Below are positions 1 to 64,000 of a stretch of DNA of 64,000 bases, one piece after another. The translations under genes and the position numbers were made by a program. The DNA lies in NCBI GenBank assembly GCA_002245135.1, contig NGBS01000005.1, forward strand, positions 124,001 through 188,000. The letters are read 5' to 3'. Below the pieces are notes generated by a model that was not told where the DNA came from, ran no database searches, and worked only from the letters and a program-made list of their open reading frames with translations. Position 1 is the stretch's first letter. Each line of letters opens with the position of its first letter. Source of the stretch: Proteromonas lacertae (taxonomy: Eukaryota > Sar > Bigyra > Opalinata > Proteromonadidae).

Positions 1-1088
1 TGAATGAGATATAAGTGGTGAATTATTATTGCTATTATTATTATTTATAATATTATGTTGTAGATTATTATTGGTATTATTAGGTAAAACTGACAATAAC
101 ATTTCTGGAGTATAACCTATTAAAGGACCTTGAATCAATGGTATGATTGTATTATTTCCATAATTGTTGTTATTGAGCATTGTTATACGATAGATTACTG
201 CATGATCTAGTGATTGAATATCATGCGGACGAGTGTTAATCCAAGTCTTCAATTGTAATACAAACTCTAAGTTTGGATCTATACACTTTCGAATTGATTT
301 GATTTTATCTTCAGCTTCTTCGTAGGATATATTACCTGAAACGGATAAATATGCAATTAATAGAGAAGGCGATCTACTTACACCCTTTTCACAATGAATT
401 AATACCTTTCCATTTGAAGATACAGCATCATCAATGAAATTAAATGCATGATAAAAGTAACCAGTTATATCTTGAGTGTGATTATCACAGAGTGGTAAAT
501 TTAAATACTTAAATCGCTCTGGAAAAGCACTTGGTACAATGGATGAAGCACAGTTTATTATATGAGTTATTCCGGTTTCCTATAGATGAATTAGTATTTA
601 TAAATATATATTATACTGTTAATATTGCTACATTTTGAGCTATTTGGGATCCACCTAAATAAATAGTTTCTGTGATAGGTGAACATATCTGTGTAAAAGA
701 CTGACTTGTATGTTGATATGAAGTATCACATGTGCTGGTATTGTTGATATTATCTACATCTAATGAAAGACCAGACAGTGCAGGCAGTCTAGCAGAAAAA
801 GGATCTTTTCCTATAGGCAGGAGCTGGCTTTGCAGCAAAAGGAGATTCGCTACCAAGGTTGATTGAAGGAATCATCGCTCTACCAATTCTTCTGCCTTTA
901 TCTATGTTTATAAAAACAATGCTCTTACTTAGACTGACAGGAGGTAATGTTGGAGTAGTAGATCCCACAGCTTTTAACGGTCTGTTTCGCCTGGAAGAGT
1001 TATAAATGATAACATACCCTGAGGATGGCGATGAACTGTCCGTCTTTTCTTCCATGTCAAAATTAAACGCAGCACTCTTAGTGTTCAT
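1..1088 (-). CDS. Dual-specificity protein phosphatase (partial, C-terminus off window)
   Basis: This is a MAP-kinase-phosphatase-like enzyme that removes phosphate from Tyr and Ser/Thr residues. Three exons were joined across introns 811-853 and 580-616, both GT-AG on the minus strand. The N-terminal ~90 residues are Ser/Thr-rich and look disordered. The catalytic domain begins near TIYLGG and continues through the ETGITHIINC strand to the signature HCEKGVSRS, which matches HCx5R with the catalytic Cys and Arg present. A general acid Asp lies in the preceding LCDNHTQD segment. After the domain comes an Asn-rich tail that is still open at base 1, so the true C-terminus is missing. Start chosen at 1088, the first Met of the open frame, 71 bp from the divergent DnaJ-like gene. 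Substrate unknown. The family call is secure; the exact subfamily is not. Confidence 0.88.
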
Positions 1089-1133
1089 ATTCTAAACTCA
1101 ATAAATCTTAAAAGTAAAACCACCCATAAACTC

Positions 1134-1140
1134 GGCTTGA
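1134..1140. promoter_or_regulatory. GGCTTGA motif between divergent genes
   Basis: GGCTTGA lies in the 70 bp between two divergent start codons, 19 bp before the ATG at 1159. The same heptamer recurs in other intergenic regions of this window (10283, 31097, 31104, 59575 and, inverted, 50022, 55770, 61487). A promoter or initiator role is inferred from position only. Confidence 0.4.
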
Positions 1141-1158
1141 CTGTTTGTCATTTTTATA

Positions 1159-3057
1159 ATGAAAAAATACATATATCTCATTACACAAATTTTATTACTT
1201 ATAAGTAAGTTTTTATTCATATATACTTTTAGATGTTTATTCTATAAAAGTTGATTTAAAATGCACAGCTTGGAGGCAAACGCTTAATTGCGATCCAAAA
1301 GGTGAGAGAGATTCTTTATATGATAAAGTATTTTTTGAGATATACTGAAACAGGATTGTGATGAAATCATAATGGAAGGAGTATCTGGATTTTGTGAATG
1401 TGAAAATGGGAGAATCATCATGAATTCAACTTGCAATCATCCTGCATTTAAGTGCAAAAAGTATTGTGAAAGTTGTTATGGATTCATTCCAACAAAAGAT
1501 TGTTCTCCTTACAGCGAAGCATCTCCCGAATTATATTTACCATGTTCAAGTGTAATACCAACAAACCAACCTGGATTCTGTCTCTGTAATAATGGAAAAA
1601 TAGAAAAAAGAGTTGGTTGTTTCCATGAACCATTTACATGTATAGATGTATGTTTAGAATCAATAACAAGGAGATGTTCCAAACTGCAAAAAGAACCAAT
1701 ATCAACTCCACAAGGTGGTGTATATATATATATATATATATATTTATTATTATTGTATTAAATAGGATTGTAAAGGAATCTTAAGAGTACATAATACTTT
1801 ATATGAAGGGATTTATATATTACTATTAGTTCCACCGCCTGAAATAGAACATTCTGTAGGAGGAATGAGTTCATTATCAGTGCAAACAATCACGGGATTA
1901 TGTCCAGGAGCTCATTTTATATTCAGAGGAAGTGAAGATAAAAGAATAATAAAACAGTTTATCTATGATGGTTCTACAACTGATATAGAATTAAGTGATT
2001 GTTATGTACCTAATAAATGGTTTGAAAAACCTTATCTTTATGAATATAACAATAATAATACCATTAATTTATCATTAAAATATGGAGAAATGTTAAGTAA
2101 ATCAAGTGAATTGAAATATATTCGTCCTTTAAATATGGAATATTATTTACATTTAAACCAATCTTTTCTAGTGATTAATCATGAATATGAATGGAATAGA
2201 ACTATTACTTGTCCTGTATGTCATGGTACTAAAAGACATATTGATAATATTCAAACATGTTCGAGATGTAATGGAACTGGTGAAGAAATAGTGAAATTTC
2301 ATTTATCAAATGGAACTGAAATAACAAATCATATTGTATGTAATGATTGTAATGGATATGGGATAATACCTACAGAATATCAAGGAATATGCGAACATTG
2401 TGATGGTAAAGGTTATGTAGAAGATATAATGAAAGAAAGGATATACATTCCTCCTGGAATTCATGATAAAGATTATAAATTATTATTCAAAGGTAAAGGC
2501 GATACTAAACCATTTCATTATGATCAAGATGTTATATTTCATATAAAATATTATGATGAGAAGAATTGTACAAGAGATGGGTTGTATAATATAGGAATAA
2601 CAGTTCCAATAACAATGAAACAAGCTTTAAATGGCTTTAATAAAAGTATTTCAACAATTTTGAATCAAACTATAATGATTAGTAAAAACACTTTTACTTT
2701 GAATAATGAAGAAATGACGTTGGTTGGTGAAGGATTACCAATACCCAATGATGTAGGTGAAGTGGAAGTAGTTAATGCTACTCATACTACACCGTTTAAC
2801 CAATCATGTTTTAATTTTGTTGTGACTAAACCAAATAATTATACTTTGGATGTATATATTATATTGTAATACTTTATCATTTATGATGAATAGGTGATGA
2901 GATTATACCTAGAGGAATTGAAGGATATTGTAACTGTACATATAAAATCAGTCCGGTTTCTACTGTCAAGTATCATGAAGGTGTATCATGTAAGTATGTT
3001 GGTTATTGCGGTAATAACCAAAGAGGTAATTTGACAATTAGGTTTAAGGTGAAATAA
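1159..3057 (+). CDS. Secreted Cys-rich protein with DnaJ-type zinc finger and substrate-binding domain
   Basis: Five exons (introns 1205-1232, 1328-1353, 1720-1765, 2852-2901) give 582 residues; the length is divisible by three. The last acceptor (GATGAG) is unusual but keeps frame. A hydrophobic signal peptide starts the protein. Residues ~20-150 hold repeated Cys-rich units of the form GFCxCxxGK/RI...C..xxFxC; a related unit (GYCNCTYKI) closes the C-terminus. Residues ~317-395 contain four CxxCxGxG-type pairs (CPVCHGT, CSRCNGTG, CNDCNGYG, CEHCDGKG), the class I/II DnaJ zinc-binding module, followed by the peptide-binding beta domain (IPPGIHD, LLFKGKGD). No J domain with HPD is visible, so it should not stimulate Hsp70 by itself. 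Many N-x-S/T sites fit passage through the ER. It is probably an ER or secretory-pathway co-chaperone; the function is inferred. Confidence 0.75.
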
Positions 3058-3304
3058 TTGATAGTTGTTATTACAATGTGAATAATTTAATAATTATAAT
3101 TATTTATTTTATTTGATTGATTTACTTTAGATGGTTATAATCGAATTCTAAATATTTTCGAATATTTTATCGTTTCATAAATAACAACTGTTGGTTTTTC
3201 TTCTGTGTTATTAACATTTTGATTGTTGTATTGTTTTATTATATTTCATTTTTGCGTATACGTTTGAATAATCAATCAAAACGAGATACAGAAGTAAATT
3301 TGTA

Positions 3305-4264
3305 ATGTCTTATATATTTATTGTTGCGATAGTCCTAGTTATCCTTTCACTATGTTCATTTTTCTACTTTGGATATGAATCATCTGAGATTAAAGAATTT
3401 TCAAACGTTACAGAGATTGAGGATTATTCAAAGTTTAAGCCAAAGAAGTCGATGAAAATATATGATATTTTCCTGTTTAGCCAAGAATGTCATATGCTAG
3501 CAGTGAGATTATATCGTCTTTCTCCTTATGTAGATCAATTTATTGCAGTCACTTCACATTCCACTTTTTCAAATGGTTTACAAGAAATTCCATCATGTTC
3601 TGAAATAATAGAAGAATATAAAGACAAAATAAAATTTGAAACTGTAAAAATTGGAAGTAATTACAAAACCCCAGAATATAGAATACTTGATTTAAGAAGA
3701 AGTATAGTAACAATTGTACCTAAATACAATATCCAACCAGATGATTTAGTAATAGTAAGTGATGTGGATGAAATACCCACAAGAAGTGGAATTGATTTTG
3801 TTTTATATAATTTGCCAATACAACAAAACCCTCCATTTTATTCATTATGTGGACCAAGATATTTATTTAATTATCGATTAGAAGTACAACCATCTTGTGA
3901 GGGTGTAATATTCCAATATAAAGATTACAAAGGTGATATAAATCGATTTAGAACAAAAGCAAAGAATGGTAAAAACAAAATGACATTTTATCCATCACAA
4001 ACTCATTGTGAATATTGTTATCCTAAATATGATGATATTAGCAGCCATTTTAAAAGATCCTCTGAGAGTGAGAAGTTACAACAATATGATAGTTATGATA
4101 CAGTGTTAAAAATGGAACATTGTCATAATGCAATTGATGGAAAAGGTAGTTTTTCTGATTATGTATGGAAGGATAATCCATTACCCAATAATAAAGTGTT
4201 TAAGTATTTAATAGATCCAATTAGTATTAGTGATGGGAAAGCTGCTGAGAAGATTACTTGTTAG
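3305..4264 (+). CDS. Glycosyltransferase family 17 (beta-1,4-GlcNAc transferase-like)
   Basis: Single exon, 319 residues. Residues ~4-24 form one hydrophobic segment after a short N-terminus, as expected of a type II Golgi or ER membrane anchor. The lumenal domain opens with KIYDIFLFSQE and carries VSDVDEIP near residue 155, the metal- and nucleotide-sugar-binding DxD-type motif of the GT17 family (MGAT3 and relatives). That family transfers GlcNAc from UDP-GlcNAc, in animals as bisecting GlcNAc on N-glycans. Other family-like segments are YVDQFIAV near the start and the Cys-containing THCEYCYPKY. Acceptor specificity cannot be read from the sequence. The ATG directly precedes the anchor and follows an AT-rich 250 bp intergenic gap. 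Confidence 0.85.
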   Translation: MSYIFIVAIVLVILSLCSFFYFGYESSEIKEFSNVTEIEDYSKFKPKKSMKIYDIFLFSQECHMLAVRLYRLSPYVDQFIAVTSHSTFSNGLQEIPSCSEIIEEYKDKIKFETVKIGSNYKTPEYRILDLRRSIVTIVPKYNIQPDDLVIVSDVDEIPTRSGIDFVLYNLPIQQNPPFYSLCGPRYLFNYRLEVQPSCEGVIFQYKDYKGDINRFRTKAKNGKNKMTFYPSQTHCEYCYPKYDDISSHFKRSSESEKLQQYDSYDTVLKMEHCHNAIDGKGSFSDYVWKDNPLPNNKVFKYLIDPISISDGKAAEKITC

Positions 4265-4363
4265 TTATTTTTTTCTTTATTTACATTGTGTTTTTGTTAT
4301 ATATATACTATATACAACAATGATGTAAAATTAAATAAGAAAATTATATATAAAATTTGTTAA

Positions 4364-5567
4364 TTACAACCTTTTTCCAATATTCTCCTTAGCAAGCTGT
4401 GCAAAATAGAAGCAACTCAATCCATAACATCCCAACCACCAATATAAAGGAGTAAACATAAATATCCAACTGATTCGAACATCATTATTCTTCAACAACC
4501 ATAATGCTTTAAACATCACTGCATATGGTACTCCTGTAAATAAAAACGATATAAATGGATTGATAGTCCTCATAAAAGTACCATAAACTAAATACAAACC
4601 AACAATAATGAAAATAACTATAAATAAAAAAACAAAATAAAATATACAATCTACTATAAAAGCAGGAATACAATAGAATTCAAGTGGTTTATCAAATTCT
4701 AAGAATATCAAATAGAATTGAAAACATCCAATTATTAAAAATACACCAAATACAATACATAATGAATTGCTAAATAAAATATAAAAATAAAAAAATAGTA
4801 ATAAATACAATGATAATAATAATGAATTGATTGGAGTTTTAATCAGATAATATACACCTACAACTAAGAAATAAGTTAACCATATTATCCACAATGGAAA
4901 TGCAATTGTATAATAAGGAATATCAATTGATCCATCTAAATTAATAGGCATTAAAATGGATGTAATTAACATCAGTATTAAGTCAATAAAAACAATTAAA
5001 GATATGGTTTTATATTCATATATCTTTTGAAATATTGAGTTTGTATTAACATCTAAATAATACATATACCAACTGTAAACATATATGACTATTTCATAAG
5101 AAAATGAGATATATGCTGGAATGAATATGATAGAGTATTTTGTGGAGATCTATAGTGGTTATATAATGATTATAATAAATACATCTTCATGTAATCTGAG
5201 AGATACAAGTATAACTATTATCACTACAGAAAGATAAAACAAAAATCCAGATATTATATCTAATATCAACCCATGATAGTTTCTACTTCTATATCTCATT
5301 GCTTTCTATAATGATAGTAATTTCTAAATAATACAATTTGGTTAGTATTGTCGACATCAACAAGTGAGTCATTGGTATTCTTTGTATTATTAGAGTCATG
5401 TGAAGTTGGATTTTTTACACCTGGTAATTCCTTCTCAACACTTTTAATTCCTAATAATAAGAATGATGTATAATACCGACAACAGCAAGTGCTTCATCAT
5501 CGACAAAAACTTGATCTAAATTCTATTACATGTAAAATATCTTAGATAATACAACATTATTGCTCAT
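4364..5567 (-). CDS. Multi-pass membrane protein, TMEM185-like
   Basis: Five exons (introns 5523-5555, 5451-5476, 5307-5335, 5150-5182) encode 360 residues, exactly in frame; the first exon is only 12 nt. A hydrophilic N-terminus of about 65 residues is followed by about eight to nine hydrophobic helices. The helices are separated by a repeated pattern, [IL]xLxGxIxxxYxxxxxPLWI, visible as LRLHED...FIPAYI, NLDGSIDIPYYTIAFPLWI, LEFDKPLEFYCIPAFI and NNDVRISWIFMFTPLYW. This repeat and topology resemble the TMEM185/Tmemb_185A family, whose biochemical role is not established. The downstream GT17 gene ends 100 bp away in convergent orientation. The assignment rests on pattern similarity, not on a search. 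Confidence 0.6.
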
Positions 5568-5703
5568 TTTGACAAAAATAAAACTACGTTGAGTTCGGTT
5601 TTCTTTTTTCTGTTTTCGGGTGTTATCTTTTTTCAAATTTATTTCAAAGCCAAGCTAGGGAAAAAACACAATAATATAAAAACAATAATTGCATCAACGA
5701 AAT

Positions 5704-8700
5704 CTATAAAGCGTACTGTGATTCAGGGGGTTTCTCCCAATTCCACATAGCTTCATTCAACCAGTCCAACTTTACAACATATTTATTGTATCTCTTCCCT
5801 CTATTGCATTTGTCTGTTCCATCTTTAGTTGCAACTACGTGAGTAACAATATTCTCATCAAAAGCCTATAGGTATAGATATTATGTTTGATATACAGCTG
5901 AACATTTAGCTCCAAAAGATTCAGTATCAATCCAGATAGGCGCTTTTTCAGGGAGTTGTTTCATTGGAATAACTCCACTGAAAACTATATTACACCCCTT
6001 CAATACTTGCTTTCGTTGTTCTCTTAAGATATCTCTTATATCTTTATACTAATCAATCAAATATATATATAATTAACAATACAGAAGAATAAGCAGTTAT
6101 TGTTGAAGGTGATTTTTGATTAGATTCAGCCAACTATCAAATGTTATAAATAAATATCAAAAATATCATACCTTCACTAACACTCTACCAATTTGTTTAG
6201 TATAATTTAATTCTTTAGTTTCAAATTCTTTTATCAATTCTATTAATACTTTCTATTATAATATTAAAAATAAAATTATACTTGAGGTGGTTTACTAAAA
6301 TAAGTAAAGAAATTATAAGGTTTTATTTTGAACAAATTAAAAATGGGATTAACTCCTGAATCACTTTGCCACACATCAATTCTATCATCTAATATTATCT
6401 ATTTCATTATTATAACTTCTAATATCATACAGTATTTCTTGCTAGTTCATTAGGAGACATATTTTTGTGATATTGACTATATTCATTCACAGTATCTAAC
6501 AAAATATCAAATGATTTATGAGTTTTTCCCATTTGATTCAATGTTTCTCTAGTAATTACTCTATTTCCAAATAATTTACTATTATTCGATATATATGTGT
6601 AAAAATATACTTATCTTTATCCAAAAAACTAATTATTTTTAATACATATTCTTTTTCTCCTTGAGAAAATATGTATAATTCATAATATTTGGATAATAAT
6701 CTTAACATATCCTTTATTCCTGGTCTAAACTTTACATACAGTTTATATATTTGATCTATTCATTATTATAATATATACATATATATTATATACCATCTTT
6801 TGAGAATTGAGATTTATCAACATATACTGTACTAAATGTGGTTTGTAAAAAATCATCATTCAATTTCTATTCATATACTATATATAACTAATAATACTTG
6901 TAGTTGTAACTGAAATACTTCCACATTACTACCTTTATTAAAATCATTGACAGATTCAATCAATGTTAAATCTAAATCAATAATCAAGCATGGTAATATA
7001 TCACTACTATTATTTTTATTAACAGTTGAATTAACATTAGTATTTCTATTATTATTCAAAGACAATCTTGGATCTCTACTTAGATAATTATTATCAATAG
7101 ATTCTATTGAATAATTACTATTAGTAGAAGAGTCCTGTTGTTGTTTCTCTGAAGATATTGTTGGTCGAGGTAATTGAGCAATATTTACAGATTTTGATGG
7201 TAGTGGAGGTGGAGGTGGTGGTGTTGGTGGCTTAGGTGGAGGAGGAGTAGGTGGAGATGGAGGTGGTGGTGGAGGAGGTAATGATACAGATGGAGGAGAT
7301 ATAGGAGGAGTTGGAGGAGGAGGTGGTGGTGTTGGTGGTGGAGGTTCAACTACAGGTGATTCATTATAATAATAATCATCTCTTCTATCAACATATTCAT
7401 TATTGTTATTATAATATCTTTGATTCTTTATCAATAATCCTCTTTCATCAAATTCATTATTACTATTATTACCATATCCATATCTCTTTCTATCTTCATA
7501 CATTTCTCTTTCTCTTTCTATTTCTCTATCTCTATATTGCATATTTTCATAATTTCTATCATAATAATAAGAATCTCTTTCACTATCATTACTATTATTA
7601 TCATATCTACCTTGAGAATGAGTTGAATAATGATATGATCTTGGTATTGAACTACTCCTTTGATGATGATGATGATGATGATGATACTCTTCCATTTGTT
7701 CAGATAGTGGTGGTTGTGGTTGAACTCTTTGACTATTATAAAAATAACTATCATCATAACTATATCGATTATCATATTCATAATTATTATTATATCTATC
7801 ACGATTATAGATATCATCAGGATGTTGAGGAGGTGAGTAACCTGGAAATGAGTGAGATGATATTAATGGTTGAGTGTTATATCTATCTCCATAATATTGT
7901 CTTCCATATAGCATAGGTGATCTTGATCTTGATGTAGATGATGAATAAGATGATGATGATGCTGAAGAGTAAGAAGAAGATGATGATGAATATGACTCAG
8001 ATGGTCTTCGATAGTACACATATCTTCTACGATCACTTGGTGACATTGATCTTTCTCTTCCATATATTGATGATGGTGGTGATGGAGGTAAAGCAGATGG
8101 ACGTGGTGGTGGTGGTGGAGGAGGAGGAGGAAGAATTGGATCTTCTTTAATTCTTTTGGATTTATTATTATCATAATCAACAAATGAATATTCATAATCA
8201 TCTGGAGGTTTATCAGAGAAATATCTTCTCTTACGAGTTTTATTATGATTATTATTCCTTTCATTATCCTTTCTTTCAACTGATAATGGTGGAGGTGGTG
8301 GTAAATCAGATGGAGGAGGTGGAACAGGAGGAGAAGGGGGTGGAGGAGGTAATGGAGATGGTGGTAATGGTGGAACAAATTCATTAGAAGGCGGTTGAGG
8401 TGGTGGTGAAGAAGGCGGAGGTGGAATGAATGGTGGTGGAGTATCAGGTTCAGGTGGAATTTCATCTGATTGAAATGAAGATGAATCAACATTGAATAAT
8501 TGCTTAGGAATCGGTGATAGATCTGGTGATCCTTTCAATTGAACAGATGATTGTATTACTTCATGAAAACGTCTAGTCATTTTATTCTTTTTATTAATAT
8601 TCAATAATTTTGGTGGTTGAGATAATTCATAATCCATCATTTCGTTTGATTCATTCGTTTCTATTCCTATTCCTATTCCTATTTCATTATTATTATTATT

Positions 8701-9262
8701 ATTATCAGATTTGATAGGTAAAAGCAAATCAAATTGAAATCTACTTTCAGGATCAACATATGGACTGTTATTATTATTGAATACTTCAAAATCATTATCA
8801 ATACTATTCAACAAATACTCCCATTCATCATACAATGATTCATATATAAATCTTAGAAATCTACATTCTTTATTAGCTTCAATACATTTATCTTTATTAA
8901 TCACTACAAATGATATAAAATATCAAATAAAATACTTTCTAAATAATCCATAATTAAATCATTATCCAACATTGATATATTCTTACCACCAGCTACTCTA
9001 AATATTTCATCAGATGCTAGATTTAATGCATTATCACGATTATTACTAAATCCCTAAATATATATAATTATATAATTAACAATACTTGTCCAAGAATATT
9101 ATTTCCATCTTGTAATACTAGATTTAAAGATACAAAATAGTTATTATCTTTATCATTATTTGATTTATTACTATTCAAATATTATTATTATTATTATTAA
9201 ATACTAAAACTGTATATCATTCACTAATCTACTAGTAGTTCTAATAGCAAATCTATTCAATA

Positions 9263-9293
<31 letters not shown>

Positions 9294-10203
9294 CTGTGTT
9301 AATAATGAATAACTTGAATATTGATTTAATAATTCATTCTTAAATATTAATTTCTTTCTATTAATCATCATCATCTTCACTTTATCCTGAACTGAATGAT
9401 ATCTTATTGATGTATAATCATTAGGCAATAGAAATGGATACCTAAATTAAAACAATATATACATATATATGATACTTTCCTATATCTCTCATATATACAC
9501 CTTCATCTAATTCATCTATACCAAATAATTGTTTACAAGCCATATTCAAATCAAACATTAATAATATACAAGGTGTATATTTCTTAATAGATGTTTTTAG
9601 TTGTGATTTTATTGATGAAAATCGTTTATTTGGTATGTTTTCAGGTTTAGTTGAAACTGAATGATGATTACTGAAATAACTAAAATTTTCATTTCGAAAT
9701 GCTAAATTTTTAATAATATTATATATATACTTGTAACATAATCAAATATTGAATTATTATTCTCATCACATAGATAGATATGTAATATCTGATCAACATG
9801 ATAATATTGAAATAATAAAGTCAATGTATTTTTAGGTCTTCTAACATATGATATAGATACAATTATTATACGTTTTAAATATATATTTCTCATTCTTAGA
9901 TAAAGTCACTTTCCATTTTAAAATCTTTTGGAATTTTTCACTATCATCACAATTTACTGTATCTACTATATTTGACTTTAGTTCAGGAAAACAAAATGGA
10001 TATTTAGGAATAAGAATCGGGTATGAACCGGATCTTATCCATTTCGCTAGTTTAGTTTCTTCACTCTCCATTTTATTATTTTCTACTTTATAATTATTAC
10101 AAATATTCTCTTTACCACATAGATTCTCTTCAACATTAGAATTACACTTTAATTCTTCATCTTCTTCATTCTTTAAGTGGATCCTACTTTCTTCTACTTC
10201 CAT
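5704..10203 (-). CDS. FCP1: FCP1-type RNA polymerase II CTD phosphatase with extended N-terminus
   Basis: Sixteen exons separated by fifteen introns of 29-42 nt give 1331 residues in exact frame. The core is FCPH: CLIIDLDLTLIES supplies the DxDxT nucleophile loop, then KFRPGIKDML, KLFGNRVITR and ILDDRIDVW, the second acidic pair of FCP1 enzymes. The C-terminus is a BRCT domain (GCNIVFSGVIP ... VKLDWLNEA), the standard FCP1 arrangement. FCP1 removes Ser-phosphate from the Rpb1 CTD so polymerase can be recycled. Unusual: before the catalytic domain lie ~380 residues including a possible dsRNA-binding-like segment (YFVSLNLVLQDG ... NALNLASDEIFR), then a ~480-residue linker of poly-Pro, Arg/Ser and Tyr-rich low complexity (about 7150-8900). 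Divergent from HBS1 with 132 bp between starts. The N-terminal domain call is tentative; the catalytic call is firm. Confidence 0.92.
9266..9293. repeat. (TA)n microsatellite inside an FCP1 intron
   Basis: A run of about 13-14 TA units lies within the 9253-9294 intron of the FCP1 gene. Similar but shorter TA tracts occur in other introns of the window, for example 1720-1765 and 11844-11891. Confidence 0.8.
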
Positions 10204-10282
10204 GTATTTAAATAATAGATTTTTTATAAAAACAAAACGCTATGTTCTTAAGAATTTTAAACTAACGATTTAAAATGATTTT

Positions 10283-10289
10283 GGCTTGA
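10283..10289. promoter_or_regulatory. GGCTTGA motif between FCP1 and HBS1
   Basis: GGCTTGA sits in the 132 bp separating the divergent FCP1 (start 10203) and HBS1 (start 10336) start codons, 46 bp before the HBS1 ATG. It could serve one or both genes. Role inferred from recurrence and placement. Confidence 0.4.
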
Positions 10290-10335
10290 CTTTCGAGCTT
10301 CAAGCTTCTTTTCAAGCAAAAAATAGAATTTCAAA

Positions 10336-12267
10336 ATGCCGAGGAAGAAGGTTGAGTATGACGATGATGATTATTATGATGATTACGATGATGAAGAATA
10401 CTATGATGAAGAGTATGATACTTACATGTCACCTAACAGTGGTATTTTTACCTATTTCTTATTCTATAGCTGCACACATGTTTCACAGAGATCAAGAACC
10501 AGCTGGTTTAGCAGAATTTATATTAGATGGTCGAACTGGTATTTTTTATTATAGTTATTTATTTAGAGACAAAACCAATTCCTCCTCTACCTACTTTTGA
10601 ACAGCAATCAATACCAAATATTCCTTACCCTAACGATAACATTCCCAAGAAAGCAATTCATAAAAAAACACCAGTAAAAACAATAAAGAAGGTCATGAAA
10701 TCTGATAGAATATTAAGTATGATCTTATTATTAATCATATATATATATAGCTCCAGTTCCAGAATCACCAAATACTCCAAAACCAAATCTTCCTAAACCA
10801 ACTTCACCCAAATCCCTTGATCTAAGACATGTAACTAATGCTTTAGAGAAGGTAAGATATACTCCCCATACACCTAAAGAAATACCAACACCAATACCAG
10901 TGACATTAGAAGAAATTAAGAACATTAAAGACAATATCAATATAGTCACAATAGGTCATGTAGATGCAGGTAAAAGTACTCTAATGGGTCATTTACTATG
11001 TTTAGTGGACAAAACCTGTAATAACAGTTATAAAGAATACGAAAAACAAGCCAAATCGTTAGGTAAAGGTTCATTTGCCTATGCTTGGATATTAGACAAT
11101 ACAAACGAAGAAAGAAAACGAGGAATCACAACAGATGTTGCAATCGCACATTTTGAAACGGATAAACGTTCGATAACTCTCTTAGATGCACCTGGTCATC
11201 AAGATTACATTCCAAACATGATATCAGGGACTTCACAAGCACAAGCAGCAATATTAGTGATTTCAGCAGCAACTAATGAGTTTGAATCAGGTATGAGTGT
11301 TCAAGGACAGACTCAGGAAGATATAATTGTAGCGAGAAGTATTGGAATTAAACAATTAATAATAGCTGTGAATAAATTAGACAGTGTTGACTTTAGTGAA
11401 GAAAGATATAATGAAATAGTGAAAATATTGAAAGAGTTCTTAAAACAATGGGATTATAAAGATACACAATTGACATTTTTACCTGTTTGTGGTTTAACGG
11501 GTGATAATATCATAGAAATAATTGATCCCAAGCTAAAGGCTTGGTATAAAGGCTCAAATCTATTGGATATAATTAATAATTTGAATGTACAAAGTGATCG
11601 ATTATCTGAACCATTTAGAATGTCAATTTCTTCGTTTGTTAGAAGTGATCTATTAGGCGATTGTGTTTCTGGAAATATAGAGTCAGGATCTGTTCGAGTC
11701 GGAGATCATGTTGAAATATTACCATGCGTACTATTTACAGTTGTTAAAGGTATTGAATATAAAGGTGAGAAAAAAGATTGGGGTATTTATGGACAAGAAG
11801 TGAATATATTATTGGATAGTAATGTTGATATGAATTTAGTAAAGTATTATTATTATATTATTATATTATTATATTATATATATATATATAGGTTAGGATA
11901 TGTAATATGTCATATTCAAGATCCAATTCCAACGACTACAACCTTCAAGGCAATAATAAAAACATTACCAATGATGGAAGTTCCAATCATTAAAGGTAGA
12001 AGTTTATTGTTAAATATGTTATCTATTGAAGTTCCTTGTTTTGTAAATAAGATTTATAATATTCAGTCTAATAGTGGCGAGATTGTGGAGAAGAAAGTGA
12101 GGTTAGTTTCAAGGAAACAAAATGCCGAAGTAAGAATTGTATGTCAAAAGAAGATATGTGTTGATACTTTTGATAAGAATAAGAAGTTTGGAAGATTTTT
12201 GATTAGAGATAGTGGTAAGACTATTGCTATGGGTATTATTAAGGAATTAATAATGGATTCTTCATAA
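10336..12267 (+). CDS. HBS1: HBS1-like translational GTPase (ribosome rescue)
   Basis: Five exons (introns 10442-10469, 10539-10566, 10717-10750, 11844-11891) encode 597 residues. The acidic N-terminus (DDDDYYDDYDDEEYY, then MSPNSAAHMF) matches the HBS1 N-terminal domain, which separates it from eRF3 and EF-1alpha. A Pro/Lys-rich linker follows. The GTPase domain has G1 GHVDAGKST, G3 DAPGHQDYIPNMI and G4 NKLD, then two beta-barrel domains. HBS1 works with Pelota/Dom34 to enter the A site of stalled ribosomes and promote subunit splitting and no-go or non-stop mRNA decay. The fourth intron is 48 nt, a multiple of three, with an open frame that would otherwise insert a Tyr/Ile-rich stretch, so it is easy to miss in annotation. 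Confidence 0.93.
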
Positions 12268-12389
12268 TATGAATATAATGTTTAGTTGTATTATCGGTTA
12301 TTATTTAATAAGTTATTTTTACTTATTTGTATATGTTTGTTATCATTTGTTCAATGAGAAAAAAGAAATTTTAAAATGATGCTTGAGTA

Positions 12390-12396
12390 GGCTTGT
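12390..12396 (+). promoter_or_regulatory. GGCTTGT, variant of the GGCTTGA motif
   Basis: One-mismatch copy of the recurrent heptamer, with a second partial copy (GCTTGAG) just before it, 77 bp before the pseudokinase ATG. Weak on its own. Confidence 0.25.
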
Positions 12397-12472
12397 GCAT
12401 TTTCAAAATAAGTAATTTTGTGCTTTATAATTCTTATCATTTTCGAAGTAAGTTTTTTATTTAATATTAAAA

Positions 12473-13926
12473 ATGGATTATGAAGAGATGGATAAACTAG
12501 GAAGTAGTGATTACAGCACCGTTTATATAACTGAACAAAATGGTTTGGAGGTAGTTAGAAAAGAGGTTAATGCGGGAGAAAAGAGTTCTGAATTAGCGAA
12601 AAGAGCAGAAAATGAGATAGAAATGCATAAAAAGCTGAGAGATAGAAACATTGCACGTTTAATAGATTATTCTTACAGTGAAAAGGATAAAAAATATTAC
12701 CTCTATAAGGATTTAGAAAAATATGATTTAGATGATGAAATATCCTGTCGTGTAAAACCAGGAAAAGATTTCACATTTGAAGTATAAAAATAATATTATT
12801 TATAGGAAGTAATCTGCTATATGAGGTGTCTGGTAAGAGGCTTGAAATTTATTCACCGAAAAGGAATAATTCATAGAAATTTAGATTGTAAAAACATTTT
12901 AATAACTCTTACTAATACATTGAGGATTAATGGTTTAAGTTTAGCAATAAAGAAAGATAATGGAGATTATGATTTAGTAGGAAATGTGGATTATATGGCT
13001 CCAGAATTATTCGAAACTCCTCCTCCTCAATACTCTGAAGCAAGTGATGTGTTTTCTCTTGGATGTATATTCTACAAGATTTATACATTGAATAATGCCT
13101 ATAAAGGAAAAGAGAAGAGAGAAAAAGTATTGAAATTCGAAAGAAGAACTGAAGAAAGAGTAGATAAGATAGAAAAATTAATAGAAAAAATGTTATTAAG
13201 TAATTCAGATAAAAGAATAACACTGAAAGAAGTGGAAGAAGAAATCGATAGAATATCCCCAATACCTGATCCTTCTATTGATTTATGTCGTTCAATACAA
13301 GAGTTTTATTTAGAGAAAGGAAAAATGATCTTCGCTACATTAGATGATATGCTGACAATGGATGAACATATCTTTTCAGCATATTGGAGAGAGAATTTAA
13401 TTCCTGTATATATATATCACTTATTAATTAATATAAGAAATTATTTCCTTCAATTGGACAAGAATGCCCTCCATATACTTTAAAAGATGCGCAAGTATTA
13501 AAAGAAAAGAAAAACGAGTTTAAAGAGAGATTATATAAACTAATTGATTTATGTTTTGCTACTCAATATAATGTAGAATACATGATAAATTTCTTGACAT
13601 CTATAGATGAATTGAAATATTTTAATGATTTGAAAGAAGAAAAAAAGAAAACAGAAGATTTGAATGACTTGAAAGAAGAAAATAAACCAATTAAATATTA
13701 TAATTATTTGAAAGAAGACAAACAAATGAAATATATAAATGATTTGAAAGAAGACAAGAATACTAAAGAAGAAATCATAATTTACAAAATAGTATGTATA
13801 TAATAATATATAATATATATATAGAAAGATAGTAAATCAGCTATTGAAGATTTAAAAATTGCAATAGAAAATATGATTAAAAATGAGAAAGATTTATGCA
13901 AAATACAAATTATTTTAGAAAAATAA
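12473..13926 (+). CDS. Protein pseudokinase with charged C-terminal repeats
   Basis: Four exons (introns 12782-12805, only 24 nt; 13406-13437; 13792-13824) give 454 residues. The protein-kinase fold is clear: Gly-loop LGSSDYSTVY, beta-3 Lys in VVRKEV, catalytic-loop region IIHRNLDCKNIL, YMAPELF and the subdomain IX segment SDVFSLGCIF. Two catalytic residues are replaced. The HRD aspartate is Asn (HRN), and the DFG motif reads NGL in RINGLSLA, so magnesium binding and phosphotransfer should be lost. It is therefore most likely an allosteric or scaffold protein. After the kinase domain come an alpha-helical region and four or five repeats of (N/Y)(D/Y)LKE(E/D)(N/K/D)K near residues 350-420. Partner unknown. 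Confidence 0.82.
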
Positions 13927-14137
13927 ACACTAAACTTGATGTTTATATTATTATTCGTTGTTCACTGTATTACAATCATCGTTTTTACTTGTTGTTATTC
14001 TATTTTTATGTGTTTGTTTAATGATAGAAAAGAAAAGAATTAAATATTGAAACGTCTATATTTTTGAAATAAAATTTCAAATTCAAATTTCTTTTTACTC
14101 TACTTCATCAACTGAATCTATATACTCACGAATAATA

Positions 14138-14878
14138 ATGTCAACAACAATTCCATTTGATGTATTTTATAAATTTAATACAATTTATAGGTTAATACAG
14201 ATTTTTATGATGCTATAGATAGAGACCTTGAAAAGACTAGTTGTAGACTTGAACATCTAGTTCAACTATCACAATTAAGAATAGACTTAGTATATAATTG
14301 TATTTTATCTCTTTTAGTTGAATGGCAAAAATGCTGACTCAGATTACTTGCAGACTGTTCCATCAAAACCAATTGACGTAAAATCACAATTTTCTTATCT
14401 TGATTCACTTAAAGAAGAGCAAGAACAAAATCTCGCCAATACTGAAAATGAAATGAACTACCAACAATATGAAGAAGAACAGCAGCAAGGAAGTAATGAA
14501 GAAAATTATCATGAACAAAATGAAGAAGAAGAAATAGATAATTTGTTTGAATTCAGTCCAAATACCCAAAGAAGAATAAATGCACTATCAAGAGGTGATA
14601 TGAGTGAATATGCTAATGTAGTAAAGTCAATGAATGAATCAAATGAAGAAACAAATAATAATAATGAAAACTATCTTCCAAGTAATGTAATTTCAATGAA
14701 GATATCAGATCCAATAGCAGAATGTGGTAGTAATGAAGTGATAAAAAGCACAAAAGAAGATAAAGAGTATTTTAGTCAGTCTCAAAAACAATCAATGAAA
14801 TCCAGATTAAGTCAACAGGAGAAATTATATTACGAAACGAAAAACAAAATAAACTCTTTAATGAGAGAAACAGTTTAA
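14138..14878 (+). CDS. Hypothetical acidic, Gln/Asn-rich protein
   Basis: Three exons (introns 14162-14190, 14290-14317) encode 227 residues in exact frame. I do not recognise the family. Residues ~10-45 form a helical, possibly coiled-coil segment (DRDLEKTSCRLEHLVQLS), followed by an acidic Gln/Glu/Asn-rich middle. A conserved-looking patch RRINALSRGDMSEYANVV sits near residue 120, and a basic helical C-terminus ends the protein. No signal peptide or membrane segment is visible, so it is probably soluble. It converges on the C53 gene with 38 bp between stop codons. A role as a small coiled-coil complex subunit would fit, but nothing in the sequence proves one. Confidence 0.7.
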
Positions 14879-14916
14879 TATAATATAATATGTATTAATA
14901 TTATTATGTTGTTCTT

Positions 14917-15641
14917 TTATAAATTGTTAATTGCTCCAAATATATGCACTTCTCTATTCTTTAATAATTCAGACATCTTTTTCTCAACAACTTTTATATA
15001 TTCTTTAATATTTATCTTGATTTCTTCTAATTTGGGAATATTTTCACTGTTCATTTCTAAGATATTTTGTCTTTCTTTTTCAATCTGCATTATGTTATTC
15101 TTCAATTTACTAATACATCGTAACTATTTATAAAATAAGTATATAAAATACTTTTCCTTTAACTCTTTCACATAATCTATCAACATAGTCATTGCTATTA
15201 TAAATCATTAATAATTGATTAAATCTATCATCTCTCAATTCATTCAATATTTCTGATATTAAGGTTTGATAATTGGATATTTCTTTTAATGTTAAAGATT
15301 TCAATTCACCTATATTGTATATAAAAATATATAAATAAATGATTATACTTGGAATAATTGAGTTGACATTAATGAAACACTTATATTATCCATCTCATTC
15401 TTTCGCTGCTTATAGAATGAGTTTAATTCACTTAAATTTTGGATTATTCTTTCTCTACTTTCTTGATTTAATAATACCGTTCCACATGTCTCAACTGTAA
15501 TATCTCCACTTTCTTCAACTTTAATATTCCATTCGCCATTATCAACATTATTATCATTACTAACATCATTATTTTCATTACTTTGTAGTTGTAAATCATC
15601 TTCATCTATATCCCAGTTTATATCACCATCATTATTATCAC

Positions 15642-15672
<31 letters not shown>

Positions 15673-16773
15673 TGATTCTTCTTGAGGTAGTTCTATATCA
15701 ATATCCCAACTTATATTTTCATTATTATTATTATTATTGTCGTTTTCGTTTAGTGTAACTGTCACATTTTCAGTTGGAATTTGAATGCAAGAAAAATCGT
15801 TGGATAATGTAATAAAATGATAGATTGATGATAATAATTCATCACTTTTCTTTTTCTTTAATTCATTTTCTTCTTCTATTCCTTCTATATAATTAATAAA
15901 CTTAGCATAATATTCACATGCTTCTATCAACCTTTTATCATTTAACAATTCACTTATATTTGACATATATTTGGGTATTTCTTTTACTGTGTGTTTTATT
16001 TCATTATAGATTGTCAATTCGTGATAATCATTTGTGTTTTGTATATGTAATTCTTTAGAAAATTGTTCTAATGACTCATTCATATTATGAATTGATTTTT
16101 GATATTCCTATTTATTATTATATTAAATGCTTTATACTGATTTCTTATGATCATAAGATGTGAGAAGTTTTTCATTATCTTTAATTCTCTTTTTCAATGA
16201 TGGACTATTTAATTACAATATATATATATTTTTAATACACAATAAAGTTAGTAGTTTGTACAAATACTTTCGATGCCTCATATAAATACAAATAGTGTCT
16301 ATCATAAGCGTTTAGAATGGAATTCCATTCTTTCAAATTACCATCATTATACTATAAGTAGATTATTAAAAGAACATATGTTTATACATACTCTTCCAAA
16401 GAAATCTTTTGTGTTTTCATTACTTTTTTGCTTTAATGACAGATAATCTTTGAATAGAGATTTACATTTTAAATAATTCATTTGATCACCATCTTGTGAA
16501 TATTTTGAACTGATTTCAGTGGGAAGTTTACTCAGTTCTTGATTTACTTTCTGTTTTAGTGAATTATATGTCTTTTCCCTATTATATAAATCTACTGTAA
16601 ATTTATATACCAATTAGAGTATGATAAATTGTGATCTAATAGATAATCTATGTAAGAATAAAATCAATTTCAAATATACCAAATATTCTATCATAACGTA
16701 TATCTATAGGTGAATCATCTTCAAATGTTGCATTCTATGAAACAAAAATAATATACATATGTAATACACTCAT
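14917..16773 (-). CDS. CDK5RAP3: C53 / CDK5RAP3 homologue (UFMylation and ER-phagy receptor)
   Basis: About nine exons (introns include 16735-16767, 16648-16679, 16579-16610, 16352-16391, 16205-16238, 16108-16137, 15124-15151). The protein follows C53 end to end: SPIDIRYDRIFDYLLDHN at the N-terminus; TKDFFGRYNDGNLKEWNSIL; IVPSLKKRI; an acidic, Asn-rich disordered loop; QLLMIYNSNDYVDRL; and C-terminal VHIFGAINNL. C53 binds UFL1/UFBP1 and, on ribosome stalling at the ER, bridges UFM1 and ATG8. The loop carries NISWDIDI, DINWDIDE and GEWNIKV, resembling the I-x-W-G shuffled ATG8/UFM1-interacting motifs of the family. The exon junction near 15310-15348 does not close in frame with the obvious donor and acceptor, so either the donor is atypical or a base is missing there. 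Confidence 0.85.
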
Positions 16774-16953
16774 GAAATTCCAATTTTTAAATTTCTAAAA
16801 ATATAGTCGTTTTATTTATCATTTTCATTTTTAAAACTAAATGTTTGAGGAGATTTAGTGTGATTGTTTTATCAAAGAGAGTTGAATCTATTTTAAAGTA
16901 TTGATTTAATTATCTCATGAAACAGAAAATGAAATATATAATAATAATGAAAT

Positions 16954-19900
16954 TTATCTTTTATAGCCTACTGTTGGTGGTTTGGGTCGATTAACTCCTG
17001 TTGCTAAACTTACTGGATATGATTGTGCAGGTTTGGATTTTGAAGGATGAGATTCAGCTTTTCTACTTCTACATAACAAACAACAAACAATTGCAATTAT
17101 TATTATCAGTAATACTACTGCTCCTCCACCTATTATGGCTATTAACATTACTGTTGATAATCCACCTTCATCTTCATCTTTATTGTCAGGATTTATTTGT
17201 TTATCTTTAACACTCATTACTTCAATAATTGCATCTTTTAATATTGTTGTTTCTCCAGATTCATCACATTGTTTTCTCACTTCCACTTGTAAATTATCAT
17301 TACCTATTAATGCTTTGGCTACATCTTCTATTTCGCCTTTGGATGATTCTTTAGGTATTGTTATTATCACATCAACATTCAATTCATTCTCTAATCCTCT
17401 CAATAATAATTTTTGATTATTATTATTATTATCACTTATTACTTCTATATTTTCTTTGTTCAATTCTATTCCTTTATTTTTTTTGTATAATTCGATTATT
17501 GAATCTTTCATTATCTTTTTATCATTCTCATTTAATTCAGATGTGATATTTTCTGTTATATTTGATATTTTAATTTCAATATCAATTATTTCTATTGGTT
17601 TTGGTGTTGTTGGAATGATTGTAGTTGGTTTCACTGTAATTGGATTTCCAGTTGGATCTATAGATGTTGACTTTGGTGTTGTTGGAATTATTACTTCACC
17701 TTTACATACACTTTCATCGATATTATCTTCCCAATAACCATCTTTGTCACACTTTCTAATCTTATATCCAGATTCACTACAACCAACTTTCACATCACTA
17801 TTTCCAAAAGCACTTGGAAATTCACCTATTCCTTTACAAATATTAGGTCTTGTTTGATTAAATGTGATTAATCTAAATTGAACCCAACCATTATATTTTC
17901 TTGTTTTTAACACTGATACTTTTAATATTTCATAAGATTTATAAATTGGAATTGATACTATCAATTCATCAGGACATTCACTAATTACATTACTGTAAGC
18001 TAATTCAAATTCTAAATTATCATTTCGATATATTTCATCCCATACCAAATTATCTTTATCTGTTGATCCATATACAATTATACTCTTTGGATGAGTATTT
18101 GCATCATTTGTACAACCAGCAAATCGAAACACATTCACATATCTAGCTTCATCACTCTTTAATGAGATTGTTGTATTCCAAGGTAATACAGCAGCTTCAC
18201 CTCCTCCATAATTGAATTTGTTCATTGTTTTCAAATTATCATAATCACTAGCTTCAGGTTTAGTTACATCTTGCCCATTATTTGTATATTGATTTATATT
18301 TACATCAGCATTGGAAGTCATTAATTGAGTTTCACTTATTGGGTTTGTTATTCCTAATCTCAAATAGAATGAATCAGTTTTATCTACTATTTCCTTATTC
18401 TCATGGATTTCAACAGCAATATAATTATTTCCACTATATATTACACTTAAAGGAATCATCACTTTTCTAATTTTAGGAATATCATACGATTGTATAGCTT
18501 TTATATCAGATTGGATTTTTCCACCTTCTAAATTTTATCGATAGATTTCATAGCCATTTACATATACGATTATTCCTTCTGTAAACTTCAGTTCTAATTT
18601 TGGACTACCAACAAATGATAAAACACTTTCAATTGTAAAGGTTGTTCGATAATATCTAGTTGTTACTGATTTTGGTTTCAAAATGATTTTCAGAAGATTT
18701 CTTCCAATTATCAACTTCACTTTTATAGAATGAAGTCCATAATTGATCATTCTGATTATCATCACTATATTCCCATTCAGTATTTTCAGTTATTAGATTA
18801 AAATCAGCTGGACTTTGTGTTGGAGGAGGTGTTGTTGGTAAAACTAATTGGATCAGAATCAACTGTCAACATAAAGAATTGACTTATTTCAAATACATCT
18901 TTTTCGATGTTGTTTATATTTTCAAATTCAACAGCCAAATGGTTTATACCAACATTCATTATATGAGATTGAACGCTAAATTCTATATAATCATCTGAAT
19001 TACATTTTTCGATTATTTGGAATTTTATTTTATTCATATATAATGTGGCTTTTCCACATATCTTCATTTTCATATAGAATGACACTATATCTTCCATTGA
19101 TTCTCTAATATCGATTGACTTATAATAATATCTTTTATCAACACCTTTTAATGAATCTAATCTTGAACTTCCATCTTTCCAAGTACTCATATATTCACCT
19201 TCTTTCCAATTATCATCAGATTGTTCTTTGTCAATGTATTTTAAATTCTTATCACTTTTCATATAATTCTTTACTATCAAATGTTTATGATTTAATACTG
19301 CACTTCCATCATAACTTCCTTTAAATAACACTGGACCATCTACTATGGAGATTATTATTTGAGAATATCTCCAATCATTATTGTCTTGGTGATTTCCATA
19401 TTCAAGATAATAATCATCATGATTTAAATAATAATGAACTTTGTTTTCACCAGGTTCTAAATATTCAAATAATTCTGCAACACGATTATTAAAAGTAGCT
19501 TTTAGTTTATACACAATTTTATTATATTCATTCTCACCACCATTTATTATAAATTCAATTTCTTCATTTGTAGATAAATCTGGCTTGGAGGAGGTGTAGT
19601 TGGAGGAAGTGTAGTTGGAGCTGGAGTTGGTGGTTTTACATTATTTCCCAATTCATAATATCTATTAACTTCATCAAAATCATATTCTTTTCCGTTGATT
19701 GTCTTTTTGAATGGAATATATTCTACTTTAGATGGATTTATTATTACTCCATATCTTTTACCTTTATAATTAAATCCACTATCACCTGCTTTTCTATTTA
19801 CTCTTTGATTACCAAATTTTGTTGATAAGACTTCTCTTACACTTAATATACTAATTTCTTTATTGAATGTAAATGAATAGAATTCACACCACCCTTTGGT

Positions 19901-22228
19901 CATTTCTAAGACATCTCTACATAAGATTTTATAAGATATATCTTCATATCCATTCAATTCACTTAAATCAAATTCAGCTTTTCCATTTTCTACTTCTGCT
20001 CCTATCTTCAAACCTTCAGGAACTTTACCTTTTATATCAATAAAAATATAATCAAAAGCTTGTAAATGAACTATTGGATAATACCATTTCACATTCGCTT
20101 CTATTGTTTGACTAAATAACATAGTTGGAGCAGTGAATTTATTTGGTGGAATTGCAGCAGCACTTATTTCATATTTGTTATTATCTCTTTTCTTTCTAAA
20201 TGCAACTCTGTCTGTATTATTTGCTCTTGTCATTTGGAAATTATAATATGATGATACTGCACTAGAATCATCATGAGCTCTAATAACACCTTCAAATAAT
20301 CCATCTACTGTAAAATCAGGAAGTCTGTAAAACAAATATCCTCCATCTATATGACCAAGAACATCTATCGGTTTTCCAGACATATCACTAATTGTAATTG
20401 CATATGCATCGCTTGGAACAGCAGCAAATATTGAATTACCAGTAAAATCGAATGATAATTGATCCTTATTTGGTCCACTAGTAATAGTACAATCATACCA
20501 TAGATTTACATTTGAAAATCCTCCACTTCCACCACTAGCAGTTGCTACTGTTATTTTAACACATCGATGATTAATTGTTTCACCAAAACAATGGAAATAA
20601 AATGGGAATGTATATCCACCAAATGATGATATTACTTTTCTTCCATCTATTGATGCTTCTTCATCATTATATACTCTTGGAAGATTATTATCACCTTCAC
20701 TTTCACCAAATAACCAAAATGTACTACTTTGGGTTGTACAAGTCATTGTATTAGATGATTCATCTGTCTCGCATGAAACAATTGAATGAGATTTGATGTA
20801 TGCAGGAAATTTTGGTGGAATTGTTGGTTTAACAAATGCAACTCCAGGTTTATAAGTTACTTCTACATCAACATAAGCTGGTTCATCATAACTTCTTTGT
20901 TTTACATCTTCAACTACTTCAAATGTTGTTGCTTCTAAAGAGCCAGGATGAATTTTCTTTAATCTAAATTGCATTGTTCCTTTATCAATATCTCTTGGAG
21001 TCCAAGTTACACCAAGTGGTAATTGACCATCACCCCAACCATTTTCTCTACCTCCTGTCATTCCATCTATATCAATATCCAACAAAGTATGACCACCACC
21101 TTGATGAATACTACCATCTGCCTGATATACAGGTCCCCATATCCATCTTAAACTTCGAGCATTCCATGCCATTTGTCCTTCTGCTGTATATCTATACTCA
21201 AGTAATGTAGATATATATTGATAATTTTCCATATTAAGTCCACTTACCATTGTTTCTTTATCAAAAGGAATTTCTAATGCTAAACAAGTATATTTCATTT
21301 TAACACCATCAAATTCTTCATTCTCATCATGATATGGTGATGTATTACCTAAGAAATGTCTTGTATATGGATGATCAAATGCATATATTCTCACAGTATA
21401 AGTACCTTCTTCTTCTAATTTAAACCAATACCATGGCTGTGGATTACCATTAGAAACCATACAATGATATTGTCTTGCTGAAATTGGACAATACCAATTA
21501 CCAATTGCCATATAACTAGCTATATCAGCATAATCACCTGAAACTACATAATTAAGTAATTGTCCTGTTACTGATACTGGACGACCACCTGCATGACCAA
21601 ATCCCATATTATGACCAGCTTCATGAATAAACGCTCTATAAAAAAAAAATCACCAGTAAATCCAGCATTCATAAAGACAAAATATGTGCCTTTATTATTA
21701 AAATAGATATCACAATTTGCTCCATTAGCTACACCACTCCAACCAACACTTAATGGACCCCATGCAGCAGCAACTGTTGAAAAATCTTCTCTTTTTATTC
21801 CTTCTGGCCATTTATACCAACTCAGTAATCGATTATACCATTTAGAAACTAAGGAACTATGATTTTCTGTATCTGCATATTCTTCATCTGAAACAGCATC
21901 TACACACTCAGATATATAGCAACCACTCACATTCAAACCAAGTTGATTTCCTGACCATAATCTAACAGCATGATCAAGATGTATGAATGATTTTTCTATA
22001 AATTCTCTTGTATGACATAGATATGGATGATCACATTGCTCTATACCACAGAGTTCTTATAAAAGCTACTCTAACGTTTGTTCTTCCAAATATGGGATTA
22101 TTCCATTCACCACTATAGGTACAATTTGTCATAGAGCTTTTTAGCGACTTTGGTTCTCTCAAATGTTGATATTCAAGAATCTTTGAAGTGTAAGCGATTT
22201 CATCAGTTGTAAAACTACTAATACTCAT
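16954..22228 (-). pseudogene. M60-like zinc metallopeptidase, surface-anchored, frame-broken
   Basis: Conceptually this is a large surface mucin-peptidase-like protein. The zinc site HEAGHN with a nearby GFGH is read on minus near 21600-21635, and a long M60-type catalytic body covers 19600-21600. Then follow two carbohydrate-binding-like modules linked by Thr/Pro stretches, a module with discoidin-like features (about 17800-18450), a Cys-containing sushi-like unit, a Thr/Pro linker, a SEA-like region, a transmembrane helix (AIIGGGAVVLLIIIIAIVCC) and a 40-residue basic tail. The frame is broken at least six times: near 22060, at a T10 tract near 21640, near 19580, near 18840, near 18690, and by an in-frame TAA at 18535-18537. 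Introns do not repair these. Neighbouring genes of similar length are clean, so decay is more likely than sequencing error alone. Confidence 0.75.
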
Positions 22229-23631
22229 TCCTTGTATTAATATAAAATCGTTTCGAATTCAAAATTCTATAAATGATGCCATTAAGTGAAATATAGAAAG
22301 TAGTTTTGTGAGTCAACCTCTATATTCACTTTTACCTTATCAGTATGATGCTGGAGACACACCATAAAATAATAAACTAAAACGCAAACCAAAGAGATAA
22401 AGACATTTTCGCTTTGATTGGTTATTTCTATCGTTTATTTTCAAAATAGAATTGAATTACTTTTTTAATTTCACATACAAGAGCTTATTTTGTGATTTAT
22501 AACATTATCATTAAATAAGACATGTTTTCATCTTATTTTATAACATAATATATATTTTTAAATACCTACAACACACATTGCCTTCATTTAGAGTATAGTG
22601 TTGCTTTTCATCCAATATATATGATTATTACAATAAAACTATTTATAAATATAATATTTTTATTACCTATTTTAGCAAAAAAACAAAGAAATAGAAATTG
22701 AGAAACGGCTATATTTATTAATCAAATCTATTTATTTGAGATGCTTAAGAAGATAGTACAGATATTATTTTACTTTAGTTATTCTATGTTTGAGACTAAT
22801 TACTCATTTGAAAAAGAATAACAGATTTTTTCTTATTAAATTCTGTTTAGTGAAATAATTAAATAGTTCCAAACATATAACATAAGAAAAATATTAAAGA
22901 ATCTATTATTAATTTACATTCCATTAAAAGTATTGATAGTTAGGATACACACTCATATAGTGCATTTAGTAACCTAAATCCTTATCCAATCAAAATCATA
23001 CCTACAAATAGTAACTTATGACTTATCACCTTTAAATGTTGATGAAGACCTCGATACTAGTAGTGAACATAGTAAACATTAAAAACCATCATCCTCTTTA
23101 TGGTATGAAATTAACTAACAAAAAGCAGGAGGAGGAAGATAAACCTAAAGCTATTGCATCTCATATATTACACTTAGGATTAAAACCTAACTTTGAGGAA
23201 GAATGGAGATGATTAAAAAAATCAAGGAAGCATCATGATGAGAAAAATGATGTTAAGAATGTTAGTAAGATGATTGAGTATGTAGATCCCACAAAGGACT
23301 ACAATGAGAAGGAAACGATCTCAATTCATTGGTGGTTTAGGATAAAATTAATGGTTTATCAAAAGAAGTTAGTACAAAACAAGATATCATCAAGGAGTTG
23401 AAGAAAAATTTAGAGATAAAATCTGATGTAAGTGAGAATGAGGAAATCGATTTGAATTTCATGCATTTATTATATATTAATATTTCGGTGGAAGAAATCG
23501 TTGTTATTATTCAGTAACTTTTTATGAGTAACTCTCTAGTTTAAACACAAAAAAGTAAATGAAATAATACACATTAATACGCATTAATACATTTTTAATT
23601 GTATTTATTTTTATTATTCACTGTATTAATA
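22229..23631. other. Gene-poor 1.4 kb region
   Basis: No intact gene is visible between the M60 pseudogene and the RING gene. The segment 22229-22420 might hold eroded 5' exons of the M60 gene, including a hydrophobic, signal-like stretch on the minus strand, but no continuous frame. The stretch 22450-23040 is AT-rich with no recognisable signal. A possible relic ORF lies at 23105-23401 and is listed separately. Confidence 0.5.
23105..23401 (+). pseudogene. Possible relic ORF with internal stop
   Basis: One frame reads from ATG 23105 to TGA 23399 with a single TGA at 23210. Around it the translation is rich in charged residues and contains LHLGLKPNFEEEWR, MIEYVDPTKDYNEKETIS and HWWF. These look like real protein rather than AT-rich noise, and local base composition is less extreme. 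Frame remnants continue weakly on both sides. I do not recognise the family; it could be a leftover of a mobile element or of a decayed host gene. Low confidence. Confidence 0.3.
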
Positions 23632-24031
23632 ATGTCACTCGCTAGTGATAGTAATTCAACAAATATAGATGCTATTGATGATTTAATTGTATATTTTTTA
23701 TCTTAATTTTAATTTGTTGTGTGAATAGGTTAATATTCCTCCTAGAAGTGTGTTACCATTTCTAACTTGTCCAATATGTCAAGGAATATTTCGTGAAGCT
23801 CATACAATTACTACTTGTAATCATACATTTTGTAAGGCTTGTATTGTGAATTACATGTATAATATGAAAGGAAATTGTCCAGTATGTAATGAATATTTAG
23901 GTCGAAACCCATTTGATGTATTGAGAACTGATCAACCTCTACAAAATTTAGTAGATTGTATTTTTAAGGAAGAAATAAAAGCATATAATGAGGAAGAGTT
24001 AGATGAAGGTGAAGAAATATTTAGAAGATGA
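23632..24031 (+). CDS. Small RING finger protein, PCGF/DRIP-like
   Basis: Two exons around intron 23689-23728 encode 119 residues. The C3HC4 RING reads CPICQGIFREAHTITTCNHTFC...C...CPVC. The segment after it, LGRNPFDVLRTDQPLQNLVD, has the PxxxLRxDxxLQxLV pattern of Polycomb group RING fingers (PCGF/BMI1) and plant DRIP E3 ligases. In those proteins the RING pairs with RING1 or acts as a ubiquitin ligase. The RAWUL domain that normally follows is absent: the protein stops about 25 residues after the RING in an acidic tail. It may be a minimal version or a stand-alone E3. Start chosen at MSLAS, whose exon joins in frame. Confidence 0.8.
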
Positions 24032-24130
24032 TTAGTAGCTAAGATTTATAATTCTTGGTGTGTGTATGTAATAATATATGTATAAATCAAAAAATTGATT
24101 TTAAATAATACATAAAAATACAATCCTTTA

Positions 24131-25741
24131 TTAATTACTACACTTTAAAGGGAAATCTAGAGATTTTTTATCACCATTTTCTATATTTTCCATTGTTACA
24201 GTTAATACTCCACTTTCATCATAATGATATGTAACTTTTACCCTCACTTCACCTTTTGGTTTAGGTGGAATTGGGAAATCTTCACCTCCAATAAAATCAT
24301 TATCTTCATATCTTGGTTTATCTCCTTCATACACATACACTGGCATTGATTTTTGATTGTCTTCATAAGTTGCAAATGTTTTTGATTCTGTAGATGGGAT
24401 GGGAGAGAATTTGGGTAAGATAAATTCAGCTTTTCCATCTGCACAATCAGTAGATAATCCGTGTGAAATAACATCTCTAATCTTTAAATCTTGACACTCA
24501 TTTGCTACAATTGCAGCACCCATAGCTACTATGGTTTGAACGTCTAAATCTTTTAGTATTTTACATCTTGGAAATGCTGAATGTAATAATTCTTCAACTC
24601 TTAAAATTCTACTACTTCCACCAACTAATATTATTCCATATATATCTCTTTCTTTTAAAGGACTTTCGCTTAATACTTCTTTTGTTATTTCTATTGTTCT
24701 TTTGAAATAGTTATCACATAATCGATTAAAATTAGTTCGAGTAAGTGTGCAGTCAACTCCAGCATCTTCTAAAAATTCACAATTAACGGGAGTTTCCATT
24801 TGTTCTACCAAAAATATTTTTGCTTCTTGACAAGCTTGTCTTAATTTAATATAACGACTTTCATCTTTTGGCTTTCGAGATGTCATTAAATCTGTTCCTT
24901 CTTTTTCTTTATATATATTAGCAAAGTATTTAGCTAACTCTAAATCAACATCTTGACCTCCTAAATGATTATCACCTCCAGTTGCTCCAACAACAACTTC
25001 TCTTTTCATTCGATCAACAGTTACAATTGACACATCAAATGTACCACCACCATAATCATATACTAAAAATGATACTTTATTAGGTAATTTATCATGACCT
25101 ATTGATTGATATGAATATGCAATTGCTGCTGCAGTTGGTTCATTTATTAGTTGAATCACCTTTAAATTAGCTTTTTTGGCTGCTTCTAAGGTTTTCTTTC
25201 TTTGCTGATTTTTAAAATATGCAGGAACTGTAATAACTACTCCTGATGGTTTATTTGTATCGTTTCCACATCTTTCATCACCAGCTTTTTTCAATGCTTT
25301 CAATATTTCACTACTTACATCTTCAGCTGTCAATTCAACTGTTTGTTTACCTACACGAGCCATTACAGTAGGAACACCATTATGATTTTCTATATCAAAA
25401 CGCCAATTCGGTAAATCTCTTTGAAATGTTTCATTATCCCAAGATATACCAATAAAACGTTTTGAATCATATATGGTATTTTTAATGTTCTTAGATAGGT
25501 TATGAACAGCACTATTTCCTGACACTACTTCAATTGGAGTACCAGGTTTATATAGAACCATAGAAGCTAAAGATGGTGATGAATCATTAAATGTAACAGC
25601 CTCATACTTGTCAGACTCACCTCTTTGTAGAATACACACACAAGAGAATGTAGTTCCCAAATCTATTCCATATTTATTAGTATTAATGTTTCTATCTCCA
25701 TCTAAAAATCTATGCCATGTTGATGAGTAAGTATAAGACAT
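24131..25741 (-). CDS. Divergent Hsp70 without helical lid
   Basis: Single exon, 536 residues. The nucleotide-binding domain is complete: GIDLGTTFSCV (phosphate 1), INEPTAAAIAY, YDYGGGTFDVS (phosphate 2), and GIILVGGSSRI (adenosine loop). The beta substrate-binding domain is shortened and divergent (GLSTDCADGKAEFILPK...). The protein ends at a short beta-rich segment (TVTMENIENGDKKS), so the C-terminal helical lid and any EEVD tail are missing; typical cytosolic Hsp70s have about 640 residues. There is no signal peptide and no KDEL, so it is probably cytosolic. A lidless Hsp70 would bind substrates with fast exchange; this is inference. The frame is clean, so the short form is genuine and not a frameshift. 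Confidence 0.9.
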   Translation of the reverse strand: MSYTYSSTWHRFLDGDRNINTNKYGIDLGTTFSCVCILQRGESDKYEAVTFNDSSPSLASMVLYKPGTPIEVVSGNSAVHNLSKNIKNTIYDSKRFIGISWDNETFQRDLPNWRFDIENHNGVPTVMARVGKQTVELTAEDVSSEILKALKKAGDERCGNDTNKPSGVVITVPAYFKNQQRKKTLEAAKKANLKVIQLINEPTAAAIAYSYQSIGHDKLPNKVSFLVYDYGGGTFDVSIVTVDRMKREVVVGATGGDNHLGGQDVDLELAKYFANIYKEKEGTDLMTSRKPKDESRYIKLRQACQEAKIFLVEQMETPVNCEFLEDAGVDCTLTRTNFNRLCDNYFKRTIEITKEVLSESPLKERDIYGIILVGGSSRILRVEELLHSAFPRCKILKDLDVQTIVAMGAAIVANECQDLKIRDVISHGLSTDCADGKAEFILPKFSPIPSTESKTFATYEDNQKSMPVYVYEGDKPRYEDNDFIGGEDFPIPPKPKGEVRVKVTYHYDESGVLTVTMENIENGDKKSLDFPLKCSN

Positions 25742-25885
25742 TCTTTACAAAAAAGAAAAATTACAGTAGTTGTAAAAATAGATTCGTTTTATTCTATATT
25801 TACACAACATATAATTTACAGTGTATGTGATTTAAAACTAACTATCTATTTAAAATCTAGCTCAATAAAACAACAAAAGCAATAA

Positions 25886-28815
25886 CTAACAGAAACTAGA
25901 AGGTCGATAATAATCATTTGGATTATAATTACACTGATATTGAGTTGGAGAAGTATTCATATATTGAATATTTGATGCTCCAATCTGTTGTAAGTTATTA
26001 CCATTACCACTATTACTCATACTTCGTAGTATTTGTGTAGGTGATGAAGTAGTTTGTTGTTGTTGTTGTTGTTGTGATAAAGAAGTTGTAGATGACGATG
26101 ATAACTGTTGAGGTAATGGACTATTACTGTAACTTGGTGGAGAAATACTATAATAAGAAGCATCAAAACTATAACTTACATTACTATTATTTGTAGTATA
26201 ATTGCTTGTATTATAATTGGGTAATGAATATGAGATATATGAATCATTATATGGGGTAATTAAACCTATTTCATAACCATTATTATCACTACTTCCTCCA
26301 CCACCACTACTACTACTATAACCATCTCTAATTATTTTCCTATTTCTTTCATTATTAGATATTCTCTTATTCTTTTTACCTTTTACATTTGTTGGATTGT
26401 TGATATTATTCAGCAAGTGTTTATAACAATCATCATTTAATTGTTCAGTTAAAAATACATAAGGATTATACGGATGGTTTTTAGTAATAGCAAATATCTC
26501 TGGATATTTTTCTAAGAACTTTTTCAAACCACCAAATTGTTCTCGGAGTGTTTGAGTTAGATTATCACATGACAAACAATCTTGTAATAATTTACCAATT
26601 TCACCAACTGGAGATGGACCTTTGTCTTTTAATATATCAACTGTTAATGATAATAATGCATTTTCTGTAACTTCATTTTCTAATAAATACGCACTATGTT
26701 CTAATCGATCATATAATATCTTTATATCCATTGCCAATGAATTCTGTGTAAGACTTAAAAAGTAATTGGCTTCAATATTGACTGGATCAAATATACTACT
26801 GGATATTCCTGTTTTTGTTAATGTTTCTTCAAATAGTTCTTCTATAACTTTATTCTCTATTTCTGTACTATTATTACTATTACTATTTTGATTTGTATAG
26901 AGTTGTAACAAATGGTTGATTTTGTGTTGCGCAAATGTAAATAATCCTGGTAATATATCTTCTTTGAAATCTTTAATAGGTTGAGATATTAAATTATGAT
27001 TAGGTGATAATGGATTTTCTATATTAATCGACTGATTCACAAATGATGTAATTCCTACTGTTGTATCTTCACTCTTTTTTCTTTGATTTGGCTTGTTATA
27101 TAGTTGAATATAATTCACCATAACAGATGAAGGAAAGAATGGATTATCTTTAATATCTAATGACTTATTATTATTATTACTATAACTATTTAACGATTCT
27201 ATTCTATCTAACATAACGACATTATTTTGCCAATCTAAACTCTGATATTCAAAAATAAAATAAAAGAATGCTTGTAACGGATTGTGTATATTTTGACCAT
27301 AAACATAAAAAATATGTAAAATTAATGTATACAAACCGTAACTATTAACATATAAAAATAATATAAACAAAATATAAATTGTTATACTCTGTAATATACG
27401 ATAAGATGTTTATATGACAATACTTATAATAATCATAGACACAAAACGACTTTATAAATATAATAGTCAATTTCAATAAATTATTTTTAATATTCTCATC
27501 TATTTCTTCAATAAAAGTATGAAAACACAAATCACTATAATTATTCGAGATAATTTCTAAAGGAACACTGTTCACGACACATTTCACGATATTTATATTA
27601 TTCGTATATATAAACTGAATATCAGTAATAACTACTTCACCATTATTGTTATTAGATAATATTTCATTCACTTTGATATACCAATTCTTTTCTTGTCCTT
27701 GACATAAGAATGGTGTAATTTGGATTGCTTCATTTGGTAAATTAATATGAATTGAATAAGCACCACTTTCATAACAAGTTGCACCTAATGCTTTCTTTAT
27801 TAAATTAGTTACATAAGTATATACTAAACCTTGTCTATAAATAGTCTCAAATGTAGGACACATTGAATGTATAATATTCTATTATAAATATTAATATATA
27901 TATTTATATATATATTATTATTATTATACTATTATTTTCTTATCTAATAAAGTAGGTTGTATGTTATTTGGTATACTATTTCCTAGTAAATAATTCATAT
28001 TATCAGTAGTTATTACTGGACTAGACCAAGTATTAAATGATTTATCATAATCCATTACAGGTGATATATTATTCGGTTCTACTATAGTATTGCTATTGCT
28101 ATTACTATTACTATTGTTATTTTGTTCGCTAACTAATGGAGATGATGATGATGATGATGATGATGAAGGAGTTACAGAAGATTGAATATTTCTTTTCATT
28201 TCTATTTTTAATTGTTCATTTTCTTTCTCTAACTTCATACAATAGTGTAATGTCTTATCATGCATTATCAATAATTTTAAAAGATTGTCGCTATCTGATA
28301 TAAACTGTGTAAAGAAGTCCTTTGTCCATAACTCATGAAATTGAATAACTTGATTCAATAGAGTTTCGATTATTTGTTCTAATTTCTCTTTTACTCCTGG
28401 AGATGTAAGACAGGCAAGATCAGATTTTGTGGGAAGTGGAGTTAAACTAGCTGTTAATAGTGTATTATTTACTTGATTATATAAATTTGTAAGCTGATCT
28501 AAAGAACGGATTACTTTCCAGCTTATATATGTCGTTTGATATTCAATTTCAAACGCTACTATCTGAATTATACTTGGAGCAATATCTACCTTAACTCTCA
28601 TATTTCCTACACACATACATAAATATATTACTATACCTGGAGGATAAGTGGTTACTATGTCGTTTGCTTTTAACAGTATGAGTGACAACCGTTGTTCATT
28701 AGACAGTTCAACCTTAGAAGTAATATCAACAGGCCATGAAGGTGGCGAAATAATATTGGAGCTTGTAGGGAAATGATTATCCTGAAGTATTATATCAATG
28801 TAAAGATACAGACAT
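25886..28815 (-). CDS. PX-domain protein with C-terminal helix-turn-helix-like module
   Basis: Five exons (introns 28782-28809, 28607-28636, 27879-27929, 27387-27423) encode 927 residues, in frame if the last acceptor is CAGAG. Exon 1 is only six bases. Residues ~35-150 look like a PX phosphoinositide-binding domain: a beta segment, WKVIRSLDQLTNLYNQV, then a Pro-containing loop LTPLPTKSDL and two helices ending near FFTQFI. Next come a coiled-coil and a Ser/Asn-rich linker, and a middle region of unknown fold with a hydrophobic stretch (near 27300-27370). Near residue 750 is GEIGKLLQ...REQFGGLKKFLEKYPEIF...HPYNP, a winged-helix-like segment reminiscent of RNA-associated HTH modules. The tail is Gln/Ser/Tyr/Asn low complexity. 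The combination suggests an endosomal protein with an extra binding module; role unknown. Confidence 0.65.
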
Positions 28816-28964
28816 GATTAATGATTTATAGATTATATGAGTGGCTTATTAACTAATTTATCTATTAAAAAATATTTACAGTAAATGTATACCCTAAGAA
28901 TAACTAATTGATGTGTTTTCATTTGATATTTGTACTCAAACCTCACAAGCTTCTTTGACAAAAA

Positions 28965-29463
28965 ATGTCTGAATACACAGTTATTGAAGATAAGTCACCT
29001 ATAACAATAAAACAATTGCAAATAGTATTGAATCATATAACTATTTTTAAAAGGAAATTGATGGAAACAAGACTGATATTGTTATTCAACTATACATAAA
29101 TCAACCATTTATAATTGTAACACAGTATAAATCTATTGGAAATATTGTATAATATATTTATATGAAAATATTAGTATTCAGCACAATTTGATGTTAAAGC
29201 TGCAGTAGACCCTTCATCATATGTATCATTTATATTGTTATATTTTTCTATAGTCAATAAAAACAATAATGGGTGACGATAATAATGAGACAAATAATTT
29301 GGTTGTAAGACAGATTTTGTTTATAGTAAAGTATTAAAATCGTTATTATATTCATAGAGAATTAGGATTCAGTTGTGTATTAGTTGGAATTGCATTAAAA
29401 ACAAAAGATTTAGAATTATTAAAGCCACTATTAGATTTAATAAAGCAAGCATTAAATGTATAA
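28965..29463 (+). CDS. PSMG3: Proteasome assembly chaperone 3 (PSMG3/PAC3)
   Basis: Five exons with four introns of 27-31 nt (29025-29053, 29147-29174, 29223-29253, 29331-29357) encode 127 residues in exact frame, close to the usual ~122 of PSMG3. Recognition rests on INQPFIIVTQYKSIGNIYS in the middle and LVGIALKTKDLELLKPLLDL at the C-terminus, both matching PAC3 and in the expected order. PAC3 with PAC4 helps assemble the 20S alpha ring and is released before maturation. With introns this dense (four in 500 bp) the gene is invisible as an open reading frame. It is divergent from the PX gene, with 149 bp between starts. Confidence 0.82.
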
Positions 29464-29512
29464 GAATTCTATATATTTTTATTTTTGTAAACAACATAAT
29501 ATATAGAGAAAA

Positions 29513-31068
29513 CTAATAACTAAATAATAATTTACCTTTTCCCTTTGGCTTTCCCCATTTCTTCTTTTTCTTCTTCTCACCATTATCTTCTTCGTTCAAA
29601 CTATTCATTCTACCCCATATTCCTCTTAATTCATTCTGAACAGGGGGATTAACACCAATATTAGTATTATCTCCACTTTCAGTAGAACCATCTGTAGTTG
29701 TAGTTGTAACAGTGGTTGTGTTAGGTAATGGAGGTAACATATCATTAGTAACAACAACATTTGGAATATAATCTTCAATTATCTCTTCCCCAAAGTCATC
29801 ATACATCACTTTTGTCTTTTCTAATATTTTCTTCTGTTTATATTCTTTCTTTTTACGTTGTCTTTCACGTTCATGAACAACATTCTTAATAAGATCAAAT
29901 GATTCTTTAGAAACTAACTTCCTCATATTCACTTCACAGAATTGTATAAAACTGCCTATAGGAAAATGCCTTAATAATTTATATTGACTCTTTGTTTCAT
30001 CTAACACTTGAATATTATCTATTTCAACAATATCACTTTGTATATTTAATGGTAAATTATCATAATCATTTCCATATTCATATAATAGATTCTTAAAACA
30101 AAATGGATGTAGAAATATTGGTAAACTAGTGACACTTTGATAAAAATAAAATTTTGGTAAATCTTTTGTAGGATCAATGTCAATCTTTAGACTATTTTCA
30201 GTATTTATGTTCTTTTCAATTTCTTCATTAATTGTTGATAACATAATGAATGTAATATTCTTTTCTTTCTCTAATATATCATCATATATATATTCATCAT
30301 CTTCATGATATCTTTTACTTAATTCATCTATTTGATTAAGATAATTTATTAAATATATTTTATAAAAATCATTGGTCATTATTACATATTTAGTGTAATA
30401 TAATTTGATTGAATTCTTAGATGAATATGGTTCAATGAGTGGTAACAATGGATTTAATTTGAACTTCTTTATTGTATATGATTTATCATCATCATCTAAT
30501 ACTGGATAACAGATAACACTACCATTTATTTGTTCAATTAAATTGAATTGTATTTTTTTATTTACACCTAATTCTTCTGTTATATACATAATGTAACAAG
30601 GTTTTAAATAATTGCTATTTACTGTAGATTGACATATTGGACAGTAACACCAACCACCTTCATACTCGAGATACTTTTCAATACAGGTAATACAGAATAT
30701 ATGACCACATTTAGATACATATGGACATAAATGAGTTTGTAGACAAATAGGACAGTATGAATCTTTTGATAATGGACATATTACCAGAATAACTGTTTCC
30801 CAATCTATATTAACATCTGGTTCATAACAATACTGTTCGTAAGAGAATTTTGGATTAAGAACAAATTGATAACTATAATAATTATATATTATTGTATAAT
30901 TACATACTTTGAAGGAAATGGAGTGTGTTTCACAACTGTATGTTGAATATTTGTCTTTCTATAGGTTTCATGTCTCTCTTTAGGTAAAGGAGGTGTAGTA
31001 AATGGTAAAGAGTCTTCTATATGAATACCAGATCTACTTTTCTTTGATGCTCCTTTCTTACTTGACAT
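29513..31068 (-). CDS. RNF10: RNF10-like RING E3 ubiquitin ligase
   Basis: Two exons around intron 30873-30907 encode 506 residues in frame. After a basic N-terminus comes the RNF10/Mag2 pre-RING strand block (QFVLNPKFSYEQY...VNIDWETVILV). It is followed by a C3HC4 RING: CPICLQTHLCPYVSKCGHIFCITC...CPIC. Downstream are a long alpha/beta region with conserved LPIFLHPF and HFPIGSFIQFCEV, and a Lys-rich C-terminus. In animals and yeast this family mono-ubiquitylates 40S proteins uS3/uS5 on stalled or non-functional ribosomes. Divergent from the thioesterase with 62 bp between starts and two tandem GGCTTGA copies in between. HBS1 and C53 elsewhere in the window also act in ribosome quality control, but the genes are not contiguous. 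Confidence 0.87.
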
Positions 31069-31096
31069 GAAATTCAGAATAATTTTATTGTTTCAA

Positions 31097-31110
31097 GGCT
31101 TGAGGCTTGA
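31097..31110. promoter_or_regulatory. Two tandem GGCTTGA copies
   Basis: GGCTTGA occurs twice head to tail (31097-31103 and 31104-31110) inside the 62 bp between the RNF10-like and thioesterase start codons, ending 20 bp before the latter ATG. This is the strongest example of the recurrent intergenic motif. Confidence 0.5.
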
Positions 31111-31130
31111 TAAAAAGAAAAGTCTTAAAA

Positions 31131-31723
31131 ATGGCTAGTGCAGTTCCTGATGACTATGATCAACTGCCCAAACCTATAATAATACATACACAACCTAATG
31201 GTATACTATAGATATATAATTTTCAGATTCTGATGCAAATGCTGTTAAAGAATTATTTAACAATCCAAATTTTGATCAAATAGATTTTAATAACATTTAT
31301 ATAAAAGAAGGACATTTTATTTGGGAGACTTTAAGAGGTAGTGACAAAATCAAATCTGTAAGAATATTTACTAGTAAAGATAGGTCAGAAGTACGTGTAA
31401 TATGGGAATTGGGAGATAAAATAGTTGGATACCCTGGAATGGTACATGGTGGTTTAATAGGAGCATTATTTGATCAATCATTTGGTATTGTAATGGCAGT
31501 TAAAATAGGAAGAGCATTTACTGCTCAATTAAATGTAACATATAAAAAAACAACCAAAACCAATCAAACAGTTATAATAACAGTAAAATTAGAGAAAATA
31601 GAAGGAAGAAAGATATATTTAAAAAGTGAAATGAACGATGTTGATGGTAATGTATTATCTGAAGCTGATTCAATATTTGTTAAAACAAATATAAAACAAG
31701 CTGTTGAAAAAGCTCAAAAATAA
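31131..31723 (+). CDS. Hotdog-fold acyl-CoA thioesterase (THEM4/PaaI-like)
   Basis: Two exons around intron 31201-31226 encode 188 residues in frame. The hotdog signature GYPGMVHGGLIGALFDQSFG is nearly identical to the HGGxxxxLxDxxxG active-site pattern of the THEM4/THEM5 and PaaI branch, and the following strands (AFTAQLNVTYKKTTKTNQTV) fit the same fold. It would hydrolyse acyl-CoA or another thioester; chain length is not predictable. About 85 N-terminal residues precede the domain and show no clear targeting peptide. ATG lies in an AAAAATGG context right after the promoter-like repeats. Confidence 0.88.
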
Positions 31724-31871
31724 ATTATAATTAATATTTTTTAAATCTTTTTATAAATCCCAATAACAAAACATATTTTTACTTAACAAATGATTTAAAT
31801 CGATTATATTTCCTTATATTCTTATAACACTGATTTTAAATGTATTAACATCGAATTAAATTAACCTCACA

Positions 31872-34147
31872 TTATTTAATTTCGCTAAATTCAGGTATTG
31901 TTGATAATACTTGAATATTCTTCTTAAACTTAGAATTATCTTTAAGAGATTCATATATTGGTTGAAATGCTTTCTTGAATACAGGTAATATCTCTGGTAA
32001 TAATGTAGTTAACAATCTACGAACAACATAAATACCGAATCTGTGTTGAATAACGGTTGTAAGATGTCTAGGATAACGAACTAACTCATTAACAATCTCA
32101 ATTTGAATTTTATAATCATTTGTTTGAATTAATTTCTCTAACACATTTGAGCTATACTTTTGCATGCATAACTTAATAATTGATCCTTTTATTGTCTTTA
32201 CTACATCATAAGAATATTCTAATTTTCCATTTTCTAAAACATATTGTAAAGCATAATTGCCATATTGATTACCAATGATATCTTTTGTATGTGAAATTAA
32301 CGATTTGGCTAATTTTACTTTTCTATCATTTTCAGCAACTTCATATGCTTTCTGAACAACATAACATCCAAACTTCGTAATAGAAATCGTACCAATATTA
32401 TTCTCAATAATGTTATATATAAATTCAGTCATTTTAGTTGGAAATATCTCTAAACAGAGTTGTAATACATGATTACCATGAGGATCTTGACATAATGACT
32501 CAATATGAGGTCTTAAACATTCAATTATAATCTCAAACTGTTCACTAGTTGTACAACTCTTAACTAACCTCTGCATTGATCTACTACCATGTAGATTAGT
32601 AGCTGATGAAATGAAATAAGGTTTTATCTTATTCAATATGGAGGTTATTTCGTCAGAATCAGTGATGAAGTCAAATACTTTTTGGAATAAATAATTACCA
32701 AATGGATCTATTATAATCTCTTCATAATGATCCTCTAATGCGCTTAATACTTTTACCAAATTATTTACTGGGTCTTCTTCAATCTTAGTTTGTAATATTC
32801 TACAATTCTGTTGATTTTTAGGTAACCATTTTAATACATTATTACTATTACTAGCAACATTATTATTATTATTATCATCGTCATTGATTTCATCACTAAT
32901 TATACTCGATACATTTAAATTCGATGCAGAGGATGATGCTGATGATGAAGCAGAAGCAGATGAAATCATATTATTATTATTATTAGATGGTGATATATTA
33001 CAATTATTACTACTATTTACCATGTTACTACTACTATTATTATTATTACTGATACTATTCACAGACGTAGTAGATGAACCTGAATATTGTTGAGGTAACA
33101 TCATTGGAGATATTGGTGGTGATATTGGTAAATGTTGTTGTAATGACATATTGGGAGGTGATTGATTATACTTATTTACATCACACCATTGAGTAGGAGA
33201 TGATGATGATATATACCCATTATTATTATTATTATTATTATTGCTACTTATTATGGGTGATGATGATGATGATGGTAATGGTAATGGTGGAGGTGGTGGA
33301 GGTGAATGTAATACCATACGATTCATACCATTTACTACATTTCTCATTTCATAATACTGATTAACTGGTGCTGCTGGAGGTAAACCTGGATTTCTCTTAT
33401 GGATTACCTGCGGTGGTAAATGCATACCTGGTGGAGGTGGCATTTGCTGGGGTGAATGCTGTTGCATATACGGATATTGCTGATTAGGCATTTGATATTG
33501 ATATTGAGGCTGTGGTTGCTGAATAAATTGGGGTTGGCGATAGGGTGGCTGGTGATTAGACATCTTTGGTTGAGGATAATACTGATATTGTGTAATTTCC
33601 ACCGGTTGTTCTAAGTAATCTGGTAAAAATTCTTCACTCTATTATATAATAGTATATTAATATACAGAGCTATAACTTCTAAAGGATTCTCCACCTAATT
33701 GAGAATTATTACACTCATTGAACATATTGTATGGGATTGGTGGTCTATGTCAATAATAGATGATAAATATTCATACTGACTGTAGTGGTCGTGAACAGCT
33801 GAGTCTGAAGTAGAATGAGTTTCTCTGAATCTCTGTCCTAAAGGCATTTGACCTTCTATAGCATGATTAATAAATGTTGTATATATATACGGACTTGATT
33901 ATTTGGGAAAGAATTACGTGAAGGACGTAATGTGTAGTTTCTAAATATGAAATAGAAGGCAACAAATATACACTGTATTATACTCGCTATAAGAATGATC
34001 GCTAGAGTCGCTTCCTTCTAATTGATAAAATGTTGGTGAGGTTGAAACTGGCGGCGCGCCCACCTCATAACCCATGGAATAATTATATTTGTTGTCATTT
34101 TGCGGGTAACTAAAACCGGGAGGAGAGTATTGATTGTTGTTTGACAT
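31872..34147 (-). CDS. Pumilio/PUF family RNA-binding protein
   Basis: Five exons (introns 33941-33971, 33856-33890, 33745-33776, 33639-33665) encode 716 residues in frame. The N-terminal ~380 residues are Gln/Pro/Asn/Ser-rich and disordered, with PPPPG and poly-Asn tracts. The C-terminal ~330 residues form the Pumilio homology domain with about eight repeats; readable RNA-contact helices include GNYLFQKV, SRSMQRLV, GNHVLQLC, GCYVVQKA, GNYALQYV, SSNVLEKL and GIYVVRRL. PUF proteins bind UGUA-type elements in 3' UTRs and repress translation or trigger decay. The repeat order and recognition residues look canonical, so a UGUA-like target is likely. Only the last repeat is weakly defined. Confidence 0.93.
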
Positions 34148-34431
34148 GAGGATGATTCTTTATAAATTTCTTACTTTAAAAGGCTTATAAATGATACGAT
34201 ATTTCGAAATAATAATTTCAAGGACGATTCTAGGTAAGATGAAATAACTATAAAACAAGAATGAATTTTTGAAGGATTTTAAAAAATTAAGTCGTTATTT
34301 GTGATTTTCGTTTCTCAATTTTAAATTATTTTGCTATTTTCGTTGTTAAACTTAATCGTCTTGTAGGGCAAATACATTTTTAACCCTCGTACACATATAA
34401 AAGTCTTATATAAAAGATTAATTCATAGGTT

Positions 34432-37400
34432 TTATACACTATAATTACTACTAGAATCGGAATCACCTTCATAACACTCGGATACATCTGGAGTGTTGCA
34501 TTCAGATGGAATTATAACCTCCTGAACCATTTGCTTTAATAACTGGACTTGATTGTACAGCTCATTTGTTTTTGTAGTTCCATCCTCGACTTGAGAGTGT
34601 AACTGGTTTAAAGATAATGATGTGTTGGGCTGACTGACATCAATTGAGAAGCTCGAAGTCTGATTATAGATGATATCCAAAGATGCCGATAAATTCCACA
34701 TTACATACGATTTCCATTTCTGATAGAATGAATTTATCAATGACTTTTTACTCAATTTGTATTTATTCACTATCTTTTCTAATGATCTTATTCTCATGTC
34801 CATATAAAGGTTATGGTCTCTCCATTTCTGAAAATATGACTTTTCTAATCTTAAAACAGCCTTTCTAACAACATGTGACAACACGATCGAAGATGATACT
34901 GTCAATTGTGAATTAATCTGTGAATTCTTCTTTCTGTAATACTCAATCACATTATTTCTCAATTTATCATATTTTGATCGTAATACATACACTCTAATAG
35001 CTCTAGTCATCTTTAATAATTTACTGTAAGTTGACATTGCTATATCAGTATAATCCTTCCATTTATCAAAACCTTTATTTAAATATTTTCTATTATAATT
35101 ATTAATAATATGATTCAAATGAATCAACTTCATATTATTAAATTGTTGTTTGTTATAATTATTGGTTAGTTCTAGTTCTTTCTTCAGTTTATTAAATCCA
35201 TTATTCAATAAGTGTTTATTGTGATGCAAGAACAATAAGTTTAATAGATTCAATCCATTTATATATCCATTCTTATACTTAGTATTATTATTTAATAATC
35301 TCACAACATTCTTTTTAATACATTTCTCTACATATTTATTAAATACATTTATTGCTTCAATATATCTATTTCTATTATCAGCATAATCTTTCCACTGTAT
35401 TATGGCATTTCTCATTGAATTGTTAATATAAATTGTATTCAACATGCTCAATTGAATAGATCTTTGAGATTCAATATTCTTTTCATTATATATGTATTCT
35501 CTCCATCTTGTTAAACACTCTGATGTTATGTTATCATATCTTTGATTCATTTTATTATAAATATATTCATAAGTCTTAAGGTATTTGAGATACTTTCTCC
35601 ATTGATTGAATCTTCTATTTTGTATATAATTATCATTTCTTTCTGCAGATTTATGTAATAACAATATCAATTTTTCTAATCTTTGTTTATGTAAATCACT
35701 ACTCATCTTAGATTCTTTCAATTTCATCATTACATGGTGTAATATATTGTTCTTTTTAAGTCTATAAGTTATTTCTAATCTATCACAACCAGCTATTCTA
35801 AATCGATCTTCTTTCACTTTATTCAATATAAATGTCTTCCATTTATTCATTGCTATATACAACTTCAAATTACACATATAATTCAATATTTGGTATATTA
35901 ACATCATACTAGATCTTTGAACTGATTTTATATGTTTAATTTGTTCTATTTTTACATATATCAAAGTTTCATAGTAATGACAATACTTTATATACTGTTT
36001 CCATTTCTGTATTGCTTTTAATTTCTTTCTTAACATGCATTCATTCACTATGCAATTTAACTTTAGTAATGATGATGATCTAGATGACACACTATCTTCA
36101 TTTATTCCATCTCTATTGTGTATTTCTTTCCAATTATTTAAACATTCCCTTTGAAGTCTTGTATCGATAATTTTATTCATTTTTTCTATCATTTTTGTTT
36201 GATTTTGAGATTCTACTACCATATTCTTCCATTTAATAAAACTTTTGTATAATTCTTTGTTGATCATATTGTTACGTATTATTTCTATTGTCTTTAATGA
36301 ATGAATCATCTTATTCTTCTCTCTAATCTCATTTTTCCATTTATTGAAACTATTCGTTAGCTTATTCATTTCCATTTTCTTTATAATATTTTCCAGATTC
36401 TTTTCTTTTTCAACAGACTTATTTCTAATCAATTTCAACTTATTATAGGCATTTTGCAACTTGTATTTCATATATTTATTCAGTATAACATTCAAATAAC
36501 TAACAAAGTATTTGTATAATGATATTTTAGATTTCTTCATCTGTTCTTCTATATTTTCCTGATGTATTTTGTTTTTATACCATTTACTAAAAGCATCCCT
36601 CATTCTATCTTTTTTAAACTTCTTTCTAACTTCCTCCAGTAAAAACAAACTGATATATTTCTCATTATTTTCATATTTCTTTTTATTACTATTATGTAAT
36701 AACTTGATAAAAGCAGATTGCAGTTTACTTCTATTCTTAATCACTAATAATCTTTCCAATATATTTCCACCTAAATTTACCTTCGTAATATTCAATGATA
36801 ATGATTTTACTTTCAATAGTAATGTGTAAAATGCTTTTGCTAATTGATATGAGAGTATTTTATTTGACAAGATATTTAACTTCTGAACAGCATCCTTCTT
36901 TTGGATTTTCATTAATTTTTCATTATAATTAGAATCAGTTTTAGTCTGACTGATTAACCGATTATATTTCTTCCACTTATTGAATAAATATCTTTCATTT
37001 GATTGTTTTATTACACTAAACAATCTCTTAATAACATTATAATAAGTGGATATCTCTTTAATTCTATTGAAACCATTTCTCATTTCACTGATTCTGATTA
37101 TATCATTGAGTTTATTCAAATGATCCATTACTGATTTTAGATATAAAGTTCTATTCTTCCAATATATATAATGTTTAGTTAAATTCATTCTTTCTTTAAT
37201 CTTAAACATAGCTTCTAATACTTTAAATGCATAATTGATATTATCTCTTCTTAACAACAACAACATCCATTTATTTAATGAATTATGAAGTTTATTCCTA
37301 TTATGATGATTCAACAAAGTTAAGAGTTTATCCAACCCATTCTCTATATTATTATTACTCATTTTTTTATCTTTATTAATATTGTATTTCCATCTATTAT

Positions 37401-40400
37401 AATATTCCAACAGTTTTGACTTCATATAATTACTTCTAATCATATTTAAATGTTTTAATAGAGTATATTGTTGATTATTATTGTTTTGATTTTCTATTGT
37501 TTTTAACTTATTATTCATCTTCAACTTCATATATGCCTTATATAACAACTGTTTATTTTGATTTGTCTTTATTGAATTCAATACATGTAATTTTCTGTAT
37601 GTATTTAGTTGAAATTTCCATTTATTCATACAACTGACTAGTTGATATTTCTCCAATATCATTATCATCTTTTCCAACTTCATTTTCATTTCCTTCCTCT
37701 TTTCAGCAGCTTCTTTCCATTTATTAAATATTTCATTCAATATTTTCTTGTTATTTTGTTTAACTAACATCTTTTCAAGTATTTCATCATCTTTCTTCTT
37801 TACTTCTTCACATTCTTTATTCACTAAATATAATTTCCATTTATAAAATGCAGTATATAATTTGTTATTATTGATTTTACTTTGAATATTATAAATATTT
37901 CTACATCTATATAATTTCTTCATTGATTTTGATTCTTCACTTTCTTTCTTGTTTATATGATTCTTCTTTAATAATGAAAATGCTAATGATATATTCCTAA
38001 CATACATTCTATGCAATATGTTATATAATAAACTCTCTACATATTTACTATATAGCATATTATAATGTAATTTGTGAAATGAGTGTTGAATTACCATATT
38101 ATTTCTATTCTTATATATTTCTACCAATCTTTTGATTTTATTGTATTTATTATCATTTTCTTGTTCTTTATGATTAGTATAAGATTTCCACTGTTTCATA
38201 ACTTGGGTGAATAATCGCTTATCTCTTTTCAATATTAATGTAGCTAACAATATCTTCAATCTATCTTCATTCTTAAACAAACTATTCCATTTTCTGATTG
38301 ATATTCTCTTTAGATACTTTTTTAAGATTATATTAAGTCTTTCTAGTTTATATTTCATTCTTAATGGCTTAATGTAATCTTTCCAAGTGTTATAACATCT
38401 TTCAATTCTATCCATTTTCATTTTTGTCAATACAGTATTCATTCGATTAGTAGCTGATATTCTTTTATCTGAAGTGGATTGTTGTTCAATTGATTTAATA
38501 TAGAAATGCAATTTATTGAAATATCTAATCTTTATTTGCCTTATTCTGTTTTTGAGTATTAATTCTAACTTATCTAAGGCATTTTTCATCTTTATTTCAT
38601 CCATATTAAGAGTATTAATCCATTTATGATATGATTTTGATACTGTTAACTTGTTATGATGGTTTAATAATGAAAATAGTATCGTTATTGCTGTATATCT
38701 ACATTTATCATCATTACTCATCTCTTTATCAATTAACAGTGAATTATATTTCATTAAATTGAAGGATTTACATTTGATATACAGTAATTTAGATTTCATC
38801 ATTGTTTCTAGTCTTATTAATGAATGAATTATTGATATTTTATCTTTCCATTTATTCAATTTTGATCTTAATATCTCATTGTAATAACGTTTACTCATAT
38901 TATCTAATAACAATAATCCTTTATATAAATTCTGATTTGTTAATTGTGATTGAACTCTTAAATAGTTCCTATTATTATTCAATTGATTAAAACATCGATA
39001 TAATCTTTTACTACAATTTGATTTATACATTTTCACCATTATATTAAAACCTGTTGTTATATTCATTTGTTCCATTAATTCATTGTTAATTATATCCTTC
39101 CAAATATAAAATGCTTTAATTACTTTAGATTTTAACTTATTACTACATATGTTAAACAGTATATTGCAACCTGTATTATATTTATTTTTATACACACTAT
39201 TCTTATATAAACTTGTGAAATAATTTGATAAAAGTTTATATCTCATTCGATTATCCAAGTTAACAAGTGCTAATTTCTTTTGGTTATTTTCTAACTCTTT
39301 TTTATTCAGTATCTTACTCATTATATTACTTTTATCATTCCATATTCGATAATAATAATGTATAATATTCTGTTGATGTTTATTATAAATCTTATTCAAT
39401 ATATTTATAGAATTTCTTTTTCTCTCATTCTCATATTCAATATTATTGACATATTCTATCCATATCGATTTACTGTGTGATAATCTTCGTTTATAATAAT
39501 TCAATAATGAATAATATAACTTATAAAATCCAAGTATATGATTGGTTTTAATATCTAATAATGATTTCCTTTTAGATGCAGCATTCTTCTTTAATGCTTC
39601 TATCACTTTATGATACATTTTATATTTGTATATTTCACCAATATTCTTCAACAATTTCTCTTTTAATTTGTTTAATAAATCATTCTGTTTCATTTTACTT
39701 ACTGCTAATTTCCATTTATTATATTTTTCATTAATTCTTCTTTGTTTATTGATTTTTAATATTCTATTAACTTTCTCAATAAATAATTGATATTTCATTT
39801 TTCTAAATAGTTTTTTATTCTTCTTATGATTAGATATATATTGTTTCCATATACCAAAATATGCATGTTTTAATTTGTTGTTATAATTCTTAATAATATT
39901 CTTATATATCATTGACATACCATAATTTAACATATATTTCCTCTTCATCTTCAAATACATTATTAATATTATCATATTATATTTAATTATGCTGTGTAAT
40001 TTAATTTGATATTTCCACTTAGTCCAACCTCTAAGTAACTGTTTTTCTTCATTTCTATGAATTATATTATATAACAATGCTTCAGCTCTTGCTCGATTTC
40101 CCATTGACTTTATATAAATATTCCATATTTCAACTGCTTTTCTCATTCTTCTCAGCCTGATCTTATCTAATGCTGAAAATAATAACTTTAATCCTTGGTT
40201 GTAATTTTGAGTTGCATTTACATCAATTTCTATTTGTGGTCTTGTTGATCTTTTTCTTTGTCCTGTTGGTGGTAATTCTCGTACTATTGATACTCTGTTG
40301 GATGTTATGGATATACGAGATTGACGTCTTGAATTGGGTAATACATCTGCTGGTGGTAGTTCACCTTGAAAATCACCTTTTGCTAACATCCTCACTGATG

Positions 40401-40791
40401 GAAGAAGAAAAATATGTTTTGATATTAGATTGTTTAATGCCACTTTATCCTCTATTACACAAATATAGCAATTAATATACTATCTTTTGGATATAACTTT
40501 TTTGCAACTTTCATTAGTGCCTCTACAAATGCTTCGTATGTTAATGTTTCACTTCTTTCAGGTAATGACTCTACAAACGCCTCCTTCACAAAATCAATGG
40601 TAATATTATCATCAATAACTCCTTTACAATCAGATATTAATTTTACAAAGACTTTCTCATCTATTGAATCATTATTTTTATAGATTAATACCAACTGTTT
40701 TTGTACGCTTTCCTGATCCTGTAAATGAAAGAAACTCGAATACGTGTCTCAGTGTAACTTTATACGCTGAGCTAACATACAGTGAAGCCAT
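34432..40791 (-). CDS. Giant Sfi1-like centrin-binding repeat protein
   Basis: Three exons (introns 40661-40691, 40452-40480) encode 2099 residues in frame. Residues ~35-100 contain a helical segment (FVEALMKVAKKLYP) that resembles a non-canonical EF-hand-like fold; this part is uncertain. The rest is dozens of degenerate helical repeats, each ending in a hydrophobic-x2-W-[KR] core (HAYFGIWKQYI, SFNKWKNEI, CLNNWKEIH, GFDKWKDY and many others). They match the Sfi1 centrin-binding consensus with a Trp anchor about every 23-40 residues. Sfi1 forms a long helix coated by centrin at spindle pole bodies, basal bodies or contractile fibres. The number of repeats is well above yeast Sfi1. The C-terminus is acidic and Ser-rich. 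It implies a microtubule-organising or fibrous centrin structure in the organism. Confidence 0.85.
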
Positions 40792-40928
40792 GTTTAATTC
40801 AAAAATTATAAATCAAACATGTTTGTAATGATAAAATATTTGATCGTTTCAACAAAAATATGAAAAAACAAAAAAATATGTACACACTATTCTAACTATT
40901 ATTATAAATACATTAAATAAACAAACTT

Positions 40929-42305
40929 TCATCTACTATTAGGTATTGACATATGTCTTGTATTGCTATTATTACTATGCAGACTATCATTAATGCTATG
41001 AGGATTATTTGGTGGAGGATTAACCATCATTACAGTCAAAACTGGATCTCTTATAGATGTTGGATTAAGAGATCTTTTAACACTATTACTAATCTGATTA
41101 TTTAAGTTACTACCATCATTATTATTATTACTGTTATTATTTACAATATAATTATGAGAAGATCTAGTTCTATGTCTCATTCTATCTCCTAAACTTCCAT
41201 TATGAATTTGTGGAGAAGATGATGAACAGGATACTGTCAATACTTTCACTGGAATATGAACATTTGATGATTTCATTTGAATTAACCCATGAATTGAATT
41301 CGTGCGAGATGAATAACCACATTGATGTCTTATTTTATTAATCATATTATCAAAAGCTGATTTGTCTGGATTCTCTAAACAATAATCGTAATGGTATGGT
41401 GATGGTTCAGATGTGAATAATACTCGACTGATTCTATAACAACATGATTCTGAAGGTATTATTATTGGATCTTGTTGAGTATTTTTGTTATAATAATATT
41501 TAATTCTATTCATAATGTTCTTATAATGGTAATTAGTAAAAACTACATTCACTGTAATTAATTTTACTTGATAGATGAAAGCTTGAAATGCTATTGAGTT
41601 TTGAAAATATCCTAAGAATGATTTTATTGAATAAGTAGCTTGACTACCTGGCATATCTATCGCTGCAATTTCTAATGAGTATTCTAAATCGAAATAGATT
41701 GATTCGTTTAAGTGTAATTTCTCCATAAAATATTTGATTTGAGGCAATGTGATATATAAGTTACTATACACTTGACACATTGTTAATAGCATTGTCAGGA
41801 TGTGAGATACGTCAAAAAAAGCGAATATGCATACAAACAGAAAATAATCACTGTAATTTACAAATCCTATTTGAAATTATAACAAAACTAAAAAATACCT
41901 GAATTAAAGTATGTACGGATTAAACCTGAATATTCTGAACTGTATTTAGATATTATTTTTTCTATTTGTATGTATGTATCATCATTTTCTATTGACCACA
42001 TTGACAAATACGATTTAATTATTTTATTTGCTTCATAGGTAGATACTATTTTAACGAAATAATGTTTATTATATACAAAAACAAGTTTCAGCCATTAACC
42101 TCATATTGCAGCTTAGAGGTAGTAATAGATGTTTTCTAAGATATTTTTGTGAAGACTTTGCTTTTTCTGAAGCTTTGACCTATTCAAAATAACCAACTGC
42201 TAATACAATCGACTGAAGAGTAATTTCATCAGTAATTGAATTTCTTAACATGGCACTACTTCTCTGAGATATTCTAGGTTTCCGAGTAGAAGACATTCTA
42301 TTCAT
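40929..42305 (-). CDS. PSPYHYDY-family paralogue 1 (unknown function)
   Basis: Four exons (introns 42180-42206, 42046-42076, 41867-41898) encode 428 residues in exact frame. Member of a nine-gene family in this window. Order: short Ser/Arg N-terminus; linker ending ETCF; STYEANKIIKSYLSMW helix; YSDYFLFVCIFAFF; LLTMCQVYSNLYITLPQIKYFM; a variable middle; YSIKSFLGYF; a helical Y-rich section; then ESCCYRISRVLFTSEPSPYHYDY and CGYSSRTNS, and a disordered Ser/Asn tail. The helix-loop-helix spacing resembles calcineurin-B-like EF hands with calcium ligands replaced (inference). There is no signal peptide. The loop CIFAFF is hydrophobic but too short for a confident membrane span. It is the member nearest the Sfi1 gene, which it follows on the same strand side. 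Confidence 0.75.
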
Positions 42306-42550
42306 CACAATAAAAAAACGAAAATAATATTTTTTTATTCGTTTTATTTTTATTCAAATCTCATTTTCTTCTAGAAACAACAAATACAAGTTGTGTGGTT
42401 TTGATAGAGATATTCTGTTGTAGAAACAATGCTATTTTAAATAATCTACTATAAAAACAAATGAAAATTAAATCAGGATATTAAACTTTAATAAAGCATA
42501 AATTAGAATATACCAGTATATTTATTAAATTAATAAATATAAATAAAAGA

Positions 42551-43829
42551 TTAGCAGAATATTTGATTAGAATCTTCAATGGATGGAGCAATTTGAACTT
42601 TTCTTGAATGTAAATTTGGTGTATTAGCTAAAAAAGATATGGAATCTCCTCTTGATCTTGATCTATCAATAGTTGGAACAACGAAACCTTTAACAGATAA
42701 CGATTTATTCACATTTATTCTTCTTTTTGAACCTTGTTCACTTGTTTTTAAGATATGGATAAATCCAGAGTGTGACAAACCACTAGATCTATCTCTATTA
42801 CTAATAAGTGAGTTGGTTCTTAAAGAATAACCATAATACTGTTTTATTTCTACAATTATCTCATCGAAAGTATGTTCAGTTGGATTTAGAGTTGAATAAT
42901 CATAATAGTAAGGAGATGGAGACTTTGTAAAAACTCTGACAATTCTTTCATACCAAGGTTCTGATGGAACTTTATCATTCTTTTTACAAGAATAATAAAA
43001 TGACATCTTTCTTTTGATGATTTTGAATTGTGAGAATTTAATGGTAAAATTTATTAATTGACCTTTTAGAGAGTATAAGAATTGATTAAATGCATTATAA
43101 TCTTTAAAATAGTTTATAAAACTTTTTAAAGAAAATGATGGAGTTCTATATATCAAACTTTCTAAAATATATACTCAGATGCAACTCTTGATTCTTCCAA
43201 TTTGTTACACAAATCATTTACACGAATGAACTTTAAATCATACTTTTCACAGAATAGTTCAATTTGGTTCTAATGAAAATAAAACAATACTTCTAATAGA
43301 TATATACTCTTGTTATGAATATATTACTATATATTCTCACTAATGACAATAGAAGACACACTATTCGAGTATTATCGAAGAATATCATCACACATATAAA
43401 CACAAAGAAATCATGGTAATATACAATATCTATGAATATAGATAAATATCATTAATACCATTTTCAAAGAAACTTTTAATGATTGATGCGAATTTATCAC
43501 TAAAACAGCTTGTCAAGTGAAGAAATTTTGACATAATTGTAGGTTATATCTTTAGCCCATAACTCTAGATAAGCTCTTTGAATTAGAGAAATTTCATATT
43601 TATTCACTATGATAAAAATAGGGCCTATATAAAACATACAAAATAAAGAATCTGCTATATGAACATCTATTCTACCCAAACCTAATATTAAAGGATAACC
43701 TTTGTTGTTGTGATATTTATCGTAGTTGTACACCTCCAGCTAGAATGAAATATACAATAGGAGTCATACAAGCCTTTCAGCAGTCAATTCATCTGAATCA
43801 TATTCTATATTTTTATTTGCAACTGACAT
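42551..43829 (-). CDS. PSPYHYDY-family paralogue 2, probable single-base frameshift
   Basis: This gene has the same architecture as its neighbours: N-terminal exon (MSVANKN), linker ending ADSLF, NKYEISLIQRAYLELW, HDFFVFICVMIFF, LLSLVRIYSNIFIT, SFSLKSFINYF, and PWYERIVRVFTKSPSPYYYDY with GYSLRTNS. Introns 43740-43769 and 43607-43639 match positions in the paralogues; two or three more lie between 43140 and 43480. Reading breaks at a four-A run on the plus strand (43502-43505): the frame hits a stop cluster after SSLDKLF but resumes one base later with SDKFASIIKSFF. Either one base was inserted (assembly or mutation) or the copy is newly inactive. The Lys/Glu of ESC-x2-K is altered to EPWYER, the least conserved version in the family. 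Confidence 0.6.
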
Positions 43830-44390
43830 TGATTTAAACTAATCTTCAGGAAAGAATATTGAGGTAAAAATTTTAAAAATGTAATTTACACATGTCATTT
43901 TACACCATTCTTATAAAATAATGAATGAATAAATGGGTAAATACTATTATAATGTTCTATGTTTTTAACATGTGTAGAATTGAATATTGAAAGAAGTTAT
44001 ATAGAATTCGAAAATTTTATCAACATTTTGCTACAGAAGATGTTTGATAGATTAAATTACATATAATATCGTTTGTTGTGTTGAATAACATAGATGCTAA
44101 GTCTTGCTAATTAGTTTCTATAAAATTACTTCATTACCTTACAACGAGGTAAAAAGATATGTTAAATAAGTCAATTATATGAATATTAAAAATGGTAAAA
44201 TCATGTTTGTAAATTATTATCATCTGATTATTATAAAGAGTTAACAAAATTGTAAACTGATTCAATAGTGTTCCAGATACAATGCAATGTCTAATCTCTC
44301 ACAAAAAGAAGCTTATAAAGATACCTGATTATCTTTACAGCGACAAAAATAAACTTGTTGTATAATAGCTTGAAATTTTGTTTTGATTAG
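43830..44390. other. Intergenic region between paralogue 2 and RCHY1
   Basis: AT-rich, no convincing ORF. It must contain the promoters of two divergent genes and the unresolved first exon of the RCHY1-like gene. A short readable start (MSNLSQKEAYKDT at about 44288) could be that exon, but no donor joins it in frame to 44391. Confidence 0.5.
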
Positions 44391-45462
44391 GATTTTTTAA
44401 ACTCCATTCACCAGGAAAAATTGAATTCGCTTGATGGTTATGATTTAGAGACTGAAAAGCAAATAGAAGTATATTGTAATACTATTATTATAATATTATA
44501 GAAGGAAATTATCAAAATTAGTATTGAAAATGTAAATAGTAACAAAAAACTTACCAAAGATATCAAAAATGAATTGATTAAAGTATATAAATAGATCACT
44601 ATCCTATAGTGTATTTCTCATTATCGTAATTACCAGAAAAAAGATGTGAATACTGAGTATGGTTGTAAACATTATAAGAAAATGTGTTTAATTTTAGCTG
44701 AATGTTGTAATAAATACTATACATGTCGTTTATGCCATGATGAATGTGAAACTCATCAAATTGATCGTTCAAAAATCAAAACAGTAAAATGTCTTTTATG
44801 TGACACTGTTCAAAACATCAGTAATAAATGCATAAATTGTAATATCGAGTTTGCTAGGTATTACTGTGATATTTGTCATTTCTTCAATGATGATAAAAGC
44901 ATTGATATATATGTATTAATTATACTTTATTATTGATAAATAGCATTGTAATAAATGTGGTATTTGTAGAGTAGGAAAGAAAGAAGATTATATTCACTGT
45001 GATAAATGTGAAGGTTGTTTCAGTAAAGTAGGTCATATTTGTATAGAAAAGAATATGAAATCCAATTGTCCTATATGTTTTGAAAGTATATTTGAATCAA
45101 GAGAATCTTCTACTGTTTTAAGATGTGGACATATCATTCATAAAACATGTTTGTCATTGTATTTACAGAATAATTATGTATGTCCTTTCTGTTCCAAATC
45201 TATATACGATGCTATTGAATATTATAAGAGTATAGATGACTTTTTAAAGGATGAAGTTCTTCCACAAGAATTCGATGGTTTGTATAATTTAATATATTGT
45301 AATGATTGTGAGAAGAAATGTTATGCAAAATTTCATTTTAAATATCACAAGTGTAGTTATTGTAATGGATATAATACAATTGTTGTTAAAAATTTGTCTA
45401 AAAAGGAAAGTTTATCTGAAGATGATATTGAAAAAATAACAGTTTATATAAATACAAAATAA
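44391..45462 (+). CDS. RCHY1: RCHY1/PIRH2-like CHY-zinc-finger RING E3 ligase (5' end unresolved)
   Basis: Readable from an exon beginning DFLNSIHQE at 44391, with introns near 44473-44503 and 44586-44635, and one at about 44910-44941 that splits DIY|HCNKCG. The protein has the complete PIRH2 order: CHY-type zinc finger (YGCKHYKKMC, CRLCHDE, CLLCDTVQ), CTCHY finger (CDICHFF, HCNKCGICRVGKKEDYIHC), RING-H2 (CPICFESIF...CGHIIHKTC...CPFC), and the C-terminal zinc ribbon (CNDCEKKC, HKCSYCNGYNT). This family ubiquitylates substrates such as p53 in animals and stress regulators in plants. Substrates here are unknown. It converges on a Cys-rich gene, 11 bp between stops. The first coding exon is not resolved. 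Confidence 0.86.
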
Positions 45463-45473
45463 AATTATACAAA

Positions 45474-46154
45474 TTAGTAAAGTAATTTAATCTTATTATT
45501 AATTCTTCTTCTATATGTTTTGCTCATTAGATATTCACATTTTTTAACATTTCTACAGTATAAACACAAACTACATAATTCATAATCATTCTTTTTAATT
45601 GAATACCTTATATATGAATAGAGCTCTTTAGAATGTTTTAATCTGTCACATCTGTAGCAGCCACTACTCTCATTTGTACACCTTTTTTCCCAATCACCAA
45701 GCTGTGTGATTGATTTGAAGACTTCTGATGCACATTTTAAGCAAATATAAGCACAATCACGATAATTAAAGCATTCTATCATACTGACATTGTTTTGACA
45801 TCTTAAACATAATACTTTGGATTTTTCAAGTAATTGATATTTTTTAACTGCTTTTTGAAATTCAATTGTATGTTTAATGTTATTCTTTGCAGCTGTAATG
45901 GTTTTCTGCTTTATTTCTTCTTTCACTATATTGAATTTATTATCTGGAGTTATTACTGATTTAGGACTGTCATGTGGTGTAACTTGTGCTTTATATTCTT
46001 GAGTAGTGAAAAAATTACTAGGTACTAAAACTATTTGAGGGGTTGTAAGATAATTTAAAACAGGATTTATTATAACCTTAGGAAGATTATCATCATAAGG
46101 ATATATTGTGGATGTCGAAGTTGTAGAGAGCTTATGAAATGCTGAACAATGCAT
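45474..46154 (-). CDS. Hypothetical Cys-rich zinc-binding protein
   Basis: Single exon, 226 residues, family not recognised. The N-terminal half is disordered and Thr/Pro/Val-rich. A helical stretch (QKTITAAKNNIKHTIEFQKAVKKYQ) leads to a C-terminal block of Cys pairs, CLRCQNNVSMIEC, CLKCASEVF, GCYRCDRLK and CSLCLYCRNVKKC. These could chelate two or three zinc ions in ribbon or treble-clef folds. It ends in a very basic segment (KTYRRRINNKIK) that could bind nucleic acid. It lies between two members of the PSPYHYDY family without resembling them. Placement 11 bp from the end of RCHY1 is convergent, so co-regulation is not implied. Confidence 0.65.
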   Translation of the reverse strand: MHCSAFHKLSTTSTSTIYPYDDNLPKVIINPVLNYLTTPQIVLVPSNFFTTQEYKAQVTPHDSPKSVITPDNKFNIVKEEIKQKTITAAKNNIKHTIEFQKAVKKYQLLEKSKVLCLRCQNNVSMIECFNYRDCAYICLKCASEVFKSITQLGDWEKRCTNESSGCYRCDRLKHSKELYSYIRYSIKKNDYELCSLCLYCRNVKKCEYLMSKTYRRRINNKIKLLY

Positions 46155-47244
46155 GTTTCTAAATTCTGTCAGATAAAAACAAATGTTTAATATTTTGTCA
46201 AAACAATTGTTTTTTTGGGTTGTTTTTTTGTCAAATTAGTGGCATTCCATAATCTTGAATAAATAATAATCATAATAGGTAAATATTCATATATCTTAAT
46301 GATTGAAACTCTAACCTAAAGCTTTTACCTGATTATTTGTTAATCACTTTTATACACCAACATAACATCTTCTACTTGTTAACTTTAGTATAAACTAATT
46401 GTTTATATACTTTTCTAATGTTTTGGAAGGGTTGATATTATTTATCTCTTTCTTTTTAAATGCATAAACGAAAGTATATTACTTACATATCGATTTTTAT
46501 CTTGTATTAATTCACATAGTGACATTATCATACATTCACAAAACAATGTAATTTATATTTCATTATACCTCGTCAATGTCAGAATTCTATTTTATGAAAT
46601 TCACAATTATAGAAAGAATGTATATCGTATCTGAAATAGAAATACTTTAGTATTATATGTATACATGAAAATAGATACATCAAATAAGTTATTTAAAGGT
46701 AAATACTTACCTATCAATAAATTATCACTACATATAGAGATATTTATTCCAATTTTGTGAATATAATTTACACATAATGTGTTCTCTACTGTATTAGACT
46801 CAAAATATATTAAAAACGAACAAATAAATGAAGATCTTCCTTATAGAATAATATTACTTTTTAAATAGAAGACACTTTGAAAATAGGGTATGTTATGTGG
46901 TTAATAACTAGATTATATTTTTATCATTCAGATAGAAAAGTAATGTATATTTTATACTCTTAATAGCTGTAATATATTCTAATTTATATCTACATTATCA
47001 TACAGTCATAAAAATTATCAGAGTTACAAAAGTATCTTCATTGTTTGGTTTTATGTTAGAGTGTATATACACTTAATAGCATTGTAAAAAATGATACAAG
47101 AAATTATCATTACAATGACCTATGTCTTTTTATAAATAATTTGGTTTAATAAAATGTCATTTTAGTAGTTACACTTGTATTTAATTGGTTAATTGTTTTT
47201 TATATTTTTTTGAGCTAAGTGAGACATATATCTTATTTCTATTT
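46155..47244. other. 1.1 kb intergenic region, no gene identified
   Basis: Very AT-rich. I found no ORF with recognisable protein on either strand. The minus strand around 46500-46560 reads a short MIMSLCELIQDKNRY segment faintly like the family's LLSLCEVRSN motif. That could be a relic paralogue but is too short to claim. Confidence 0.4.
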
Positions 47245-48421
47245 ATGAGTACATTGGTATCTGATTGTAAGCAGAACAAAGATATCAATATAGAATTACT
47301 TGTATGAGATAGATTCTATATTTTTAGGATAAATCCTTCAAAGTAATATCAAAGCGAAAGAATGTGCCTTCTAAAAAATTATTATTGCCATTGGGAGCAT
47401 GTGGAGAGCGTACGGCAAAGACATTGTTCAGTATTATAAATCTAAGTGCTTAAATATAATATAAATAGTGAATATCTACGAAATAAATTTAATAATGAAA
47501 TCATATATAGAAATATGGTCGAAAGCGAGATTCTGTATATATGTCCAAGTTGAACAGTTCTTGGACTGTTATCCAGAAGAGACTCATGCATTCTTCCTAC
47601 AATTCTTCCAATCAGGTGTTGTCACTGCAGATGCATATTTTGTGTTTGTGTGTTTGTTTTTATTCTTCTCTCCTTCTCAAATAATATCAATAGTTTTGGC
47701 TAATTGTAAAGTATATAGTAATTTAATAATTACAACTGACCAAATTCAATCAATGTTCCAATACTTCCCAAAAGAAACAAAAGAAAAAATCAATATAAAT
47801 TCAATCATTACATTATCACAGTCATGCAGCACACCTCTATTACAGCAATCTCACCTTACAAATACTATACCAATCAAACCTTTTATAGATTATTTATCAG
47901 CATCACCTGTAATACACTCATTATTATACGATTTCCAAACAATTTTGATTAAGTATACTATATCTCTGCCAATCTATTATGAAATGATACAAAAACATTT
48001 CTATTTATACAATCAATTTAGATTAAACCTTCCTCATCCTTCTGAATCCTGTTGGAGTAAAGTAAACCGTATATTATTCACCACAAAGCCATCTCCATTT
48101 CATTTTGACTATTGTTTAGGAAATCCTACAACAAAAAGTATGGATGAATTGATCATTTTTTTGAAGACAAAAAATGGCTATTCATCCAGACCTCAATCGA
48201 GTTATGAATTGAAATCAAATTCAAATTCACCTCAACTTATATTAGATGGTTCTAGAAAACACAAATCCTATTTGTCACTTAGTTCTCCTAATTATTCATC
48301 ATTTATGCCTCCCATTGATAGTAGTCCAGGTAGTATAAACGATAGTAATAACAGTACAGCAAAATTCTCAATATCTCGAAATCAAGGGAAAATACATCCT
48401 CTTCCCAAGCATATTCCATGA
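47245..48421 (+). CDS. PSPYHYDY-family paralogue 3 (unknown function)
   Basis: Three exons (introns 47302-47327, 47431-47468) encode 370 residues in exact frame. N-terminal exon MSTLVSDCKQNKD; linker ending AKTLF; then NIYEINLIMKSYIEIW, the FVFVCLFLFF core, VLANCKVYSNLIITTDQIQSMF, IPIKPFIDYL, and SESCWSKVNRILFTTKPSPFHFDY, followed by GYSSRPQSS and a Ser/Asn tail. Introns 1 and 2 fall at the same codon phases as in paralogues 4, 5, 7, 8 and 9. Members without the later introns (3, 7, 8) have the same protein architecture, so intron gain or loss has happened within the family. First plus-strand member after the 1.1 kb gap. Confidence 0.75.
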
Positions 48422-48578
48422 AATATTATTTATTTATTGATATTTATATTTTATAAACTTATATTTGATGAAGGTTGTTTTTTTTTAACGAAAAAATCCC
48501 CCAACAGAAATTGTTTTATAATTTTTAAAATTTTGACAATCCCTTATATTTCTTTTCTTCTCAATTTGTTTTTTATAA

Positions 48579-49907
48579 ATGTTTGCAGTAAACGATAATC
48601 AAATGTCGCCTGTAATAGGCACAGAAGAATTGGTATATTTTTTATGTAATTCTTTAGAGAAAAGCTTATGAAGTAATACATAAACATAATAAAACGTTCC
48701 GTTCGTTCGTTCCATTACACTTAGATCAGTCAGCTATTTATATTTGTAGTTCATTATTTCGTATGTCATATTTTTTTAACTTTCATAGTTAATAAATATG
48801 AAGTGAACGATATACTAACGGTCTATCTGGGATTATGGAGTTGTAACCCTGAATTAGACCATGTTCCTTTAGAAAGACTTATTACACATTTTCCTGATGA
48901 TTACTCTGGTCTTTTGAGATCATTTTTCATGAATCCAAGGATTACATGTAGTGATTACATAATATTTGTGTGTTTTTTTACATTTTATGACATACCTCAA
49001 TTTGTTCCAGTGTTTTTAACAATGAGTCATATTTTAAGTAATGTATTTGTGTCACAAGAACAATTATATTCATTTTTCACAAAATTTGGCTTAAAGAAAG
49101 AAGATTATAATGATTTATCACCACTACTAAAAGAATCAACTTATGAAGTTGAAGAGTATATATATAATTTATATTTATTATTATATAGTTGTCCAACGAA
49201 TGCCTTTTCAGTTAAAGTCTTTGAACACTATTTAAAAACAAATCTCACATTTACCTCTTATATTTATAAACTAAAATCATTTTTACTCGATTTCTGTGTT
49301 GATCCAATAGCTGTGTATAGGATACAAGAAAGAATGAAGTTTTATTATAGTCATAATGCTGATAATATCAGTCTAATTGAAAAGCCAAAAGAATCATGTT
49401 TGAATAAAGCTTATAGATATCTCTTCAGTAGCCTGTCCTGAGCCATATCATTATGATTATGCTATTAAAAACATAACTGAAGAAAAAGCTAAAGAAGAAA
49501 TTGTTTTTATGATTAAAAAGAGATTTGGATATTCCATGAGAGGTAGTTCATTGCTTCATTGGAATCCTATCTCAAGAGTTAGAGCTAATAGCCATTTTAC
49601 AGCTAGAACACCAACATCTACCAGAAATCACACAACTAGAAATCGTGCTAATTCATATGCAATAGGTCCAAATAATGATATAAAGATTAATAAAATGAGT
49701 AATAACAATAGTATTGATGAAAAAGAAAATGAAAAGAAGAAGATAAGAAAGAACAGATCTTTGAATATTGAAACCGCTAATACATATAGTTTCTTAAGTC
49801 CATTAAAATCACCGATATTTAACAGATTAAGTAGTAATGAAGTTATAATTCCTCATAAGATATCAGTAGAACCTCATCGAGGAAGTAACAAGATTTTCCC
49901 TATTTAA
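48579..49907 (+). CDS. PSPYHYDY-family paralogue 4, probable single-base frameshift
   Basis: Introns 48633-48657, 48761-48788 and 49156-49188. N-terminal exon MFAVNDNQMSPVIG; then LNKYEVNDILTVYLGLW, DYIIFVCFFTFY, FLTMSHILSNVFVSQEQLYSFF, NAFSVKVFEHYL, and KESCLNKAYRYLFS. The frame then breaks at about 49425-49435, exactly inside the family signature. One base shift restores CPEPYHYDY and FGYSMRGSS and a ~130-residue basic Ser/Arg/Asn tail ending at 49907. No homopolymer explains it, so a real +1 mutation is possible, as is assembly error. If real, the product would lose the most conserved part of the family. Intron 3 (33 nt) is a multiple of three and reads through with an open frame. Confidence 0.6.
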
Positions 49908-50021
49908 GCGTTTTATTTATCAGATTATTTAATTTTTTTATATTTGTTGATTATTTTTTTTATGAATACTGTCTGTATGAAATGTTTGTTCTGTTGTTTG
50001 AAATAATTTAAAAAATTTATG

Positions 50022-50028
50022 TCAAGCC
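50022..50028. promoter_or_regulatory. TCAAGCC (inverted GGCTTGA) upstream of paralogue 5
   Basis: Inverted copy of the recurrent heptamer, 69 bp before the ATG at 50097, in the gap after paralogue 4. Placement fits the other intergenic copies; function inferred. Confidence 0.35.
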
Positions 50029-50096
50029 AAACTTCAGTTGATTTATTTGTTCGATTTTTATAGTGTATTAAATAAATAATTTAGTAAATAAAAAGT

Positions 50097-51315
50097 ATGT
50101 CAATAGTATCCCCATTGAATACCTCGATGATGAATGAGGTAAATAATGTTGATTACGTATCTTATTTGTTCTTTTATACTTAGAACCATGCATATCGTCA
50201 AATGGAAAAAGGAATAAATAAACGGCACAAGTTATTATACTGTTCTATATCACAAGCTACACAATTAATCGCAAAGACTCTGTTTTGTATATATTTACAT
50301 ATCTGATATAAATTTTAATAGTAAGTATTTATGAAGTAAATAAAATTGAGTGTTCATATCTTAAATTGTGGATTAAACACCCAGAAAACAGTTTTGTATA
50401 TAAAAACGATATAGCTATGCTGTTTCTACCTCAAAATAGAGGATTTGTAAATAATTTTTTTCCTAACGGTATGATTTTTATAATTTAATAATTAGATCAA
50501 GTTAGTTGTAATGATTATGTGTTGTTTATATGTTTTTTCTTGTTCTATGATGTTAATGATATTCTCACAGTGTTATTAGCAATGTGTGGTGTAAATAGTA
50601 ACATATTAATATCTAAAGAAAAAGTGATTCGGTTTTTTGTAAATTTTAGTTTAGTTGAAAGTGATTATGCTGATTTATTTATGTTGTTAAATCAATCAAA
50701 AGCATCTATGACAGAGTATTATTTATATATTATATTATATTATATTATAATCATAGTTATGATTCATATCCATTGAAAGTATGTGTAAATTACTTCAAAA
50801 CCAATTTCAATTTTTCAGTTGTAATACACACATTCAAGCAAGATTTAAGTAAAGTGACTTCTTTAGATGAAGAAGATATATCCATAATAGAAGACAAAAG
50901 ATTTTATTATAATAAAATATTACAAGATTCAATGAATATCTCAGAAACTCCTATTGATCCAAACCAAGCCTTTATATTTATGCCAAAACCACCTGAATCA
51001 TGCTTTTCTAAAATATATAGGAAATTATGTACTACCAGACCTAATCCATACCATTATGATTTCTTTATTTATGTATCTCCTAATAAACTAAAAGCAACAT
51101 TGTTATCTCAATTGAAACAGAAATTTGGATATTCTGGAAGAGGTAATTCTTATCAAAGTCTATTTATGTCTCCAAGATTGAATGTGAGGATATCAACAGG
51201 AGAAAATAGTAAAACGAAGAAAACATCATCTAAACTGTCTGGTAAATGCTTTTCATCTCCGTCTCTTGATAATATGTCTTCATTGTATTCAAAGAAGAAT
51301 CTACCTAACACTTAG
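50097..51315 (+). CDS. PSPYHYDY-family paralogue 5 (unknown function)
   Basis: Five exons (introns 50139-50183, 50287-50321, 50469-50495, 50716-50756) encode 356 residues in exact frame, the most intron-rich member. N-terminal MSIVSPLNTS; linker ending AKTLF; SIYEVNKIECSYLKLW; CNDYVLFICFFLFY; LLAMCGVNSNILISKEKVIRFF; YPLKVCVNYF; PPESCFSKIYRKLCTTRPNPYHYDF; FGYSGRGNSY; short Ser/Lys tail. Intron 3 lies at the same codon as in paralogues 1 and 6, and intron 4 at the same codon as in 4, 6 and 9. These shared positions show the ancestral gene had at least four introns and that members without them lost some. Intact. Confidence 0.75.
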
Positions 51316-51627
51316 AATTATATGTAGTTAAAATAGTTATTAGTATATTATATTCGAAATTTAATTTGAAATTTGTTCTTTTGTGTTTAAAAGTAAAATC
51401 ATAATCTGTTCTTTCTTTATTAAATTGTTTGTAAATCTTTTTAATTTCTTATATTTCATTTATATATTGATGTAATGTGTATTGATATTACATCATCTCG
51501 TTATAGCATGAGTATTATGCAATTAAATGAATTGAATCAATAATATAGTCGTTTCAACTACAATTTTTTTTGTTTTATTTTTGCGTTTTTTATTCATAGA
51601 GCATAGGCATTTATAGTATATTATTAT
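51316..51627. other. Intergenic, no feature seen
   Basis: A 312 bp AT-rich gap between paralogues 5 and 6. A short ATG frame at about 51508 ends quickly and is not a family exon. No GGCTTGA motif. Confidence 0.6.
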
Positions 51628-52826
51628 ATGTCAGTTGCACAATTCGGAGATAGCTTTAATGCCAAAGATTTTCCTATTTCTTCTCTCGTATTGTTTTTTA
51701 TCTGACAAATTAGGAATTTTCATGTAATTTAATGCTTTCACATAAAAGTGGTAGATATGCTGGATGCTATTTACCTCTTACTCAAGTTAATATGTCAATG
51801 TCTCAAACATTATTCTTAAATAAGAATGAAATTAATATCATTCAAGAGTCCTATTTGATGTTATGGGGTAGAAATCAAAGAATGAATTATATATTACCTT
51901 CAGAAGTGCTTAATGAAATAGATAGTAGTTACGAAGTTTTAGTCAAAAAATATTTCATGAAACGTATATTACTCAATATTCTTATTATTATTAATATAGC
52001 AGAAATATATTTTGATGAGTATTTTACGTTTATCTGTGTGTTTGTTTTTTATGAACCAAGTCAGTTATTCAATCTTCTTCTATCAATATGTAACATTCAC
52101 AGCAATATATTCATATCAAAAGGGCAACTAGCAGAAATATCAAAAATATTTAATGGTAAAATAGTTTCTTCACAATTTGTTAATATTTTAAATAATTGTT
52201 CAAAAAACGATAATACTGAGTATAATTTATTATTATTATTTCTATCTATCATTATTATCATTAGATATCCTCCAAATACATTTTCAGTGAAAACATTAAA
52301 CTCTGTAATAAACGCATGTGATGCTTATAGAGAGTATTTCTCTCAATTAAGAAATCAATTAATAAATTTGACTATTACTCCAGAAATGTATAATAATATA
52401 GTGAAAAGAAGAGTATTTTATAATGAACATGGTATTACTGCTATTCCGCCGCCAGAACCATGTTTCTCTAAGTTAATTCGAAGTACATTATCTAAAACAC
52501 CATCGCCATATCACTATGATTATTCTCCTTCTACGCCCAACCAAAATGGAATGGAAGAAGTATTATTCTCTATAAGGCAAAGATTTGGTTATTCTTCTAG
52601 AAGAAGTTCATATGTTGTTAATTCAATACCTTTAACTCGTTCAAGTAAATCACTAAAATCACCTGATACTGTATTGAGTAATAGTCACCATTGTGCTGGT
52701 GAAATTAAACATAGAACCACATTTTCTTCAAAAGTAACAAAGAAATCGTCTAGATATAAATCTTGTTCAGATATGAAGCAGCAGTTATTAATAGATGTAA
52801 TTTCACCGAAAGATGAGAGTAGTTAG
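51628..52826 (+). CDS. PSPYHYDY-family paralogue 6 (unknown function)
   Basis: Four exons (introns 51688-51713, 51964-51999, 52220-52264) encode 363 residues in exact frame. N-terminal MSVAQFGDSFNAKD; linker SMSQTLF; LNKNEINIIQESYLMLW; YFDEYFTFICVFVFY; LLSICNIHSNIFISKGQLAEI; NTFSVKTLNSVI; PPEPCFSKLIRSTLSKTPSPYHYDY; FGYSSRRSSY; basic Ser-rich tail. It lacks the intron at TLF|LN that the others keep, a clean example of precise intron loss. Its second and third introns are multiples of three with open frames, so an ORF finder reports extra Ile- and Leu-rich segments that are not in the protein. Confidence 0.75.
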
Positions 52827-52956
52827 TATTTATTCTTGATTTGTGAAGTTGTTGAACAATGGGTATTTTAAACATAATCGAAAATTTTCGTTTACCATTA
52901 TTTCGGTTTTAAAATTCATTTATTAATATATCAGCCCATAATACATGAACAAGTAA

Positions 52957-54079
52957 ATGAATAAAGAAAAAACTAGAACCAGTTCCAGTTCATGCTACTC
53001 ATTGAGTGGACCACACCATATACAGATAGATAAACAATTTCTTGTATATTTCAAATGTTATACTGTAGACTGCTGCTTATCGACTCTATTTAATAAAAGC
53101 AAAACAAAAGTTTCCTGAAGTTTGCCTACCTTTAACTCAATCCTGTTATTTGATTAGCCAGTCACTATTTTGTATAAATTGATTTGTTTAATTATTAATA
53201 ATAGTAAATAACTATGAAGTTAATAAGATCTTTGGATCCTATTTGACAGTATGGAGTCAATGTCAATCTCATAATTTTATTCCATTAAAAGTATTGGCAG
53301 TCAGATTTCATCCGATATATCGTTCAATTTTAAAAGCATTTTTCACAAATGATGAAGTACATTATGATGATTTCTTTCTTTTCGTCTGTCTCATACTCTT
53401 CTGTGAAATAGATAGAATTACATCAGTACTTTTATCATTATGTGAAGTTAGAAGTAATTTATTTATTACATATGAACAAATTGTTAAATTTGTGAAAAAC
53501 TTGGATGAAAAAATCTTGTTAGCACTTGATTTGAGTGAAGTATTGAATCAATCACACATTGAAGTAAATGATTCACAAGTTGACACTTATTCAGTTAAAT
53601 CATTTCAATATTGCCTTTCATCCTCAATTGCTTATCAGACGTTCATATGTCAATTAAAGAACAATATTTTAGATGTAACATTGGGGAAGAAATTGTATAA
53701 TAGAATAGTTAATAGAAGATCATATTTTATTGCACATCCCAATGCAAAACCTCCAAAAGAGTCTTGTACTGCCAAAATATATAGAACATTACTCACAAAT
53801 GAGCCAAGTCCATATTATTATGATTTTATTAGTCCAGATCCAGTAAAATCTCTCAATGATAGTGTAGTTCTAATGAAACAAGGATTTGGTTATGCAGAAA
53901 GAAAGAATTCTACCACAGAACCACAACATACTCCAATTTCTAAAGGAAGGCCTTCATTTAATAAAAAGGATTTATCTGGTAATTCAAGAATAATTACTGT
54001 AAGACAGAAGTCAACAAGGTTTTCAAATTTATCTCCACATGATACACATGAGGAACATGATGAAAATGTTACTGTGTAA
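52957..54079 (+). CDS. PSPYHYDY-family paralogue 7 (unknown function)
   Basis: Three exons (introns 53044-53068, 53172-53204) encode 354 residues in exact frame. N-terminal MNKEKTRTSSSS; linker ending SQSLF; LNNYEVNKIFGSYLTVW; HYDDFFLFVCLILF; LLSLCEVRSNLFITYEQIVKFV; DTYSVKSFQYCL; PPKESCTAKIYRTLLTNEPSPYYYDF; FGYAERKNS; tail with HDTHEEHDENVTV. An upstream in-frame ATG is followed at once by a stop, which fixes the start at 52957. The sequence IYRTLLTNEPSPY keeps every position of the signature except the LFT Phe. Intact. Confidence 0.75.
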
Positions 54080-54301
54080 AATAATTCAACTAATATAGTT
54101 ATTTATATTGTTAGATTTGATAGTTATATCTTCATGTTATTAAGTTATACCTGTAATTTTATTTTGTTTATATTTTTGGTGTTTGTTGTGTAGAATGAGT
54201 TATATATGTAATGTTATAAAATTTATTTTAGAAGTTGTCCGTTTCATCATTTTTAATTTTATTTGAATTTTTTATTTATTGTTGTTTAGAAAAATGAAAG
54301 A

Positions 54302-55633
54302 ATGATGGAATCAGATACAAATGTAGAAAAGCACACAAACTCTATGACGATTGTTGAGTTAGTATTACCTTATATATTTTCTTCTATTGTCACATTAGGA
54401 AGCAATAGTCAAAAAGATTAAAAAGTCGATGAAAATAAGTCAAGATAGTTTATATATTCCATATAGAAAGCGTTCATATCTGATTATTCAATCTTTGATG
54501 TGTATTTTGGTCTATTTTTATCGTTTATTCTAGTGAATAACTATGAAGTTAATCTAATAGACAAATTTTACCTTCTATTGTGGGATAGAAATAAACATCA
54601 AAATTACATTCCACTAGAAACAGTCCTAAGTGATTTTAATTCTCACTATCATGGAATAGTTCAGACATTTTTTCACTACTTTCAAATATATTATGATGAT
54701 TACTTCATATTTGTATGTGCTTTTGCGTTTTGTAATTTATCACAAATCCTTTATATATTACTAGCATCCTGTCAATTATATCCAGCAAAGTACATAACGA
54801 AAGATGAAATAAATCAATTCCTAAAGTCTACAAAGATAGCTCATTGTAGTTATGAAATGCTCAGCAGAATTGCAAGATGTAAAACTAGTAATAATAATCA
54901 TGCAAATACATCATTATCACCAAAATCACTAGAATCTCCATCAAATAACAATGATAATTCTAACTCTTCATCATTATCAGGTGGTACTGCTGCTACATCT
55001 TCCTCATCTACTCCAACTGAACAGTATTATTTAAAGTCATTTGTGGATTTTATACTCTCCTGTGACAATTATAGGAAACTAGTTAGTGATATAAAGAAAA
55101 CACTTATAAATGTAATAATAACTCCACTTATTTATTCATCTATAGTAAAGAGACTTAATTTTTTTACTAATTATCTTAATAATAATAATGCATCAATACC
55201 AAAAGAATCATGTACTGCAAAAACATTGAGAATCTTATTCTCTAATCGACCAGAACCTTATCATTACGACTTTAGACTACAATCAATAACACCAAATGCT
55301 TTTAATGATGTTGTAAGGAATATTATATTGAATTATAGAGCTTCAGGTACTTTGTCACCAGCTTTAGAGATGAATAAAAGAAAAATCAAAAAACACACAA
55401 AAGAGAAAGAAGAAATGAATAAGACGAATAGTAATAATATGTTGATGCTTTCGGATAGAATGCATCATCGTACAAGGCGTGACATACACAACCTTAGAAA
55501 GGCTGATAGTGAGAATAATATGAAATCACCTGAAAAACAACTTAAGTCAATTAGTCCTTTAGAATCGAGTTATCCAAAATTATTTATTAATAAAATAACT
55601 CCTGTACAATCAGCTGAAGAATCTGAGAAATGA
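54302..55633 (+). CDS. PSPYHYDY-family paralogue 8 (unknown function)
   Basis: Three exons (introns 54362-54398, 54502-54533) encode 420 residues in exact frame. N-terminal MMESDTNVEKHTNS; basic linker (KKIKKSMKIS); LNNYEVNLIDKFYLLLW; YYDDYFIFVCAFAF; LLASCQLYPAKYITKDEINQFL, the clearest EF-hand-like helix in the family; then a member-specific Ser/Asn/Thr insert; EQYYLKSFVDFI; IPKESCTAKTLRILFSNRPEPYHYDF; basic tail (MNKRKIKKHTKEKEE). The insert falls where other members have an intron at codon phase 2 (paralogues 4, 5, 6 and 9), so it may derive from intron sequence or repeat growth at that point. Intact. Confidence 0.75.
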
Positions 55634-55769
55634 AGTAAGCTATTTAAAACTGTTGTTATTTATAATAATATATTTTTTTATTTGTTAGAAATAATAAAAG
55701 AGTAATATGTGTTAGTGTAAATATGCAGTTGACTTTTACAACTTTTTGTTATAAAAGCTCGAATATCTC

Positions 55770-55776
55770 TCAAGCC
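55770..55776. promoter_or_regulatory. TCAAGCC (inverted GGCTTGA) upstream of paralogue 9
   Basis: Inverted copy of the recurrent heptamer, 97 bp before the ATG at 55873, in the gap between paralogues 8 and 9. Role inferred from recurrence. Confidence 0.35.
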
Positions 55777-55872
55777 CTCCAATCAGATTTAGTCATATGA
55801 CAAAACAGAAATTATCAAAAAATTTATAACTATCAAAATCTAATCAAAAGCTTAAACTATATTTTTCACAAC

Positions 55873-57195
55873 ATGAGAACCTCTCGTTTTTCTTCAGTTA
55901 ACACAGTAGATAATCCTTTAGGTACAGTTGAAGAGATGGTATAGATTCTTTTTCGATTATATAATTTCACATAGAAAAAGGCATATGCTAGTATGCAAAA
56001 TTTTAAAGTAAATAAGAATTCTGAGCTTATTTTTCCTATAACACAGAATACTTATTTCATGGCTCAGACTTTGTTTTGTATTATTATTCAGTTATGTTCG
56101 CCATAGTAAATAATTATGAAATCAATGTAATAGAATCCCAGTATTTTATGATGTGGAGTCATCACCCAGATTTAACTTATTTACCAAAGCAAGAAATTCT
56201 TTATAATTTTCCTCCTCATTGTCGAGATATTGCAGATTATTTTTTCCGTCAACAAGTAAGTTGTAATGATTTTGTCCTTTTTGTGTGTTTATTCTTATTT
56301 TTTGATGTACCACAACTCATTACCATCCTTTTAACCATGTGTAAAGTATATAGCAACATATTTATTACTGAAGTATACTATATATTTTATTAATTCTTCT
56401 TAATAGTCACAAATCTCTACATTTTTCCAACTTATGCATTTAGATATGGACAATTATGAAGATTTAAAAATATTATTAATACAATCACAACTAGAAATAC
56501 CAGAGTGTTGCATAATGTTTTTTAATTTATCTTATAGTTGTCCAAGTTGTGCATTTTCCGTCAAATTATTCCAAAGATACTTTGAAGATAGTATATCATT
56601 TACAGAGATCATTTACGATTTCAAAACTCAATTATTAAAGTCAACAATTGGTGAAGATATTTTTTTAACAATATCTAAAAGAGTTGAATTTTATTATGAA
56701 AGAAAGCCAACTGATCCAATCCCCAAAGAAAGTTGTTTACATAGACTTACAAGGAAAGCATTTACTAATAAACCATCTCCTTATCATTACGATTATGGTG
56801 TAAAATTCCCAACATTAAAGCAAAGAGATAATATGGTGTTTTTAATAAAACAAAGTTTTGGTTATTCTATTAGGAGTGCTAATTCGTACAAGAAAGATAC
56901 TATATCTGCTAGAGATGTGGTTGAGAAACTAAGTTATCCAAAACTTAATGATTATGGAACACTTTCAAGTACATGTAGGAAACATAATCAACCACATAGA
57001 AGTAGAGGTGTTACATACCCAAGAACCTATTCCAAATCATCAGCTACAATCGTTCCAGATCCTTTTATTCCAAATTCTTCTGATGAGGATGAAAGTGAAG
57101 ATCACTCCAATGATAGTGTAAATTCCCTTCCTTCACCAATGGTTAATGAAAATTACATTGCTATATCAATTGCAAAAGGTAGGAAGAGTAAATAG
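55873..57195 (+). CDS. PSPYHYDY-family paralogue 9 (unknown function)
   Basis: Five exons (introns 55939-55974, 56078-56106, 56373-56406, 56505-56537) encode 396 residues in exact frame. N-terminal MRTSRFSSVNTVDN; linker ending MAQTLF; LNNYEINVIESQYFMMW; CNDFVLFVCLFLFF; LLTMCKVYSNIFITESQISTFF; CPSCAFSVKLFQRYF; IPKESCLHRLTRKAFTNKPSPYHYDY; FGYSIRSANSY; acidic Ser tail (DEDESEDHSNDS). Last family member; the next gene on the strand is the RGS protein. Its third intron is in a position not seen elsewhere (inside the ITE-SQI loop). Confidence 0.75.
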
Positions 57196-57400
57196 AAAAT
57201 AAGTCATATTAGTCCATTTTTCACATTGTAAATACATTATTTAATAGTGATGTAAATAAACTAGTAATTAAGTGTAAATTACTAAACTGTTCATAATTGA
57301 TTTTTTTAATTTTTTTTTTATTAAAATGATGAAACGAATATATTTTATCAAAATTGTTTTATAATTTCAAGCAAAGAAGCTTTAATTTATAGAATTGGAT

Positions 57401-59361
57401 ATGAATAACAAGGTTATTAACACTATTTTTGTTAAATCACCAAGACCACAGTATAAGTTTTAAGATCAAAACAACATAGATTTGATACAGATGAAGAATA
57501 CGAGGAATGTGAGGTATAAGATGTGGTATAATTAACTTTTAGGAGAAAACTGAGTCGTTTTTATCACCCATTACACCTGTTTCACCCAATAACTTTCATA
57601 CAACAGTATTTAAATGTTTATATTGTGTAAGGAAACAAGGTGTAACGTTACAATACATAAATTATCTACTTCGGAATATTTAAAAAGAAAATCATCAATT
57701 ATGAATCCAGCATTACAATGTCTAGAATCATATGAAACAGTAGATAGTTCTATTACTAAAAAGGCAAAAATAATAATTGAAGATAGAATAGAACTGCCAA
57801 ATTTCGTCTCTTACTTAAAGGATCAATTTCAGCCTGATATTTTATTATTATGGCAATACATTGAAAAATTCATGTTATATTTTGTTCATAACATATATCC
57901 ACCTCAAGATTTACCTAATTCAATTTTTTCATTTTTTCTTGAAAAAGGAGCTCCATTTGCAATTAGGCATTTAAATAGTATAATTATAATTATATTATAT
58001 AACATATATATAATAGTAACCGAAAGAGAAAGAGAACATCTCAGAAAGACAATTTTAGGAGGTAAATATGACTGTAATTTATTTAACAGAATTTATTACA
58101 GAATAATTCGATATTTAGAATATTCAGAACTTCAAGATTTTCTTTGTAGTGAGTATTATCTATCGAATTATAAACAAAAGCATATTATTTCATATTTATC
58201 TCATATTCCATACAAATTCATTATACAGTCAAATGAAGAAAGTAAATTATTAAAAAGTTTTATAATAGAAAAGTATAAAGATGATTTACCACTCATTGAT
58301 TTTCTAATTACATCCTATTCATATCAAATGAACTATGGAAGTATAGATACAAGATGTGAAATTGCATCTAAATTATTCCAACAATATTTATATCCAAAAT
58401 CACGAATAGCTATTGAAATGAAAGAAGAGGATTATAATGACCTTAAAAATCAAATTGAAACTGGATCATTAGGAAGATATCCATTTAAATTATGTCAAAA
58501 TATTTCATTATATTTATTAAAGAAAGATATAGATACATTATTTCTTATTAGTAGACAAGTATAATATTATTATTACTCTATATATATAGTATATGGAAAT
58601 ATTATCTATTCATTATAATATACCATATGATTTAGTTAAAGCATCTTTACTATCACAAACGTTTAATAAACTAGATAGATATATCCTTTATTTATATATT
58701 GTTTTTTAATAATATTTATCATTTCTTAATGTTTATTTATCTATTGTATCAAATGAATCTAATAGTGATTATAATAAATCAGATGATGAATCATACTCAT
58801 TTTATTCATTTCCTACTTCACACTTAAGACAATCAAAAGTTAATTCAGATTTTACAGTTTATATAAATAGTTCTATATTTGTAAGTAGAACAAATTCAAA
58901 TAGTCTTTCTACAACATCCAATGATAATAATCATAGCAATAATAGTAACAATCACAATAATGAAAAGAATAAAGAGATTGTTCCATTAGAGTATATAAAT
59001 GGATCAAAACCAATATTTGGAATTCAAGGGATTTTAACTGATAAAGATACATTCAGTTTTTTTTCATCTTTTTTATTTGATAAAGTATTTATATTTAATT
59101 ATATGTTTTTAGTATCATTTTAATGATTGTACAAAAATAACTGAATTTCTTCGTTTGTATAATATTGCTGATCAGACTAGTCAGTTAACGTTAAGATCTC
59201 AAAAGTTATATAAAGCTGCTATTAAGTATTTCATTGAGTTAAATCCTTTTCAATATTTATTACCTCCTAATTATTCAAAGAAAATTATTGATTTGTTAAA
59301 AAATAATAAATTTCAAAACGATTCGTTGGTTTCAATAAACAATTGTTTATTAAATGTATGA
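57401..59361 (+). CDS. Multi-RGS-domain protein with two in-frame stops
   Basis: Introns 57451-57479, 57514-57542, 57606-57631, 57978-58016, 58559-58589 and 59085-59112 join a protein with tandem RGS-like folds. The first is LPNFVSYLKDQFQPDILLLW ... FNRIYYRIIRYLEYSELQDFL; the second, YKFIIQSNEESKLLKSFI ... LGRYPFKLCQNISLYLL; a partial third, EFLRLYNIADQTSQLTL to the C-terminus. RGS domains accelerate GTP hydrolysis by G-alpha subunits. After the second domain the frame meets TAA TAA at 58707-58712, then continues in the same frame with an Asn/Ser-rich linker (SNESNSDYNKSDDES) to the third module. I found no GT-AG intron that removes the stops, so the gene may be truncated, split, or misassembled here. 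It directly follows the nine-gene family but does not share its signature. Confidence 0.62.
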
Positions 59362-59969
59362 AATATATGATTATATATGTTTTATAGATATTAGGAGTGT
59401 ATTTTATCCCTCGTTATGAATATTATAAACTACATATTGCTGTATTATCATAAGAATAATTATTTAATTTGTGTATGACTTGTTTTTACTAGAGAAGTGT
59501 TTATCATAAGAGATTTAATGATATAGTTATTTTTATGTGATTGAAAAATAAAAAAAGAAATTAAACAAGCTTTTGGCTTGATATTAAAAAATCATTTTAG
59601 CTATAGAAATCATATCAAACATGTTTATCCCATTTTATTCTTTTAAACTAGCAGAATTTGCAATGTTGATGTTGAAAACATTGATTGAAGAGCATTACAA
59701 TTTTGTGATTTTGTTATTGATTTAAAATACAAAACAATATAATATATGTGTTTAATATTGTTTATTTCACTATTATCAAAGTAGCTGATATACTAATTAC
59801 TCAATTAATACAATTAAATTAGTTAATGAATAATTATTGGATATTTGGATTATCAAAATAGCTAATATGTGTTCCTTAAACATAATAAAGCAAAAATGAT
59901 GATTTTAGAATAGGCAAAAAAAGAGGTGAAAAACGATTTTTTAAAAAGTTCGCTTTTTTAAAAACGGAA
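59362..59969. other. Intergenic region, contains one GGCTTGA
   Basis: 608 bp, AT-rich, no ORF of note. It carries GGCTTGA at 59575-59581 and short T and A runs. There is no gene start immediately after the motif, unlike most other copies. Confidence 0.55.
59575..59581. promoter_or_regulatory. GGCTTGA motif, no adjacent gene start seen
   Basis: Exact copy of the heptamer about 390 bp before the broken surface-protein gene. No start codon lies within the 20-100 bp typical for the other copies, so it may be inactive, serve an unseen transcript, or mark a lost gene. Confidence 0.25.
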
Positions 59970-60760
59970 ATGAAAAGTGGATTAAGTATAAATAATTACT
60001 AATATTTATGTAGTTTTACTTGCCTTAATATTAGCTACATACTGTGAAGCTGTGAATGAGAAGGGTGTAAAAACAGCAAAATCTACCAGTGATACTACAG
60101 ACTTCAAGAATTTAATGATGCAAACAGGCTCTGTCACCTTAAATAAGGACTACAAAATATATATGGATGAATAGACTACTGTGTCACCATCATTTTCTAA
60201 ATTGAATGGAAATGGTCATACTATCACATTACATTACACATATTCATATAGTAATAAAAAATTGGGTTTATTCTCAGGCATGTCAGATAAGGAGGTGTAT
60301 GATTTGAAATTTAAAACTACTGAGACTAGTTTTATATCAAGTAGTTTATTTGGATCAATAACTAATTGCCATTTATATAATGTAGAACTAATACTTAGCA
60401 GTGGAGCAACATTTAAAGATTGGTCAGGTGATAATGGACTTATATTTTCAGTTATTACAAGTTCAACCTTGCTAAATGTCAGTGTTACTACCTCACATTC
60501 AATTATTGTTAAAACAGAAGAATATTTAGATAAATATGATGAGAATAACATTGGTGTTATAGCTGGAGGTGTAAAAGGAACATGTACCTTTGCTGGATTA
60601 TATGTATCAGGAAAAATAGAAGTTAAATCAGGAGGGAATAATAATCACTTTGGTGTATTATTAGGAAAGGTATATGAAAGTGCAAATGTAGTAATAATAT
60701 CATCAATAGTTGATATTAATGATTTTATAGTCACATCAAGTCATAGTGTAGGTGGAATAG
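59970..60760 (+). pseudogene. Repetitive secreted surface protein, nonsense-mutated and truncated
   Basis: Two exons: the signal-peptide exon (MKSGL) and the rest, across intron 59986-60013, placed and sized exactly as in the intact paralogue at 62634. After a hydrophobic signal (LLALILATYC) the frame stops at TAG 60172-60174, where the paralogue has TGG (Trp in DMYEW). The frame stays open afterwards with repeats such as LFSGMSDKEVYDLKF and GTCTFAGLYVSGKIEV, a beta-helix-like pattern recalling GLUG-type surface proteins. Similarity to the paralogue ends near 60760, where antisense NCAPG2 sequence begins. This copy is therefore inactivated twice, by a stop and by loss of its 3' part. Confidence 0.78.
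60267..60339 (+). repeat. 73 bp identical to 62931-63003 (duplicated surface gene)
   Basis: Base-for-base identity between the broken and intact surface genes over 73 bp, flanked by clearly diverged sequence. A second identical block is 60569-60625 versus 63230-63286 (57 bp). Patchy identity suggests gene conversion or selection on a short motif. Confidence 0.85.
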
Positions 60761-61463
60761 TTCAATACTATCATCATCAAAGTCTAATAAATAAAATCCA
60801 TCTTTTACTGCATATCTATTAGATATATATTAATCAATATAGAATATAATATATATTTATACAATCTTTTGATTAAAGACACATTTCCATTTTCATCTAA
60901 ACATCTTAACAATAGATATGGTAATAATTGAGGAATTACCATCTCTTTATCAGGTTTGTCTTTAATATAATAACTTTCACATAGTAAGGATATAGCATTC
61001 TGTAAGATAGGCTCAGAGGATAATTGAAATAAAATATCATGTAAAATACACAATATCTGCTTCATTATGTCAGTAATTGTTTTATTTTTCTATTAAATTA
61101 TAACAGAAATATAAATAAATACAATGAGGAAGGAATTAAACAAAGATGTAATTCCTGTAATGAATTTAATAGCATTATCATATTCATCTTTTGCTGGTTG
61201 TGATTGTCCTTCTACAAGTATGTGTGACTCTGACTTTATCAAATCATTTAGTCTGACAAGTAATGCATTCCATAATCTATTGATCATCTAGATATTATTA
61301 GGATTTATAAATATACTTTGTCGGGAATCATATCAAAAGTGTCACTAAAACTAAATGGGTCAGTTTTCTGAAAATCTTTTGCCACATAACTAATAAATGT
61401 AAGCCCATCAACATCATTCTCAATATCACTTAAAAACTGTTCAATATTCGTCTTTTTAACCAT
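60761..61463 (-). pseudogene. NCAPG2: Condensin-II subunit NCAPG2, N-terminal fragment only
   Basis: Introns 61288-61316, 61090-61122 and 60816-60862 join about 198 residues. The start (FLSDIENDVDGLTFISYVAKDFQKTDPFSFS ... RLWNALLVRLNDLI) matches the NCAPG2 N-terminus. It is followed by ITGITSLFNSF, LQNAISLLCESYY, QLLPYLLLRCLDENGNVSLIKRLY and YLLDFDDDS, in the order of the family's first HEAT repeats. NCAPG2 has over 1,000 residues; here the coding sequence ends inside an exon at about 60761, where the broken surface gene begins in the opposite direction. NCAPG2 is a HEAT-repeat subunit of condensin II, which compacts chromosomes. If no other copy exists, the window assembly is probably chimeric at this point; if one exists, this is a duplicated fragment. 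Confidence 0.72.
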
Positions 61464-61486
61464 TTCAAATTTAAAATTCGAAAGTA

Positions 61487-61493
61487 TCAAGCC
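61487..61493. promoter_or_regulatory. TCAAGCC (inverted GGCTTGA) between NCAPG2 and XRCC3
   Basis: Inverted copy of the heptamer in the 64 bp between divergent starts at 61463 and 61528, about 23 and 35 bp from each. Fits the pattern at 1134, 10283 and 31097. Confidence 0.45.
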
Positions 61494-61527
61494 AAACTAT
61501 TCATTTTAAAAATACCGCCAAAGTGAG

Positions 61528-62474
61528 ATGTTCAAAACAGCTGATGAATTATTACATGATTATTACTATAGCAGAATACTATCAACAGGATGTGGTGATA
61601 TAGATGCTTGTTTATGTGGTGGTGTTCCTTTACAAGGAGTAATAGAGTTATCTGGTGAATCATCATCAGGTAAAACTCAACTGGGACTCCAGTTATTACT
61701 TCAGGTATATAAATATATAATGATAATGTTATTCTATAAAAGTAGTGTAATCTTCCTTTAGATGAAGGTGGTTTGAATGGCAATTCAGTGTTTTTATCAA
61801 CTGAAGGTGATTTTTCAATAGACAGATTATCTGAGATGGGTGAATACTTTTGTGTATGAGTGTTTTGTTAATTGTGAATAGAAGAAACATCGAGGATACG
61901 ATATAAACAGTTTATTCGAGTCAATATTTATAGAGAAAGTGTCAACAAATCAAGAGATGGTAGATCTGTTAGTATGTTTGTTGATTATTCTGTTTAGTTG
62001 AATAGACTTCCACTTTTACTAGAAAATTCGAATATAAAGTTAATAGTAGTTGATTCAATAGCCGCAATGTTTCGTGGTGAGTTTGATAATACGTTGCAAG
62101 ATATGAAAAGTCGAACAGAGTGGTTAATTACAATCTCTTTAATCCTTCATCAATTAAATTATAAATATAAAATACCTATATTAGTAATAAACCAAATTAG
62201 TGATGTCTTTGATGGTTCAAATCTCAATTCTAGCTTAATTCGAAATGTTACTCCAGCTTTAGGTAATGTATGGAGTTATTATATAAATCATCGATTTATG
62301 ATTAGTCGATATGGTTCAACAATTCCAAATGGCTTGACGAGCAAACCTGAGAAAGAACTGAGTGATGATATAGATAAGAGTAAGATTCGTAGATTTGATG
62401 TAGTATTTTCTCCAACTCTGAAGAGTTGTTGTTGTTATTTTACGATAGATTCAAGTGGAGTAGTAAATGTATAA
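61528..62474 (+). CDS. XRCC3: XRCC3-like RAD51 paralogue
   Basis: Four exons; introns 61854-61881 and 61972-61997 are clear. The first intron, near 61705-61761, leaves the frame one base off, so the exact boundary (or a missing base) is unresolved. The RecA/RAD51 core is present: [20 protein letters not shown]; Walker [19 protein letters not shown]; Walker B KLIVVDS; then IAAMFRGEF, the XRCC3-type VINQISDVF, and [20 protein letters not shown]. It has no N-terminal HhH domain, starting directly in the core. XRCC3 with RAD51C helps load RAD51 and resolve recombination intermediates. Total length (~275 aa) is at the short end for XRCC3. Confidence 0.85.
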
Positions 62475-62633
62475 TTTTTGTGTAATTTTTGTGTTGTATA
62501 TAGGATGTTACCATCATTTGGCATTAAATAATAATGAAATAATTCAAAATGCTAAATAAATGGATGTGTAAACAAAAAAACACGTTTATTGTGTGTGAAA
62601 TTTACTTCACACTTTTTTAAAAGAAAAACAGTT

Positions 62634-64000
62634 ATGAAAGCTGAGTTAAGTATTTAATCTTTCTTATATTTTAATAGTTCTACTCATTCTAGTGTTAGTT
62701 ACTTACTGTCAAGCTCAACAGGAGACAACTGTAAAGAGATCAGTGTATGCCACTGATACAGAAGAGTTACAGGATTTGACAAGAACTCCTGGCTCTATTA
62801 CTCTATATAAAGATTATACAGTTGATATGTATGAATGGATTGTAACTTCGCCATATTTTACTAAACTGAATGGAAATGGTTATACAATTACGCTAGACTA
62901 CAGAAATGTAAGAAGTGGAAAGCAATTGAGTTTATTCTCAGGCATGTCAGATAAGGAGGTGTATGATTTGAAATTTAAAACTACTGAGACTAGTTTTATA
63001 TCAGGTAGTTTATTTGGATCAATTACTAATTGTTATTTATATCATGTAGAACTAACACTTAGTTATGCAACTTTAAGAGATTGGTCAGTAAGTGATGGGT
63101 TAATATCTTCGGTAGTGACAAATTCAGCAATGCTAAATGTTGGTGTTACACTAACTTCTCTATTTACTGGTATTACAATGGATTATATATATTCACATGA
63201 CAGCATCAGCATAGGTATTATTGCAGGAAGTGTAAAAGGAACATGTACCTTTGCTGGATTATATGTATCAGGAAAAATAGAAGTTACATCAGGAGGGAAT
63301 TATAATAGTTTTGGTATATTATTTGGAAGTATTGAAAGTAAGGCAAATGTATTAATATCAACATCAACAGTTAATATTAATTATTTTAAGGCAGTATCAG
63401 CTCATTCTAATTATAGAGTAGGTTCAATAATTGGTAAGAACGAAGGAGGTAATGTTGAATTAAAAAAATTATTAGTTAATATATATGGTAATACACATCA
63501 AGAAGCATCTACAAGAAGTTCATTGTATTTTGGAACAGTGATCGGTTCTAGTAGTGGTAAAGTCATAATTAGTAATTCATTTATATATAATACATTTAAT
63601 GTAATTGAAATATATACAGGAGCTACCTTCAAAAGTGGTGGAGTTATAGGTACAGCAGAGTATTCAACATTATCAATTACTAATTCTTCAGTAATTATAA
63701 AGTTTTCATTAAATGCTATACCTACGAGTTGTTATGGTGGATTTTTAGTCGGTTATACTGATAGAGCTAATGTTAAATTAAACTACAATATGTTTGCTAT
63801 AATGTTTGTAACATTTAACTATCCATTTAAATATTATGATATAGGTAATGATGATTATTCAACATCACTTTCTGCAACAAATACATATTATTATTATAGT
63901 AGATATGGTACTCATACTATTTATATTAGACACTATTCCATTCAGCAATTAAATGGCCCTTTATCAAATCCTTCATTACTTTTACCTGATTTTAATTATG
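62634..64000 (+). CDS. Repetitive secreted surface protein (intact paralogue, 3' end off window)
   Basis: Two exons so far (intron 62650-62677, 28 nt, same position and length as in the broken paralogue at 59970). A signal peptide (LLILVLVTYCQA) is followed by a repetitive region open to base 64000 (about 445 residues). Repeats of about 30-50 residues begin with GxIIG/GxVIG-type strands (VGSIIGKNEGG, GTVIGSSSGK, GGVIGTAEYS) and carry many Ser/Thr/Asn and N-glycosylation sites. The pattern suggests a right-handed beta-helix or GLUG-like secreted or surface protein. A C-terminal anchor may lie beyond the window. Function unknown; adhesion or cell-surface display is plausible only by analogy. 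Confidence 0.72.

Follow-up and report, generated by a model that had tools for sequence, protein, structure and literature searches.

The nine tandem genes studied here belong to an old family that numbers well over a hundred genes, most of them in clusters. We lean towards reading it as a four-EF-hand family of the calcineurin-B/NCS/CBL class, lineage-restricted as far as our searches went, in which all calcium sites have decayed and the proteins would serve as calcium-independent clamps. The window, that is, the whole 64,000-nucleotide stretch that was analysed, covers positions 124001-188000 of contig C396 in a 50.2 Mb assembly, has a GC content of ~27% and is eukaryotic by its introns and genes. 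The initial annotation described within it an array of nine genes, two on the minus and seven on the plus strand, at ~40929-57195, and two merged genome searches indeed place nine of the listed family loci on this contig.

The members share one order of blocks. The core runs from an NNYEVN-like start through YDDYFxFVC, YSNLFIT-x2-QI and YSxKxF blocks and is followed by the signature and a low-complexity tail. Most members also have a short stretch upstream of the core that ends, as judged by eye, in a MAQTLF-like block. The minus-strand genes are g1 (40929..42296, putative start ATG at 42296), with N-terminal exons, core, signature and tail, and g2 (42551..43829, putative start ATG at 43829). 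The plus strand carries g3 (47245..48421, putative start ATG at 47245), which has its core in one exon, g4 (48603..49907), g5 (50097..51315), g6 (51732..52826), g7 (53073..54079, with the core at 53204-54076), g8 (54302..55633), in which a low-complexity insertion lies ahead of hand 4, and g9 (55873..57195, putative start ATG at 55873). With the proposed introns, core and signature can be read open in eight of the nine copies. The exception is g4, whose frame breaks inside the signature near 49424-49440. Because the later half of its signature is in another frame than its core, this copy is broken or misassembled.

We propose 22 putative, very short spliceosomal introns of 26-45 nt, called from GT..AG ends in the genes alone: 42180-42206, 42046-42076 and 41867-41898 in g1; 43607-43639, 43430-43458, 43270-43307 and 43146-43174 in g2; 47302-47327 and 47431-47468 in g3; 48761-48788 and 49156-49188 in g4; 50287-50321, 50469-50495 and 50716-50756 in g5; 51964-51999 and 52220-52264 in g6, both in frame and stop-free; 53172-53204 in g7; 54502-54533 in g8; and 55939-55974, 56078-56106, 56373-56406 and 56505-56537 in g9. 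All are GTAT..AG except i5 of g9, which is GTGT..AG (21 against one). The claim of conserved intron positions and a common exon order holds in that five positions are shared, and fails in that the pattern is not identical in every gene: every position has an intron in some of the genes and none in the rest, with i2 in eight of the nine (absent from g6), i5 in five, i3 in four, i1 in three (that of g2 called by eye only) and i4 in two.

A genome-wide search with family queries, suggested as a check on the array, reveals it to be one of many and not a lone nine-gene locus. Querying the genome with the g7 protein at E up to 0.01 gave at least 144 exon matches (134 of 260 candidates scored), and a C-terminal exon gave at least 141 (150 of 188 candidates scored). 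Merging the two tables by position, with gaps below 400, yields ~154 gene-like loci on 51 contigs among the matches listed. This figure is approximate, as a third query finds a few extra places and one gene of C246 (about 78.8-80.2 kb), interrupted by a large insertion, enters as two loci. A neighbour starts within 6 kb of 121 of these 154 loci. The count also includes contigs that resemble duplicate haplotypes, namely C753/C1144, C177/C178/C657/C658 and C505/C1159; in the first two sets, the family clusters match in scores and spacing.

The array had been attributed to a recent lineage-specific expansion, and the identities do not support this, because the nine proteins are hardly closer to one another (25-41% identity, median 31%) than to sampled members elsewhere (median 29%), and the cores of putative orthologues are 64-88% identical. 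Pairs among 57 distinct sampled C-terminal regions share 28% identity at the median and 61% at most; copies more than 97% alike were merged before comparison, and these identity statistics, like those for signature and tail below, rest on sampled members that are the best matches to two queries. For 20 of the 57, the closest relative lies on the same contig; 2000 label shuffles gave 5.9 on average and never more than 16. Together with the low identities, this indicates from the sequence comparisons that tandem duplication shaped the family, long ago. Eight distinct proteins from other assemblies each match single members (protein searches of 2, 4 and 4 rows), and one-to-one orthology is likely by sequence; P0005, for instance, is the putative orthologue of g2, at 71% identity. 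Over nine comparisons, eight against members of this genome and one of P0001 with P0002, identity is 64-88% in the core, 60-82% in the signature and 39-70% in the tail, the tail being incomplete in three of them. Tails thus evolve faster than cores even between putative orthologues. That the tails hold most of the difference between copies is likewise not supported: besides this fast divergence of tails between putative orthologues, the cores of the copies are deeply divergent too and 21 of 55 complete tails share an end motif. In viral contigs and prokaryote genome contigs, a search with the g7 protein that reaches close relatives only found no match.

The signature announced as PSPYHYDY is real and looser than first written. 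Across 60 distinct signature exons sampled out of the 154 loci, its consensus is P-x-E-[SP]-C-x2-[KR]-[LI]-x-R-x-[LI]-F-[TS]-x2-P-[PS]-P-Y-[HY]-[YF]-D-[YF], followed by G-Y-[SG]-x-R. All 60 have the Glu and 59 have the Arg. Two prolines are kept in 95-97% and the Asp is kept in 90%, while 88% of 59 retain the later Gly. As had been supposed, the signature has no named family in the Pfam, PDB sequences and paper text searched, and among the papers listed by these searches none was seen to describe the family. Ser, Asn and Lys abound in the tails. Within their last 25 residues, 21 of 55 complete tails carry [KR][IVL]xP, whereas 500 shuffles average 1.6 such tails and reach 8 at most, a contrast that is flattering because the pattern was picked after the tails had been inspected. 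Ten of 65 distinct tails were incomplete and dropped, and that of g4 is absent from the set. Among the window members scored, only g3 and g8 have the motif; by eye, the end of the g4 tail resembles it, and related forms are QIAP in g2 and QVFP in other copies.

An EF-hand-like core of calcineurin-B/NCS type had been proposed from helix-loop-helix spacing, and structure models of two members, g7 and then g6 (read through its proposed introns), agree with it, as do their structural matches. In both, EF-hand-like units are paired and a short pair of strands runs between their loops, as in the EF-hand superfamily; both also have four predicted EF-hands in ~180 residues, as in the NCS, KChIP and CBL proteins. 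According to the g7 model, hands 1 and 2 span residues 3-66 (53210..53401, plus strand), with the loop of hand 2 shortened, and hands 3 and 4 span residues 69-140 (53408..53623, plus strand), with Gln at loop position 12 of hand 3. C-terminal helices and the signature region would follow at residues 142-233 (53627..53902, plus strand), predicted to be ordered to about residue 230, and then the tail (53903..54076, plus strand), where pLDDT is below 50 from residue 236. Between 140 and 165 residues of the two models align with NCS-1 (9gua), KChIP1 (1s1e) and AtCBL2 (1uhn). Foldseek also gives EF-hand-type matches, along with some of other types, but at E above 0.001. A profile search found no match of the whole protein to a known family, and 21 members matched 0 EF-hand families at E up to 1. 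In the same search, RGS, which had been named as an example of a family whose match would refute the idea, gave no profile match in the 21 members; the RGS match at 57614-58561 belongs to a neighbour gene.

The loss of calcium ligands from the loops had likewise been noted, and the loop table and a pattern scan of sampled members point the same way. With loop position 8 fixed at I26, V52, I88 and Y129 of g7, hands 1, 3 and 4 seldom have an acidic residue at position 1, 3 or 5, and the second loop is shortened. The hydrophobic residues of position 8 are retained in the sampled members. A canonical EF loop, scanned with what we take to be the PROSITE pattern, was found in 0 of 126 family exons and in all 18 canonical control loci, which had been picked by an EF-hand profile. 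NCS, KChIP and CBL proteins have at least one working calcium site, and judging from the sampled members this family appears to have none.

In ordinary EF-hand sensors, calcium opens a hydrophobic groove. Myosin light chains are EF-hand clamps with decayed calcium sites, in which the groove is permanently set. Because the calcium-binding residues have been stripped, the family proteins are probably permanently folded clamps or adaptors, and not calcium sensors. Two paired EF-hand lobes are predicted, then helices and an ordered region ESC..R.LF..P.PYHYDY...GYS.R, and finally a disordered tail. The groove would be permanently set and usable, as in myosin light chains, and each copy may clamp its own amphipathic helix or helical-peptide partner. 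The conserved signature could be a packed lid or a docking site for a common factor; the C-terminal motif, in copies that have one, might recruit a common partner. Partner choice would reside in the EF core, because the cores also separate the copies and are better kept between species than the tails. If true, this would be a very large EF-hand set that gave up calcium and reused the fold for fixed clamps. It would also supply a fold for a sizeable block of genes left unannotated by the sequence searches used, and offer two short conserved elements, the signature and the terminal motif, that are directly testable.

The array is flanked on one side by a 2015-aa repeat ORF (34432-40479, minus strand) and on the other by an RGS-domain gene (57614-59361, plus strand) directly after g9. 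The repeat ORF consists of many F/W-containing helical repeats, with a further open frame upstream at about 40455-40748. Inside the array, at 44610-45462 on the plus strand, lies a gene with CHY zinc finger, RING and zinc ribbon, presumably like Pirh2/RCHY1. Metallopeptidase-like frames with HEAGHNMGFGHAG, leishmanolysin-like by eye, are found at 19547-22056 (minus strand), and elsewhere in the assembly C357 carries tandem rRNA units of ~7.66 kb at about 2061, 9724 and 17384, judging by how occurrences of a universal 18S pattern are spaced. Three other loci also have an RGS gene within 5 kb of a family gene. At two of these, beside single family genes, L087 (1520-2493) encodes a putative membrane-RGS protein and L088 (249-3289, minus strand) a larger one that would combine an extracellular part with membrane helices and RGS. 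The membrane and extracellular parts are judged by eye, and both products are possibly receptor-RGS proteins. The co-location of RGS and family genes is a lead with weak statistics. Within 5 kb of a family cluster are 3 of 62 RGS loci against 1.19 expected (P 0.117), or 4 of 63 (P 0.033) when the window's RGS gene is added post hoc, a choice that biases the value. Within 10 kb, the counts are 4 of 62 (P 0.136) and, with the window's gene, 5 of 63 (P 0.051). A broader proposal, which we regard as rather unlikely, is that in one protist lineage the well over a hundred long-lived, non-interchangeable copies form a calcium-independent recognition repertoire. Each would have a variable EF clamp that selects the partner and a constant signature, joined in many copies by a constant terminal peptide, that serve a shared output, perhaps working with RGS-domain membrane receptors.

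The repeat ORF suggests another use for a clamp. The proteins could be light-chain-like structural subunits that coat long helical repeat proteins, such as the F/W repeat protein adjoining the array, within a cytoskeletal scaffold. Centrins coat Sfi1 and light chains bind IQ helices, and the predicted fold belongs to this helix-clamping class. However, the adjacency comes from one locus, and the likeness to Sfi1 is a presumed one; at E up to 0.01, Pfam assigns neither half of the ORF to a family. We consider this unlikely. A family that is decaying or selfish, with no present function, would account for the frame break in g4 and for the stops in many genome matches, which short introns, examined in the window alone, can also explain. 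The 64-88% core identity between putative orthologues, the open core and signature in eight of nine copies and the nearly invariant Glu and Arg of the signature make it extremely improbable.

Two further alternatives concern the domain itself. Non-canonical loops might leave the family able to sense calcium or a different ion, since position 12 of hand 2 is acidic in 50% of sequences and position 6 of hand 4 in 53%, and known EF-hands include non-canonical sites. Yet no exon has a canonical loop, and hand 3 is almost devoid of acidic residues at positions 1, 3 and 5, with Gln at position 12 in 79% of 56 sequences, so we hold sensing to be very unlikely. Alternatively, the helical domain might only look EF-hand-like and be of separate origin. 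In its favour, the profile-profile score against canonical EF-hands of the same genome is weak, though above shuffles, the Foldseek E-values are high, and an EF-hand_7 search of the genome, with 150 of its 348 candidates scored, lists 137 matches of which 0 fall on a family cluster. By contrast, short strands lie at or beside the position 8 hydrophobics in all four units with EF spacing, the global profile alignment puts hands 3-4 in register by itself, and the VIA matches listed are nearly all of EF-hand type for both models. A separate origin is therefore, in our judgement, quite unlikely.

Our preferred reading, decayed EF-hand clamps, has several known counterparts. CHP1/2 and calcineurin B resemble the architecture predicted for the family, four EF-hands together with N- and C-terminal helices, and CHP1 ranks first or second among the structural matches of each model. 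In contrast to them, at ~10% identity, the family is without canonical calcium loops, adds the signature region and a long tail, and has well over 100 copies. A Met-Gly start, as for myristoylation, is absent at the putative starts of g1, g2, g3, g4, g5, g8 and g9 and at the first Met of g6. NCS-1, recoverin and KChIP share the fold, with many structural matches, and their first hand does not bind calcium, whereas in this family all four hands are decayed and sequence matches to them are lacking; we know of no signature or tail of this kind at their C-termini. The best structural match of g6 is AtCBL2, with 163 of 189 residues aligned. Like SOS3 it is one of the plant CBLs, which bind calcium and CIPK kinases; for the family, no kinase connection emerges here. 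To our knowledge, the signature and tail are not carried by myosin light chains, which offer a comparison for how such proteins would work, as EF clamps with decayed sites, and not one of family membership.
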